Positions 1 to 47,994 of a stretch of 47,994 nt of DNA are shown piece by piece. The stretch comes from a virus. The notes beneath the pieces are model-generated. The model was not told where the DNA came from and ran no database searches. It saw nothing but the letters and a program-made list of their open reading frames with translations. The first letter of the stretch is position 1. Every line of letters begins with the position of its first letter. Location: positions 1 through 47,994 of the IMG/VR virus record IMGVR_UViG_3300020193_000037; one strand, 5' to 3'. The position numbers were made by a program, and so were the translations under genes.

Positions 1-318
1 GACCTGCACAACGTCTACAAAAACAAGATAAGCGACGTGGGCGAAAATATAGAGGTGCGGCGGGTCAGGACCGGAGAAACGGCGGCTGTTCGCAAACGGG
101 ATTTAGGTAAGGGGCTGATTCTTTTTGTGGCCAAAGCAATCATGCCCGAATTAAGGCAGGTGGAGATATGGGGCCAAATCGACTACGACAAGGGCTGGGC
201 CATCGGCGAACCCGCCCATTATTCACCGGACGACACCAGGTTGGTACATAGGAACCAATTGAAGATACTAGACTGGCCCTTATTAGAGGAACGTTTGCGG
301 TGGTGGAAACGAGTTTAG
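1..318 (+). CDS. Hypothetical protein, 5' end outside the window
   Basis: The frame is open from base 1, so the gene very likely begins upstream; a GTG at 37 is the first possible start inside the window. About 105 residues are visible, ending in a Trp/Arg-rich tail (RLRWWKRV). The end of the gene contains one copy of the CGGTGGTGGAAA repeat (298-309), read as part of the codons for that tail. I recognise no family. It heads a run of small + strand genes. Confidence 0.6.
   Translation, partial: DLHNVYKNKISDVGENIEVRRVRTGETAAVRKRDLGKGLILFVAKAIMPELRQVEIWGQIDYDKGWAIGEPAHYSPDDTRLVHRNQLKILDWPLLEERLRWWKRV
298..309 (+). repeat. CGGTGGTGGAAA repeat, copy 1
   Basis: Exact 12-mer inside the last codons of the first gene. 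It has the same strand as all 14 other copies. The longer flank seen in the 18-30 kb copies is absent here, so this one could be chance. Confidence 0.45.
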
Positions 319-345
319 ATAAATTTAATTAAAAAAGGGATTGTT

Positions 346-609
346 ATGCGCATTATAGATAGCCACGAAGTTTCGATTGACACAGTTGGTCATGGCCGGG
401 ATATTTGGACTTGTAAATGGTCCGGAATGGACAAAGCCCAGATATTTCGTGGCGATTTTATTAACAACAGGATAAATTTACAGCACCTTTTCACTGTTTC
501 CTGTTCGACCGACATGTCGGTGAAAGAATTTTGCGATTGGGCCGTTGCCTTGCTCACTGATTTGATTGAAGAAGATGCAAACGTATTGAAAGTGAGGCAA
601 TTAAATTGA
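346..609 (+). CDS. Hypothetical protein, 87 aa
   Basis: Small soluble-looking protein with no motif I recognise. The ATG is preceded by a purine-rich Shine-Dalgarno-like AAGGGA. The stop codon overlaps the start of the next ORF (TGATG at 607-611), which suggests translational coupling. Confidence 0.6.
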   Translation: MRIIDSHEVSIDTVGHGRDIWTCKWSGMDKAQIFRGDFINNRINLQHLFTVSCSTDMSVKEFCDWAVALLTDLIEEDANVLKVRQLN

Positions 610-758
610 TGCCTGCGTACAACGACCGCCTTAAAAATCGAAATCGGTTCGAGCAAAAAATGGACGAATACAACCATACGATGGAATTTGTTAGAACAGT
701 TGTTCCGATAATTGTTTTATGTCTTCAGGTTTGGATACTTATAAAATTAAGCAATTAA
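609..758 (+). CDS. Small single-pass membrane protein, 49 aa
   Basis: Starts in a TGATG overlap with the preceding gene. The first 27 residues are charged and polar; residues about 28-46 (VRTVVPIIVLCLQVWILI) form one hydrophobic helix, followed by KLSN. This is the architecture of a small phage membrane protein. Function unknown. The next gene also encodes a single-pass protein. Confidence 0.6.
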   Translation: MPAYNDRLKNRNRFEQKMDEYNHTMEFVRTVVPIIVLCLQVWILIKLSN

Positions 759-771
759 GAACGGGGATGCA

Positions 772-984
772 ATGGAAACCGTAATCTGGTTTGCTATCGG
801 CCTCTTTGTGGGTCTGGCCGCCGACTTTTTCCTAGTGCTTTTTATGACGCGTGATTTGAAAAACAGGATTGAGCGGCTGGAAAAAAACGACAAACCCCTC
901 AGGGACAGAATCGGCTGGCTCGAGCGGCATATGTACAGGCTGGTGCGGGTCAGGATTGGCGACGAGTTCGAGGGCAAACTTTGA
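772..984 (+). CDS. Small membrane protein with coiled coil, 70 aa
   Basis: An N-terminal hydrophobic helix (about residues 3-26, WFAIGLFVGLAADFFLVLF) is followed by a charged, heptad-like stretch (LKNRIERLEKNDKPLRDRIGWLERH). It resembles holin-like or spanin-like accessory proteins, but there is no lysin nearby to support that. The stop overlaps the TTG start of the HNH gene. Confidence 0.6.
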   Translation: METVIWFAIGLFVGLAADFFLVLFMTRDLKNRIERLEKNDKPLRDRIGWLERHMYRLVRVRIGDEFEGKL

Positions 985-1568
985 AGGGCGGGCTGAAGTC
1001 GGTCGAGGTTTGCGCCTACTGCCTGAGGACGGGCTCGGGCCGCAACGACCCGGACGGCAATAATTGGCACATCGACCACGTCATACCCCGGTCCAGGTAC
1101 GCCGGGAGTAACAAAGACCCGTTCAATCTGGTCAAATCGTGCGCGAGATGCAATCTTTCAAAAAAAGACAAATTGGGGGTAATGCCCCAATACGGTTCTC
1201 TGTATGCTGATGGAACCGTGCACGACGAGCACAAGGAAGGGGCGCTTATGCTGAGAGTCGAGGTCGACTACGAGGTCCTTCTCGAACCAAGGGACACGAC
1301 CGACATCTCAATCATCCAAGCGGCTACGGAATACGACGTGTCGACGGATACCATCAGGCGCGCGATTCACAACGGACAAATCGAGGGCGTCTACAGGATA
1401 AAAAGACATCAGACCTTGAAGTATTTTTTCCCGCGGAATTCGGCCGACAAACTGTGGCCGTGCAAGAAGGCGGCAGACGACCCGTCCGACGAGGTGGACC
1501 GATTGAAAAAAGAAATTATTCGTCTCAAAAAAATCATCAACGCCATTGTGGATTCAGGGGGTAGATAA
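981..1568 (+). CDS. HNH endonuclease with DNA-binding tail
   Basis: 195 residues from a TTG start that overlaps the preceding stop (TTGA). The HNH (McrA-like) core is complete: zinc-binding Cys11-x2-Cys14 and Cys54-x2-Cys57, catalytic-type H30-I-D32-H33, and Asn49 and Asn58. Residues about 105-150 (DISIIQAATEYDVSTDTIRR and following) look like a MerR/excisionase-type helix-turn-helix, and the C-terminus (about 168-190) is a Lys/Glu coiled coil. Phages use HNH nucleases in packaging, as nickases or as free-standing homing enzymes. The added HTH suggests sequence-specific targeting, which fits a homing-type enzyme. The nuclease call is strong; the biological role is inferred. Confidence 0.85.
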   Translation: MKGGLKSVEVCAYCLRTGSGRNDPDGNNWHIDHVIPRSRYAGSNKDPFNLVKSCARCNLSKKDKLGVMPQYGSLYADGTVHDEHKEGALMLRVEVDYEVLLEPRDTTDISIIQAATEYDVSTDTIRRAIHNGQIEGVYRIKRHQTLKYFFPRNSADKLWPCKKAADDPSDEVDRLKKEIIRLKKIINAIVDSGGR

Positions 1569-1569
1569 C

Positions 1570-1797
1570 ATGAGTTTGGACGTTCACGCTTTGATGTCGA
1601 TTGTCGACATGAGCAAACTTTTGAAAAAATCGGACAACCTGAACATACAGCCCAACGACCTGGTCAAAGCGATGGTGATATCGGAGCCGTGCCTGTTCCA
1701 CAACGCCTCGACCAACTTGATGCCGGTTAGTTACGTGCAAGCCAAATTGCCAGAAACAAGCGAAAACGGCGACGACGATGGCAAATCGCGGCTTTGA
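1570..1797 (+). CDS. Hypothetical protein, 75 aa
   Basis: Start taken at the ATG at 1570, preceded by a GGGGGTAG ribosome-binding-like stretch just after the HNH gene; an upstream GTG at 1546 is in frame but lies inside the HNH gene. Acidic C-terminus. It overlaps the next gene by 20 nt. No family recognised. Confidence 0.55.
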   Translation: MSLDVHALMSIVDMSKLLKKSDNLNIQPNDLVKAMVISEPCLFHNASTNLMPVSYVQAKLPETSENGDDDGKSRL

Positions 1798-2248
1798 TAT
1801 TTCTTCTTTACGATTCAACTTCATTAATGATTTGGCATATGGAGAGAAAGGCGAAGACCTTATTGCTTCTTTCTTGGAGCAGGTGTCCCATGGCGACTTC
1901 GAGGTAAAAAGCGACAGGTATAGGAACGGTCGGATGGTTGTGGAAACCAACCAGAACCCCCGGGGGAAGGTCGATGTAAACGGGGAAAAGGTATGGGAAT
2001 TGAGCGGGTTGAATGTAACCACCTCCGCCTGGTGGGTTTACATCTTCTCCCCTGACGGCGCCTTCGTGGTCGTGTCCGTACAACGCCTGAAGAACTTCTT
2101 GCGACAAAACAAAGACAAATTCAACGAATCGACGAAACGCGATTTCGGCGGTGCCAGCAACCCGGTGCGTGGGTTCCTGCTGTACCCAGAACACATCCAG
2201 GATTTGATGACCAATCCTGCCTACGACCCTGCTTATGGCACCGGATAA
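1778..2248 (+). CDS. PD-(D/E)XK-like nuclease-fold protein
   Basis: 156 residues. The N-terminal half carries the elements of a PD-(D/E)XK fold: Glu26 on the first helix (EKGEDLIASFL), D40 followed by E42-V-K44, then a strand with Glu56. The order 'VKSDR..RNGRMVVE', then 'TTSAWWVYIFSPDG' and 'VSVQRLKNFL' matches phage proteins I know of that have a restriction-endonuclease-like core. It could act in recombination or DNA end processing. It is the last gene before a long non-coding stretch. Confidence 0.6.
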   Translation: MANRGFDISSLRFNFINDLAYGEKGEDLIASFLEQVSHGDFEVKSDRYRNGRMVVETNQNPRGKVDVNGEKVWELSGLNVTTSAWWVYIFSPDGAFVVVSVQRLKNFLRQNKDKFNESTKRDFGGASNPVRGFLLYPEHIQDLMTNPAYDPAYGTG

Positions 2249-2482
2249 ATCTAACTAAAAGTTAGTGAATCCAAAAATTTGACGCAGGGGTGCCCAGTGT
2301 CACGCAGTGCGTCGAAAAAGTCCCGCAACTTTCGTTATACGACAGCAATCGTTTATCGTCATCAAAATCCCCCCTTTTCCCACCCCCATTGGGCGGGGGA
2401 TTTGGTGTGTTATAGGCCCCATGAAGAAGGGGGTTTGCCTGACCCCCTACAGCCCAATGACACTGATGAAATAAGGCGACAC

Positions 2483-2506
2483 GGGCATACGGGCATACGG
2501 GCATAT
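2483..2506 (+). repeat. Tandem GGGCATAC x3
   Basis: Three consecutive 8-bp units; the third ends in T rather than C. Confidence 0.8.
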
Positions 2507-2813
2507 CCCCGGGCAACTTCGAAACCTTGCATACGAAGCCGTGAGGTAGATGATGACTCTTTAGACACACATCACCCCCCGTCTTGTCGTCGTGTCGTTC
2601 CTTCGTCGCAAGGTTTTGATATTACGAATAACACACAACCGTCGTGTTCGCATCGCATAGCATCGTGTGTGGACTGATGCCTTTGTCATCGCGTTTCGTT
2701 TACCCCTTGCTCCCATGGTTCGCTCGATTCCTCACGCAATGTTGTATGTCATGTATGAACACATACGTGGTTGTATACACACATCGCACACCACGTAAGG
2801 TAACCCCCACTCT

Positions 2814-2833
2814 TACCCCCCACTAGGGGGGTA
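2814..2833. repeat. Perfect GC hairpin
   Basis: TACCCCCC, loop ACTA, GGGGGGTA: an 8-bp perfect stem. No T-run follows on the + strand, so it is not a typical terminator for the preceding genes. Confidence 0.7.
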
Positions 2834-2834
2834 G

Positions 2835-2859
2835 CCCCTTACCCCTACCCCTACCCCCC
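2835..2859 (-). repeat. G-quadruplex motif (TAGGGG telomere-like)
   Basis: On the - strand this reads as four runs of at least four G separated by TA, TA and TAA: G6-TA-G4-TA-G4-TAA-G4. That meets the canonical G4 pattern with very short loops. Part of it recurs at 2878-2896 (19-bp direct repeat, period 37). Confidence 0.7.
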
Positions 2860-3134
2860 TCACCACACCAGGGGGTGACCCCTACCCCTACCCCCCCCTC
2901 TAGGGGAGGGTCATCGAAATTCGCGCCGTGTCACGGGTGACCTACGGGCCGCATACCCCATTTGCGTTGTAGGCGTCCTGATGGCCGCCACACACGTTGT
3001 AAGCCCGTATAAGCGACGATGTACCCCACCACGTCAATTCCCACCCATTGTTATTTAACAAATGTTGAGCCAGCCCGTATAGCCCTCATGCCATAATTGG
3101 AGCGACCCCAATACGCCCAAAGAGGACTTGGTTA

Positions 3135-6100
3135 GTGGATAATTTGAATCCCAACAATGAATTAATCGAATTTGTGATTAATGTAAAAGACGGCAATCGT
3201 CTCAGCCGCCGCCTCGGTCGAACACTCAAACTCGCAGCAGGGGGGGCCGGAGTGGGAAGGGGTATAGGGAGAGCACTCGCCCAAGAGCCATTTGACCCCA
3301 ATGCTTTCGATGGCGACAACGATGGCTTTGTCCAGGACGGCACCATATTTATGCGCCCTGTTGTTCTCAGGGGTCAAATGAACCTGAGTAAACCCACCCC
3401 CAAAACGCCCATAGAAAAAGACGACACCACGCCAACACAAGTCGCCAAGGAGACACGGCGCCAGCGCGGCCTCGCGTCATCCACAGAACCGCCCGCCATA
3501 GACCGCCCTGCCAAAAAACCCGACCCTCTTGACAGAGATTGGCGCCGCCAGGCGACAGAAGACGAATTGGCGAGGGTATTCGTTCCCCTAACGACAAAAG
3601 AAATAGATGAATTGAATGAACGCATTACGGTCCCAAGGGAATCATACAAAACAGAAGAAGATTATCAACACGCACTCAACCTACACCAACAGGCAATCAA
3701 AGCATACCGACTTTTGCCCCAAATGAAAATTAACGCATTGGAATCCATGTACGACTATGAATTCGGAACTGGTGCATTCAATAAAGACATCGAAAACAAC
3801 TATTCTTTATTCACCTCACGGGTGAATAAACTGTTTGGTGCTCAGGAAGACTTTGGCAACCTGATGTCCTATGTTCATCACGACATTGTGGCGTGGCAGG
3901 AAGAATTTTTTGACACACTTTTGGCAACCCCCAACACTCCGCAAATAATAAAAGATTTAATCCTCGAAGCCAAAAGAATGCAGGCAGCCAACAATGGCTT
4001 TCTTTACCATGGACTTTTTTCTAAGAGGCATATCGACCCATCCGATGGCTTGGAAAAACCTGTTCCTGATGCCATAGGCATGATGGAATACATACTTGCT
4101 CGGTTAATAGTGGGGGGACAATCCATAAGTTTCATGAATATGCAAGAAATAATGGCACCCAACAAATCCCCAGCCCTTGACCTCGTACAGAGCATCCTAG
4201 AACTCTATTTTAATTTTGCTTCACAAAAGGCCTCATACCCACGTGACCCGATGTCCGTCGCGCTACGAGAGGTTGCTAGGCAATGGCATTTCGTGCAAAA
4301 CGCGCAAGATTCGACTATTGGACCACCACGCTTAATTCGTGTCCAAAACGTTATTACTAACGACCAAATAAAAAATAGACTTGATTTTGCACAGCAATCA
4401 GGGTCTCTCTTTGGATTTATAGGAACAATATTTCCAAATCGCATAGAAATGAACGATTTTTTTATGAATGGCATTGCTAACGCTGTTCCATCAGAAGTCA
4501 GACAAGACCGCGTCATGCTGCGGGCGTTTGTTAGACGAACCCTAAAAGAAAATCCAGAATTTCTTCACGCTGTTCGCGAATATGGATTGCCTGTCATAGT
4601 TCTACCGCATCGCGTTTTCAGTTTTGTCGGACAAGATAAAGACCTAACCCTTGAAATGCTCACCGCATCCCCACAACATATGTCAAAATCATTGCTTGCC
4701 AAACGAATAGAAATAGGGAAAAAATTACTACGAAAACATGAACGATTGCTGCGTGTTGAATGGTCGCGCCGCGCCATGCGAGGAAAGCATTTTACAGAAC
4801 CCCTTAACCGGGGTCGAACTCAAGTTTTCTCCGACTATGAAAACGGCGCATCAGGGCATTTCCCTATGAACGCACCCCTTGGTGGTTACTTTCAGCCTCA
4901 CACCAATGAAATGGTTTTACAATACGGGCAACTTTTGTTATACATGCTTAACCCATCCGAAGCATCACGAGAAATATTCAATATTGAAAATTCGAACGCA
5001 ATATCAGAAACCATCGGCGAGGCCGCGGTCGTGATTCACGAATATGGACATTATTTGGACTATATGCTTCGACGCAATTATGCCTTGCTGGCATGGGAAC
5101 AATTTAAACGAGACCCCAAAAACTGGGGCATTTCAAACATATTTTTTAAACCTCCTGTAGGAACAACTTATCCTGGTGGAGTACCACATTATAAACGTTT
5201 TCGTGATGCATTAGTGCGCCGTGAAGACCTGGGTTTCGGTCGAAGACACAACGGTTATGACGTCGTAAACGGGCAAAGAAGAATGCTTAAAAACAGAAGA
5301 ACTCAACCGATGTTCGCAGACCCCGCACTGTGGGGTAACTATCCCAACTTCGACAATATCCCGACAGGTCAAAGGCTGTTTGACGTCGACAACATGACCG
5401 ATAGCGAACTTCAAGCCGCTATTACAGAACTTGAAGGTCAATTACAAGAAATGCACGCGACCGACACATTATCTCAGCGACGACGCAACGAACCAAACCG
5501 CAGACGTCATAAAGATATCAGCAAAGACAGCATCAACTCATCCGAACCATATGTAGTAACCCCTTACGGGCAAACAGACACAACCGAAAGATTCGCTGAG
5601 ATTTTTGCCTCCGTAACAACCCGCCTTGGACAAAAGCACCCATTTTTAGTAAATAATGCGGCGGTAAAACTTGTTGCGCGTATTTTGGGTCTTAATACGG
5701 AGCCACAAACAGTCACATCAATGTGGAGACGCAGGAAAACCTCTAGGGGGACGTTTTCAGATGAAGTGGACGACATTTCTGACAGAATTTTGTCAAATAT
5801 AAAAATAGTGGCACCGCAACTTGAAAGAACAGCAGACGGTCATCGCCCTGGCTTTAATTCATCGACATCAGATGATAATTTACGTTTTGACCCAAACGAA
5901 CGTAGCCGTTTGACACTTCGCACCAACCTAAATATTGATACAGACGAACGACTCTACGCAAATCCAACCCCAACACTCTTAACTGATTATGGCTCACGGG
6001 CGCGTTTATTGCACATCGGCGACCATCATTTCTATGACAACCGCGTGCCATTTGCCTCGTTCTTGGACCAAAGAACGCGACAATCATTCGGCGAATCAGC

Positions 6101-9100
6101 AGGGCAACGTTATATCAATAGAAATCGACCTCATCACGGAGATATGGTACGCGCCATCTCCTCAATTCAATTTGGTTTATTCGTTGACGATATGCCCATC
6201 TATGACACCACAACCGAAGGTAACAAAGACATGTTGCGCAGTTTGGTCACGGGCAAAATTGCCAAACTTCCAATCTCAAAACGCTCCCCGATTGAAGCAG
6301 CATTAAAGGACGCAGCAGATATTCATCTGGCGGTACAGGCGTCAGAACCAAACAAACGCGAACTCTTCCGAATCATCAATATTGATAGGGAAACCTTTTT
6401 GGAAGGATTCAATATTGGCGACAGCATACCAATGCCGATAACCGCAGTTTCTTCGACGATGCCCCACAAAGACAATACCGTAATTATTCGTGTGGAGAAA
6501 GGCGCAAAAGCAATCGATGTTGGTAACGGTCAATTTTTGACTCAGGGTAATTTCGAAGTCACAAAAATACAAGATAACGGCACCAATGTCATCGTAACTC
6601 TTTCCCACAAAGAAGTTTTCGACCCAAGACATGACGCAATGCGACCAGTTGACAAGTCCTCTGATGTCCCAAAGAAAATGCGCAAAATGGGTGCATCACT
6701 TGCTCGTTATACACCTGAAGAGCAAGAAAAAATGAACATTGAAATGCAGAAACGCAAAGACCACACAGACGTCTTACAAAATCGTGGCTTGGCTTCATCT
6801 ACAACGGAAATCACACCGCCTGAAATGAAGGACTTTTTGGACTATGAACGAGTCGCCACGAATCGCGAAGAATACCAACAACGCATGGCCCCATTTATCG
6901 AACGGGCACGCAAAATAGTTTCCGACCACATCCAAACATCAGTTCAACGCCGATTGACTCAATCCATAAAGGCAATTAAAAATAAATACGGAAGAACAAC
7001 TCCATGGAAAGATGATGTCGATTCAATCCGAAAATGGCGAACACTTGATACTGAAACCACCAGACGAGCAATTGACACATTACGTGACTTACTCATAAAA
7101 AATTCTCGAATAGGCGACGACAAAGAAGAAATCTCCTTTGACGAATACTCGCCATTATACAAATTTTCGTATTTGCTAAGTCGGATTGGATTCGACGGCA
7201 CTATGTCTAGGGCCGACCTTGAGCGCCTATTGGCCACGGGTGAATTTGGCAAAAGACAAACAGGGCACTATTTGACTGACGAAGAAATACGAGAAGGGTT
7301 TATTAGCATCCCCGAAATCATCAATCCCCAAACAGAAGCAACCAAAGAATTGCGCCAAGTCTTACAAACAACCCTGGATGCCCTCAAATCAGTTCAACGG
7401 GCATATTTGCTTGATGGTTCTTCGAAATCTGGCAAAGGCGGAGTTATCGCAATCGATGATACGGCAATAGAAGTAGAACCACTTAAGTCAACAATTGGCA
7501 GTAAGGGTGCTTACGTGGTTTTGCAGGGCTACGAAAGCGGTCAGAGACTTTGGAACTACTCCAATAACAGCCCTATTTCATTCAAAATACAAGCATCATT
7601 CACAACTTCCGGACAAAAACACCGTTCAGACCAATATTTTGAACGTGAGATTTACCTTAACGAACAAGGCAATATCAAAATTAAACACAGTAATTTCATG
7701 ATTAGAGAAGCCGGAGAGGGGGCAACAGGAAAAGGTAGAGGAATAGGAACACTTTTACAACAACACGCCGCGCTGTGGTGGAGACAACACGCAGGAACAG
7801 AAATATTCATCCCCAGTGCAGTTTTGGACGGGGTAATTGTATGGCCTCGCATGAATTATCAATATAACTTGGCCGATAATGACACGGGCGGTTTCAAGGA
7901 ATTTCGGCACAAATTAATTGTCGAGATACGAAACATACTTCGTGCTGCTCTCTTCGAAGACCCGAACATAGACGAGGACGAAGAGGGCATTTCGGCTGCG
8001 CCCTCTATCGCCGCTGATATAGATTACGGGTTAAAAACCAACAACGATTTCCGTCAGCGACTCATCGGATGGCTTGCACTTGCGCGCATGCATGAATCGA
8101 CAAACAATAACGACACGGGCCTCATAACAATTCTTGCAAACATCATCGAGCCTCGCGAACTTACCGGAGAACAAAAATTCGCTTGGAAACAACTATTCGA
8201 TGATTCGAATTTGAATCTGTCAAATCTTTCCATAATCGTCGACAGACAAGATAACGATTGGCTCCCAGCCTTTGCAATACCCGACCAACCCGACGACCCC
8301 GAACTCAGTAATTTTGGGCCAACACATGAAAACCGCCAACGGGCAGAACTTATTGGGTCGCTTTCCGATAACAAAATGGAAGAATTTGACCTGTTTATTG
8401 GACCGCTCGACTCGCCAGAAGGACTTAATCAACAACAGGCAGGGCGGCTGGCAGCCATCATAAGGGCTGGCGACCATGAAGAAGTCAACCTATTCAAACA
8501 CGCAGAACGCGAAAAATACGCACGAGAAAGCGCAGCATTCAACTCACCCCCTCGACTTATCACACGGACAGAATTAGAAGAGCGCATAAATGCTGGCGAA
8601 AAAGTTCTTTACGGAATAAGCAACAATGGAGACAATTGGTCGAATGACGAAGTTCCCGTGGCTCTTGAAGGCGTGAAAAAACACCTGACAAAGGTAACCA
8701 GTGAACCATTCCGATACCTCGACAAAATGGTCGACAAACAACGCCCTGACCAGGACCCAGCACAAAACAAAAATGGGTTGATTATTTTACTTGACCCGAA
8801 AGCGAGAGTGTTGACTAACAACCAGGTGGAACAAATTGTTCTGAAACTATTCCCAAACATAAATTTCCCATTGGGTGCATGGATTGACGGAAATTATGAC
8901 AGTTTGATAAACGACATGATTAAAACGTATGGTGTCGAAGTTGACACTGGGACACTTAAACTAATCGTCCCCAAAACATCCATAACCACCGGCTCCGCAA
9001 GCGACATTCAATTACACGCATTCAGATTGGCTAAAGCATTTTTTGCAATCGAGAATCAAAGGCGATTACAAAACAACCCTCCTTCACTTGTCAAACTTCG

Positions 9101-12100
9101 CAACGACCTATTAGCAGAATTCATAAATTCAACTACTGTCCTCAGGACTACGTTAATTCCAATATTGCTGGGAACTGATGCCATTAAACATGGCAACAGA
9201 ACGTATGAAATTTTGAACAATAGGGTAATCCAAATTCTCGATGAAAAGGTTTCATTTGCACAAGCGGCGCAGATGATAGATGACCCGAACTTCAGGGTAA
9301 TCCCTCACCAAAAGTCTTTCACCCAGGAAACAGAAGAAATTCTTGAACGTATCAATGGTCAATTATCAATAGGGCAAAGAGAAACATGGTATCTCGGAGA
9401 TGACGCACGTCTACTGCCTGATGACGCCATCGAAATGCCCCCACGAGCAATGCAGTCTTTTTCTTACATCAATCAGGTTCGCCAAGACTTCAATGTTGAT
9501 TTGAACCGAGATAGGGGTTTTTCATCTGGGCAATTTGCCCCCAGAACGACAGAAAACCGTCTTAAGGCGCGAAAAGCCGGACAGTCATGGCTGGATTTTA
9601 TGGCTGCAACGCCCGAAATGTTTCAATCCCATATAGACGCTCTTAAAAAAGATTTTGATGCTCTTCTTAGGGCGCAAGAAAAATGGGATGCTATTGACTT
9701 GGCCAAGGGCCCTGACGAACCAGTAGACGTAGTAGGTCGTAGACAAATTCAAGAAGAGTTAAACCTCCTCGCCGACAAGGTGGTTCACCTGATTAACTCT
9801 TCAAACAATGCACTTGAAGAAGCCATTGACCACGAGGCGACGAGGCAGGCCATTGAGATATTGCGTGAACAAAAGACTTGGCAGACCGTTATCCCGCCTC
9901 GATACATTGAAAGATTAGAACGTTTGGCGGATGAACTTGAACAAGAAACAAGGCTTCATAACATAAATTTAAAGAGGCTTTACCAACGCCAGACATCCAT
10001 CAGAGAACTCTTAAGTGATTTCCACATTGCATATGAGGTTCGTAAGACATTGGAAGGCGAAGAAAGCATTGAATTAGCCAACTTTATCGATAGCGACGTA
10101 AAAATCCGAGTAGAAGATATTTCGCTTCTGATATTCAACATGATGTTTAGCGATAAAAAACGGCCCATTGATGCTATGCGAATGGAAATGGATGCTATAC
10201 GAACGGAAATTAATGCCCTACAGAATGCATTTTTTGGGGGCACCGCTGACCCCAAAAACGTGAGAGTGCGCCTAGATGAGATATTCCGAGACGTTCCTCC
10301 TGGCGAACGGGCAAAATGGCGAGAAAAACTAGATTTAAAACTTGATAACGACCCACTCGATGTGTTGGGCATCAATGCTGATTACCTAGATTACCAAATC
10401 GAATCTACTCCGACCACTTTTTCAACCGCGCCACGTGAAGTACCAACTCCGACTTGGCGCAAAGTTCGTGCCGCGATGAGTCGGTCTAGGTCAACCAAAT
10501 ATGAAGGCGAAAGAATTGCCGCAGAAGAAGCGGCTATGCGATTGCTGGAAAAATACCGACCCGACTTGGCTAACGAAAAATTTGTACGGGGTATCAGGTC
10601 GTCAACGATTACACAACCAACCGATGTCATGCGCCCCAATTTTTCACAAAAAACAACGATGCGTGGTTTGGACCCTGAATCTCCACTTGTTAATCTAGAA
10701 AACCAATTCGGTGCACGGCTTATCGACCGAATGCGAAGTCTCGGATACGACATTGAAATCGCTGACCTGATGCCCACGGGCAAATACGGCAGAATGTTCA
10801 AACTAGTCGATAAATTCGAAAATCTTGAGGGACGCGATTTTGATTTCAGTGACCCGCTTCTTGCGGCACTTGTACAACAGGCGACGGCTTTGGCGCGTGA
10901 AAATATGGCAATCATCAAGATTGAAGGGCACAGTGTCAAAAAGATTTTGGCGCCGCTGGATACGGAAGTTGCCGACATTCTTGGCGACGAACTCGACGTG
11001 GCGATGCTTCGGGTCATGGGTAGCCCGACCTACGAAAAAATAGTTAATATTGCTGCGGCTTTCTACACCGAAAGAGCCCGGCTTAATCGAGCATTTGGTA
11101 CCCCGGTGGACAATTTTACCGACCAATACCCGGGCGCCGGTGCGTTTCATCATGTTCTCAGGAAGCCAGGCGCCATCGAGGGGGGCGGGGGAGATAAACG
11201 GGACATCGGTGTCAAACCAATCACTTTCACCCTGGGTGACGATAAAACCGTTGTCGCCACAATTGGAGTGATTGACCCGCAGCGCCTGAAAGAAATTGAG
11301 GCGCGTTTCCCCAGCCGCTACGGAGAGCCAATAAGCCTTTTGACTTTGTTGTCGAGAATGGAATCATCGGATGCACGAACCAATGACGTAATTTTTGGTG
11401 TCATGAATGAAATAATCGGCTCAGATTACGAAAGCAAAGACCTCAAAACCCTCAGAGACGAATACGCGGCAGTCCAGGAAATTGTCGGCAGCATGACGTT
11501 CGCCCCGTCGCCCGCCGGACGCCATGTCAAGCAACTCTTCGAACAAAGTGTTGAAAAATTCAGAATATTGAACGACCTCACAGAAAGATTGGGGCAACGA
11601 TATGTCCACCTGCTCCGAAGCCGAGGTATCACGGATTCGGAAATCAAGGACATGTTCGCTTTATTGCGTCAACAAAACCCTGGCGGTCCTTTCCGCAACG
11701 GCACCTACAACAACCCCGGCCTGCATGGTTCGGTAATACAAACCGCACTCGAAGGTTTTTTGATGAAAAACATGCGAAGTTTGAACCTACCGCAAATCAC
11801 GGATTCCACAATCGAGGAACTCGGGCTCCACGAGACAGGACATTCGTTCCTCGGACAAGGGTTCACAAGACATGGAGAATTTACTGCCAATTTCTGGGCG
11901 TTCGCGCTTTACGGCCCCGCTTTCTGGCCCGTTTTTGCACAAATGCAGGCAGGGCAGGAACGATTCGACAGATTTACAATCCAGGAAAAATTTGGTCACA
12001 AATTGACACCCGAACAAATATTAAACGTTGCGTTCGTCAAAGTTGCCATCGGGGGCGACCGTCGTTATCTCGGCTTGACAATCAGCGACAGACAGCAAAT

Positions 12101-12668
12101 TAAAGATTCTGTCTTCGAGCGAATCGACAACGACCCGAATCTTAACGATGCAGAAAAAACACAAATCAAAAAAGAAATTAACGAACATTTTTTTATCAAA
12201 TTTGACGAATATGAGGTAACTGACGAAACCAGGCGCCTTGCCGAGGAAGCGGGCGTCGACCCTGAAGCATTGCAATTCGCGTTTCATGCAACATCCGAAG
12301 CCGTCATCCGAACCAACGAATTGCTCGACCCGACAATTCCCCTTCCCGCTCGGGTCTTCGGATGGATAAGGGAGAACGGAATGCCCGACGACAAACCATC
12401 AGGTTTATCACCAGAGATTCAGGCTGTGAATAGACGTCAAGAATTCCAATATCTAGCCAATGTTCTTCTGGAACTTCTCGGCAGGGGCCCCGCATTCATC
12501 GGCGACGAAACGCCAGAACAAATGGCTCTTGCCGAAAAAGAAGCAAAAGAAAAGAAGAACAGGGCAAAAAAGAAGTTTGCTAAAATGATAGAGACGGTAA
12601 ATCAACTTGCCAAAAAATACCCCGAACTTGGCAAAGAATTTGCCGATGAATTGGGGAAACTTAAATGA
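3135..12668 (+). CDS. Giant multidomain polyprotein (zincin, ART-like, GNAT-like)
   Basis: 3177 residues from a GTG start, with a Shine-Dalgarno AGAGGA at 3121-3126, 8 nt upstream. Visible parts in order: an EF-hand-like loop DGDNDGFVQDG (about 57-68); a zincin motif H635-E-Y-G-H639 with a later TERFAEIFA helix that could give the third ligand; an ART-like region (about 1025-1160) with a FRI strand Arg near 1079 and an SST motif near 1106, but with NGQ where ARTs carry catalytic ExE; a GNAT-like acetyl-CoA loop G1532-KGRGIG; long helical stretches (about 2150-2270); and a second zincin motif H2899-E-T-G-H2903. Short linkers of the GLASST type recur near 112, 906, 1218, 2128 and 2486 and may be hinges or cleavage sites. 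Actinophages encode comparable virion-associated fusion proteins, so an injected or virion protein that is processed is the likeliest role (inference). The next gene starts in an ATGA overlap. Confidence 0.7.
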   Translation: MDNLNPNNELIEFVINVKDGNRLSRRLGRTLKLAAGGAGVGRGIGRALAQEPFDPNAFDGDNDGFVQDGTIFMRPVVLRGQMNLSKPTPKTPIEKDDTTPTQVAKETRRQRGLASSTEPPAIDRPAKKPDPLDRDWRRQATEDELARVFVPLTTKEIDELNERITVPRESYKTEEDYQHALNLHQQAIKAYRLLPQMKINALESMYDYEFGTGAFNKDIENNYSLFTSRVNKLFGAQEDFGNLMSYVHHDIVAWQEEFFDTLLATPNTPQIIKDLILEAKRMQAANNGFLYHGLFSKRHIDPSDGLEKPVPDAIGMMEYILARLIVGGQSISFMNMQEIMAPNKSPALDLVQSILELYFNFASQKASYPRDPMSVALREVARQWHFVQNAQDSTIGPPRLIRVQNVITNDQIKNRLDFAQQSGSLFGFIGTIFPNRIEMNDFFMNGIANAVPSEVRQDRVMLRAFVRRTLKENPEFLHAVREYGLPVIVLPHRVFSFVGQDKDLTLEMLTASPQHMSKSLLAKRIEIGKKLLRKHERLLRVEWSRRAMRGKHFTEPLNRGRTQVFSDYENGASGHFPMNAPLGGYFQPHTNEMVLQYGQLLLYMLNPSEASREIFNIENSNAISETIGEAAVVIHEYGHYLDYMLRRNYALLAWEQFKRDPKNWGISNIFFKPPVGTTYPGGVPHYKRFRDALVRREDLGFGRRHNGYDVVNGQRRMLKNRRTQPMFADPALWGNYPNFDNIPTGQRLFDVDNMTDSELQAAITELEGQLQEMHATDTLSQRRRNEPNRRRHKDISKDSINSSEPYVVTPYGQTDTTERFAEIFASVTTRLGQKHPFLVNNAAVKLVARILGLNTEPQTVTSMWRRRKTSRGTFSDEVDDISDRILSNIKIVAPQLERTADGHRPGFNSSTSDDNLRFDPNERSRLTLRTNLNIDTDERLYANPTPTLLTDYGSRARLLHIGDHHFYDNRVPFASFLDQRTRQSFGESAGQRYINRNRPHHGDMVRAISSIQFGLFVDDMPIYDTTTEGNKDMLRSLVTGKIAKLPISKRSPIEAALKDAADIHLAVQASEPNKRELFRIINIDRETFLEGFNIGDSIPMPITAVSSTMPHKDNTVIIRVEKGAKAIDVGNGQFLTQGNFEVTKIQDNGTNVIVTLSHKEVFDPRHDAMRPVDKSSDVPKKMRKMGASLARYTPEEQEKMNIEMQKRKDHTDVLQNRGLASSTTEITPPEMKDFLDYERVATNREEYQQRMAPFIERARKIVSDHIQTSVQRRLTQSIKAIKNKYGRTTPWKDDVDSIRKWRTLDTETTRRAIDTLRDLLIKNSRIGDDKEEISFDEYSPLYKFSYLLSRIGFDGTMSRADLERLLATGEFGKRQTGHYLTDEEIREGFISIPEIINPQTEATKELRQVLQTTLDALKSVQRAYLLDGSSKSGKGGVIAIDDTAIEVEPLKSTIGSKGAYVVLQGYESGQRLWNYSNNSPISFKIQASFTTSGQKHRSDQYFEREIYLNEQGNIKIKHSNFMIREAGEGATGKGRGIGTLLQQHAALWWRQHAGTEIFIPSAVLDGVIVWPRMNYQYNLADNDTGGFKEFRHKLIVEIRNILRAALFEDPNIDEDEEGISAAPSIAADIDYGLKTNNDFRQRLIGWLALARMHESTNNNDTGLITILANIIEPRELTGEQKFAWKQLFDDSNLNLSNLSIIVDRQDNDWLPAFAIPDQPDDPELSNFGPTHENRQRAELIGSLSDNKMEEFDLFIGPLDSPEGLNQQQAGRLAAIIRAGDHEEVNLFKHAEREKYARESAAFNSPPRLITRTELEERINAGEKVLYGISNNGDNWSNDEVPVALEGVKKHLTKVTSEPFRYLDKMVDKQRPDQDPAQNKNGLIILLDPKARVLTNNQVEQIVLKLFPNINFPLGAWIDGNYDSLINDMIKTYGVEVDTGTLKLIVPKTSITTGSASDIQLHAFRLAKAFFAIENQRRLQNNPPSLVKLRNDLLAEFINSTTVLRTTLIPILLGTDAIKHGNRTYEILNNRVIQILDEKVSFAQAAQMIDDPNFRVIPHQKSFTQETEEILERINGQLSIGQRETWYLGDDARLLPDDAIEMPPRAMQSFSYINQVRQDFNVDLNRDRGFSSGQFAPRTTENRLKARKAGQSWLDFMAATPEMFQSHIDALKKDFDALLRAQEKWDAIDLAKGPDEPVDVVGRRQIQEELNLLADKVVHLINSSNNALEEAIDHEATRQAIEILREQKTWQTVIPPRYIERLERLADELEQETRLHNINLKRLYQRQTSIRELLSDFHIAYEVRKTLEGEESIELANFIDSDVKIRVEDISLLIFNMMFSDKKRPIDAMRMEMDAIRTEINALQNAFFGGTADPKNVRVRLDEIFRDVPPGERAKWREKLDLKLDNDPLDVLGINADYLDYQIESTPTTFSTAPREVPTPTWRKVRAAMSRSRSTKYEGERIAAEEAAMRLLEKYRPDLANEKFVRGIRSSTITQPTDVMRPNFSQKTTMRGLDPESPLVNLENQFGARLIDRMRSLGYDIEIADLMPTGKYGRMFKLVDKFENLEGRDFDFSDPLLAALVQQATALARENMAIIKIEGHSVKKILAPLDTEVADILGDELDVAMLRVMGSPTYEKIVNIAAAFYTERARLNRAFGTPVDNFTDQYPGAGAFHHVLRKPGAIEGGGGDKRDIGVKPITFTLGDDKTVVATIGVIDPQRLKEIEARFPSRYGEPISLLTLLSRMESSDARTNDVIFGVMNEIIGSDYESKDLKTLRDEYAAVQEIVGSMTFAPSPAGRHVKQLFEQSVEKFRILNDLTERLGQRYVHLLRSRGITDSEIKDMFALLRQQNPGGPFRNGTYNNPGLHGSVIQTALEGFLMKNMRSLNLPQITDSTIEELGLHETGHSFLGQGFTRHGEFTANFWAFALYGPAFWPVFAQMQAGQERFDRFTIQEKFGHKLTPEQILNVAFVKVAIGGDRRYLGLTISDRQQIKDSVFERIDNDPNLNDAEKTQIKKEINEHFFIKFDEYEVTDETRRLAEEAGVDPEALQFAFHATSEAVIRTNELLDPTIPLPARVFGWIRENGMPDDKPSGLSPEIQAVNRRQEFQYLANVLLELLGRGPAFIGDETPEQMALAEKEAKEKKNRAKKKFAKMIETVNQLAKKYPELGKEFADELGKLK

Positions 12669-12850
12669 GAGAAAAATCCGTTTCAGCAATAGTCCAACAA
12701 TTCATGAATAGTTTCAGCGACCAGGAAAAAGCAGACCTGATTGAAGCAGATGATGACTTCCTGGATGTGCTAGAAATTAGAGAGAAAAGAAGAAGAAGAA
12801 AAAATGTACAGAACTCAAAGAAACAGCCAAACAACCCTTCAATGGGTTGA
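12665..12850 (+). CDS. Small charged protein, 61 aa
   Basis: Starts in an ATGA overlap with the stop of the giant gene, so it is probably translationally coupled to it. The sequence is acidic in the middle (LIEADDDFLDVLEI) and strongly basic after (REKRRRRK). No family recognised. It overlaps the next gene by 47 nt. Confidence 0.55.
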   Translation: MREKSVSAIVQQFMNSFSDQEKADLIEADDDFLDVLEIREKRRRRKNVQNSKKQPNNPSMG

Positions 12851-13298
12851 TGTTTCTGTCAAAAAATTCATTCTCAACGCCCCATTGGAATACAAAAATG
12901 GCGATTACACAAAACCCGCATTACGCGAGGACATCAAACGTCGTATTACGGCTGGCTCAAAAGGTGGCAAGCCTGGTCAATGGTCGGCTAAAAAAGCACA
13001 AATAGTTGCCCAAACATACCGACAGGCAGGTGGTGGCTATCGCACGGGTCGCCCTTCTCGTAAACAACGCACACTTCGCAAATGGACCAAACAACGTTGG
13101 CGCATATCCGATGGCAAAAAAGCGGGGCGCAACGAGGAAATGAGGCGTTATCTGCCAGATGCAATATGGAAACGACTAACCCCATCACAACGGTCCGCCA
13201 CAAATAAAAAGAAATTACAAGGCGACAAGAAGAACAAACAGTTCATTCGCAATATGGAAACCGTTGGAGAGATTACAAAAAAACACCAAAAACTATAA
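12804..13298 (+). CDS. Basic DUF5872-like protein
   Basis: 164 residues, very basic. The core 'GQWSAKKAQIVAQTYRQAGG' followed by LRKWTKQRW, RYLPDAIWKRLTP and TNKKK resembles a family of small basic proteins (DUF5872-like) found in phages and large viruses; function unknown, nucleic-acid binding plausible from charge. The start overlaps the end of the preceding gene. Transcription probably ends in the hairpin starting at its stop codon. Confidence 0.55.
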   Translation: MYRTQRNSQTTLQWVDVSVKKFILNAPLEYKNGDYTKPALREDIKRRITAGSKGGKPGQWSAKKAQIVAQTYRQAGGGYRTGRPSRKQRTLRKWTKQRWRISDGKKAGRNEEMRRYLPDAIWKRLTPSQRSATNKKKLQGDKKNKQFIRNMETVGEITKKHQKL

Positions 13299-13339
13299 GG
13301 CTTTGTTCCAGAATCCCGTACTGATTTAACAAAGCCTTA
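13296..13339. terminator. 12-bp hairpin at the end of the giant-gene operon
   Basis: TAAGGCTTTGTT (13296-13307) pairs perfectly with AACAAAGCCTTA (13328-13339) across a 20-nt loop. It includes the stop codon of the + gene and lies between convergent genes, so it could terminate either direction. There is no long T-run. Confidence 0.65.
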
Positions 13340-13342
13340 AAT

Positions 13343-13376
13343 AGTTCAGCGCAGCCCTCCCAGACCGCGCCGAACT
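13343..13376. terminator. Second hairpin between convergent genes
   Basis: AGTTCAGCGC and GCGCCGAACT pair with one A-C mismatch. It lies directly beside the first hairpin and upstream of the ssb stop codon, so it may serve the - strand transcript. Confidence 0.5.
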
Positions 13377-13390
13377 ACACCTTTTGAAAC

Positions 13391-13864
13391 TTAAAACGGT
13401 TCTCCGTCGTCGGTCCCGGCAGCAACCGGAACTTTAGTTGTTGATGGTCGTGTGCGTGGCGCAGAATTGGTCGGGCGACTTGGAGCACTTCCACCGCCTG
13501 CATTGTCTTGCCTTACACGACGCTGGATGCTTTCAAGCGAACGAGTTGCGATTCCAATTTCTTCCGCAACCAAATCAACCACCGAGCGCTTGACGCCTTC
13601 TTTGTCTTCATACGAGCGTTGTTCCAATCGCCCTGTCACTACAACTCCAATGCCCTTTTCGAGGGTTCGTGATGAATTTTCTGCCAAATAACGCCAAGCA
13701 GTTACATTGAAGTACGAGGTTTTCTCTTGTTTCTCGCCTTGTGCATCTGTATACCCGTAATTAACTGCGACTCCAAATGCAAGGCGAGCAGCCCCGGCAT
13801 TCGTGTAGGTGAGTTCGGGGTCATTTGTGATATTCCCCGAAATAGTTAGTGTTGCTGTTGCCAT
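13391..13864 (-). CDS. ssb: Single-stranded DNA-binding protein
   Basis: 157 residues from the ATG at 13864, which has a good Shine-Dalgarno AAGGAG 6 nt upstream; a longer frame starting at 13963 has no support. The N-terminal OB fold is clear (ATLTISGNITNDPELTYT, then YFNVTAWRYLAENSSRTLEKG and VVVTGRLEQRSYEDKEG). A flexible Gly/Pro/Ser/Thr linker follows, ending in the acidic tip DDGEPF that in bacterial SSBs recruits partner proteins. It coats ssDNA in replication and recombination. Unlike most genes here it has a standard leader and ribosome-binding site. Confidence 0.95.
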   Translation of the reverse strand: MATATLTISGNITNDPELTYTNAGAARLAFGVAVNYGYTDAQGEKQEKTSYFNVTAWRYLAENSSRTLEKGIGVVVTGRLEQRSYEDKEGVKRSVVDLVAEEIGIATRSLESIQRRVRQDNAGGGSAPSRPTNSAPRTRPSTTKVPVAAGTDDGEPF

Positions 13865-13879
13865 TTTCGTCTCCTTGTT

Positions 13880-13949
13880 GTTTGTAGCGAAAGCATGTTG
13901 CCCTCGCCGATATCTTAGTTGCTTATAGCGAAGGCATATTGCATCTGCC
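13880..13949 (-). repeat. Imperfect 29-bp direct repeat upstream of ssb
   Basis: Copies at 13880-13908 and 13921-13949 match at about 21 of 29 positions, sharing TAGCGAA, GCAT and TTGC blocks. They fill the gap between ssb and the preceding gene, where a promoter and operator would be expected. No strong -35/-10 pair is evident. Confidence 0.5.
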
Positions 13950-13976
13950 AATGCTGGGTCCATTTGTCTTATTATC

Positions 13977-14255
13977 CTACTCGTTTATAGGGTCTTCGTC
14001 AAATGTATCGTCAAAATTGGCTGTATCGTCAAAATCAGCAAGCAATTCATCAATTGGTTTCAATTTCATTGTGGCTGTAATAAGCCCATCTTGGTCTGCC
14101 TTAATGACATCAAGAGATATCGCTTCAAGCATTGTGGAGGCAAAATCCAAACATGCGTCATTATCGGGTTCGTTTGTTAATTTGCCAATAAATTCGGCAA
14201 AATGTTCCAAAACACTAAGCCTTATTTCCTCTGGCGACAGTTCTTTCATAGCCAT
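13977..14255 (-). CDS. Hypothetical acidic protein, 92 aa
   Basis: Start chosen at the ATG at 14255, 6 nt after the -10 box of its promoter; GTG 14261 and ATG 14249 are alternatives. The protein is helical with a very acidic C-terminus (DFDDTANFDDTFDEDPINE). No family recognised. It lies between the HDAC-like gene and ssb. Confidence 0.65.
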   Translation of the reverse strand: MAMKELSPEEIRLSVLEHFAEFIGKLTNEPDNDACLDFASTMLEAISLDVIKADQDGLITATMKLKPIDELLADFDDTANFDDTFDEDPINE

Positions 14256-14261
14256 TACCAC

Positions 14262-14290
14262 AGTCTACAGGTACTAATGATTTAAAGCAA
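14262..14290 (-). promoter_or_regulatory. Leaderless promoter (variant) for the 14255 gene
   Basis: -35 TTGCTT, 17-nt spacer TAAATCATTAGTACCTG, -10 TAGACT (14267-14262), then 6 nt to the ATG. The spacer keeps the family core CATTAGTACC. The -35 overlaps the end of the HDAC-like gene. Confidence 0.7.
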
Positions 14291-15253
14291 CCCCACAAAA
14301 GGGGCAAATTGCCCAGCAGACGGGCGTCCCGCGGACACACGTGGCGATTCGGTCAACAAATCAGGCGTTGCAAAAGCCATAATCGTTGCCAAATGCAATT
14401 GGGTAAGAACCCCATAATCTCCATAGCCCCCCGCTATGACAATAACGGTCGGCGTACCAAGATTTCGAAGGAAATCAGCCACTATTATCTCCCGTTTAAC
14501 GACAGTTTCGGGCGCCACAAATGGATAGATATCCACCCCAGCGTTATAAATAACCACATCGGGCTCGATTTTTTCAACAAGACTGAGAGTTTCTGCTAAA
14601 CCAAAATCAAGATATTCGTCTTTGTTTTTACAAATCAATAAGTTGCTATTGCCATTCGGGGCATAAGAATCAAAATCCGAGGTCGAATAATCGACTTGCA
14701 CGATATCCGTGTTTTGTAAATATTCGTTTGTCCCACCACCACAATGTGCGTCCAAGTCAAGAATCAAAACCTTTTCAAACATTTTTCTTGCGTACATGGC
14801 CCCGAGGGCAAGCGAGTTCACCGTACAAAAACCTGCGCCCCTCGAACGACGGGCATGATGAAGTCCGCTTGACAACGAACAGGCATAATGAAACCCACCT
14901 CTCGCCACATCTCGGATTGCGCACAAGATACCCGCAGTTGAATTGAGTACCGTCTGATAAACCCCCATATCCCAAGAGAAACCATTGCTTTCTGCTAATT
15001 CTCGGGGCCGACCCGTCATCACGGCTTGCAAATACTTGGGGTCTAAGCCTTGCTGTAGGACAAGTTGCGCTTCCGCAAGCATCCCAACCCTATCGGCTGG
15101 GTCTTTGACAGAAACGCCATAATTATTTAAGCATTTCGCCATGGGCGCATAATTATTCAATACAAAAGCAATGTATTTGGACTTTTTGAATGTCGCAAAA
15201 TCAATCTTGGTCCCGCAGTAATCTTCGTTCCAATAAACATTCATATTCGTCAT
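14282..15253 (-). CDS. HDAC/acetoin-utilisation-fold deacetylase
   Basis: 323 residues with the complete active-site set of the zinc-dependent histone deacetylase/acetylpolyamine amidohydrolase superfamily: the His-His dyad H132-H133 (SGLHHA), the GFCTVN strand (141-146), zinc ligands D168 and H170 (DLDAH) and D241 (YNAGVD), and the catalytic-type Tyr in GGY (275-277). Length is normal for the fold. The reaction would be hydrolysis of an acetyl-amide, on a protein lysine, a polyamine or a small molecule; which one cannot be told. It is an unusual gene for a phage. Two promoter boxes lie upstream, with 8 nt between the -10 and the ATG. Confidence 0.88.
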   Translation of the reverse strand: MTNMNVYWNEDYCGTKIDFATFKKSKYIAFVLNNYAPMAKCLNNYGVSVKDPADRVGMLAEAQLVLQQGLDPKYLQAVMTGRPRELAESNGFSWDMGVYQTVLNSTAGILCAIRDVARGGFHYACSLSSGLHHARRSRGAGFCTVNSLALGAMYARKMFEKVLILDLDAHCGGGTNEYLQNTDIVQVDYSTSDFDSYAPNGNSNLLICKNKDEYLDFGLAETLSLVEKIEPDVVIYNAGVDIYPFVAPETVVKREIIVADFLRNLGTPTVIVIAGGYGDYGVLTQLHLATIMAFATPDLLTESPRVSAGRPSAGQFAPFVGLL

Positions 15254-15261
15254 AATAATTT

Positions 15262-15290
15262 AATCTACCGTAAGGTATTCAAAAGAACAA
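15262..15290 (-). promoter_or_regulatory. Probable promoter of the HDAC-like gene
   Basis: -35 TTGTTC, 17-nt spacer, -10 TAGATT (15267-15262), then 8 nt to the ATG at 15253. The geometry is that of the leaderless family, but the spacer (with ATACCTTACGG) does not carry the conserved CATTAGT core. Confidence 0.5.
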
Positions 15291-15335
15291 TCCCATACAC
15301 GCTTCGGGGGGGCGAAAGCGTGCATGGAAATTGCT

Positions 15336-15437
15336 TTATTGCTTTTTGCCCAATCTGGTGACCAACACCACAATTAGGACAGTTGCTACGATAAGCGAAT
15401 AGGAAACATATTCACTTAAGTTAAGTGTTAGTTCCAT
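15336..15437 (-). CDS. 33-aa membrane micropeptide
   Basis: Reads MELTLNLSEYVSYS, then the hydrophobic LIVATVLIVVLVT, then RLGKKQ: one membrane helix with a positively charged end. The ATG overlaps the end of the preceding gene (10 nt), so it is probably coupled. Other micropeptides of the same layout occur in this window. Confidence 0.55.
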   Translation of the reverse strand: MELTLNLSEYVSYSLIVATVLIVVLVTRLGKKQ

Positions 15438-15712
15438 GCGGTAGACCAACATTCGGTAGGTGCCATTGTGTCCAAGTTTTCAATCGTGGCATAGGGAACT
15501 ACTAGAGTCTCCCAATATTCCACTATTTGCTTTGCTTGCTCTTCGGATAGACATGGTATTGTACGACTAATAAAATCGCTCATGTCTCCCGTTGGGCTTT
15601 GAAAGAACAGTTGAACTGCCCATTCTGTTTTGACACCATATTCGGTGGTTGGCGAATACACGACTTGCGCACCAGCCAACGCCCCTTTATGGCGATATGT
15701 AGTTTTTTCCAT
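15428..15712 (-). CDS. Hypothetical protein, 94 aa
   Basis: Start at the ATG at 15712 (MEKTTYRHKGALAG). The longer frame to 15748 only translates the promoter. Seven nucleotides separate the -10 from the ATG, so the mRNA should be leaderless. No family recognised. It is first in a two-gene operon with the micropeptide. Confidence 0.7.
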   Translation of the reverse strand: MEKTTYRHKGALAGAQVVYSPTTEYGVKTEWAVQLFFQSPTGDMSDFISRTIPCLSEEQAKQIVEYWETLVVPYATIENLDTMAPTECWSTAWN

Positions 15713-15719
15713 ACCTTCT

Positions 15720-15748
15720 ACTTTAGCGGTACTAATGGTACTAGACAA
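15720..15748 (-). promoter_or_regulatory. Leaderless promoter for the 15712 gene
   Basis: -35 TTGTCT, spacer with ACCATTAGTACCG, -10 TAAAGT, then 7 nt to the ATG. Confidence 0.8.
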
Positions 15749-15758
15749 CCCCCCCCTG

Positions 15759-17684
15759 CTATTTGTCCAAAAGGCTTAAAATCAACTGAATACCCACTTC
15801 CTCGCCATCGGCACCGGGGCCGCCGTCAACGGCGGTGTTCACAACTGTCCGTTTTGAGGCAATCAGGGAATAGATTTTCTCGTCTATTGTGCCTCCACAC
15901 AATGCGTAAGTCGCCGTAACCGACCCTTTTTGCCCCATTCTGTGTAGTCGTGAATATGTTTGGTCAACATCGGCTGGAGTCCAAGGCAACTCAACAAAAA
16001 TTATGTCTTGCGCCGCAGTGAGTGTGTGTCCCGTTTTGGCTGCCTGAATAGAAAGTGTTATAACCTGCTGTTGCGGGTCTGTTTGAAACTTATGTTTGAC
16101 ATTTTCAACTTCCGCAACCGACATACCGCCCTGTATTTTCAAACCACCAAAACGATTTGCTAGTTCGTCAACTATGTCTCTATGATGCGCCGCAATCACA
16201 ACTTTGGCCCCGTTGGCAGTTCGCTGTTGAACCCACTCAATTATGCTTTCCATTTTTGCTTTGGCTGCAAGACGACGAAGCACCGAAAGTCGTACAAGAT
16301 TTTGTGCGTGTTCGGCTTTAATCCGTGCGATGACGATTGCTGAACGAGTATTTGTCCCAAGTTCCAAGGCAATTTCTTTCGCACGCTCGACCAAGTAATG
16401 AACAATGTCGTTCTCGGCTTTGGCATACTCAACCATCGCCGCCGGGGCCCCAACAAGAGTGAGTTCCTGATGAAATACGGGCGGTAATTCAGCCAATACT
16501 TGCTCTTTTGTTCGTCTGATATAACAAACCGACCTTAATTTTTCGTTAAGTTCCTCCAGATTGCTTGCACCTTCCAAATGCCACTGACCATACTTATCTT
16601 GAAATGCGTTGCAATACCTGCGGTAGAAGCCCCAAGTGCCACCAAAGTCCTTGATTTTGCCCAAAATATCCAACTGCGCCACATATTCAGCGGGACGACT
16701 CGTCACGGGCGTACCCGTCAGGCACAACACGGGCGTTCCAGAAGGCGATGAAGCGACAATTTTGCGCGCCGATTTTGTTCGTTTGGCTGTCAAAGTCTTG
16801 CAATAATGGCTTTCGTCTAATACATAAGCGGAATGGGAAGTCAAAAATGATTCCCAATACGAAATGTTCGAGTACCCGATTACAAGCGTGTCATAGGTCC
16901 CGCGTTCCGGAAACTCTTTTTGCCCCTTCCCAGCCAAAACTGTCGCTATTTTGCGTTGAGGCAACCATTTCGCGTACTCGGCTTTCCAATTCAGCACAAG
17001 ATTAGGTGGACACATAACAAGGGCTGGATATTGACCAATAATTTCTAGGGTCGCAATTGCTTGCAAGGTCTTTCCCAACCCCATTTCATCGGCAATAAAA
17101 CAGCGTTTGGCTTGTTTTGCGTAGGCTACGCCTGCTTTTTGATACGGCAACAAGGACTTTTCGAGTCCCGTATCGCCTATCACGATTTCTGCTTCCACCG
17201 CACGACTTGCTTCGCTCAATTCGGATAGTCGTGCGTTGATTTCCTTTGCTTTCACAAGGATTTCGGGTGAAACAGTCCTGTTAAACCTGCTAGCCCATTG
17301 AATTGCCTCATTAATTGCCGTTATCGGGGCTCGCCACGCCCCCGTGCGCTTATCCCAAGTGACTGAAGGTATCTGTTTGACCGACCTGACCATCACGGGG
17401 TCGTAAGGAAACGATATGTAAATATCCCCGTTCTTTTCATATACGCCTATATCTTGTGCGCTCAACCTGCGTGGCAAGGTGAATACAAGAACTTCATTAT
17501 CAATGACAAACCCGTGTTTGGTTGCGAACTCACGCGCCTCATTAACGCTTGAAACGGGGCAACGCCATAACCGCCTGACCTTATCCCATTTACAGTCCTT
17601 AATCTGCTTGACTTCGGCTACCTGACTTGCGTCATAGGGGAAATCTAGGGCGAGCGTGTCATTATCAAGAAATAATCGGCTCAT
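15759..17684 (-). CDS. SNF2-family helicase with two HARP-like repeats
   Basis: 641 residues from the ATG at 17684, in a TAATG overlap with the LysM gene. The N-terminus has two similar modules (about 12-57 and 97-140; FPYDASQVAEVKQIKDCKWD and FPYDPVMVRSVKQIPSVTWD), each like the HARP domain of SMARCAL1. The helicase core has Walker A D199-E-M-G-L-G-K-T206, motif II D290-E-S-H293, motif III CLTGTP, and a RecA-like C-terminal half ending in the SNF2 Arg box (QTYSRLHRMGQKGSV). SMARCAL1-type enzymes anneal ssDNA bubbles and remodel forks, so a job in phage replication or recombination beside SSB is likely. A DNA translocase activity is well supported; annealing activity is inferred from the repeats. 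Confidence 0.9.
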   Translation of the reverse strand: MSRLFLDNDTLALDFPYDASQVAEVKQIKDCKWDKVRRLWRCPVSSVNEAREFATKHGFVIDNEVLVFTLPRRLSAQDIGVYEKNGDIYISFPYDPVMVRSVKQIPSVTWDKRTGAWRAPITAINEAIQWASRFNRTVSPEILVKAKEINARLSELSEASRAVEAEIVIGDTGLEKSLLPYQKAGVAYAKQAKRCFIADEMGLGKTLQAIATLEIIGQYPALVMCPPNLVLNWKAEYAKWLPQRKIATVLAGKGQKEFPERGTYDTLVIGYSNISYWESFLTSHSAYVLDESHYCKTLTAKRTKSARKIVASSPSGTPVLCLTGTPVTSRPAEYVAQLDILGKIKDFGGTWGFYRRYCNAFQDKYGQWHLEGASNLEELNEKLRSVCYIRRTKEQVLAELPPVFHQELTLVGAPAAMVEYAKAENDIVHYLVERAKEIALELGTNTRSAIVIARIKAEHAQNLVRLSVLRRLAAKAKMESIIEWVQQRTANGAKVVIAAHHRDIVDELANRFGGLKIQGGMSVAEVENVKHKFQTDPQQQVITLSIQAAKTGHTLTAAQDIIFVELPWTPADVDQTYSRLHRMGQKGSVTATYALCGGTIDEKIYSLIASKRTVVNTAVDGGPGADGEEVGIQLILSLLDK

Positions 17685-17977
17685 TAACACTCATCATAGA
17701 TGTGACCGTCCCGATTTTCTAGCAGGCATTTGCTTTCTGTCGGCAACCAAATAACATCTCCGCTATGAATTGGGTCGCCATAGGTGCTAATTAGGTTATC
17801 TACGACCATTTGGATATTGCCGTCGCATTTGGTTTCAGCAATAGCCCAGAGCGTATCGCCCTGCGTCACGGTATATGGGTCGGCTTCGCAAGTGAATTGG
17901 CTTGCCGAGCGTGTAATAAACCCGACAACCGACACTATGCCGACCATTACGGCAACTAGCACTAGTTTTCTACGCAT
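17684..17977 (-). CDS. Membrane-anchored LysM protein
   Basis: 97 residues. Start at the ATG at 17977 (MRRKLVLV), with a strong AAGGAG 5 nt upstream. A basic N-terminus and a hydrophobic helix (about 4-22) act as signal anchor or signal peptide. It is followed by one LysM module (YTVTQGDTLWAIAETKCDGN to SGDVIWLP, about 36-81) that binds peptidoglycan, and a Cys-containing tail. Secretion toward the cell wall is expected; its coupling to a DNA helicase gene is odd. Its promoter lies 73 bp upstream and leaves a structured leader, unlike most neighbours. Confidence 0.82.
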   Translation of the reverse strand: MRRKLVLVAVMVGIVSVVGFITRSASQFTCEADPYTVTQGDTLWAIAETKCDGNIQMVVDNLISTYGDPIHSGDVIWLPTESKCLLENRDGHIYDEC

Positions 17978-17991
17978 TATCACTCCTTCCC

Positions 17992-18016
17992 GCCCCCCTG
18001 TCGGGCTTAGGGGGGC
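17992..18016 (-). promoter_or_regulatory. Leader hairpin next to the LysM ribosome-binding site
   Basis: In the mRNA GCCCCCC and GGGGGGC form a 7-bp stem around an 11-nt loop, about 4 nt before the AAGGAG. It could limit ribosome access or act as an attenuator. The 20976-21047 leader has a comparable GC-rich stem. Confidence 0.5.
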
Positions 18017-18049
18017 TGGAAGGTTGGTTTGAGTTTGCCCGACTCTTTC

Positions 18050-18078
18050 AGTATAGTGGCACTAATGGTATAACACAA
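18050..18078 (-). promoter_or_regulatory. Promoter of the LysM-helicase operon
   Basis: -35 TTGTGT, spacer TATACCATTAGTGCCAC, -10 TATACT. It is the same family as the leaderless promoters, but here about 66 nt of leader separate the predicted start site from the ATG. The leader begins with a box also found downstream of the 21052 promoter (GTCGGGCAA, then AACCAACCT). Confidence 0.8.
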
Positions 18079-18199
18079 CCCCCGCCCGCAAACACTCGGC
18101 GGCAGCCCCGAATGACGCCGGCGAGAAATGAAGCCATTAACACAACAAGAGGGGCATCCGCGCTTTACCCCTATATCTTACGGTGGTGGAAACGGGTTT
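18079..18199. other. Intercistronic element G (GGTGGTGG repeat plus CCCCGA box)
   Basis: Carries CGGTGGTGGAAA at 18181-18192, preceded by CTATATCTTA, and an AGCCCCGA box near 18100. The stretch follows the 18200 gene's stop on the - strand and precedes the LysM promoter. No gene is seen. Confidence 0.6.
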
Positions 18200-18475
18200 T
18201 TAAGACCACATCCATCGTGTTTCCTGTGGAGAACCAAACGCCCCGTTTGTCTTTGTCGTAAACCAAATCTCGGCTTTGTTCGCACAGCCCGACCCCCTAA
18301 ACGATTCCACGAATTTTTCCTTGCTTTCTTCGTTAATGAGGGTTATACGACGCACCATACCCGTGTAAATAATTCCGTCTTGTTCTAGGTCGCCCCTTTC
18401 CACCTTCACCGACCACCCTGCGTGCCGGGACTCCGCGGATACCCCGAGATTGACCGCCTTCAGTTCTTTCCGCAT
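18200..18475 (-). CDS. Hypothetical protein, 91 aa
   Basis: Last gene of the operon that begins at 19388, 9 nt after the preceding stop. Mixed alpha/beta-looking sequence with several Trp residues (AGWSVKVERGDLEQDGIIYT). No family recognised. Confidence 0.6.
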   Translation of the reverse strand: MRKELKAVNLGVSAESRHAGWSVKVERGDLEQDGIIYTGMVRRITLINEESKEKFVESFRGSGCANKAEIWFTTKTNGAFGSPQETRWMWS

Positions 18476-18484
18476 TAGGTCGTG

Positions 18485-18664
18485 TTATGAGCAGTCGTCA
18501 TACGGGTTTTCGTTGCCTTCGTTGTCCTCACACGGACACCAACCAAATAAAGCCACCTGTGTTTCGTGCGTGAGTTCAGTGAGGTCTTCGTAAGACGGCG
18601 AGCCACCTAATTGGTCTATTACCAGACCCCAATAATCTACGAACAATTGTTCTGCGTCAGTCAT
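18485..18664 (-). CDS. Hypothetical acidic protein, 59 aa
   Basis: Start at the ATG at 18664 (MTDAEQLFVDYWG), which overlaps the upstream stop (ATGACTGA); an upstream in-frame start at 18694 is less likely. Ends with a Cys- and Asp-rich tail (CPCEDNEGNENPYDDC). Function unknown. Confidence 0.6.
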   Translation of the reverse strand: MTDAEQLFVDYWGLVIDQLGGSPSYEDLTELTHETQVALFGWCPCEDNEGNENPYDDCS

Positions 18665-18947
18665 TGTGGGGTGACTTGCCCGACAACTCGGCATGCCAAG
18701 GCGCCATATTCTTAATATCTTCCAACCTTTGCATCATTTCGGCAAGGTCTTCTTGGATTAAGGTAACTTCCCAAAACACAAACGCATCCACGGGCGCAGT
18801 ATCAGCCTCAAACGCCTCGTCGTAATACGCAACGAAGTGATTCTTAATGGCAAGCAAGAGGTTCTTTAATTCGAGCATTTGTGCTTCGTCTAAGCGTTCT
18901 ATGTTGGCGTATTTAATTTCTTTGTCCATTTGTTCGTCTCTTGCCAT
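18657..18947 (-). CDS. Hypothetical helical protein, 96 aa
   Basis: Predominantly helical, acidic sequence (ERLDEAQMLELKNLLLAIKN; LIQEDLAEMMQRLEDI). Starts 9 nt after the ART-like gene, across a GGCCCCGA box. No family recognised. Confidence 0.6.
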   Translation of the reverse strand: MARDEQMDKEIKYANIERLDEAQMLELKNLLLAIKNHFVAYYDEAFEADTAPVDAFVFWEVTLIQEDLAEMMQRLEDIKNMAPWHAELSGKSPHND

Positions 18948-18956
18948 GGCCCCGAC

Positions 18957-19211
18957 CTAAAGTACTCGCTTGATAATGCGAAATCCATGTTCACTAAAGT
19001 AGCAGGTGTCGCTGTATCCCTCTTGCGTATGCTTGTCAAACGCAACTTCATAGACGACCGCACCGTATCGTTGTGCCTCGGTTATGTCGCTGGTCGCATG
19101 CGCGATGCGCCAACCCAACGAATAACCGCCCGTGTCTTGTGTTGTCGGCGTAGGGTGAACTTTGCGCGTGCGCTTCGGAAACGCCACGGGTGTTCCGTGA
19201 TACAGCCTCAT
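18957..19211 (-). CDS. Mini ADP-ribosyltransferase-like protein, 84 aa
   Basis: Begins with MRLYHGTP, the first-strand motif of the rifampin ADP-ribosyltransferase (Arr)/KptA-like group. It continues with the expected HATSDITEAQRYGAVVYEVAFD segment, where the ART 'helix then VYEV strand' lies. At 84 residues it is shorter than Arr (about 140). Possible targets include host proteins, RNA or DNA, and an enzymatically inactive remnant is also possible. Its ATG follows directly on the TAA of the 19388 gene. Confidence 0.6.
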   Translation of the reverse strand: MRLYHGTPVAFPKRTRKVHPTPTTQDTGGYSLGWRIAHATSDITEAQRYGAVVYEVAFDKHTQEGYSDTCYFSEHGFRIIKRVL

Positions 19212-19388
19212 TTACTCCTCGGTGTCAAGCAATGCTTCAATCGCTTCGGCCTGTTCATCAGTTATCTCATCAGTCAACTGACCACTCAGGTAATCTTCAA
19301 TTCTTGCCTGCATCCAATCTTCATAGCGGTCAAGAACTTCTTGGGCTTGAAACTCATTTAGCCCGTCTAAATTTACTTTTCTTCCCAT
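19212..19388 (-). CDS. Hypothetical acidic protein, 58 aa
   Basis: Start at the ATG at 19388 (MGRKVNLDGLNEF); the longer frame reads through the promoter. Leaderless: 7 nt between the -10 and the ATG. The C-terminal half is an acidic helix (LTDEITDEQAEAIEALLDTE). First gene of a five-gene operon. Confidence 0.65.
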   Translation of the reverse strand: MGRKVNLDGLNEFQAQEVLDRYEDWMQARIEDYLSGQLTDEITDEQAEAIEALLDTEE

Positions 19389-19395
19389 ATCTGTC

Positions 19396-19424
19396 AGGTT
19401 AGCGGTACTAATGGTATAAAACAA
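19396..19424 (-). promoter_or_regulatory. Leaderless promoter for the 19388 operon
   Basis: -35 TTGTTT, spacer TATACCATTAGTACCGC, -10 TAACCT, then 7 nt to the ATG. Confidence 0.8.
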
Positions 19425-19471
19425 CCCATCGTCGCCGACATCGCCGGGACCCCCGCCCGTAGCATGACCGC

Positions 19472-20035
19472 TCATGACCCTTTAACCGATGCGATGAACT
19501 CTTTAATAGCATTCATTGTAAGTCCTTGATGACTATGCAAATCTCTCTCTAGGTTGAAATCAACAACCGTTGTTTCCACTTCCTCAAACTCGGGGAGTCC
19601 CGTATCGTTGTATTTATAGCCAACGATATTTACAAGAATATGACCCTCAAGGTCAAAGCAAATAACGGATATAACTTCTTTTATAGAGGCATCGTAGTTA
19701 TTCAAGAAATTTTCCTGCAACTCGCCATGTTGTATGTTTTTGACTTCTTCAATATCCTTCGTGGATTTCACATATGCCTCACCTATCACCGCAATATAAC
19801 AGGGCATCCCGAACTCAGTTAAGGCTTCAGAAAATGTGTTTTTAAGCATTGTGCTTGAATTTTTATTGTATTTCAAAGGAAAAATATGAACATCATCTTC
19901 ACCCGCACCCTGCCAAATCATAAACGGCGAACTATCTGATGGGCCCCGGTCTCGCTCGCAAATCACTCGCTTACCTAGGCGCGACAATTCAATTATTGTA
20001 AAATTGAACACATCCAACGATGGTAAACTTTTCAC
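19472..20035 (-). CDS. Hypothetical protein, 187 aa
   Basis: Starts 3 nt after the stop of the 20239 gene, with no visible Shine-Dalgarno. Mixed sequence with DLEGHILVNIVGYKYNDTG and an acidic linker; no catalytic motif that I recognise. Second gene of a two-gene operon. Confidence 0.6.
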   Translation of the reverse strand: MKSLPSLDVFNFTIIELSRLGKRVICERDRGPSDSSPFMIWQGAGEDDVHIFPLKYNKNSSTMLKNTFSEALTEFGMPCYIAVIGEAYVKSTKDIEEVKNIQHGELQENFLNNYDASIKEVISVICFDLEGHILVNIVGYKYNDTGLPEFEEVETTVVDFNLERDLHSHQGLTMNAIKEFIASVKGS

Positions 20036-20038
20036 TTA

Positions 20039-20239
20039 TTACGCCTTTATTTGTAGACTATCTTCAAATAACTTTTGGGCAAAAAACATAATTTTCTCTA
20101 AATAATTTTGGTTTACCCACACCTCATCCGAATCAGGAATCCGTCCCGTTTCCACTAATTCTTTCACGGCAGTTTTGTACCAAGTACTAACAATTTGTTT
20201 GGGCTGAGATAGTAAACAATTTGGATTCAATATATTCAT
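20039..20239 (-). CDS. Hypothetical protein, 66 aa
   Basis: Leaderless start: ATG 6 nt after the -10. Helical, with a Trp-Tyr-Lys stretch (IVSTWYKTAVKELVETGRIP). No family recognised. Confidence 0.6.
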   Translation of the reverse strand: MNILNPNCLLSQPKQIVSTWYKTAVKELVETGRIPDSDEVWVNQNYLEKIMFFAQKLFEDSLQIKA

Positions 20240-20245
20240 ATTTCT

Positions 20246-20274
20246 ACTTTACAGGTATTAATGGTATATGACAA
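20246..20274 (-). promoter_or_regulatory. Leaderless promoter for the 20239 operon
   Basis: -35 TTGTCA, spacer TATACCATTAATACCTG, -10 TAAAGT, then 6 nt to the ATG. One of the more diverged copies. Confidence 0.75.
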
Positions 20275-20290
20275 CCCCCTCCAATAGGCT

Positions 20291-20569
20291 ATGCTTTGTA
20301 TTATGGACAAAAATGACGAGATTCCCTACCTAGAAGAACTACGGGACTGGCGATTTGAAGCCCCCACACGCGAAGTCGTATTGGAAAGAAGGGTCAAAGA
20401 ACTTGAACAAGCCATATCCCGCTTGGAACGAGAGTTGCGCACCGACAAAATTGAGAAAGGACTTCACGATATTCCTCCTTTCACCGCCGGCACAATCGGG
20501 GCTATCGCAGGCACAATACGGTCGCAACAAGATGTTGAAAATAACCGTTTTTTGATATGGCAAGGCTGA
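20291..20569 (+). CDS. Coiled-coil protein on the + strand, 92 aa
   Basis: One of the few + strand genes in this region. Residues about 28-60 (REVVLERRVKELEQAISRLE and following) form a coiled coil; the rest is unremarkable. An alternative start is the ATG at 20303 (MDKNDE). No clear promoter or ribosome-binding site. A 74-residue frame on the other strand also exists but looks like a shadow. Confidence 0.5.
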   Translation: MLCIMDKNDEIPYLEELRDWRFEAPTREVVLERRVKELEQAISRLERELRTDKIEKGLHDIPPFTAGTIGAIAGTIRSQQDVENNRFLIWQG

Positions 20570-20573
20570 CTAA

Positions 20574-20732
20574 ATGAACGAATCCCCATCGCCGACATCA
20601 TCGGGACCCTCAGACAAGCAAGAGACGCAAAAACAACAGTCAAATGAAACCGTAATAATAATCACAAAGCCTCTAATACCTCGTTTTATTGAACCACAGC
20701 CACGCAGGTCGTCTTGTTGCCCCGTTAGGTAA
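20574..20732 (+). CDS. Small Ser/Pro-rich protein, 52 aa
   Basis: Starts 4 nt after the coiled-coil gene. Polar N-terminus (MNESPSPTSSGPSDK), a short VIIITKPLI stretch, and a basic/Cys end (PRRSSCCPVR). Likely co-transcribed with the preceding gene, but it could be non-coding. The hairpin at 20785 follows. Confidence 0.35.
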   Translation: MNESPSPTSSGPSDKQETQKQQSNETVIIITKPLIPRFIEPQPRRSSCCPVR

Positions 20733-20784
20733 TCTTCAGAACTTGTTATTTCGCAAGACTTGTAAATAAGCGGGGCCGAAAAAC

Positions 20785-20816
20785 AGCGGGGTCGGTCTGT
20801 CAAACCGACACCCGCT
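20785..20816. terminator. Hairpin between convergent genes
   Basis: AGCGGGGTCGGT pairs with ACCGACACCCGCT (one bulged base) across a 7-nt loop. It separates the + pair at 20291-20732 from the - gene at 20826, so it may stop transcription in either direction. Confidence 0.6.
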
Positions 20817-20825
20817 ACAGGTGAT

Positions 20826-20957
20826 TTACGCCTTGCCGTCAATATCGGCAGGCACTTCGGCAAGAGTCTTACGCAACTCGTCGCATTGTTTTAAGATGCT
20901 CGCACACAGTTCGAGTGCCTGTGCCACTTCCTCGTCAGTCAAACCAAACGGATTCAT
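20826..20957 (-). CDS. Hypothetical helical protein, 43 aa
   Basis: Reads MNPFGLTDEEVAQALELCAS and continues as one acidic amphipathic helix. The ATG has GGGGGGTGA just upstream and follows a G-rich leader. A short leaderless ORF (20976-21047) precedes it in the same transcript. Confidence 0.55.
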   Translation of the reverse strand: MNPFGLTDEEVAQALELCASILKQCDELRKTLAEVPADIDGKA

Positions 20958-20975
20958 ATTCACCCCCCGACCTCC

Positions 20976-21047
20976 CTATACTCCCCCCCACCCCCCCCGT
21001 CGGGCGGAGGGAGGGTGGGGAGGTTGGTTGATGATGTTGCCCGACAT
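20976..21047 (-). CDS. Leaderless 23-aa leader peptide
   Basis: ATG 4 nt after the -10 box; reads MSGNIINQPPHPP, then SARRGGWGGV and stop. It is Pro- then Gly/Arg-rich, with a strong GC stem (CCCCACCC with GGGTGGGG) overlapping its end and lying upstream of the next gene. This is an attenuator-like arrangement. The LysM leader contains the same box in the same frame, but there the ATG is replaced by GAG. Confidence 0.45.
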   Translation of the reverse strand: MSGNIINQPPHPPSARRGGWGGV

Positions 21048-21051
21048 ATCA

Positions 21052-21080
21052 AGTGTAGCGGCACTAATGGTATAAGACAA
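21052..21080 (-). promoter_or_regulatory. Leaderless promoter upstream of leader peptide and 20957 gene
   Basis: -35 TTGTCT, spacer TATACCATTAGTGCCGC, -10 TACACT, then 4 nt to the leader-peptide ATG. Confidence 0.8.
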
Positions 21081-21244
21081 CCTCACCCCACAATAAAAAT
21101 AACGGAGTCCCGATGATGCGTGTCGCAAGAACAGAGTCCCGATAATGCGTGTCGCAAGTCTGGGCAAACCGGGGCCTATTGCCCTTCTTATGGCTATACC
21201 TTACGGTGGTGGAAAGGGGCTAGTTCCGTGCGGGCTGACCGCTC
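21081..21244. other. Intercistronic element F with 25-bp direct repeat
   Basis: Contains two copies of a 25-bp unit (GAGTCCCGATGATGCG...; 21105-21129 and 21134-21158, one mismatch), a CCGGGGCC box near 21169, and CGGTGGTGGAAA at 21204-21215 preceded by TGGCTATACCTTA. It lies between the 21475 gene's stop and the next promoter. No gene is seen. Confidence 0.6.
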
Positions 21245-21475
21245 TCAGGCTTGCGCCCGTGCTTCCCATCGGTCACCCTGAACGCGCGCCAAGTCATGAG
21301 CCTCGCGGATAAGCGACACGGCATCATCGGCAGGCATGCTGAAGTCGCGCTCGTCGCCCATCGCGCGAGCGACAGTAATCAACTCGTTGGCGGCTTCGCG
21401 CAGGAGCGCGCGCGCCGTAAGCACGCGAGCGTTGATTTCGTTGATGGACATAGCGGGAGTAGTGTGTGTTTCCAT
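21245..21475 (-). CDS. Hypothetical helical protein, 76 aa
   Basis: Start at the ATG at 21475 (METHTTPAMSINEIN); the longer frame runs through the promoter. Leaderless, 7-nt gap. All-helical, Ala/Arg-rich sequence (ARVLTARALLREAANELI). Single-gene transcript. Confidence 0.65.
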   Translation of the reverse strand: METHTTPAMSINEINARVLTARALLREAANELITVARAMGDERDFSMPADDAVSLIREAHDLARVQGDRWEARAQA

Positions 21476-21482
21476 ACCCCAC

Positions 21483-21511
21483 ACCTTACAGGCACTAATG
21501 GTACAAGACAA
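21483..21511 (-). promoter_or_regulatory. Leaderless promoter for the 21475 gene
   Basis: -35 TTGTCT, spacer TGTACCATTAGTGCCTG, -10 TAAGGT, then 7 nt to the ATG. Upstream, AGCCCCGG (about 21535) and TCGGGGCC (about 21578) form a paired box without the GGTGGTGG part. Confidence 0.8.
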
Positions 21512-21599
21512 CCCGCCCTTAAACAAAGACGGCGGAGCCCCGGAATTTTTTAACCAACAAACACAAACAGGTGTGTCGCTCGGGGCCTTAACCGTGCTT

Positions 21600-21800
21600 T
21601 TAGAATAGAGTCTCTTGTTCTTGGCGAAGTTTCCTATCCACGCACGCTTCGTGTCTATATACATAAAGTTCGTGGTCAATGGAATACAGCGTTTTACTGG
21701 CCCCGCGCACCCAAACATTGGCTAACCTGAGAACACCCTGTCCTTTTGGGTCTAATGGGAACTCGCATACTTGGCATTTATATAACGGCGGAACCGCCAT
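21600..21800 (-). CDS. Small zinc-ribbon-like protein, 66 aa
   Basis: ATG at 21800, 2 nt after the preceding stop. CQVC at residues 9-12 and a later RHEAC suggest one zinc site (C-x2-C...H-x2-C). Likely a structural zinc protein or DNA/RNA-binding protein; no named family. Confidence 0.55.
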   Translation of the reverse strand: MAVPPLYKCQVCEFPLDPKGQGVLRLANVWVRGASKTLYSIDHELYVYRHEACVDRKLRQEQETLF

Positions 21801-21802
21801 AG

Positions 21803-22093
21803 TTATTCGAACCAAAAACCATCGAACTTACAAATACTGTTTTCCCACAGTTTCTCGATGACTTTGTGTTGTTCCTCAGAAAGTTGATACTGATAGTACG
21901 GGTCGTAATCAGTATTTATCAGCGCATTTGCAATATCGGGACGGCACGTCATAAGTCGGGCGTAATAATACTGACCATAACGAAGTTGCTTTGAGGGGAT
22001 GGTCGCCCTCAAATGCTTGTCATATCGAATGGATGTGTCAGCCAAGAACTCGGTATATGAGCCTATTGGCCCCGTCTTAAACTCATACTCCAT
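21803..22093 (-). CDS. Hypothetical Tyr-rich protein, 96 aa
   Basis: Start at the ATG at 22093 (MEYEFKTG), overlapping the upstream gene by 11 nt; a TTG at 22096 is also in frame. Aromatic-rich (GQYYYARL; YDPYYQYQL). No family recognised. Confidence 0.6.
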   Translation of the reverse strand: MEYEFKTGPIGSYTEFLADTSIRYDKHLRATIPSKQLRYGQYYYARLMTCRPDIANALINTDYDPYYQYQLSEEQHKVIEKLWENSICKFDGFWFE

Positions 22094-22367
22094 CAAGCGA
22101 ATCCAGTCGCCTCAAAATATGGGGTGTTCGCTCACCGACCCACGCACCTTGACAGTTGAACTCAATATATTCAACTGCGTCATCATAGGTCATACCGTCT
22201 CGTTTCATACAAACAGCCACCATCGTATCGTAATCATAAATAGCGACATCAGGTTCGTTTATACGGGTCGTATAACCCATAAAGGCTTCATCAAACCCGT
22301 CCATAAGCAACAAAGTCATATCTTGGTTCTCCAAGGCTTTCTGAATTGCGGGGCGGGTGATAGACAC
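22083..22367 (-). CDS. Conserved small phage/bacterial protein, 94 aa
   Basis: GTG start in a TAGTG overlap with the HTH gene. The order DGFDEAFMGYTTR, AIYDYDTMVAV, MTYDDAVEYIEFN, then GAWVGERTP recurs in many phage and bacterial hypothetical proteins I know of; their function is unknown. Confidence 0.65.
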   Translation of the reverse strand: MSITRPAIQKALENQDMTLLLMDGFDEAFMGYTTRINEPDVAIYDYDTMVAVCMKRDGMTYDDAVEYIEFNCQGAWVGERTPHILRRLDSLDGV

Positions 22368-22588
22368 TATTTGACAACCTCAGATACTTTGACATCAAGG
22401 CTGTCGCACAAGATTAACAAGGTACGAAGGCTTGGCGAAAAATGGTTGCGCTCAATGCGGTTCACGGTTTTTCGGTCAAGACCCGACTTATCGGCAAGTG
22501 CGTCTTGAGTTAGCCCCTGCTTGAGTCGGCAGTCCCGAAGTTTGTCTGCCAACTTTTGCTCTGCTTTAACTAGTTCTGCTTTTTTCAT
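22367..22588 (-). CDS. HTH (Cro/C1-type) transcription regulator
   Basis: 73 residues from the ATG at 22588 (a start at 22645 would add 19). Classic XRE helix-turn-helix: RLKQGLTQDALADKSGLDRK, then TVNRIERNHFSPSLRTL. It is the only canonical repressor-like gene in the promoter-rich region, so it is a natural candidate to bind the repeated promoters or the CCCCG boxes (inference). Third-position gene set with the 22784 ORF before it. Confidence 0.85.
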   Translation of the reverse strand: MKKAELVKAEQKLADKLRDCRLKQGLTQDALADKSGLDRKTVNRIERNHFSPSLRTLLILCDSLDVKVSEVVK

Positions 22589-22637
22589 ATCGCTTTCTTT
22601 CTGCTTGTTGTTGTGGTCATTGATAGTACACGGCACA

Positions 22638-22784
22638 TTACTCATTTCGCAACCTGCCCCATTTCCACTTGCGACAAGCGTGTTTATTGTCACGCTTGCG
22701 CCTATCGGCAAAGGTTTGAGCCTTTGTCCGTGCGCCATCAGCGAAGGCTTGAGCATCTATTGAGTTCCATTGTTTTCGTTTCAT
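22638..22784 (-). CDS. Small basic protein, 48 aa
   Basis: Leaderless start at the ATG at 22784, 7 nt after the -10. Contains a twofold repeat (AQAFADGART and AQTFADRRK) and a basic, Trp-containing end. First gene of the operon with the HTH regulator. No family recognised. Confidence 0.55.
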   Translation of the reverse strand: MKRKQWNSIDAQAFADGARTKAQTFADRRKRDNKHACRKWKWGRLRNE

Positions 22785-22791
22785 AACACTC

Positions 22792-22820
22792 AGTATAGTG
22801 GCACTAATGGTATAAGACAA
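22792..22820 (-). promoter_or_regulatory. Leaderless promoter for the 22784-HTH operon
   Basis: -35 TTGTCT, spacer TATACCATTAGTGCCAC, -10 TATACT (near-consensus), then 7 nt to the ATG. Confidence 0.85.
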
Positions 22821-22827
22821 CCTTTGA

Positions 22828-23121
22828 TTACAACTCCTCAAAAATGGGGTGGTAGGCGCCCCGCAACGCCACAAGTTTAATAAGTTGCTCGTCGGTAAGG
22901 TCGTTTGCCCACTCAGGGGTTTCAGACTGCCACTCAACTTCAATATGAAGCCCGTCTCCCGTGCTTGGGGGTTCAGCGCACCCAACTTGGGCGACAAGTT
23001 CAGTCCCGTCAGCGAATATGATTTGCCAAGTATCAACCGTGTAGGTCTGTTCACAGGTGAACTCAGGTATGGAAGGATTACCTTCAGCCCTCAGCGAATA
23101 TCGTTTCGGCAACTTTTCCAC
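22828..23121 (-). CDS. Hypothetical protein, 97 aa
   Basis: Start taken at GTG 23121, with AAAGGAC just upstream; a TTG at 23166 is possible but lies inside the preceding gene. Contains VDTWQIIFADGTELVAQVG and a helical C-terminus. No family recognised. Confidence 0.55.
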   Translation of the reverse strand: MEKLPKRYSLRAEGNPSIPEFTCEQTYTVDTWQIIFADGTELVAQVGCAEPPSTGDGLHIEVEWQSETPEWANDLTDEQLIKLVALRGAYHPIFEEL

Positions 23122-23135
23122 ATTTGTCCTTTGCT

Positions 23136-23360
23136 TTACTTTACCATCACGATTTCGGGTGAACAAAACAGCGTTTCCATCTGTTTTTTGTCACAAAATA
23201 TTGAGACAAACTGCCCAATGGGGTTGTTCTTTTCACGGATATTTATGACCCACCTATCGTTATTATCTTCCCAGATTTGGTCAGCGACCATTTCATAGTC
23301 CACACCCCCAACCAAGTGAAGTAGGAGTTGTGAAGTTGGCTTTTCATTGTTTTTGCTCAT
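23136..23360 (-). CDS. Hypothetical protein, 74 aa
   Basis: Leaderless start, 6 nt after the -10. Mixed alpha/beta sequence (DRWVINIREKNNPIGQFVSI). First gene of a two-gene operon. Confidence 0.65.
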   Translation of the reverse strand: MSKNNEKPTSQLLLHLVGGVDYEMVADQIWEDNNDRWVINIREKNNPIGQFVSIFCDKKQMETLFCSPEIVMVK

Positions 23361-23366
23361 ACCCTC

Positions 23367-23395
23367 AGTGTAGCGGCACTAATGGTATTAGACAA
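23367..23395 (-). promoter_or_regulatory. Leaderless promoter for the 23360 gene
   Basis: -35 TTGTCT, spacer AATACCATTAGTGCCGC, -10 TACACT, then 6 nt to the ATG. Confidence 0.85.
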
Positions 23396-23499
23396 CCTGC
23401 CACAAACAATAATATAAATGAGCCCCGACCAAAAACCTAAAGAAAAATAGAACCGGGACTACGCCCAACGTATATGGCTATGTCTTACGGTGGTGGAAA
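23396..23499. other. Intercistronic element A
   Basis: AGCCCCGA near 23421 and CCGGGACT near 23453 form an inverted pair; CGGTGGTGGAAA at 23488-23499 is preceded by TATGGCTATGTCTTA. The repeat runs into the last codons of the 23669 gene, where it encodes FHHRKT. Confidence 0.6.
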
Positions 23500-23669
23500 G
23501 GCGAGTCGTCTCGTTTTGTGACAATGTCAATAAACTGCTCTATTTGTTCTTTAATCAACCTAATTTGCTTGACTTCGGCTTCACGGGGCCATAACGTTAT
23601 GTGGTATTTGAAAGGTCGCCACGTTTTATCCCACCACGCCTGTTCGTTCGGAGTTTTCGGCTCGCTCAT
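23478..23669 (-). CDS. Hypothetical protein, 63 aa
   Basis: Starts in an ATGA overlap with the upstream micropeptide. Trp-rich N-terminal half (EQAWWDKTWRPFKYHITLWP) then a charged helix. The stop codon lies in the GGTGGTGG intercistronic element. No family recognised. Confidence 0.6.
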   Translation of the reverse strand: MSEPKTPNEQAWWDKTWRPFKYHITLWPREAEVKQIRLIKEQIEQFIDIVTKRDDSPFHHRKT

Positions 23670-23767
23670 CGGCCCCGAAATGCTTTTGCTATCAAGCCGA
23701 CCCCGACAAGGAATATCAACAACGCCGAAAACTGTAAGGTCTTTTTATACGGCTTCGATTTGCGCAT
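23666..23767 (-). CDS. 33-aa membrane micropeptide
   Basis: MRKSKPYKKTLQ, then FSALLIFLVGVGLIAKAF, then RGR: basic N-terminus and one membrane helix. It overlaps the upstream gene's end and shares an ATGA with the downstream start, so it is embedded in a coupled operon. Confidence 0.6.
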   Translation of the reverse strand: MRKSKPYKKTLQFSALLIFLVGVGLIAKAFRGR

Positions 23768-24020
23768 CTGTGTAAGTCTCCCACCCGTCCATCGTCCTGA
23801 GCATATCAACCTTGCCACTACCAACGATATCTGTGGTAAGGCGCAACATCGCTTCCAGAAGTTCAACTCGAGTCGTCTCGGTCTCTTCCAGCCACTCGTT
23901 CATACGACCTTCCGCAAAGTCTTCCCAAAGGGCGTGAATAGCAACTTTGCCTATTACCCCTACGCCAAGATACTCTTCGGCAAGGATTTCATCTATTGAG
24001 TTATCTCTCGGTGTTGTCAT
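23745..24020 (-). CDS. Hypothetical acidic helical protein, 91 aa
   Basis: Start at the ATG at 24020 (MTTPRDNSIDEIL), 7 nt after the -10; the ATG at 24026 is too close to the -10. All-helical and acidic. First of three coupled genes. Confidence 0.65.
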   Translation of the reverse strand: MTTPRDNSIDEILAEEYLGVGVIGKVAIHALWEDFAEGRMNEWLEETETTRVELLEAMLRLTTDIVGSGKVDMLRTMDGWETYTDAQIEAV

Positions 24021-24027
24021 ATCCATC

Positions 24028-24056
24028 AGTATATCGGCACTAATGGTATAAGACAA
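24028..24056 (-). promoter_or_regulatory. Leaderless promoter for the 24020 operon
   Basis: -35 TTGTCT, spacer TATACCATTAGTGCCGA, -10 TATACT, then 7 nt to the ATG. Confidence 0.85.
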
Positions 24057-24078
24057 CTCCCCCCTGCTTGGGGCCCCG

Positions 24079-24303
24079 CTAGAAGCCTTCCAACTCTTCC
24101 AAGCGAAGGTGAAGTTTATTTCGTTTCACATAAGCAAAGTTATGGGCGTGGCAACAGTCATTAAGGTTGTATTGACTGAGTATCGTTATACAACCAACTC
24201 TGGCACAATGCCGGGGCCCATTATCGGGGTTGTTTTGTTTCTTTCTACGCCACGCTCTGTGATAGGCACGACGAGATTTGGTCTTAGGTTTGTGTGTTTT
24301 CAG
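24079..24303 (-). CDS. Cys/His-rich protein without a normal start codon
   Basis: An open frame of about 74 codons begins at CTG 24303, overlapping the TGA of the upstream gene; there is no ATG, GTG or TTG near its start. The sequence looks coding: a basic helix (KTKSRRAYHRAWRRKK), then a zinc-binding pattern CARVGCITILSQYNLNDCCH, followed by AHNF and a charged helix. Small phage zinc-finger proteins with LSxYN and CxxH resemble it. It could use CTG or be made by a -1 frameshift from the upstream gene. Confidence 0.5.
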   Translation of the reverse strand: MKTHKPKTKSRRAYHRAWRRKKQNNPDNGPRHCARVGCITILSQYNLNDCCHAHNFAYVKRNKLHLRLEELEGF

Positions 24304-24602
24304 GCACTCACCTCAGCCATCTGCTTATTAAGGCGTATCACCTCAAGGGTGGCGATTGCTTTCCTTACGAAATCCTCAAGATAACTCTCGAGCACCTCAG
24401 CGTTTGGGAAGTAGATAATGCTGATTTCAGCGGTGTCTTTACGCCACTCAGGCGCATCTTTTGCGTGTTCGGTGACACAGGTTGTAATCCAGTTGTAATC
24501 CTTTTCTAGGTCAAACTTGATTTCGGTGTTCACCGAAACATCGAACTCCTTGACTCGATATTGCGATATGTGTGTACAGGTCTTGGTGTGTGTTGTTTTC
24601 AT
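24300..24602 (-). CDS. Hypothetical protein, 100 aa
   Basis: Leaderless start, 7-nt gap. Begins MKTTHTKTCTHISQYRVKEF; C-terminal helix SYLEDFVRKAIATLEVIRLN. No family recognised. The following ORF is in the -1 frame and overlaps its stop. Confidence 0.65.
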   Translation of the reverse strand: MKTTHTKTCTHISQYRVKEFDVSVNTEIKFDLEKDYNWITTCVTEHAKDAPEWRKDTAEISIIYFPNAEVLESYLEDFVRKAIATLEVIRLNKQMAEVSA

Positions 24603-24605
24603 ACC

Positions 24606-24953
24606 CTACACCTTAGCGGCACTAATGGTATTAGACAACCTCTCAACATAACTTTTCAGGAAACCATCAGTTTGCGCCCATACGCCGAGTTGCGCCACCG
24701 CACGGCCCCGGTCATCATCGGTTAAGTCTGTACTAAGAGTGGCTAAGTCGGCGTTAATGGCGTCAAGTGTCCCTTGGGCTTCTACGGTGTTTTCCACAGA
24801 CAAGGCTTCCTCAGCCACCCACCTGAGAATAAGACTCAGTAGGTAGGCATCATAAGTCTGAACCTCAAAGAACCCGTCTTTGTCAGGTTTAACGGCAAGC
24901 ATCGTTTCCATAAAGTCAATAAGACCCATTACTTCTTCCCCTTCTTCACCCAT
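24606..24953 (-). CDS. Hypothetical helical protein, 115 aa
   Basis: The stop codon lies inside the next promoter, so its last codons (LSNTISAAKV) encode the -35 and spacer. Two possible ATGs (24953 and 24929) lie in the two halves of a 24-nt tandem duplication (24924-24971) that repeats the upstream gene's end. All-helical sequence with an acidic middle. No family recognised. Confidence 0.65.
   Translation of the reverse strand: MGEEGEEVMGLIDFMETMLAVKPDKDGFFEVQTYDAYLLSLILRWVAEEALSVENTVEAQGTLDAINADLATLSTDLTDDDRGRAVAQLGVWAQTDGFLKSYVERLSNTISAAKV
24610..24638 (-). promoter_or_regulatory. Leaderless promoter for the 24602 gene (inside coding sequence)
   Basis: -35 TTGTCT, spacer AATACCATTAGTGCCGC, -10 TAAGGT, then 7 nt to the ATG. 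It is embedded in the 3' end of the upstream gene. Confidence 0.85.
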
Positions 24954-24971
24954 TACTTCTTCCCCTTCTTC
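24924..24971 (-). repeat. 24-bp tandem duplication at a stop/start junction
   Basis: The unit containing CCCATTACTTCTTCCCC is repeated with period 24, duplicating an AAG-rich end, TAA and ATG. It offers two equivalent start codons to the 24606-24953 gene. Confidence 0.75.
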
Positions 24972-25189
24972 TTAGTCCTCTTCGCCCGAGCGGTCTCCTC
25001 GGCGCAAAGCCTCTCGTAGACGCGGATAAGCGTCGTGAGTCGCACGCCCACGCCCTCAGGAACTTCGTCGTTTTCAAGTGCCTCACGCTCTTCGTCGCTG
25101 AAATCTTCGTCGCTGAAGACGAATGTCCCGTCGGCAGCGTCAATGAGTGTCCCTGTCCCTGCGTGGTACACATAGTAGGTGGCGGTCAT
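24953..25189 (-). CDS. Hypothetical protein with basic tail, 78 aa
   Basis: Starts in an ATGA overlap. 'YYVYHAGTGTLIDAADGTFV' followed by an acidic stretch and a Lys-rich tail (RAKRTKKKGKK). The N-terminus resembles small phage proteins beginning with YxVxxxxTG; no named family. Confidence 0.6.
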   Translation of the reverse strand: MTATYYVYHAGTGTLIDAADGTFVFSDEDFSDEEREALENDEVPEGVGVRLTTLIRVYERLCAEETARAKRTKKKGKK

Positions 25190-25548
25190 ACCGCCACACC
25201 TACCGTCACCCTTGTATGGGGCTTCAAGGTCACGACCTTTGCTACCGCATCGGGCGTAATGTTGCCGTCAGCAACTTCTTTGTCAAAGGCTTTTGTGTCC
25301 ACCTTCAACGCCGTCACGATGTCAAAGGCATTTGGCGCAACTAGGCGCAAAGTGTCAATGTCAAAGATGCGGTTATTGACGACCTCAATAGAGACCATAG
25401 AGCCGTCGCTAGTTGAGTGTCGGGTGACTCCGTTTAAGGCGAAGTCTGCTTCAAGCGTCTGACGAGCCTTAGCAAGTGCCGTTTCGGCAACCTTCAAGGC
25501 TTCATAAGCCGACTTGTAAGCGTCTGCTGTATCCATAAGTGTTGTCAT
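25186..25548 (-). CDS. Hypothetical protein, 120 aa
   Basis: Start at the ATG at 25548 (MTTLMDTADAYKS), 7 nt after the -10. N-terminal helical half (SAYEALKVAETALAKARQTL) and a beta-rich second half ending TLKPHTRVTVGVAV. First gene of a three-gene operon ending in the 24610 promoter. No family recognised. Confidence 0.65.
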   Translation of the reverse strand: MTTLMDTADAYKSAYEALKVAETALAKARQTLEADFALNGVTRHSTSDGSMVSIEVVNNRIFDIDTLRLVAPNAFDIVTALKVDTKAFDKEVADGNITPDAVAKVVTLKPHTRVTVGVAV

Positions 25549-25555
25549 ACCCGTC

Positions 25556-25584
25556 ACCTTATCGGCACTAATGGTATAAGACAA
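25556..25584 (-). promoter_or_regulatory. Leaderless promoter for the 25548 operon
   Basis: -35 TTGTCT, spacer TATACCATTAGTGCCGA, -10 TAAGGT, then 7 nt to the ATG. Confidence 0.85.
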
Positions 25585-25724
25585 CCTCACCCAGACCGTT
25601 TATTCAACCACACAAGTTATCCACAGGCAGGCAGGTCGCAGTCCCGAGTTGATTTTTTCTTTGCCCCACTACGCCCCAGCCGGGGCCAATGCCTGTGGCT
25701 ATACCTTACGGTGGTGGAAAGCGA
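25585..25724. other. Intercistronic element B
   Basis: AGTCCCGA near 25641 and CCGGGGCC near 25681, then CGGTGGTGGAAA at 25709-25720 preceded by TGGCTATACCTTA. A TTATCCACA sequence (25617-25625), identical to the DnaA-box consensus, lies in the same stretch. No gene seen. Confidence 0.6.
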
Positions 25725-25889
25725 CTATTTCTTGGCTTCAATAGTCCTGAGTTTGGCAAGCAAAGCGTCTAGTTGGCTTTCGCTGACTACAGACGAGATA
25801 GCCCCGACCAAAAACTCAACGGCATTTTCGCCATAAACAATTTTCGCTAAAGAAGCCAATTCATTCTCTTTTTCGATTTTGGTAATCAT
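25725..25889 (-). CDS. Hypothetical protein, 54 aa (paralogue of 28568-28756)
   Basis: Starts in an ATGA overlap with the 26398 gene. The core EKENELASLAKIVYGENAVE, then FLVGAISSVVSESQLDALLA, matches the 28568 gene closely (EKENELALMTRAVWGDNAVE; FLVGALASMVTESRLDALIA), so these two are duplicates within the genome. Helical; function unknown. Confidence 0.65.
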   Translation of the reverse strand: MITKIEKENELASLAKIVYGENAVEFLVGAISSVVSESQLDALLAKLRTIEAKK

Positions 25890-26398
25890 AGGCAAACCAT
25901 ATCGAACGGCGACTCTGCGACCTCGCCGAATACTCTTTCATAAAGGTTTCGACCTGCGAGCCAGTTGCCGTAGTCGCCCCACCGTTCAGACTTACTCCAG
26001 TTTCCATCAGACGATACCTTGACGCACTCGCCGTAGATTTTCTTGGCTCGTATGAGTATCGCCGTAATCACGGCGTCATAGGGCTTATAGGCGGTCTTAC
26101 AGAAGTCAAAGGTTTGGGGTTCGTCTTTGCGCCACTCATCTATTGTCGGCACGCCTTCCCAAAGGAAGGTTTCGTGTGCCAAGTCTCTACCGTCAGGCGT
26201 GTGGGCATTTGTATCGCCGTTAATGGCAAAAAATGCCTCGTTAAAGTTTGGCTCGCCTTCGCCAAAGCCATCTCGAATACGGATACCGTCTAATTCCGCT
26301 TGTGCGATTATTTTCTTTGCGTCTAACGCAAGTCGCCCAAACATCTCAGCCGTGCCGTAGTTGTTTCGTGGTCTTTTCCAATAATGTGTGTATCCCAT
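25886..26398 (-). CDS. Conserved MGYTHYW-type phage protein, 170 aa
   Basis: Begins MGYTHYWKRP, the opening of a family of conserved phage and bacterial proteins of unknown function; FFAINGDTNAHTPDGRDLAH, ETFLW, and FDFCKTAYKPYD continue the family pattern. Leaderless start with a 6-nt gap. First of two coupled genes. Confidence 0.75.
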   Translation of the reverse strand: MGYTHYWKRPRNNYGTAEMFGRLALDAKKIIAQAELDGIRIRDGFGEGEPNFNEAFFAINGDTNAHTPDGRDLAHETFLWEGVPTIDEWRKDEPQTFDFCKTAYKPYDAVITAILIRAKKIYGECVKVSSDGNWSKSERWGDYGNWLAGRNLYERVFGEVAESPFDMVCL

Positions 26399-26404
26399 AT
26401 ATTT

Positions 26405-26433
26405 AGTGTAGTGGTACTAATGGTATAAGACAA
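26405..26433 (-). promoter_or_regulatory. Leaderless promoter for the 26398 gene
   Basis: -35 TTGTCT, spacer TATACCATTAGTACCAC, -10 TACACT, then 6 nt to the ATG. An AGTCCCGG box lies just upstream (about 26449). Confidence 0.85.
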
Positions 26434-26472
26434 CTACGCTTACCGAAAGTCCCGGGGTGGCGCAACTGCGAT

Positions 26473-26991
26473 TTACCAAATTTGGAAGCCACCGCAGTCC
26501 TCAAGGAAGTCGGCGAACTCTTTTACATTTTCCTCGCTGAACGGATAAGACATAGCCCAGTTTTCGGTAGTGCCTACGCCGTCGCACCCATTACACCATC
26601 CATAAGTGCGCCCAGTCAATATCTGGATTTCGGGTTTGAGTTCCTGTTCGGGCATACCCATTTCCTCGCCAACTTTGTCTTTACGAATACCCGTGCCATC
26701 ACATAGTCGGCACTGTTCTCTCGGCAATTCTCCCATTTGGCGGTGATATTCTCTTTCATAGTCAGCAACTATGCCTTTTCGCAAGTCCTCTTTTAACGCC
26801 CTAGCAAGTCGTTTGCTGTCTCTGGCATTAAGCCCATCACCGTCGTTGGTATGCCAACACTCACACTTGCCTGCTATCTCAAAGTGATTATTAAGACAAT
26901 ACTCGGCTAGTGGTCGCCACCACCAAACATTATTCCTGAAGTAAGAGCCTGTGTCGCTTGTGGGGTTTTTCCCCGATACATCCATTCCCAT
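26473..26991 (-). CDS. Conserved MGMDVSGKNP-type protein with zinc ribbon, 172 aa
   Basis: Begins MGMDVSGKNP, the start of a known phage hypothetical family. The central part has two DnaJ-like knuckles, CRLCDGTG and CNGCDGVG, plus CECWH, so it should bind zinc. The C-terminus (VKEFADFLEDCGGFQIW) is typical of the family. Function unknown. The gap from the -10 to the ATG is 9 nt, the longest of the set. Confidence 0.75.
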   Translation of the reverse strand: MGMDVSGKNPTSDTGSYFRNNVWWWRPLAEYCLNNHFEIAGKCECWHTNDGDGLNARDSKRLARALKEDLRKGIVADYEREYHRQMGELPREQCRLCDGTGIRKDKVGEEMGMPEQELKPEIQILTGRTYGWCNGCDGVGTTENWAMSYPFSEENVKEFADFLEDCGGFQIW

Positions 26992-27000
26992 AATACTTAC

Positions 27001-27029
27001 ACCTTAGCGGTACTAATGGTACAAGACAA
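27001..27029 (-). promoter_or_regulatory. Leaderless promoter for the 26991 gene
   Basis: -35 TTGTCT, spacer TGTACCATTAGTACCGC, -10 TAAGGT, then 9 nt to the ATG. Confidence 0.8.
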
Positions 27030-27030
27030 C

Positions 27031-27267
27031 TTATTCATTAGATTTGCCCTGACGATTCACCGTCGCCCCTTCGTCGCATAGATACTCCGAGATTATGTCG
27101 TGCGAGTTAAATAAGGATGGAATCTCCGAATCCAACCTTGTCGCCACCTTCTCAAAAACTTGGTCGTCGGCCCCGAAGTGTGAAGCCAAGTAATACTGAT
27201 ATATCACAGACTGATTGGGGTTCTTAATCTCTTTCAGGCGTTCGATTAGTTCGGCAACAGTCGTCAT
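27031..27267 (-). CDS. Hypothetical protein, 78 aa
   Basis: Starts in an ATGA overlap. Opens MTTVAELIERLKEIKNPNQS, a form common in small phage proteins, followed by a helical acidic body. Last gene of a three-gene operon. Confidence 0.65.
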   Translation of the reverse strand: MTTVAELIERLKEIKNPNQSVIYQYYLASHFGADDQVFEKVATRLDSEIPSLFNSHDIISEYLCDEGATVNRQGKSNE

Positions 27268-27551
27268 TCGTAATCCTCGTCATAGCACCAAGTTTGTAGG
27301 TGGTGCGCTCCCACGATTGCGTGGGCTGGTGCTGTCTGGCGACCCCGCCATGATACGCCCTCTGGTAGTGCGATTTCACGCTCGCTGTCGCCCTCTCGCA
27401 CCGCCTCAATCGCCTGAATACACGGCTCAATCATGCTGGTCGGTACAGGTGGATAGTGATTGCCCGTCAAGTGCCATGACAGTTGCTGGCGTAGGCTAAT
27501 GCCCATGTCGTCGGCAACTTCTTTCATACTCTCTGCGCCAAATCTGCCCAT
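27264..27551 (-). CDS. Hypothetical protein with HTH-like N-terminus, 95 aa
   Basis: Starts in a TAATG overlap. Residues about 8-35 (SMKEVADDMGISLRQQLSWH) could form a helix-turn-helix, which would make it DNA-binding; the rest has no known motif. The HTH call is weak. Confidence 0.55.
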   Translation of the reverse strand: MGRFGAESMKEVADDMGISLRQQLSWHLTGNHYPPVPTSMIEPCIQAIEAVREGDSEREIALPEGVSWRGRQTAPAHAIVGAHHLQTWCYDEDYE

Positions 27552-27784
27552 TATCTAACCTTTATGAAGTTAAAGTTGGGCTTTACGATTGAGTTTACGG
27601 CTCGACCGTAGCCCTCACTCTTGCCTTGTTTGCGGATAAGTTGCCATATCGCAGGGTTTACGCTTGCGTAAAGATAGCGACCCCCGTTGAGATACTGAAC
27701 CGTAAGTGTTCGCTCACGCCTCTCGTATCGCAGTTCAGCAATCGCCCTGCTGTGTTTCGGTCTAATTGTCTTTCGTGTGAACAT
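27551..27784 (-). CDS. KTSC-domain protein
   Basis: 77 residues from the ATG at 27784; leaderless, 7-nt gap. The body matches the KTSC domain pattern: IAELRYERRERTLTVQYLNG, GRYLYASVNPAIW, then a helix and GRAVNSIVKPNF. KTSC proteins are small, found in phages and bacteria, and have been linked to RNA or lysyl-tRNA-synthetase partners; the role here is unknown. Confidence 0.65.
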   Translation of the reverse strand: MFTRKTIRPKHSRAIAELRYERRERTLTVQYLNGGRYLYASVNPAIWQLIRKQGKSEGYGRAVNSIVKPNFNFIKVR

Positions 27785-27791
27785 ACCCCCT

Positions 27792-27820
27792 ACCTTAGCG
27801 GTACTAATGGTACAAGACAA
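27792..27820 (-). promoter_or_regulatory. Leaderless promoter for the KTSC operon
   Basis: -35 TTGTCT, spacer TGTACCATTAGTACCGC, -10 TAAGGT, then 7 nt to the ATG. Confidence 0.85.
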
Positions 27821-27957
27821 CCTCAACCTCGCCCCTGCCAAAAGAAGCCCCGACATAGATGGGTACGAAAAATGGCATAACGCAAAACTCCGGGACCCCT
27901 ACCCGACCGTATGCCTATGTCTTACGGTGGTGGAAACCCCCAAAAACTAGTCGGGAT
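27821..27957. other. Intercistronic element C
   Basis: AGCCCCGA near 27849 and CCGGGACC near 27890, then CGGTGGTGGAAA at 27925-27936 preceded by GCCTATGTCTTA. No gene seen. Confidence 0.6.
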
Positions 27958-28524
27958 TTATGCCGTTACAAAGGTGGTAAGGGGTGGGCAAGAAAACAAG
28001 TCGTGGATAGCGTCTGCCAAAGAACCCCTGGCTTTATCTTCGTCAAGCATTATTTCATTGGGCTTATCCGCGAATCGCAACACACTAGCCACGCCCTTGT
28101 GACGACTAGCCGTAATGACTAGGCGCACTCGCCTGCGGTTTGGGTGTTCAGACGGTGGAATAAACTCATCAGAGTCGTCATCTCCTGGCTCTACGGGTGA
28201 CGCCCAACCACAAGTAAGCACGGCGATATAGGTGCTAGTCCGAGCAATATCAGCCGTGTAACTATCGCCGAGCAGGTCATAGATATCGTCTCCTTGGTGG
28301 CGTTTCACTACTTGTAGTCCCCCACCCTTGGTTTCTTTAACGGAATAAATAACCGCCTGTGGCACACTAAACCGCCCACCAAGCATTTCGTCAATTTTTT
28401 GTTCTGTTGCTTTTGCTACTTTGCCGATTTTGCGGTGGCTATTTGGATTCGGGTCCACCTCAAGCGACCTAGCCAATTTCTTTGTTGCTGGTTTCTTTGT
28501 TGCTGGTTTCTTTTTCTTTTTCAT
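27958..28524 (-). CDS. Hypothetical protein with Lys-rich N-terminus, 188 aa
   Basis: Leaderless start, 6-nt gap. The basic N-terminus repeats PATKK twice, like DNA- or RNA-binding tails. The body contains AVIYSVKETKGGGLQVVKRH and STYIAVLTCGWASPVEPGDD with no family I know. Single-gene transcript. Confidence 0.65.
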   Translation of the reverse strand: MKKKKKPATKKPATKKLARSLEVDPNPNSHRKIGKVAKATEQKIDEMLGGRFSVPQAVIYSVKETKGGGLQVVKRHQGDDIYDLLGDSYTADIARTSTYIAVLTCGWASPVEPGDDDSDEFIPPSEHPNRRRVRLVITASRHKGVASVLRFADKPNEIMLDEDKARGSLADAIHDLFSCPPLTTFVTA

Positions 28525-28530
28525 ACATCT

Positions 28531-28559
28531 AGTGTATCGGCACTAATGGTATAAGACAA
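28531..28559 (-). promoter_or_regulatory. Leaderless promoter for the 28524 gene
   Basis: -35 TTGTCT, spacer TATACCATTAGTGCCGA, -10 TACACT, then 6 nt to the ATG. Confidence 0.85.
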
Positions 28560-28567
28560 CTTTTGGC

Positions 28568-28755
28568 TTACCATTCTTGGATAATCGGCTCAAAAATTGC
28601 CTTTGTCCTTAGTTTGGCTATCAAAGCATCTAGTCGGCTTTCGGTTACCATTGACGCAAGAGCCCCGACCAGAAACTCCACAGCATTATCGCCCCAGACT
28701 GCTCTCGTCATGAGTGCGAGTTCATTTTCTTTCTCACTCAAAGGATTGTTTGTCA

Positions 28756-28756
<1 letters not shown>
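28568..28756 (-). CDS. Hypothetical protein, 62 aa (paralogue of 25725-25889)
   Basis: Starts in a TAATG overlap. The core matches the 25725 gene (see there), with an extra C-terminal segment AIFEPIIQEW. Both copies are the last gene of a two-gene operon. Confidence 0.65.
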
Positions 28757-29028
<272 letters not shown>

Positions 29029-29035
29029 ACCTGCT

Positions 29036-29064
29036 ACCTTAGTGGCACTAATGGCATAAGACAA
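29036..29064 (-). promoter_or_regulatory. Leaderless promoter for the 29028 operon
   Basis: -35 TTGTCT, spacer TATGCCATTAGTGCCAC, -10 TAAGGT, then 7 nt to the ATG. Confidence 0.85.
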
Positions 29065-29218
29065 CCTGCGAAAAAGAAATGACAATCAGCCCCGAGTCGG
29101 CCATCCTTGTCCCCACCTTTCAGCCGGGACTACGAAAGCATGTGGCTATGTCTTACGGTGGTGGAAACACCCTAGGGGTGGGGTTTCCCCCACCCCCGTT
29201 GGGGGTTAGTCTCTGTTT
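29065..29218. other. Intercistronic element D
   Basis: AGCCCCGA near 29089 and CCGGGACT near 29125, then CGGTGGTGGAAA at 29156-29167 preceded by TGGCTATGTCTTA, followed by a strong hairpin. No gene seen. Confidence 0.6.
29175..29196 (-). terminator. GC hairpin after the 29647 operon
   Basis: GGGGTGGGG and CCCCACCCC form a perfect 9-bp stem with a 4-nt loop, 22 bp after the stop at 29219. It is a likely transcription stop for the - strand, though no T-run follows. Confidence 0.6.
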
Positions 29219-29647
29219 TTACAGATACTCGGCAACGCTTCGGTATGTACTCGCTGAGACATACTCTTGGTCGGTCATTTTCAGGATACGAATAGCCTGT
29301 TCTATGTCCTCTTTTTCGCGTTTGTACTGATGTTCGTGGTACTCGCAGAAGTCCTTAGGCTTCTTTGGTACTGCGGTTTTCGGCAAGACAATTTCACAAC
29401 TAAAGGTGATGTTTTTTTCTTTTTCATCATTTTGACGATAACTATATCTTTCGCTAGCGTCTGTGATTTTTGCCTTGCTTGTTCGCAAGAGTTTCAATAA
29501 GGCGAGATGGTATGCTTCCTCTGCCTTTTTGTGTTCCGCCCTGCGCTTGTTTTCCGTATCCCAACGCTTTTGGCGGGTGGATAGGGCTTCCTCTAACGCC
29601 TTTACAAGCGTTATGGTTTTTACTTTGACTGATAAGTTGTTAGACAT
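29219..29647 (-). CDS. Hypothetical charged protein, 142 aa
   Basis: Helical and charged N-terminal half (VKALEEALSTRQKRWDTENK, KRRAEHKKAEEAYHLALLK), then FSCEIVLPKTAVPKKPKDF, and another helix. The ATG overlaps the stop of a 12-codon leader ORF (ATGTCTAA), which itself starts leaderless. No family recognised. Confidence 0.65.
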   Translation of the reverse strand: MSNNLSVKVKTITLVKALEEALSTRQKRWDTENKRRAEHKKAEEAYHLALLKLLRTSKAKITDASERYSYRQNDEKEKNITFSCEIVLPKTAVPKKPKDFCEYHEHQYKREKEDIEQAIRILKMTDQEYVSASTYRSVAEYL

Positions 29648-29678
29648 TATCAGTCTTTCTTGGTTGGTTGTTTTTCAT
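29640..29678 (-). CDS. Leaderless 12-aa leader peptide
   Basis: ATG 6 nt after the -10; reads MKNNQPRKTDNV and stop, with the stop overlapping the next ATG. Its position suggests that it delivers ribosomes to the 29647 gene by coupling. The leader contains the AACCAACC sequence also present in the two other leaders. Confidence 0.5.
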   Translation of the reverse strand: MKNNQPRKTDNV

Positions 29679-29684
29679 ACTCTC

Positions 29685-29713
29685 ACCTTAGCGGTACTAA
29701 TGGTATAAGACAA
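29685..29713 (-). promoter_or_regulatory. Leaderless promoter for the leader peptide/29647 gene
   Basis: -35 TTGTCT, spacer TATACCATTAGTACCGC, -10 TAAGGT, then 6 nt to the leader-peptide ATG. Confidence 0.85.
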
Positions 29714-29770
29714 CCTTACAACACCACAATATGCCCACTCAGCCGAGAGTCCCGGTTCACCGGCGGACAA

Positions 29771-29929
29771 TTATTCGGAGCCGTCAAGGGGTCGGTATTC
29801 GTCATCAACGATTGTCTTTGTGTTTTCCCATTCCTCACGAAACTTCTCGCGACGCTCTTGACGGGCCCGTTTGCGTCGCTCGCTTCGTTTGCCCAATTTA
29901 TAAATAAACAATGTTCCCAAAACACCCAT
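29771..29929 (-). CDS. Small basic protein with hydrophobic start, 52 aa
   Basis: Starts in a TGATG overlap with the upstream stop. MGVLGTLFIYKLGKR could be a short membrane anchor; then a very basic coiled coil (SERRKRARQERREKFREEWE) and a short acidic end. A longer frame in another phase (29716-29925) covers the same DNA but lacks a coupled start. Confidence 0.55.
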   Translation of the reverse strand: MGVLGTLFIYKLGKRSERRKRARQERREKFREEWENTKTIVDDEYRPLDGSE

Positions 29930-30132
29930 CAGTAGACGTCTCCTATTTTGCCAACTCGACGTATTTGAACCTCTTGGAAATAATCACGCCAATCTCTTGC
30001 GCGCGCTTCTGCCTGCTCGAGTGCAAATACGCCATCATAAACAACCCATTCGCTATGGTTGAGATAGCCATCAGTGAACGCTTCGTGATTCGGTTCAATA
30101 GGCTCGTGAGCCAAAACAATAATACTTGTCAT
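29929..30132 (-). CDS. Hypothetical protein, 67 aa
   Basis: Leaderless start, 6-nt gap. Reads MTSIIVLAHEPIEPNHEAFT, then GVFALEQAEARARDWRDYFQ, a pattern common in small phage proteins: a short strand followed by an A-E-A-R helix. No named family. Confidence 0.65.
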   Translation of the reverse strand: MTSIIVLAHEPIEPNHEAFTDGYLNHSEWVVYDGVFALEQAEARARDWRDYFQEVQIRRVGKIGDVY

Positions 30133-30138
30133 ACGCTC

Positions 30139-30167
30139 ACTGTAGTGGTACTAATGGTATAAGACAA
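30139..30167 (-). promoter_or_regulatory. Leaderless promoter for the 30132 operon
   Basis: -35 TTGTCT, spacer TATACCATTAGTACCAC, -10 TACAGT, then 6 nt to the ATG. Confidence 0.85.
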
Positions 30168-30337
30168 CATGGTGACCATAAGCCCTGTACAAAGCCCCGA
30201 AAACCCAAAAGTTGAAACTTTTCTTTTAAAAGCAGCCAAAAGTACCAATGCATATCACAACCTGTAAAAAAGTTATTCTTGTCACCTCCGGGACCCCAGC
30301 CACATATGGCTATATCTTACGGTGGTGGATAGCAAGT
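30168..30337. other. Intercistronic element E
   Basis: AGCCCCGA near 30190 and CCGGGACC near 30289, an A/T-rich inverted stretch (AAAAGTTGAAACTTTTC, 30209-30225), and CGGTGGTGGATA at 30320-30331 preceded by TATGGCTATATCTTA. No gene seen. Confidence 0.6.
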
Positions 30338-30679
30338 TCAGTCGTTGTCTTTGCTGACGATTATTTCGTAGTCAGTGTCGGCGGGCAGTTTGGTGATGAA
30401 ATACCCTATGCGATTCACGAAATGCATGCCGTTGATGACGTAGGTTCCGCCGTCGCCATCGACATAAGTCCACACGGTATCTGGTTTGGCTCTAGCCGTT
30501 TCCGCAACATGTTTTAGTTCGTCGCCAAACGTTTCAAACATAATGCCGTACTCTTCGTTGCCACCCGCTCCGTAATTGGCGAAAGACGAATTGAACGGGT
30601 CGATGTGGTTGGCTACGGGCTTGAACCGTTGGCACCAGTCATCAAACGACAATTCGGTATTAGGGCTAAATATTTCCAT
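30338..30679 (-). CDS. Hypothetical protein, 113 aa
   Basis: Start at the ATG at 30679 (MEIFSPNTELSFDDWCQRF), directly after the preceding stop (TAATTATG). Contains FETFGDELKHVAETARAKPD, then TVWTYVDGDGGTYVINGMHF and VNRIGYFIT, a form seen in phage hypothetical proteins. Function unknown. Last gene of the 31406 operon. Confidence 0.65.
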   Translation of the reverse strand: MEIFSPNTELSFDDWCQRFKPVANHIDPFNSSFANYGAGGNEEYGIMFETFGDELKHVAETARAKPDTVWTYVDGDGGTYVINGMHFVNRIGYFITKLPADTDYEIIVSKDND

Positions 30680-30681
30680 AA

Positions 30682-31167
30682 TTACCAACTTGAATGATAG
30701 GCAAAGTCCCAATTGTCATCTGCCTTCTCAAGTAAATGCCCGATTAGTTCGCTGGTTCTTTTCAGTCCCTTAAAGTACCACTCATCGTAATCGGTGGTGC
30801 CGAAAAAGAAGCCGTCGACGGTCGGAAGTATCTCGTCGGCTTTGGTCGGGTCTGCCAGCACCTCGTCGCAAGCCTCTTTCAACTTCGCCAATTGTTCCTT
30901 GCCGACCCAATGCTCACCGCAATCGTCGTTGCCGTCTTGGCAATTAATGACGAACCAATTGTGAATGGCGTTTTCCTTGCGCCAATAGCCCACCTTGAAC
31001 ATCACAAAGCCCGAATTGAAATCGTCGCCCTGTAACTCAGGACTGAGTATGTCTTTGATATCGGTAGCGACTGCTGCTTTGTTGTAAAGGTCAGACCACT
31101 TTTGTTCCCGACCAAAATCGCTGTTGCTCATGTAGCGACGTGCGTAAAGATATTGGTCGAGACCCAT
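30682..31167 (-). CDS. Conserved MGLDQYLYARRYM-type phage protein, 161 aa
   Basis: Start at the ATG at 31167, in a TGATG overlap; the longer frame is not supported. MGLDQYLYARRYM is the hallmark opening of a widespread phage family of unknown function; the later FKVGYWRKENAIHNWFV, GEHWVGKEQL and DEWYFKGLKRTSELI fit it. Confidence 0.78.
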   Translation of the reverse strand: MGLDQYLYARRYMSNSDFGREQKWSDLYNKAAVATDIKDILSPELQGDDFNSGFVMFKVGYWRKENAIHNWFVINCQDGNDDCGEHWVGKEQLAKLKEACDEVLADPTKADEILPTVDGFFFGTTDYDEWYFKGLKRTSELIGHLLEKADDNWDFAYHSSW

Positions 31168-31406
31168 CAGATGACCCCCACAGACCGCCAAAGAATTTTG
31201 GAATCTTTATCTATCCAATAATGAATGTCTTCGTCCCCAACCTCATCAGCCGCATAGGGTGTGTCCCACTCAAGAGCGTCAATAGACACAATTTGGCTGT
31301 CGTCAAAATTGCCATAGGCTTTTTCAAGAGCCTCTTTTTCGGTTTCAGCGTCCAACATCCATCGCACTTCAACATTGACGGTTTGTCGAATAATAAATTT
31401 TTTCAT
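31167..31406 (-). CDS. Hypothetical protein, 79 aa
   Basis: Leaderless start, 6-nt gap. MKKFIIRQTVNVEVRWMLDA, then ETEKEALEKAYGNFDD: a strand-helix pattern common in small phage proteins. First gene of a three-gene operon. Confidence 0.65.
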   Translation of the reverse strand: MKKFIIRQTVNVEVRWMLDAETEKEALEKAYGNFDDSQIVSIDALEWDTPYAADEVGDEDIHYWIDKDSKILWRSVGVI

Positions 31407-31412
31407 ATATAC

Positions 31413-31441
31413 AGGTTAGCGGTACTAATGGTATAAGACAA
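31413..31441 (-). promoter_or_regulatory. Leaderless promoter for the 31406 operon
   Basis: -35 TTGTCT, spacer TATACCATTAGTACCGC, -10 TAACCT, then 6 nt to the ATG. Confidence 0.85.
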
Positions 31442-31445
31442 CCTG

Positions 31446-31688
31446 TCAGCCGTTTTCGTAGGCTGACTCGGCTTCGCAAAACGAGTTGTAGTTTTCGTCG
31501 TCAGCGGGGTCAATGCCGAGAGCCCCGCACCAGTTGTAGTAACGGTTGATTTTGTCTTTAAAACAGGCGAATTCTCTTGCGCTTCGTGCGAACGAAATAA
31601 AGCCTCGATACGGCGACCTTTTTCGTAGTATGGCTGGTGGTATCGGGAATGTATGACGCTTGTTTTTCCGTTTTCGTGGTTTACTCAT
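31446..31688 (-). CDS. Hypothetical protein with basic N-terminus, 80 aa
   Basis: Starts in an ATGA overlap. Basic beginning (MSKPRKRKNKRHTFPIPPAI), then FACFKDKINRYYNWCGALGI and an acidic end. No family recognised. Confidence 0.6.
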   Translation of the reverse strand: MSKPRKRKNKRHTFPIPPAILRKRSPYRGFISFARSAREFACFKDKINRYYNWCGALGIDPADDENYNSFCEAESAYENG

Positions 31689-31897
31689 TCCAGTGGGTCT
31701 CCGTATTCGTCAGTGAATGTCATATCGTGCCGACTAGCAGGCGACGCCATATCTTCGTATGCCCATTCTTGGACCATATCCCAAACATCCTCGTCGTCTG
31801 GCTCTTCCCCGTCGTTCATTTTCGCCCACTCCGACTTGATTTCCTCAACATCATAAGTGAAAGTTCGCTGGACGACTATTTTTTTCTTATTGCTCAT
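31685..31897 (-). CDS. Hypothetical acidic protein, 70 aa
   Basis: Start at the ATG at 31897 (MSNKKKIVVQRTFTYDVEEI), overlapping the upstream stop. Contains EEPDDEDVWDMVQEWAYEDM, then a FTDEYGDPLE end. Pattern of a short beta strand, acidic helix and strand; function unknown. Confidence 0.6.
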   Translation of the reverse strand: MSNKKKIVVQRTFTYDVEEIKSEWAKMNDGEEPDDEDVWDMVQEWAYEDMASPASRHDMTFTDEYGDPLE

Positions 31898-32171
31898 TTT
31901 CGACCGCCTCACGACGCTTTTGGCAATTACGCATCTCTTCCACTAGGGAACGCCAGAAACACTCACGCCAAACATTCCACAAGTAATCGTCGTTCATCAT
32001 GGAATAGGCGAGTTGTTCGTACTCTTCGTCGCTCGCACGCCACCACCACAAGGCTTCCTCGTGGTCAGGGTTCTGTTCCAAGATTTCGGCAACTTCATTC
32101 TTCAGGTCGGACGGCATCATGCTGATAACGAACCGACTGTCGAATAGGCATTGGTAGGGTTTATCGCTCAT
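31887..32171 (-). CDS. Hypothetical Trp-rich protein, 94 aa
   Basis: Leaderless start, 6-nt gap. Helical with unusual Trp content (EEALWWWRASDEEYEQLAYS; YLWNVWRECFWRSL). First of three coupled genes. No family recognised. Confidence 0.65.
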   Translation of the reverse strand: MSDKPYQCLFDSRFVISMMPSDLKNEVAEILEQNPDHEEALWWWRASDEEYEQLAYSMMNDDYLWNVWRECFWRSLVEEMRNCQKRREAVENEQ

Positions 32172-32177
32172 ACCCCT

Positions 32178-32206
32178 ACCTTAGTGGTACTAATGGTATA
32201 AGGCAA
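32178..32206 (-). promoter_or_regulatory. Leaderless promoter for the 32171 operon
   Basis: -35 TTGCCT, spacer TATACCATTAGTACCAC, -10 TAAGGT, then 6 nt to the ATG. Confidence 0.82.
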
Positions 32207-32207
32207 C

Positions 32208-32405
32208 CTAGACTATTTCTTTCTCCTTGGCAAAATGTCCCATTAAAAAAAGCCGAATGTCAAGCAACATATTGGTGACCTCCGAGATGGGCACAGAGTC
32301 CCGCCCAGTGACTTCGATAATTTTTGCATCAACGAACTGAACAGCCGAAGTTGGTTTCGCCTTGTCGCTATTGCCAACGGTGGTGGAAGAATTGTCATTA
32401 ACCAT
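32208..32405 (-). CDS. Hypothetical protein, 65 aa
   Basis: Reads MVNDNSSTTVGNSDKAKPTS, then a helix IPISEVTNMLLDIRLFLMGH-like. The NSSTTV codons contain a GGTGGTGG repeat copy. Last gene of the 33457 operon; it starts 10 nt after the upstream micropeptide stop. Confidence 0.55.
   Translation of the reverse strand: MVNDNSSTTVGNSDKAKPTSAVQFVDAKIIEVTGRDSVPISEVTNMLLDIRLFLMGHFAKEKEIV
32378..32389 (+). repeat. GGTGGTGG repeat copy inside the 32405 gene
   Basis: CGGTGGTGGAAG on the + strand, antisense to the coding strand. It lacks the TGGCTAT-type flank. Confidence 0.5.
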
Positions 32406-32414
32406 GGTTATATT

Positions 32415-32492
32415 TTACCAATCAATTTTATCGATAAAAAGAAATACCGCCAACACCCCCAGAAGGGTCACCACCAACCAAAAGTTGTTCAT
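32415..32492 (-). CDS. 25-aa membrane micropeptide
   Basis: MNNFWLVVTLLGVLAVFLFI, then DKIDW: almost entirely one membrane helix. Starts in an ATGA overlap with the 32665 gene. Same design as the other micropeptides here. Confidence 0.55.
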   Translation of the reverse strand: MNNFWLVVTLLGVLAVFLFIDKIDW

Positions 32493-32665
32493 GAACGGTC
32501 GAGTTTGTAGGCGTCAAGAACTTCCCACAATGCGTCCCACGCACCCTCGCGAACTGGCGCACAATACAGGACGACATCGCCCTCGTGGTGAAAGACGGTT
32601 ATTTCCCCGTCTTTCAGCAGGATTCGAATCTCCGCATGGCCCCGTTCTTTGGTTATATCCGTCAT
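32489..32665 (-). CDS. Hypothetical protein, 58 aa
   Basis: MTDITKERGHAEIRILLKDG, then EITVFHHEGDVVLYCAPVRE and a helix: a compact beta-rich fold with a closing helix. ATGA overlap on both sides. No family recognised. Confidence 0.6.
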   Translation of the reverse strand: MTDITKERGHAEIRILLKDGEITVFHHEGDVVLYCAPVREGAWDALWEVLDAYKLDRS

Positions 32666-32940
32666 AAGTCAGTCCCCAAATACGGGTCAAAGTCCATGGA
32701 ATAGCAAATTTCATATTCTTCAACCCAAAAGTCTTCCCTGTTGTTACGATTCATCAATTGCTTGAGTTCTTCCTCGCCACCAGGGCAATAGAAGGCAATG
32801 TCATCATCGGGAGTTCCAAACGAATCACAAACCGCATCATCTTCTATGGTGCCAAAAGAAATAAACCAAATAGAATGCGAGTCGGAATCATTGTCGTCGT
32901 GATAATGGACCGTGCATGTGGCGCCAATTGGTGTTTTCAT
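32662..32940 (-). CDS. Hypothetical acidic protein, 92 aa
   Basis: ATGA overlaps at both ends. MKTPIGATCTVHYHDDNDSD, then SIWFISFGTIEDDAVCDSFG: beta-rich N-terminus, acidic helix after. No family recognised. Confidence 0.6.
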   Translation of the reverse strand: MKTPIGATCTVHYHDDNDSDSHSIWFISFGTIEDDAVCDSFGTPDDDIAFYCPGGEEELKQLMNRNNREDFWVEEYEICYSMDFDPYLGTDL

Positions 32941-33179
32941 TGGGTATCTACCCCCCGTTCAACGGCATCAAGATACTCCTTGACCAACAGCGCAATAATT
33001 TCCAAGCACTCATGGTCGGTCGCTTCTTGACCATCGACATTCTTTAAAGCCAATATGCCGTCAAGCACCCAGCCCGCAAAACCGCCGTCATCATCGATAC
33101 GGTTTTGTAGGAGTTTGTCGTCGGTGAATGGGGTGAGGTAAACCTCATGCCATGCGTCCAAAGTCAATTTGTCGGTCAT
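32937..33179 (-). CDS. Hypothetical protein, 80 aa
   Basis: Start at the ATG at 33179 (MTDKLTLDAWHEVYLTPF), in an ATGA overlap; the longer frame is not supported. Contains HECLEIIALLVKEYLDAVER. No family recognised. Confidence 0.6.
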   Translation of the reverse strand: MTDKLTLDAWHEVYLTPFTDDKLLQNRIDDDGGFAGWVLDGILALKNVDGQEATDHECLEIIALLVKEYLDAVERGVDTQ

Positions 33180-33457
33180 TGGAGTTCCTTTTCGAAAGCC
33201 TCGTCCCAATTGTTTTCTGAGTAGGTGTTTACAAAAAAATAAAGTTTGCTGTATCTCATGCAACACTTATGAAAAAACTCGCACATTTCATCTGAATTGT
33301 CGCCATGGCGTTCAACGATATATTCAAATTCATCAAGAATTTTGGTCTGTTCGTCTTCGTTCATAGTTTCAAAAGCACGATTAATGTCCGTCCAAACCTT
33401 TGCTTGAAAGGCTTCATGGAGTAGTTTCGCAATTTTTAACTCAGGTAATTCATTCAT
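33176..33457 (-). CDS. Hypothetical protein, 93 aa
   Basis: Leaderless start, 6-nt gap. All-helical acidic sequence with a Cys-Cys pair (EFFHKCCMRYSKLYF). First of six coupled genes ending at 32208. Confidence 0.65.
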   Translation of the reverse strand: MNELPELKIAKLLHEAFQAKVWTDINRAFETMNEDEQTKILDEFEYIVERHGDNSDEMCEFFHKCCMRYSKLYFFVNTYSENNWDEAFEKELQ

Positions 33458-33463
33458 ACCTGC

Positions 33464-33492
33464 ACCTTATCGGTACTAATGGTATTAGACAA
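33464..33492 (-). promoter_or_regulatory. Leaderless promoter for the 33457 operon
   Basis: -35 TTGTCT, spacer AATACCATTAGTACCGA, -10 TAAGGT, then 6 nt to the ATG. Confidence 0.85.
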
Positions 33493-33659
33493 CCCGCAAA
33501 AAATATTAACAATGCAAACATCTCGAGGCCCCGGACCCAGGAGCCATCAGGTTTGAGATAAATTTAACTGAATTATGGTGACAATGGTCATGTTGCTATG
33601 TTCGTGGCCACCCTATACGGTGGTGGAAGAGAATTATATCTAATAGGAGACAGGCCAAA
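33493..33659. other. Intercistronic element H
   Basis: AGGCCCCGGAC near 33521 and CGGTGGTGGAAG at 33618-33629. This time a + strand gene follows, so the repeat keeps its strand although the neighbouring gene is reversed. AGGAGACAGG at about 33643 may be the ribosome-binding site of the next gene. Confidence 0.6.
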
Positions 33660-34049
33660 ATGACCAAAATTAAAACCCCGACAGTAATACAGACTGAAGG
33701 TATCAGGAAATCACGGAAAATCATAAATTACGCACGCACCATAGAAGGTCTGGTGGATACAGATGCCTATAAAGGCCTTGAAGCCACCATTAAGGTCAAA
33801 AACCTAAACGTAAATGTGATAATCGACGACGCCCGTATACGTTACGGACACCTTGACCTTCATGTAACGCCGATATCCGGGACCGGCGGGATGTGGATTG
33901 AACGAAAAAACATCGATATTTATGCGGACCCGGGTTTGTCCTACCCAGAAGAAAACGAAAATATAACAATGCCATCATTTTTGGCGGCGCCAATCAAGGA
34001 ACTCGTCCAACAAATCATCGAAAACGAGAAATCGCTAACGGGGTCTTAG
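33660..34049 (+). CDS. Hypothetical protein, 129 aa
   Basis: + strand gene with an AGGAG about 12 nt upstream. Beta-rich sequence (LEATIKVKNLNVNVIIDDAR, then IRYGHLDLHVTPISGTGGMW). A small DNA-binding or inhibitor protein is possible, but no family is recognised. It converges on the 34241 gene, overlapping by 15 nt. Confidence 0.6.
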   Translation: MTKIKTPTVIQTEGIRKSRKIINYARTIEGLVDTDAYKGLEATIKVKNLNVNVIIDDARIRYGHLDLHVTPISGTGGMWIERKNIDIYADPGLSYPEENENITMPSFLAAPIKELVQQIIENEKSLTGS

Positions 34050-34241
34050 GTCTTCCCTAAGGTAGACAACATCATCGCCCAGAACCTTCTGGGAGGCAAC
34101 GGGTAAAACCTCTTGTTCTTCCGCGTTTTCTTCTGGTCCCATACCAAAAGTTTCAATATTTTCATCATTTGCGGCCGACGGTGGTGGAACTCGCTCAAGG
34201 GGCTGGTTGGAGCCGAGGGCCCCGTGTTCTTTGGTTCCCAT
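34035..34241 (-). CDS. Possible small protein, 68 aa
   Basis: Open frame MGTKEHGALGSNQPLERVPP to its end, polar and Glu-rich, low in predicted structure. The ATG lies 1 nt from the + promoter of the 34278 gene. The reverse of that promoter also shows a TATAAG about 5 nt before this ATG, so bidirectional leaderless transcription is conceivable. It contains a GGTGGTGG copy as VPPP codons. Coding status uncertain. Confidence 0.4.
   Translation of the reverse strand: MGTKEHGALGSNQPLERVPPPSAANDENIETFGMGPEENAEEQEVLPVASQKVLGDDVVYLREDLRPR
34179..34190 (+). repeat. GGTGGTGG repeat copy
   Basis: CGGTGGTGGAAC on the + strand, inside the possible 34241 gene. Confidence 0.5.
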
Positions 34242-34242
34242 G

Positions 34243-34271
34243 TTGTCTTATACCATTAGTGCCGATACACT
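34243..34271 (+). promoter_or_regulatory. Leaderless promoter on the + strand (34278 gene)
   Basis: -35 TTGTCT (34243-34248), spacer TATACCATTAGTGCCGA, -10 TACACT (34266-34271), then 6 nt to the ATG at 34278. It is the clearest case showing that the motif turns with the gene, as a promoter must. Confidence 0.88.
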
Positions 34272-34277
34272 GTACAT

Positions 34278-34715
34278 ATGACAACTCTATCAGATGAATT
34301 TATTGAAACACATCGTGCCGTATTCAAGGACGTAGACGACCTCGAACGTGCAATGTACGTGCTTCAATCCTGGCAAACGAACTGTCCCTCGACCAATGTC
34401 CGCAAAATGTTGACATCATATATGGTCAGAGCCGAGGCCCTGAATTGGCTGGAAACCAATTTACTGCCAAAACTACTTGGCGTTGAAGAACTTGAGAAGC
34501 CGAGTATCGAAAAACGTAAGTACAAGTACGCACGTTTGGAAAAATTGGCTTTAGAAAAAACATTCCATGAATTTACGACCCAACAACTCGTTGATTACGC
34601 AGGGCTTGGTGCACAAACCATTACTAAATGGGCGAAAAGCACCGGTTACTTTCGACCAATTGGTCGGGGCTTATGGGAAGCCCGCAACCCGAAACAAGAT
34701 AGAAAACTGGCATGA
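34278..34715 (+). CDS. Hypothetical protein with wHTH-like C-terminus, 145 aa
   Basis: Leaderless start. Helical N-terminal part (DVDDLERAMYVLQSWQTNCP), then a C-terminal winged-helix-like segment (FHEFTTQQLVDYAGLGAQTI, TKWAKSTGYFRPIGRGLWEA) that could bind DNA. The AAA+ gene's promoter begins 3 nt after the stop, so this gene could regulate or accompany the AAA+/VWA pair. Confidence 0.65.
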   Translation: MTTLSDEFIETHRAVFKDVDDLERAMYVLQSWQTNCPSTNVRKMLTSYMVRAEALNWLETNLLPKLLGVEELEKPSIEKRKYKYARLEKLALEKTFHEFTTQQLVDYAGLGAQTITKWAKSTGYFRPIGRGLWEARNPKQDRKLA

Positions 34716-34717
34716 GG

Positions 34718-34746
34718 TTGTCTTAAACCATTAGTACCGATAAGGT
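34718..34746 (+). promoter_or_regulatory. Leaderless promoter of the AAA+/VWA operon
   Basis: -35 TTGTCT, spacer TAAACCATTAGTACCGA, -10 TAAGGT (34741-34746), then 7 nt to the ATG at 34754. Confidence 0.85.
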
Positions 34747-34753
34747 GCAGGTC

Positions 34754-35476
34754 ATGACTAAAACAACCAACACAACCAATCTGCCTGAATGCTGGCAAAC
34801 GTTTGACGACGTTCTGTCCAGCGGTATTGACCGTGTCATCCTCTTTGGACCGCCGGGCACAGGCAAAACCTATGCAGGCATGAATTTCGGCGCCGTAGAA
34901 AACGGCTCATTCCGTATTACGTGTACCGAAGACATGACCAACCTGCAAGTTGACGGCACATTTATGCCAGCAAGCGACGGCAAGTCTTTTCGCTGGTATG
35001 AGGGTGCTGCTTTAAAAGCATGGCAAACTGGCGGTCGTCTCGTTATCGACGAAATTGACAAGGCAGGTAGCGACGTTTTCGCAACACTTCTCAATTTCCT
35101 GGATACACCCGAGTCGGCGTCATGGGAGCATCCTGATACTGGCGAAATATTTCGACCATTAAACGGATTTTCAGCCGTTATGACCACGAATATCGAAGAC
35201 ATGAGGGAATTGCCCGAGGCCCTGGCCGACCGATTTCCTGTCAGGATTCGTATCAATCAACCGCACCCGAATGCCTTAAAACGCTTGTCGAAAGATTTGC
35301 GAGAAGTTGCCATTAATTACGCCGATGCAGGCGAACAACGATTGTCATTACGCACATTTATGGCGTTCGATAATTTGCGCAAGACCATGGGTGACCAAAA
35401 GGCTGGGCAAATTATTTTCGGGCACCGTGCCGACGGAATCATTGACGCTCTGAAACTGAATACGGTTGCATCATGA
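34754..35476 (+). CDS. MoxR-like AAA+ ATPase
   Basis: 240 residues from the ATG at 34754 (MTKTTNTTNLPE), placed by the promoter; the GTG at 34745 overlaps the -10. Walker A GPPGTGKT (about 33-40), Walker B LVIDEIDKA (about 97-105), sensor-1 TTN in VMTTNIEDM, and an Arg-finger-like ADRFPVRIRI. The helix-2 and pre-sensor inserts fit the MoxR/CobS/dynein-type (AAA_5) clade. Such ATPases act with VWA-domain partners to remodel or load metal into targets; the next gene is just such a partner, with an ATGA overlap. Confidence 0.88.
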   Translation: MTKTTNTTNLPECWQTFDDVLSSGIDRVILFGPPGTGKTYAGMNFGAVENGSFRITCTEDMTNLQVDGTFMPASDGKSFRWYEGAALKAWQTGGRLVIDEIDKAGSDVFATLLNFLDTPESASWEHPDTGEIFRPLNGFSAVMTTNIEDMRELPEALADRFPVRIRINQPHPNALKRLSKDLREVAINYADAGEQRLSLRTFMAFDNLRKTMGDQKAGQIIFGHRADGIIDALKLNTVAS

Positions 35477-37038
35477 CTCGTGTCAAAACCACAGTCGAGC
35501 CACATGCGTTAACACGTCGTGACCGACCAACACTTAGGTGGTCGGTAGAAGAAGTGGCGCCTCGACGAGGCCTCGCAAGGACTAACGTTGCGGACCGGGC
35601 AATCTTTGCACCTGCTGGTCTCAGCGACCTGGAGCGTGTCGTACGTGCGCATGAATTAATGCATGCACGAATTTCGCCTGCAGAATCAATCATCGATTGG
35701 ATAAAGCGTGAAATTGCTTCTCCCGATTCGTTGCAAGCGGTCGAAGAGGTCCGAGTCAACTATGCGTTGAATAAGGCCGGATTCGATTTGTCGAGTATGA
35801 CCGATGGTTGCGAGGACGCCGACGGCGAACTATGCGTCATCCAGGATGATTGGCTAGCAGCCGTGCGTTTCGCTGTCGCTAGCGCTGGTACGGGTGGCGG
35901 TAAACGATTTTTGGTTGGCGTACGTCGTCAATCAAAGCATTGGGCGACCGCTTTACAAAAAATTCAAAAACATTTTTGGAAACAAGCCGAAAGTGCGGAC
36001 GGGGGCAAACAAGGTCGACGATACGTTCCCAGGGAGCCATTGTTGTCAACCGATATTCATTCCAGCATTGGATTGCCACCTGCAGGATTTGCATGGACCG
36101 AGAAGTGGGCCGAGTATTTGGATAGATTGGGTGCCATGCCGGCGCCATCAAAGGCGGACAAACCTGTCAAAAAGAAGAGGAAGTCGGCCGTTACGACCGG
36201 AGAGGGCGGAGAAGATGCTACGAATCGTGAATCAGACGATAGCGAGCATGAAACTGGTGAATATACCGACGAATCGTCTCAAGACATCGCAAGCAAAGGC
36301 TCCAAAATAGAGGACGCTTTGCGTAATTTGAGACCTTTAAATTACGGACGAACCGAGGCAAACCAAGATTGGGGCAAACTTATTTGGGGCGAAAGTATCT
36401 TGACGGCCGTATCAAAGGGGCACCTTGGCAAAAAACGCGTCGCGATGACCTACGGTCGTAATCCACGACGTATTTCACGTCTTTTTTCGGACCCACAACG
36501 TCGAATTTTCGACCACGAACGTCGTAACAAGGGTGGAATCGTACTTATTGACGGTTCGGGCTCCATGGCGCTCAAGCGTGAACAGGTAATCGAGATACTC
36601 AAGGTTGCACCTGGCGCCACTGTCGCCATTTATTCCGACATGGACGAGGGTGCTGGTAGTCCGAATATCCACATTCTCGCCAAGAACGGCAAGTGCGTTG
36701 AGGAAAAAAACATGCCGGATTTCGGAAAGGGCAACGGCGTCGACCTGCCTGCGCTCGAGTGGGCGATTTCGCAACGTAAGGGCAAAGAGCCAGTCGTTTG
36801 GGTGACCGACGGCGGGGTCTGCACCGTCCATGGTTCGCATACTCAGCCAATTGTGCTTCAATGCATGAAGACCGCCAAAAGAAACAAAGTGATTTGCGTC
36901 GACCACGTGGATTCAGCAATCAAAGCAATCAAACAAATTCATCGGGGGCAGACGGTGCATGCCGATTATCCAGTACATTTCAATAATTTGGTTCGAAGTC
37001 TTGGTGGAATGGAAAAAACGCAGGTGGTATCGTCATGA
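35473..37038 (+). CDS. Zincin-VWA partner of the AAA+ ATPase (CobT/DUF2201-like)
   Basis: 521 residues. The N-terminal part has a zincin motif HELMH (about 56-60, in VVRAHELMHARIS) followed by AVEEVRVNYALN, which may supply a further ligand, as in the DUF2201 metallopeptidase-like proteins. A charged low-complexity linker (about 215-275: KKKRKS, then acidic) leads to a VWA domain with a complete MIDAS: D-G-S-G-S-M (GIVLIDGSGSM, about 353-363), a Thr/Ser-containing loop, and WVTDGG (about 437-442). The AAA+ and VWA pairing is characteristic of MoxR/CobS-CobT chaperone or chelatase systems. What the phage uses it for is unknown. Confidence 0.82.
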   Translation: MTRVKTTVEPHALTRRDRPTLRWSVEEVAPRRGLARTNVADRAIFAPAGLSDLERVVRAHELMHARISPAESIIDWIKREIASPDSLQAVEEVRVNYALNKAGFDLSSMTDGCEDADGELCVIQDDWLAAVRFAVASAGTGGGKRFLVGVRRQSKHWATALQKIQKHFWKQAESADGGKQGRRYVPREPLLSTDIHSSIGLPPAGFAWTEKWAEYLDRLGAMPAPSKADKPVKKKRKSAVTTGEGGEDATNRESDDSEHETGEYTDESSQDIASKGSKIEDALRNLRPLNYGRTEANQDWGKLIWGESILTAVSKGHLGKKRVAMTYGRNPRRISRLFSDPQRRIFDHERRNKGGIVLIDGSGSMALKREQVIEILKVAPGATVAIYSDMDEGAGSPNIHILAKNGKCVEEKNMPDFGKGNGVDLPALEWAISQRKGKEPVVWVTDGGVCTVHGSHTQPIVLQCMKTAKRNKVICVDHVDSAIKAIKQIHRGQTVHADYPVHFNNLVRSLGGMEKTQVVSS

Positions 37039-37268
37039 AATTACCTGTATGGAAATATGACATCAACAGGGACAGAGAAGACTTGCCCACATGGGATGTT
37101 GTCTTTACCGGTGATTTCGCTGCAATCATGGCGAGTATTCGTGCCAATAGTAAGCGAGAAGCCAAGACCCTGGCGCGCAACTTTCTTGTGGATTACTACG
37201 ACATAAACCTTGACTCGTTCAAAGCCGAGGCGACGCTGACTTACGGTGAGGGTGAAGATGGAGGGTGA
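37035..37268 (+). CDS. Hypothetical protein, 77 aa
   Basis: ATGA overlap with the VWA gene, so it probably belongs to the same functional unit. MKLPVWKYDINRDREDLPTW, then NSKREAKTLARNFLVDYYDI: strand, helix, strand pattern. No family recognised. Confidence 0.65.
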   Translation: MKLPVWKYDINRDREDLPTWDVVFTGDFAAIMASIRANSKREAKTLARNFLVDYYDINLDSFKAEATLTYGEGEDGG

Positions 37269-37483
37269 TTATCTAATGGGCGCAGACTTACTGAACGGGA
37301 CTCATGCTAGCATTGCTGGCATATGGGTCAAAAGATGTCCGATACATGTTTCTTTGGTTGGTTGCATGTATGGGCACGGGAGGTGTCCATCGACGACGGA
37401 GCGCGGCGTCGGTGGCACCTGCTCGTAAGTTAATATTGGGAATGCTGCTGATACGTCAATTCGCCCTACGGTGGTGGAAAGCG
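37269..37483. other. Gap between convergent operons
   Basis: 215 bp without a supported gene. It holds CGGTGGTGGAAA at 37469-37480, preceded by CAATTCGCCCTA. Short + strand frames exist but have no ribosome-binding site. Confidence 0.5.
37469..37480 (+). repeat. CGGTGGTGGAAA repeat copy
   Basis: Exact 12-mer just beyond the 3' end of the - strand membrane gene. Confidence 0.65.
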
Positions 37484-37723
37484 TCAACGCATGAAGGTGC
37501 GGTCCCAAATCCGGAAAAAGTTGATACCGGTTATAAGTGCCGTGCACTGAATCCATTTAAGTTCCCAGGTAATTGCGCCCTGGGTTTTGAGCATCTTGAC
37601 AGCCAGAAAGAGACCGAGTGAATAAAGAAGAGATGAAATTACGAAGTTTACAAACCCGTCGCGTATCAATTTTTTTGTCTTCGCTGTTTCTTCAAATAAC
37701 TTTTCTAACTCTTTATCTCGCAT
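37484..37723 (-). CDS. Small two-helix membrane protein, 79 aa
   Basis: Start at the ATG at 37723, in a TGATG overlap. A charged N-terminus (MRDKELEKLFEETAKTKKLI) is followed by hydrophobic stretches (FVNFVISSLLYSLGLFLAV; ALITGINFF). Probably a two-pass membrane protein. Function unknown. Confidence 0.65.
   Translation of the reverse strand: MRDKELEKLFEETAKTKKLIRDGFVNFVISSLLYSLGLFLAVKMLKTQGAITWELKWIQCTALITGINFFRIWDRTFMR
37564..37588 (+). terminator. Terminator-like hairpin for the AAA+/VWA operon
   Basis: CCCAGG, a 9-nt loop, CCTGGG, then TTTT on the + strand. It lies inside the - strand membrane gene, so it may be coincidence. Confidence 0.4.
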
Positions 37724-38100
37724 CACGATACTTTAGCGTGCTTTTGAACAATTTGATGAACGCGTTGACGCGACAAATCAAATGCATCAGCAATAAAACG
37801 AAGAGATTTGCCACTGTGATGCAAATCAATAATCCTCGAGTTCCTGTCGATGTTTGTAGCGGGGCCAGGGCGCAATGGGCCCCATTGCCATCCTGGAATA
37901 TTTTCAAGTTTTTCAATTTTTTCTCGCAAAAGTTGTCCCTTGCGCCGGCGCTGTCGGAGGTAACCAACCCATGCGCCGAGGGGCGTGGCCAAACCATCGA
38001 CGATTTCAATGTGCGACGCGGGGATAAAACAATGTCCCTCACGAATTCTGAAATTATTAATGGCAGTAAGTGTGATGTTGAATCTAGTGTTGTTGTCCAT
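37723..38100 (-). CDS. Helicase-associated domain plus HTH protein
   Basis: 125 residues. Residues about 20-75 match the 'helicase associated' (HA) repeat: NFRIREGHCFIPASHIEIVD, LGAWVGYLRQRRRKGQL and IPGWQWGP. Residues about 85-122 are a sigma-70 region-4-like helix-turn-helix (LHHSGKSLRFIADAFDLSRQ, RVHQIVQKH). Actinophages carry such HA-repeat proteins, thought to bind DNA. Likely a transcription regulator or DNA-binding accessory protein. Confidence 0.72.
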   Translation of the reverse strand: MDNNTRFNITLTAINNFRIREGHCFIPASHIEIVDGLATPLGAWVGYLRQRRRKGQLLREKIEKLENIPGWQWGPLRPGPATNIDRNSRIIDLHHSGKSLRFIADAFDLSRQRVHQIVQKHAKVS

Positions 38101-38190
38101 GGCCGCAACAATAGCAAAACCATTTAATCTAAAACCGATTTACATAACTTCTTAATCAAAAAGTTTTAGACATATCTTGACATACCTTTA

Positions 38191-38202
38191 CGGTGGTGGA
38201 AA
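38191..38202 (+). repeat. CGGTGGTGGAAA repeat copy
   Basis: Exact 12-mer preceded by CATACCTTTA, between divergent genes. Confidence 0.65.
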
Positions 38203-38229
38203 GCGACCTGGGTCGTGTATTATCTGGTC

Positions 38230-38625
38230 ATGGCTAAATCAGAAGATGAGTTTAGAAGAGAAGTTTGGGATAAATTTAGGGAAGACGTTCAAAGCGATTT
38301 AAACTTGATACGAGACGACTCAAGTTCGGGACGCATCCTGGCGGCGTGCCAAGATACAGAATGCAATATTTACCTGCTTGTTATGGCTGTGCCGGCCTCC
38401 GCCCTAAATGACCCCGAGAGCCCCGACCTATGGCGAACGCCAACAGCAAATAGATTTATCGTATGTTTAAACGAAGATATTTTAAAAAATAAAGTTGATG
38501 AAATAGAAATTGAAAATTTTTATGCGGCGCCCGCAGAAAAAAACGAAATAATGGCGAACTTTATCGCCGGCTTTCTCCCACCCATGTTCGAACGCGCTCG
38601 AGAGATGGAACCGCTGGATATTTGA
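38230..38625 (+). CDS. Hypothetical protein, 131 aa
   Basis: Start at the ATG at 38230 (MAKSEDEFRREVWDKFREDV); a GTG at 38215 is in frame. Helix followed by strands (ILAACQDTECNIYLLVMAVP), and a C-terminal helix. There is no Shine-Dalgarno, but TATTAT lies 6 nt before the ATG, so leaderless expression from another promoter type is possible. Function unknown. Confidence 0.6.
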   Translation: MAKSEDEFRREVWDKFREDVQSDLNLIRDDSSSGRILAACQDTECNIYLLVMAVPASALNDPESPDLWRTPTANRFIVCLNEDILKNKVDEIEIENFYAAPAEKNEIMANFIAGFLPPMFERAREMEPLDI

Positions 38626-38628
38626 TAG

Positions 38629-38640
38629 CGGTGGTGGAAG
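38629..38640 (+). repeat. GGTGGTGG repeat copy
   Basis: CGGTGGTGGAAG, 3 nt after the stop of the 38230 gene. Confidence 0.6.
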
Positions 38641-38646
38641 ATGCGG

Positions 38647-38714
38647 GGGAGCGCTACCCGGAAAACCCAACCACCGAGAATTTAAAATCCGGGTAGTCGC
38701 TCCCGCGCGGCGAT
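38647..38714. repeat. Long inverted repeat, 15-nt arms
   Basis: GGGAGCGCTACCCGG (38647-38661) and CCGGGTAGTCGCTCCC (38699-38714) pair with one small bulge across 37 nt. It follows a + strand gene and may be a terminator. Confidence 0.6.
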
Positions 38715-38864
38715 GCCGGGGTAAGAAGGGGGGAAGCACCCCAACATCACTGATAGGAGAAAGTATCATAAGTGTCTTCGTCTGATGGGAACTTTTTTAA
38801 ATTTTTTTCAAAAAACCCCCCGTAGGTGCCAATTCCTTCTAACCCATATGCTAGCGTGAGCCCC

Positions 38865-38941
38865 GTTTACCAGGATATAGCAGATTCGTTTTTGCTGACA
38901 CGCTTCGAGCGAATATTGCTTTTTTTTCTATCCTGGTAAAC
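38865..38941. repeat. Perfect 13-bp inverted repeat with inner T-run
   Basis: GTTTACCAGGATA (38865-38877) and TATCCTGGTAAAC (38929-38941) are exact complements, 51 nt apart. The inside has CGCTTCGAGCG (a 4-bp hairpin) and eight T before the right arm. Could be a structured RNA, terminator or recombination site. Confidence 0.65.
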
Positions 38942-38985
38942 ACTTACTCAGGCTGAGAAGAAAACTACCGAAATAATCGCGGAAA

Positions 38986-39001
38986 CACCCCAAAGGGGGT
39001 G
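38986..39001. repeat. Short GC hairpin
   Basis: CACCCC and GGGGTG around AAAG. Confidence 0.4.
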
Positions 39002-39089
39002 CCGGTAAAGTATTGCCCAAAAACGCAAATTTTAGGCAAAGGTTCCCCCGGACCCCCTCCAAAGGATGAAGGCCGCGAAAATGTTTGAT

Positions 39090-39112
39090 TTTTCTTTTTA
39101 CGTAAAAGAAAA
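39090..39112. repeat. A/T palindrome centred on ACGT
   Basis: TTTTCTTTTT-ACGT-AAAAGAAAA, one base short of perfect. An operator or small hairpin. Confidence 0.45.
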
Positions 39113-39137
39113 CTAAGAATCTTGTCTCTATCATCTA

Positions 39138-39149
39138 CGGTGGTGGATA
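39138..39149 (+). repeat. GGTGGTGG repeat copy
   Basis: CGGTGGTGGATA about 20 bp upstream of the 39168 gene. Confidence 0.6.
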
Positions 39150-39167
39150 ACAAGACGATGGGGGGTT

Positions 39168-39521
39168 ATGACAACGAAACGTTTCAGGATGACCAAAGCG
39201 GAGAAACAGGTACAGGCCATAACCAATAGACAAAAGTTCGAAACTGTCTCACCCGCCGATATCGACGCTGTTTTCGATTATTACTTGCAGGTGCACAAAG
39301 CCGACTCGAAGCGCAAGCCAATGCTCGACACCAAGCGCCGCTATTTGCTGGCAATAGGGATTCACGACTACGGCATCGACGGTTGCAAGGAGGCCATCGA
39401 CGGTTGCGCCAACAGCCACTTCCACATGGGCAAGAACAAGCGGGGCAAAGTCTACAATTCCCTCGAACTGATTTTCAGGGACGCCCAGCACATCGAACAG
39501 TTCATCGGGCACAACGAATGA
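39168..39521 (+). CDS. Conserved phage protein, probably replication-linked, 117 aa
   Basis: ATG preceded by GGGGGG. The second half (YLLAIGIHDYGIDGCKEAID, then NSHFHMGKNKRGKVYNSLEL, IFRDAQHIEQFI) matches a segment common at the end of phage replication-initiator-like proteins. The start of a four-gene + operon that also holds a possible helicase-loader-like gene. Confidence 0.6.
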   Translation: MTTKRFRMTKAEKQVQAITNRQKFETVSPADIDAVFDYYLQVHKADSKRKPMLDTKRRYLLAIGIHDYGIDGCKEAIDGCANSHFHMGKNKRGKVYNSLELIFRDAQHIEQFIGHNE

Positions 39522-39589
39522 GAACCGGGGCTCTGGCGATAATACTGGCACTTTTGGTGGCCATCGTCTGGATATGCGACAAGCCATGA
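39518..39589 (+). CDS. 23-aa membrane micropeptide
   Basis: MRTGALAIILALLVAIVWIC, then DKP: one membrane helix, in ATGA overlaps with both neighbours. It is too short to have been predicted by most gene finders, but the double coupling supports translation. Confidence 0.55.
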   Translation: MRTGALAIILALLVAIVWICDKP

Positions 39590-40002
39590 CCGAAGAAGAA
39601 TTGGCCGCCTTCATAAAAACCGTTTTTTACACGTTCGACCGGATACTCGTACCCAAGGAGGTCAAGGAATACGTCGTGGCATGGGGCCCGTACATAAAAG
39701 AGTTCGATTATCCGACAGCCCAAAAAATATTGCCCAATATTTGTATGGGTAAAGAATTCCCCCCTCGCCCGTGGGAAATAAGAGTAGGCCTAATTAATCA
39801 AACCAAATCGATTACCCAACCCCCTCCTGCCCAGCAAGCATGGGCCCAATACCAGGAAATACTGGCTTCCAACAACGCCGGAACCCCAGTAATCGTGCAA
39901 ATACACGAGGTATTGCGCGAATTAATGCGGAGTTTGGGGCCTGTTTCTTTCAATAATCAGTTCGACGCCAAGCGATTCGAGTCTTTGTACGGGGATATTT
40001 AA
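39586..40002 (+). CDS. Replication-accessory-like protein, C-terminus truncated by duplication
   Basis: 138 residues from the ATG at 39586 (MTEEELAAFIKTVFYTFDRI). Helical, with KEYVVAWGPYIKEFDYPTAQ and NICMGKEFPPRPWEIRVGLI, resembling small phage helicase-loader/replication accessory proteins (weak). A 46-bp tandem duplication places a TAA directly after FDAKRFESLYGDI. The second copy continues the likely ancestral end, CKEWFKKTYWVD and stop (to 40084). So 12 residues of the original C-terminus appear to be cut off. Confidence 0.6.
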   Translation: MTEEELAAFIKTVFYTFDRILVPKEVKEYVVAWGPYIKEFDYPTAQKILPNICMGKEFPPRPWEIRVGLINQTKSITQPPPAQQAWAQYQEILASNNAGTPVIVQIHEVLRELMRSLGPVSFNNQFDAKRFESLYGDI

Positions 40003-40046
40003 TCAGTTCGACGCCAAGCGATTCGAGTCTTTGTACGGGGATATTT
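39954..40046 (+). repeat. 46-bp tandem duplication
   Basis: Copies 39954-40000 and 40000-40046 are identical (47 nt each, sharing one base; period 46). The period is not a multiple of 3, so it changes the reading frame and creates the stop at 40000-40002. Confidence 0.9.
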
Positions 40047-40154
40047 GCAAGGAATGGTTCAAGAAAACGTACTGGGTTGACTGAACAACTACAAAACTTT
40101 GGGAAAAATAAAAAACTGACGCGGGCGCAGTACTTTATGCACTAGTTTGCTCTT

Positions 40155-40319
40155 ATGAAACGAAACGTCGGTCGTCCCCCCAAAGAACCAACAGGCGACA
40201 AGGTCGCCCTGACCCTGAAGATTCCTTCCGGGGTCAAAAAGAAGTTGATAGACGACTCCGATGCCGTCGGCATGACGATTACCGAGTACCTAATTACCCT
40301 GATTGAGGGCCATGACTAA
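40155..40319 (+). CDS. Small ribbon-helix-helix-like protein, 54 aa
   Basis: MKRNVGRPPKEPTGDKVALT, then LKIPSGVKKKLIDDSDAVGM, TITEYLITLIEG: basic arm, one strand and two helices, as in MetJ/Arc-type RHH regulators. It overlaps the next gene, a second RHH protein, by 8 nt. Confidence 0.65.
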   Translation: MKRNVGRPPKEPTGDKVALTLKIPSGVKKKLIDDSDAVGMTITEYLITLIEGHD

Positions 40320-40653
40320 ACCCCAACGAGCCAAATACTTGGACAGGCTGCACAACCTGACCATCAGGATTTCGGGCGAACAAAAGAACAACATCATCGA
40401 CCACGCGCAGTCCAAGGGGTTGACGGTATCCCAGTTGGTCGAATACGCCGTCTGGGAATTCATCCGCCTCGACAAGGGCATCCCCAGTCCTGGTCCTTCG
40501 CAGTTCAAGAAACCCACCGCCGAGGATGTTCTGCGCGGTTATCTGACTGGCGAGACCCTGTTGCAACCATGCGGCAAGGTCACCTGCAAACAAAAAATTG
40601 TCCGGTTTCAGGGCATGGAGTTCTGCGACACCTGCGACATCAGAATCCTCTAG
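40312..40653 (+). CDS. RHH protein with zinc-binding tail, 113 aa
   Basis: Start at the ATG at 40312. N-terminal RHH (HNLTIRISGEQKNNIIDHAQ, SKGLTVSQLVEYAVWEFIRL) and a C-terminal zinc-ribbon-like part with CGKVTC and CDTC. A DNA-binding protein, probably dimeric. Its end overlaps the end of the - strand whiB region by 4 nt. Confidence 0.65.
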   Translation: MTKPQRAKYLDRLHNLTIRISGEQKNNIIDHAQSKGLTVSQLVEYAVWEFIRLDKGIPSPGPSQFKKPTAEDVLRGYLTGETLLQPCGKVTCKQKIVRFQGMEFCDTCDIRIL

Positions 40654-41044
40654 TCGTTCCACATTTGGGCCAAGGTCGGCTTGGTCGGCTTGATTCCCCT
40701 TTTTCTCTGCTCGGCCGCCAGTTGCCTCGATGTCAATCCTGCCCATACCCCGTGCATGTCGGCCGGGGGATATTGCAACGCGTACTCGAGACAGTACCTT
40801 TTCACCAAACACACCTTGCACAGCGCCCTGGCCTCGGCGATGTAGGTAATAGCAGCGCGTACTCGAGACAGTACCTTTTCACCAAACACACCTTGCACAG
40901 CGCCCTGGCCTCGGCGATGTAGGTAATATCCTTATGTTCTTTGGGAAACATAAGGTGGGTCTTTCCTTTACAATTCGCCTTTTCCATCCACCTCGTATCA
41001 TGTATATACGGCTGGGGGGTCACCGGGAGTTTTTTCTTCGTCAT
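40650..41044 (-). pseudogene. whiB: WhiB-family regulator disrupted by a 73-bp duplication
   Basis: Without the extra copy the frame would read from MTKKKLPVTP at 41044 through ANCKGKTH, ARALCKVCLVKRYC, EYALQYPPADMHGVWAGLTS, to QLAAEQRKRGIKPTKP at 40650: the four Fe-S Cys, the GVWxG turn and the basic tail of a WhiB protein. The duplicated block (period 77, not a multiple of 3) shifts the frame after CLEYAL, so the product from 41044 ends at 40802 with LLPTSPRPGRCARCVW. That product keeps the four Cys but loses the GVWAG turn and basic tail. WhiB proteins are actinobacterial transcription regulators and also occur in actinophages. The break could be real or an assembly artefact. Confidence 0.75.
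40779..40928 (-). repeat. 73-bp direct repeat within whiB
   Basis: Copies 40779-40851 and 40856-40928 are identical, separated by GCAG (period 77). Each copy encodes the Cys cluster of WhiB. Confidence 0.9.
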
Positions 41045-41076
41045 ATAAATTTACCCAAATAATAATTACCCAATTA

Positions 41077-41760
41077 TTATTTCGACCGACCCCTCCTTGT
41101 TTTGGCGTTTCTCCCCTTCTTTACCTTCGTAATTTTGTTCTCCAGATTCTTCTTCCCGTCTTGCACGAATGTCTGGTACGGGCTTCCCGTATACGGGTCG
41201 AATCTTGCTGCTGCTGCTAATGACTTCAGCGCATGCTTTCGAGCACTTTGTATTGACGGGCGCCCGTGGCCCAACAAAGCATGCAGGGCGCCCATTGCAT
41301 ATTGCGCGCCCGTGCCTATCGCGTACACCCCCGTCACGTCCGAGTGCCAGGAATAATCGCCTTCAATGGTGTAAATACAGTTGTTCACGGCCATAATCAC
41401 CGAGGAGTCCATCTCGGCCACATGTTCCTTCCGGTCGTGATGTTCGGCCATTGAATACCCGTGCTGTTCGAAGCATTCTCTTAATGCTGGGATGAATTTG
41501 ACCGTTACAAACTGGTCAAGTTTTCTTCCTCTTAAATTAGGCGGCGTCGCCGGGGGCTGAAAGGCATGATGCAAAATATTGATGGCCCTAATATCTCCTG
41601 CGGCCCCAATGATGTATCGCCCATTGATTACAACCTTGCCCGTACCGTCACGCATAGTGACGACTTGGGTTGCGTAACCAGAATCGTCAATCTCCGCGCT
41701 TCTTGAATCAGCGCAAATAAGAGCAAATGAATCGCCCTGGATACCGACAATTGTTGTCAT
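41077..41760 (-). CDS. Proteasome/HslV-like Ntn-hydrolase protease
   Basis: 227 residues from the ATG at 41760 (MTTIVGIQGDSFALICADSR). After removal of Met the first residue is Thr, as in proteasome beta subunits and HslV; D17 lies in CADSRS as in HslV, and K41 of GKVVING is the probable counterpart of catalytic Lys33 despite an 8-residue insertion. Further family features are IIGAAGDIRA, the long helix region, and DSSVIMAVNNCIYTIEGDYS, YAIGTGAQYAMGAL. The C-terminus is basic (KKGRNAKTRRGRSK). A threonine protease is likely; whether it forms rings alone, joins the host proteasome or matures virion proteins is unknown. ATGA overlap with the upstream gene. Confidence 0.78.
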   Translation of the reverse strand: MTTIVGIQGDSFALICADSRSAEIDDSGYATQVVTMRDGTGKVVINGRYIIGAAGDIRAINILHHAFQPPATPPNLRGRKLDQFVTVKFIPALRECFEQHGYSMAEHHDRKEHVAEMDSSVIMAVNNCIYTIEGDYSWHSDVTGVYAIGTGAQYAMGALHALLGHGRPSIQSARKHALKSLAAAARFDPYTGSPYQTFVQDGKKNLENKITKVKKGRNAKTRRGRSK

Positions 41761-41960
41761 TCGTCGAGTCCATCGAATCCTGGGAAAGACCTGTTTTCCA
41801 TTGCAAACTTGATGCCCGCTTCTGTGGGTCGGTAAAGCCATTCCTGCTCGTCATCAATTCCGACAATTTCGACGTAACCAAGAGAAACTAAATAATCAAG
41901 TTCCATCCTCAGCGCTTTGTCAAAAGACTTGTCTTCGAAGTTGTCTTCGAGGAAAGTCAT
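41757..41960 (-). CDS. Small winged-helix-like protein, 67 aa
   Basis: ATGA overlaps on both sides. FDKALRMELDYLVSLGYVEI, then DEQEWLYRPTEAGIKFAMEN: the 'LVSLGYVE...Y.PTEAG' order is typical of a winged helix reading head. No named family. It sits between the phosphoesterase and the protease. Confidence 0.62.
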   Translation of the reverse strand: MTFLEDNFEDKSFDKALRMELDYLVSLGYVEIVGIDDEQEWLYRPTEAGIKFAMENRSFPGFDGLDE

Positions 41961-43159
41961 GACGCATCTCGTGCTTGATATTCAATTCCCCTCAAAATTC
42001 CTCGGCCATCAAAAATCCACATTGATTCATAGTTGAACCATTCTTTGTCCATGCCGCATGGTTGATATTGAACCAATGCGAGACCTTGTTGCCAATTCTC
42101 CCCACCTTTCACCAGTGGTCTTCCAAAATGGTCAACACCAGAATTGGTAGATGGCACAACACCGTCTGTTCTGCAAAGACATCCAGGCGATGCAGCCATT
42201 ACTGTTCGTGGACCGTTCGGGCTTCGTCTAGTTCGGTACAAAGTTTCTGCACGATGAACATGACCGTATATCACCGATTGGTGAGCATCGTTCAAATATT
42301 TTGTCGCCGTGGCGCCGCTCGAATTAATTTTGTGGCCATGTATAACTGCAAGGTTGTTATTGAGGAAATATTGGCTTTCCGGATATCCGACCAAATACTC
42401 GATATCAAAATCGGACATACGACAGAGAAACGGAACCGAATTGACTGGCAAATTATTTCGGTATTCGTTTTTTAATTTCCCACGTGTAATGCCAGAGGCG
42501 GCTGATGCGTACATGTCAAGGTATTTATGTAACCGTGCTTCATGGTTGCCTTCAATCCAGACGATTTTTGCTTCTGGCGCCGCTTCGCGAAGTTCCCTGC
42601 AAAACTCGGCCGCCCTGTCGATGGCGGGTTGGACCATATTGCGAAAAGGAATACGATTCAAGTACTTTCCAAAATCTGCGAAATCCAAGTTGTCCCCATT
42701 TAAAATAACCTGGTCTGGATTTATATCCTGTACGACCTGTAACGCAACAGAAAGCGCCCTTTCGTCGTGAATTGGCTCCAGGTCCACCACGGTGGGGTCT
42801 ATTGATTTATCGTAATAACCGATTTGTATATCAGGCAGGATGACGGCGGTCTCCCACCCCTTTAACTTGTTCTTTTTTGTCGTTGACTTTTGTCGTTTGA
42901 TTTGCTTCTTAAATTCCGCCCTTTCAAGCAAGCCACCAGGCCCTGATTCAAACGACGGGCTCAAAACGATTTGATAGGTCGTAGTTTGTTTTTCGGTGCC
43001 TTTATCCTCGTCGTGGACCGAACGGCCAGTGATGGCTACCTTTTTAATTCCACCGATGTCATTTAAGTCCAAACCGCTTGAATCAAGCATTTCCTTAATT
43101 GCCTGGGCAGTATTTTCCTTCCTTTTTTGTTGGACCAAATCCTTAAGTTTTTTGTTCAT
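41957..43159 (-). CDS. Calcineurin-like metallophosphoesterase
   Basis: 400 residues from the ATG at 43159, with AAAGGAA 7 nt upstream. Metal-binding motifs: LPDIQIG (D-x-Q where many relatives have D-x-H), NGDNLDFADF (GDxxD), WIEGNHEARL (GNHE), IHGHK, and YGHVHRAE (GHxH). N-terminal 100 residues are charged and helical. Phage relatives act on nucleic acids or nucleotides, for example as DNA nucleases; the substrate is not evident. The Gln in motif I makes its metal centre unusual. Confidence 0.85.
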   Translation of the reverse strand: MNKKLKDLVQQKRKENTAQAIKEMLDSSGLDLNDIGGIKKVAITGRSVHDEDKGTEKQTTTYQIVLSPSFESGPGGLLERAEFKKQIKRQKSTTKKNKLKGWETAVILPDIQIGYYDKSIDPTVVDLEPIHDERALSVALQVVQDINPDQVILNGDNLDFADFGKYLNRIPFRNMVQPAIDRAAEFCRELREAAPEAKIVWIEGNHEARLHKYLDMYASAASGITRGKLKNEYRNNLPVNSVPFLCRMSDFDIEYLVGYPESQYFLNNNLAVIHGHKINSSGATATKYLNDAHQSVIYGHVHRAETLYRTRRSPNGPRTVMAASPGCLCRTDGVVPSTNSGVDHFGRPLVKGGENWQQGLALVQYQPCGMDKEWFNYESMWIFDGRGILRGIEYQARDAS

Positions 43160-43425
43160 TTTTTTATTCCTTTGAAAATTTTGCAATCCCTTTCGCCTTT
43201 TATGCAGTTTCGGCGAACTTCCCCGAGTTGATACCTCGAGACTTTGAATCCTTCGCTATTTAGGGCTGATGTGATTGCTTGAATTGTCACTGTTGAATCC
43301 ATCACATCCAAGAATGCGGCCGTTGTTTCTGAATCCATTGTTTTCACTGCGTTACACACCGCGCATTTTGATGTGCGAATTTCAGTTCTTAAATTTGTTA
43401 ATTTTTTTGCCAGATTGTTTGTCAT
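43156..43425 (-). CDS. HTH-like phage DNA-binding protein, 89 aa
   Basis: Start at the ATG at 43425 (MTNNLAKKLTNLRTEIRTSK), with GGGGGG just upstream. CAVCNAVKTMDSETTAAFLD, then ALNSEGFKVSRYQLGEVRRN and a terminal Cys: a zinc knuckle plus helix-turn-helix form I know from actinophage small DNA-binding proteins. ATGA overlap with the phosphoesterase gene. Confidence 0.6.
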   Translation of the reverse strand: MTNNLAKKLTNLRTEIRTSKCAVCNAVKTMDSETTAAFLDVMDSTVTIQAITSALNSEGFKVSRYQLGEVRRNCIKGERDCKIFKGIKK

Positions 43426-43491
43426 ATACCCCCCAAAAATCGTGTTAGGCCTATGATAGTTCATCGATGCTATGCTGTGCGGTAAATCTCT

Positions 43492-43911
43492 ATGTCAAAT
43501 GAAAAATATGAGAAATTAAAATTGGCTCTTCGAGAATCGTTGGGGGCGAATTCAAGTGAAGAACTTATTACAGATATCCTCAAAACGCTTGACAAGCAAA
43601 AGGTATTCAGGTACCATAACGAGAACATCGTTGGGTTGTTGTCAACACCCGGACGGGTTATTTGTTCCCTGATGGAAGACAATACCATGACCCAAAGGGC
43701 TCTGGCCGTTTATCTTGACATGAGCGAGGCAATGATTGACAAAACCGTCAAAGCATTGATTGTTTCAGGCCTAATTACAAAGACAAAAGTGTCTCGACAA
43801 AATATCTACAAAGTGAACCATGAATTGGTCCTAAAACACCCTGATATACAGCATTTATTGGGGGCCATTAACAACCCCCAACCCACGGTTGACGAAACGT
43901 CTATCTTTTGA
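43492..43911 (+). CDS. MarR-like winged-helix protein, 139 aa
   Basis: + strand gene divergent from the 43425 operon. Residues about 55-105 (STPGRVICSLMEDNTMTQRA, LAVYLDMSEAMIDKTVKALI, VSGLITKTKVSRQNIY) form a winged helix with recognition helix and wing. Probable transcription regulator; it may control itself and the divergent operon. Confidence 0.7.
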   Translation: MSNEKYEKLKLALRESLGANSSEELITDILKTLDKQKVFRYHNENIVGLLSTPGRVICSLMEDNTMTQRALAVYLDMSEAMIDKTVKALIVSGLITKTKVSRQNIYKVNHELVLKHPDIQHLLGAINNPQPTVDETSIF

Positions 43912-43952
43912 TAACCTAATGGGTAAAGACAAAGGGGAATAACTCGAAAGAG

Positions 43953-44294
43953 ATGAAAGATATTATTATTGCTGACCGTGTAAAACACAACGGTATTGGT
44001 TATAAAATTCTAACCTATGCGAGATTTAGGTCTCGAATTAAAGATGGAACGTTTTCGGTCGAGGATTATCTCAAATTTCGCTTTCATCACGTAAGACCAT
44101 CAGACGTTAAACGTGCGGCTGAAACATTGGTTCGAAATGGTCATATGCAGAAAATAGGAACCGACAAATACCAATATGTAGAAACTGGGGTGTTGTTTAA
44201 ATTAAATTCTGCCTATAAGACAAGTATGTACGAAAACCAACAGGTGAAAAAAACCAAGAAATTTTTAGAAGACGATGACGACGATTTGTTTTAA
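43953..44294 (+). CDS. Hypothetical winged-helix-like protein, 113 aa
   Basis: DYLKFRFHHVRPSDVKRAAE, then TLVRNGHMQKIGTDKYQYVE looks like a winged helix; the tail is Lys then Asp-rich (KKFLEDDDDDLF). It follows the MarR-like gene and converges on the 44614 gene with a 2-nt gap. Confidence 0.6.
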   Translation: MKDIIIADRVKHNGIGYKILTYARFRSRIKDGTFSVEDYLKFRFHHVRPSDVKRAAETLVRNGHMQKIGTDKYQYVETGVLFKLNSAYKTSMYENQQVKKTKKFLEDDDDDLF

Positions 44295-44296
44295 GA

Positions 44297-44614
44297 TTAT
44301 TTTGACTCAAGCCAGGCAATAAATACCTCATCTGTTCGTGGCATAAACCAAAGTTGGCATTCGTCGATAATTCGTCGGTCACCAACGACTGTCCAGCATA
44401 AATCTAATTTTTCGCTGGCTGGACATGTACCGGCATTACATTCAAGACCATAACGATTTATAAAATGTTTGACCAAACACCCATATACCAAATCATGACA
44501 TTCACCTTTGTCGCTATGCGGGCAATGTGTTTCAACAATTTCTAGTTCGGACTTCCAAATTCGCAACCGAATAAAATGACCGTCGTCATGCCATTTCATT
44601 ACATATTCGTTCAT
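44297..44614 (-). CDS. Cys-rich hypothetical protein, 105 aa
   Basis: ATG at 44614. Six Cys and several His (ETHCPHSDKGECHDLVYGCL; LECNAGTCPASEKLDLCW) suggest a metal-binding protein. No family recognised. Upstream 44615-44702 is A/T-rich with no gene. Confidence 0.6.
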   Translation of the reverse strand: MNEYVMKWHDDGHFIRLRIWKSELEIVETHCPHSDKGECHDLVYGCLVKHFINRYGLECNAGTCPASEKLDLCWTVVGDRRIIDECQLWFMPRTDEVFIAWLESK

Positions 44615-44702
44615 ATAACAAGGTTACTTCAAATCTTTGTCAAGTCAATATAAAAAATTTTCGGACGATTTATCCCCTATAAATTTAGTTTTCAGATGAC
44701 GT

Positions 44703-44936
44703 TTACTTCAATGCTCGTTTCCGAGAAAAATTATTAAGGTGGTCGTTGAGGTGACCATCAATTTTTTTTTCAACAACATTGATATCGGCATCAATGTCTG
44801 CAATATCTGCCTTAAGGTCCAGAAGTTGTTCTCTCACTATGCCATGGTCGCGAATATTTTCTCGACGACCCTTTTCGACAAGCCACATTAATAGTCCGAA
44901 TGCTCCGGTTACAACGGCTGCCCATGTAGCGTCCAT
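44703..44936 (-). CDS. Holin-like membrane protein with coiled coil, 77 aa
   Basis: MDATWAAVVTGAFGLLMWLV forms one membrane helix near the N-terminus, followed by a charged coiled coil (REQLLDLKADIADIDADINV, VEKKIDGHL) and a basic end. It lies in the lysin operon, where phages keep holins and related accessory membrane proteins. The ATG follows the upstream TGA by 1 nt. Confidence 0.65.
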   Translation of the reverse strand: MDATWAAVVTGAFGLLMWLVEKGRRENIRDHGIVREQLLDLKADIADIDADINVVEKKIDGHLNDHLNNFSRKRALK

Positions 44937-44937
44937 G

Positions 44938-45072
44938 TCAAGACCTTTTCTTCTTTTTTGATTTCTTTTTTGATTTTGCGGCCTGAGTATCTGATGTGGA
45001 AGTTAATGACGCCAAGAACTCAGCATTACGGATTTCAATTACGCTTGTTTGACCGTTTGCATATTTACTCAT
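44938..45072 (-). CDS. Small Lys-rich protein, 44 aa
   Basis: ATGA overlap with the endolysin stop. MSKYANGQTSVIEIRNAEFL, then a Ser/Thr stretch and a tail of mostly Lys and Ser (KSKKKSKKKKRS). Function unknown. Confidence 0.55.
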   Translation of the reverse strand: MSKYANGQTSVIEIRNAEFLASLTSTSDTQAAKSKKKSKKKKRS

Positions 45073-45890
45073 TTTAGACCTAGCAATTCTTTTACTTTTG
45101 GTCCGACAACTGAGTCGTTCTTAAGTTTGTTTGCAATCTTAAATGCTTTTATTGCTGCATCCAATTCAGCACTAGCGGTCCCATCAACTTCTCCATTATA
45201 GAAACCTTTTGACTTTAGCGCTTCTTGAAGTTCTTTAAATTCATTTTTCTTTGAAGTAGAAATTGGCGAAGCAACATTTAAATTCACGGTTGGGGCGGCC
45301 CTAGAAGGCGCTGCGGCGGGAACCTCAATATTGTTTTTTTCCATGTAGGCTTTGACCTCAGCAGGGATATCCAAACCTTCAGTAAATCGCAAATGCCAGG
45401 GTTCCTCGGGAACCACTTCCCAAGAAAATCCAAAACGACGGACGTTGGCGACTAACCAACTAAGTCTTTTTGGTTCGCTGGCAGTATGTACGTCAACGGC
45501 AATTCCTAGATTGTGTTGAGATGTTCCCGGTGCCGCAAGGCTTGCCAATTTAGGGTCTTTTTTATACCACTTAACCCCTTCATACGTCCTGGTTTGGGCA
45601 CCCGCAATCGGTTCTTTTTGGTAACGGGAAAGAAAGGCAGTTAGTTGCATTTTGATTGTTCGATAGGTATCGCCTGCCGAAACTGGTTTTAAAATAACGC
45701 CGTCTTTTTCGGCCGCTTCACACATTGCTGACCAGGCAGCAGCCGCCAACCAATGTAATTGACCACATGGTTTTCCGCCCTCGCCGCGTGCCGGCCGCAG
45801 AAGATGGCCTGGCAATTCGCCAGGTTTTACTCCCTTTAAATCAATTGGAAGTTTAACGGGAACAATTATATTCCAAGAAATTTTCGACAT
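45069..45890 (-). CDS. Endolysin: M15 (VanY-like) peptidase with PG-binding domain
   Basis: 273 residues from the ATG at 45890, with GGGGA 8 nt upstream. The VanY/M15 peptidase has SQHNLGIAVDV with zinc ligands H126 and D133, and WHLRF with H166; it would cut the D-Ala crosslink region of peptidoglycan. After a Pro/Ala linker (about 190-215) a PG_binding_1 domain follows (FKELQEALKSKGFYNGEVDG, then AELDAAIKAFKIANKL). No signal peptide, so export would depend on a holin. First cistron of the lysis cassette with the 45072 and 44936 genes. Confidence 0.9.
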   Translation of the reverse strand: MSKISWNIIVPVKLPIDLKGVKPGELPGHLLRPARGEGGKPCGQLHWLAAAAWSAMCEAAEKDGVILKPVSAGDTYRTIKMQLTAFLSRYQKEPIAGAQTRTYEGVKWYKKDPKLASLAAPGTSQHNLGIAVDVHTASEPKRLSWLVANVRRFGFSWEVVPEEPWHLRFTEGLDIPAEVKAYMEKNNIEVPAAAPSRAAPTVNLNVASPISTSKKNEFKELQEALKSKGFYNGEVDGTASAELDAAIKAFKIANKLKNDSVVGPKVKELLGLK

Positions 45891-45972
45891 TTTCAATCCC
45901 CACAAATCGTTAAAATTTTATTGTCGTACTTAAATTGTACAATAAAAGTTGTAAAAGAAAATTTAGTTTTTT

Positions 45973-46077
45973 TTACTCTTTAATTGACAGAAAAAAAAGA
46001 ACTAATCCCGTTATAACAAGACACGAGAAAATAAATACTGAAATTAATTGATGTTGGTGTGCTAACATTGTCAACAT
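45973..46077 (-). CDS. 34-aa membrane micropeptide before the endolysin
   Basis: MLTMLAHQHQ, then LISVFIFSCLVITGLVLFFL, then SIKE: one membrane helix. It begins right after the stop of the surface-protein gene (TAATAATG). Position and design suit a small holin or regulator, but this is inference. Confidence 0.5.
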   Translation of the reverse strand: MLTMLAHQHQLISVFIFSCLVITGLVLFFLSIKE

Positions 46078-46079
46078 TA

Positions 46080-47994
46080 TTATTCTTCAGGCTCTTTCAT
46101 ATGTAGGTACATTGCACAAGCAAAAGCGATAAGTGTGCCCCAAAGAGCAATTTGTTGAGTCAATCCGGAGAGGGTGAAGTACATTACGGTGGCGCCTGCC
46201 AATGTAAAAGCCGAACCCATTACACCATAGATAAATTTTTGGGTGAACTTCTTCCAATCCATCGTTTTCACTCCGTCTTCATATTTGTAAATAGATATTG
46301 ATTTAATCCAGTCAGGACCTTCTCCTTCGATTGCGCCGCCCTCTTCTGGCTCTTCTTCCTCTTTCCTTGCCGCAATGTCTTGTCTTGGGCTGGGAGTATT
46401 GGAATTTGAGCCAGGCGATGGAATTGCGCCAGTAGCAGAAGCAATTGCAACTGTGCTGGCCACCAAGTTTACCGCAATAACACTTCGTCTTGTGCCAATA
46501 TCAATCGTTGAACCAAGGGCAACATAGGTATCAAATGCGCCAACAAATACATTTAGTTCTTCTTCAAATGCTTCCTTGACTTCTAGTGGTGCTTCCTGTA
46601 CGGCGTTAACAATTGCCAACCCATCATCTGACGACACTGCAGACGCAATCACGGCATCAAATATTTCCGTTGCTTGCTCGCCGTCGATGCTCTCCAGCAC
46701 CTTCTCGCTCGTGGCGAGTTCTGTCGCCTGTCCTGAATCAATTCCACCCTCCTGTTGGATAATCAACGTGACGACTTCTGAGACCTGTTCGTTGGATATG
46801 ACCTCGGATTCGAGGACGTTCACGACCGCCTCAAACTTTTTTGCATCAAGTTCTGTCTCCAGGACAGCAGTGAAAGTTTCAATCAAGACCTCGTCAACCA
46901 CGACTTCGTCGAAAATGGCCTCAATGACTGTTCCAAATTCTTCGGAATCTAGTTCGCTCTTCAGGATTTCTTGTGCCAACTCGATAGTCTCCGAGTCGGA
47001 AAGGTCGTCGTCGAAAACAGCATCAAACACAACAGCAAGTTCTTCACCCGAGAGGTCGGCATCCAAGAGTTCATCGACCACCGCACCCACCTCGTCCACG
47101 GACGCGTCCTCGCTGAACACCGCATCAACAACCGTTTCAAGTTTCTCCTCGTTGAGGTCGGCGGAGAGTAGGGACACGAGAACCCCAGTAACTTGTTTGG
47201 CGTCGGAAATGTCCTCGAACGCCTTGTCCAGCACCGCCTCGAGTTGCTCGTCGGTCAACTTTGCGTCGAGGAACGTTTCGAGAACCTCGGTCACGTCGGC
47301 GCTGTCGGTCAAATCCCCGAACACGGAATCGATGACCGCGTCAAGGTCTTTGTCGGCGACCTTTGCGAAATCGATGTCCTCAATTATCTCCGCGACATCC
47401 TCGGCGGTGGCGTTGTTCGGTAATTTATCAAGAACATCAACGACGTTAGTAGTATTAGGGTATGTGGTTGATGGACTTGTTGCGTCTTCTTTTGGAATTG
47501 TCGTGGACGCTGGTTTTGTTCCAGGTGATGTTTTTTCAGGAAGCGTCGTTGTGGTGGATTCTTCTGGAATTGTCGTTGTTGTTCCCGTGGATACTTCTGG
47601 TTGTGTCGGCTCTACGACGGGAGGCACGGAAGGGGCCGTTGTTTGGGGTGGATTGGTGGCTTGGGTCGTAGTGGTTTGAACGATTGTCGTAGTAGGGGCG
47701 ACAGTCGTAGTGGTAGTAGTAGTGGTAGTAGTAGTGGTGGTAGTAGTGGTGGTAGTAGTGGTGGTAGTAGTGGTAGTAGTGGTAGGGGCAGCAGTGGTAG
47801 TAGTGGTTTGAGGAACCGCAGTAGTAGTCGTAGTCGTAGTGGTCGTAGTCGTAGTGGTCGTAGTGGTAGTGGTCGTAGGAACCGTAATTACATCGTTCGT
47901 GGAGGTGTACCCCGACCCCGAGAAATTGTTCGTGTTGAGCGTCGTCGCACCGAAGGTGTTGCCCGACGAGGTGGAGAACGAGTTCGCACTCACG
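46080..47994 (-). CDS. Thr-rich repeat membrane/surface protein, 5' end at window edge
   Basis: At least 637 residues; the frame runs to the window edge (GTG at 47993), so the start may lie outside. The N-terminal part is Ser/Thr/Asn-rich, followed by long poly-Thr tracts (about 40-105) from a trinucleotide repeat. Residues about 180-480 hold roughly nine acidic modules of about 30-36 residues with a recurring DxxLDAxLTDEQLEAVxDxxF pattern. Hydrophobic stretches near 510-525 and about 590-630 would anchor the C-terminus. Mucin-like stalk, repeat domain and membrane anchor suggest a host- or virion-surface adhesin. The name is descriptive only. Confidence 0.65.
   Translation of the reverse strand, partial: VSANSFSTSSGNTFGATTLNTNNFSGSGYTSTNDVITVPTTTTTTTTTTTTTTTTTTTAVPQTTTTTAAPTTTTTTTTTTTTTTTTTTTTTTTTTTTVAPTTTIVQTTTTQATNPPQTTAPSVPPVVEPTQPEVSTGTTTTIPEESTTTTLPEKTSPGTKPASTTIPKEDATSPSTTYPNTTNVVDVLDKLPNNATAEDVAEIIEDIDFAKVADKDLDAVIDSVFGDLTDSADVTEVLETFLDAKLTDEQLEAVLDKAFEDISDAKQVTGVLVSLLSADLNEEKLETVVDAVFSEDASVDEVGAVVDELLDADLSGEELAVVFDAVFDDDLSDSETIELAQEILKSELDSEEFGTVIEAIFDEVVVDEVLIETFTAVLETELDAKKFEAVVNVLESEVISNEQVSEVVTLIIQQEGGIDSGQATELATSEKVLESIDGEQATEIFDAVIASAVSSDDGLAIVNAVQEAPLEVKEAFEEELNVFVGAFDTYVALGSTIDIGTRRSVIAVNLVASTVAIASATGAIPSPGSNSNTPSPRQDIAARKEEEEPEEGGAIEGEGPDWIKSISIYKYEDGVKTMDWKKFTQKFIYGVMGSAFTLAGATVMYFTLSGLTQQIALWGTLIAFACAMYLHMKEPEE
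47695..47880 (-). repeat. Trinucleotide microsatellite coding for poly-Thr
   Basis: Runs of GTA/GTG/GTC triplets on the + strand encode Thr on the - strand. Such tracts vary in length by slippage and often assemble poorly. Confidence 0.8.

Follow-up and report, generated by a model that had tools for sequence, protein, structure and literature searches.

The window, a 47,994-bp IMG/VR virus record, encodes on its plus strand a giant protein of 3177 aa (3135..12668) that probably serves an actinophage-like tailed phage as an effector polyprotein delivered by the virion, with recurring linkers that an S78 prohead protease would cut at head maturation. The open reading frame (ORF) starts with GTG and stays open throughout, and a sibling contig (G002, 54.6 kb) carries the same ORF, with DNA 99.95–99.96% identical over 40 kb. 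This sibling adds 13.8 kb of known genome upstream of the window; a search by end sequences for the missing part of the genome returned only the sibling and a related contig (286 bp at 81% identity). Neither Pfam nor PHROGs assigned the protein to any family above cut-off, and a tblastn search of 50,697 phage records with the whole protein gave no match.

The window is syntenic with two larger relatives, G006 (118 kb) and G005 (132 kb), with identities of 62% for the helicase, 62% for the AAA protein, 52–55% for an HslV-like peptidase and 67–69% for WhiB. Equivalent polyproteins occupy the same place in both, with 3212 aa and 10 linkers in G006 and 3112 aa and 11 linkers in G005, and a homologue of the conserved neighbour gene (12804..13298, +) adjoins each of them too. 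The WhiB gene of the window lies beside the gene for the HslV/proteasome-like peptidase on the minus strand (40802–41841 for the pair, 41077..41841 for the peptidase), and the pair is kept in G005, G006 and G007. The WhiB gene and the actinophage relatives suggest an actinobacterial host. Near the end of the window, a GTAGTG-type simple repeat (47700–47880), coding for poly-Thr on the minus strand, sits in an ORF (46080–47993) that runs off the end, and the contig stops soon after.

The protein is a very large phage chain in which several unlike domains or domain-like segments follow one another. The initial annotation had described two zincin motifs (HEXXH), and both are present, at residues 635 and 2899. 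The first belongs to a zincin-1 module (residues 460–872; 4512..5750, +), well supported by conservation, with HEYGH at 635–639 and the third-ligand motif YGQTDTTERFAE; among six such modules, drawn from five virus records, H176, E177 and H180 of the module are invariant, as is YG....E.FAE, and several polyproteins contain relatives of the module, some with as many as three or four copies. Its profile match to M34-type zincins is weak and limited to the third-ligand motif. The second motif (HETGH, 2899–2903) lies in a module with homologues (residues 2782–3050; 11478..12284, +) but belongs to a different family, with the pattern H[DE]xxGH...G..[FY].RHG[ED]. Most of the aligned homologues read H-D-x-x-G-H, and this Asp at the general-base position makes zincin activity doubtful. 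AlphaFold models of the two modules, built from 6–8 sequences, were of poor quality and low confidence (mean pLDDT of 45 for zincin-1, with a best Foldseek E of 9.8, and of 53 for the HETGH module).

The other two assignments are weak. The ART-like segment (about residues 920–1210; 5892..6764, +) contains the described stretch with NGQ in place of ExE, so that the R-S-E(ExE) catalytic motifs of ARTs were not found in it; its similarity to the ART-like module of relatives L181 and L169 is weak (full-sequence E of 0.0023), and the segment is degenerate. In the GNAT-like segment (residues 1441–1640; 7455..8054, +) the loop GKGRGIGT is present and homologous segments occur in L101 and L103, but the GNAT assignment is weak, and Pfam gives no match in the window protein. 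In another relative, G001, Pfam identifies a GNAT domain above cut-off and an RNase_T match below threshold.

The linkers were found exactly where the initial annotation had placed them: RGLASST at residues 111–117 (3465..3485), PGFNSST at 905–911 (5847..5867), RGLASST again at 1217–1223 (6783..6803), RGFSSGQ at 2127–2133 (9513..9533) and RGIRSST at 2485–2491 (10587..10607), all on the plus strand. The general motif G[FLIM][ARNST]S[STGR], built on sequences of other phages, matches the window protein five times, only at these linkers, against a mean of 0.19 in shuffled sequences, and none of 5000 shuffles reached five. The exact 7-mer repeat is by itself moderately unlikely, as 29 of 2000 shuffles hold some repeated 7-mer. 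The two RGLASST copies differ in 5 of 7 codons. Overall, the linkers of the window vary more than those of most relatives.

Just ahead of the first linker lies FDPNAFDGDNDGFVQDGTIFMRP (residues 53–75; 3291..3359, +), a segment resembling a calcium-binding loop (Ca-loop), which family searches identified as a shared N-terminal signature with the consensus FDPxAxDGDxDGxVQ[DE]GT. A query with the single sequence retrieved 93 viral contigs, and the matches listed for an alignment query include more than 400 IMG/VR contigs at the least; tblastn with the short peptide gave no match, probably owing to the low-complexity filter. The loop is carried by 58 non-redundant ORFs of 343–3222 aa. Some further matches are small proteins of about 100–190 aa (G008 51412–51774, equivalent to L213:11412–11774, and many small ORFs in L005–L082) that correspond to PHROG 7924 and carry the loop, as DGDxDGxVQDGTxxxRP, at or near the C-terminus. 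The gene for this small protein adjoins the tail sheath gene in both G008 and G009, and the Ca-loop may be a general virion-assembly tag. Two marine MAG contigs, L101 and L103, encode Arg/Glu-rich ORFs of 1672–2121 aa with one Ca-loop and without repeated G-phi-x-S, possibly another branch of the family.

In the giant proteins of the family, the modules that follow the Ca-loop are separated by G-[LMF]-[RAS]-S. This junction motif surfaced from counts of enriched k-mers with no motif preset: the top repeats in many Ca-loop ORFs were RLSSG (12 copies), GLSSG (10), GMRS (9), GLAS (9), GFAS (8), GLRS (8) and GFASRG (4–6), and the pooled logo runs from an R-rich stretch through G and L/M/F to R/A/S and S. 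Lineages have their own versions (GMRS, GLRS, GLAS, GFAS, GLSSG, SSRSxR and R[IV]xG[AS]M[SA]), the last being that of G004; G003 has about 24 copies of SRSx[RK] over six ORFs. Consecutive giant ORFs of 4421, 3362, 2740 and 1825 aa with SSRSx[RK] junctions lie within positions 42606–91647 of G003, the first of them headed by an S78 domain. A separate repeat, GGLRSTV, occurs 2–4 times in ORFs of 583–897 aa that lack the Ca-loop (L039 2528+; L043 1996+ and 4149+) and may be unrelated to the family linkers.

The distribution of the linkers is that of module junctions. First, the general motif is enriched 16-fold in Ca-loop ORFs (179 matches against 11 expected), compared with 2.8-fold in other large ORFs (81 against 29). 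Second, in 43 ORFs, all 257 linkers follow the Ca-loop, and the 17,851 aa ahead of it contain none. Third, in 42 polyproteins, 29.4% of the ends of local similarities (HSPs) are 25 aa or less from a linker, against a null of 14.7 ± 1.7%, and 562 linkers fall inside HSPs where 1186 ± 79 are expected, with none of 500 rotations as extreme; linkers thus tend to be module borders, and at these borders they have disorder-rich flanks. The part of the initial annotation that took the linkers for junctions is therefore supported, and they are probably cut.

The linkers might instead remain uncut, acting as docking or spacing elements at module borders or persisting as traces of module exchange. Their position at borders within disordered flanks would suit such a role, but we hold it to be unlikely, although it fares best among the alternatives to S78 cleavage (ALTERNATIVES), which also include self-cutting by the zincins and cutting by the HslV-like peptidase. 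A site of DNA exchange would retain its codons, and synonymous codons at equal linker residues differ at a rate of 0.678, against 0.739 expected from each gene's own usage (2776 pairs); the linker codons are nearly as diverse as gene usage, which places selection at the level of the peptide and shows that the linkers do not recur as DNA repeats. A simple spacer, in turn, would not hold a genome-specific sequence across genes. The likeness of linkers from different genes is 0.398 within a genome and 0.212 between genomes (0 of 2000 permutations), and tape measure proteins carry their own genome's linker motif. This same-genome likeness suggests that something acting in trans reads the linkers, and it could stem partly from common descent of modules. 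The strict placement after the Ca-loop, together with the association with S78 described below, likewise favours processing.

Of 23 records tested, 20, with G005 and G006 among them, have a Peptidase_S78 (prohead protease) domain, labelled head maturation protease in PHROGs. In 18 of 18 linker-bearing records of one set it forms the N-terminal part of a linker-bearing polyprotein ORF, and it is also found in G003 and G004. The gene order in relatives is terminase, portal, S78 polyprotein. The 24 aligned S78 domains share an invariant His motif, WGHxW, and an invariant Ser motif, EWSIGYK. Their sequences correlate with linker type (Mantel rho of 0.40, 0 of 2000 permutations), a correlation confounded by phylogeny. 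No S78 turned up in the roughly 62 kb spanned jointly by the window and its sibling, where the relatives' genomes span 118–132 kb; the syntenic G005 and G006 encode their S78-headed polyprotein in the region beyond this coverage. Two proteins of the relatives were considered as major capsid candidates and set aside: the one encoded immediately after the S78 polyprotein has no family match and an acidic, scaffold-type look, and the second is a PAPS reductase.

The initial annotation had looked for the cutting enzyme elsewhere, suggesting first the polyprotein's own zincins. Zincins are the commonest polyvalent domain, with autoprocessing proposed (Iyer et al. 2017, PMC5512222), and zincin-1 of the window keeps all conserved zinc-site residues. 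We nevertheless consider self-cutting improbable: 27 of the 41 ORFs with at least four linkers have no HExxH, tape measure proteins have linkers too, and the same site recurs in different ORFs of one genome. Cutting by the phage HslV/proteasome-like peptidase, the other enzyme proposed, is very unlikely, for the peptidase is present in the window, G005, G006 and G007 but was not found in G001–G004 or in 11 other linker-bearing records, most of these records being incomplete but one, G008, reaching 114 kb, and the linkers are equally strong in relatives having only S78. We infer that the linkers are cut by S78 at head maturation, and not by the zincins or by the HslV-like peptidase.

In the S78 scheme, the short basic N-terminus and the Ca-loop would probably form the head-targeting part of the protein, and the remainder would be a string of modules, with a G-phi-x-S site of genome-specific sequence between one and the next. 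As the head matures, the phage's S78 prohead protease would cut these sites, probably on the N-terminal side of the conserved Ser, and fragments of about 114, 794, 312, 910, 358 and 689 aa would be predicted for the window protein, to be ejected together with the DNA. The protease of most relatives, being the N-terminal domain of a linker-bearing polyprotein, would cut in trans as well as in cis. It is plausible that the effectors are delivered with the DNA, given the order of terminase, portal and protease and the kinship with polyvalent proteins.

Five cultured phages (Gordonia phages Gray, GMA6 and DalanDe, Brevibacterium phage Cantare and Streptomyces phage Gilgamesh) have an S78 domain 35–42% identical and a portal about 37–42% identical to those of the family and, like the family, large ORFs between the portal and capsid genes. 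Unlike the family, they lack the Ca-loop and repeated G-phi-x-S linkers. In the Gilgamesh record (L188), the interval 7979–21853 encodes gp48, a hypothetical protein of 4624 aa between the portal/MuF and protease genes. In four of the five phages, E-x-K-S sites gather at the N-terminal end (first 150 aa) of the major capsid protein, and in three of the five they are found in the protease. In Gray, Cantare, DalanDe and Gilgamesh, represented by L188, L189, L190 and L192, the capsid protein has 2–4 such sites within residues 1–150 and none later, and these unannotated sites are candidate maturation sites. Such a distribution of E-x-K-S is what one would expect if these were maturation sites in which Ser follows the cut; together with the preference of SPN3US gp245 for Ser at P1′ in its cuts at AXE (PMC10052503), it would place the linker cut immediately N-terminal to the conserved Ser.

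Polyvalent proteins of phages and plasmids are giant, multidomain and predicted to be delivered with the DNA, and their domains include several zincins as well as ART, GNAT, ParB and nuclease types (Iyer et al. 2017, PMC5512222). The proteins described here share with them a giant phage chain of unlike domains, and we regard the window polyprotein as a variant of this class. They differ in that the relatives have an N-terminal S78 domain, then a fixed Ca-loop and repeated genome-specific junctions; an assemblin-like peptidase present in some polyvalent proteins, and proposed to process them, is always C-terminal (PMC5512222), and a junction motif of this kind was not found in the main text of that paper. 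Prohead proteases such as T4 gp21 and SPN3US gp245 cut head proteins at a short phage-specific motif, with several substrates per phage (PMC10052503). There, mostly N-terminal propeptides are removed, whereas here as many as about 13 predicted sites lie between entire modules of a single chain, and relatives have the protease joined to its cargo. The literature searched, which covered few subscription journals, yielded no account of S78 fusions at the N-terminus, of the Ca-loop or of genome-specific junction motifs.

Such chains occur in dozens of related phages. The motif differs from phage to phage, and the capsid-maturation protease frequently forms the front of the chain, which suggests that the chain is divided into separate effectors within the virus head. 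We give even chances to a broader reading, in which a large clade of tailed phages makes polyproteins in the manner of RNA viruses, with a capsid protease heading a chain of effectors, and in which the specificity of the protease and as many as 20 sites or more over several genes have changed together in each lineage, amounting to an evolving processing code. If S78 processing is borne out, it would show how giant polyvalent proteins turn into separate injected effectors and would name the enzyme; it would also supply a simple sequence rule for dividing many uncharacterised giant phage ORFs into functional units, and a natural matched set of proteases and sites for following how a viral protease and its substrates change together.
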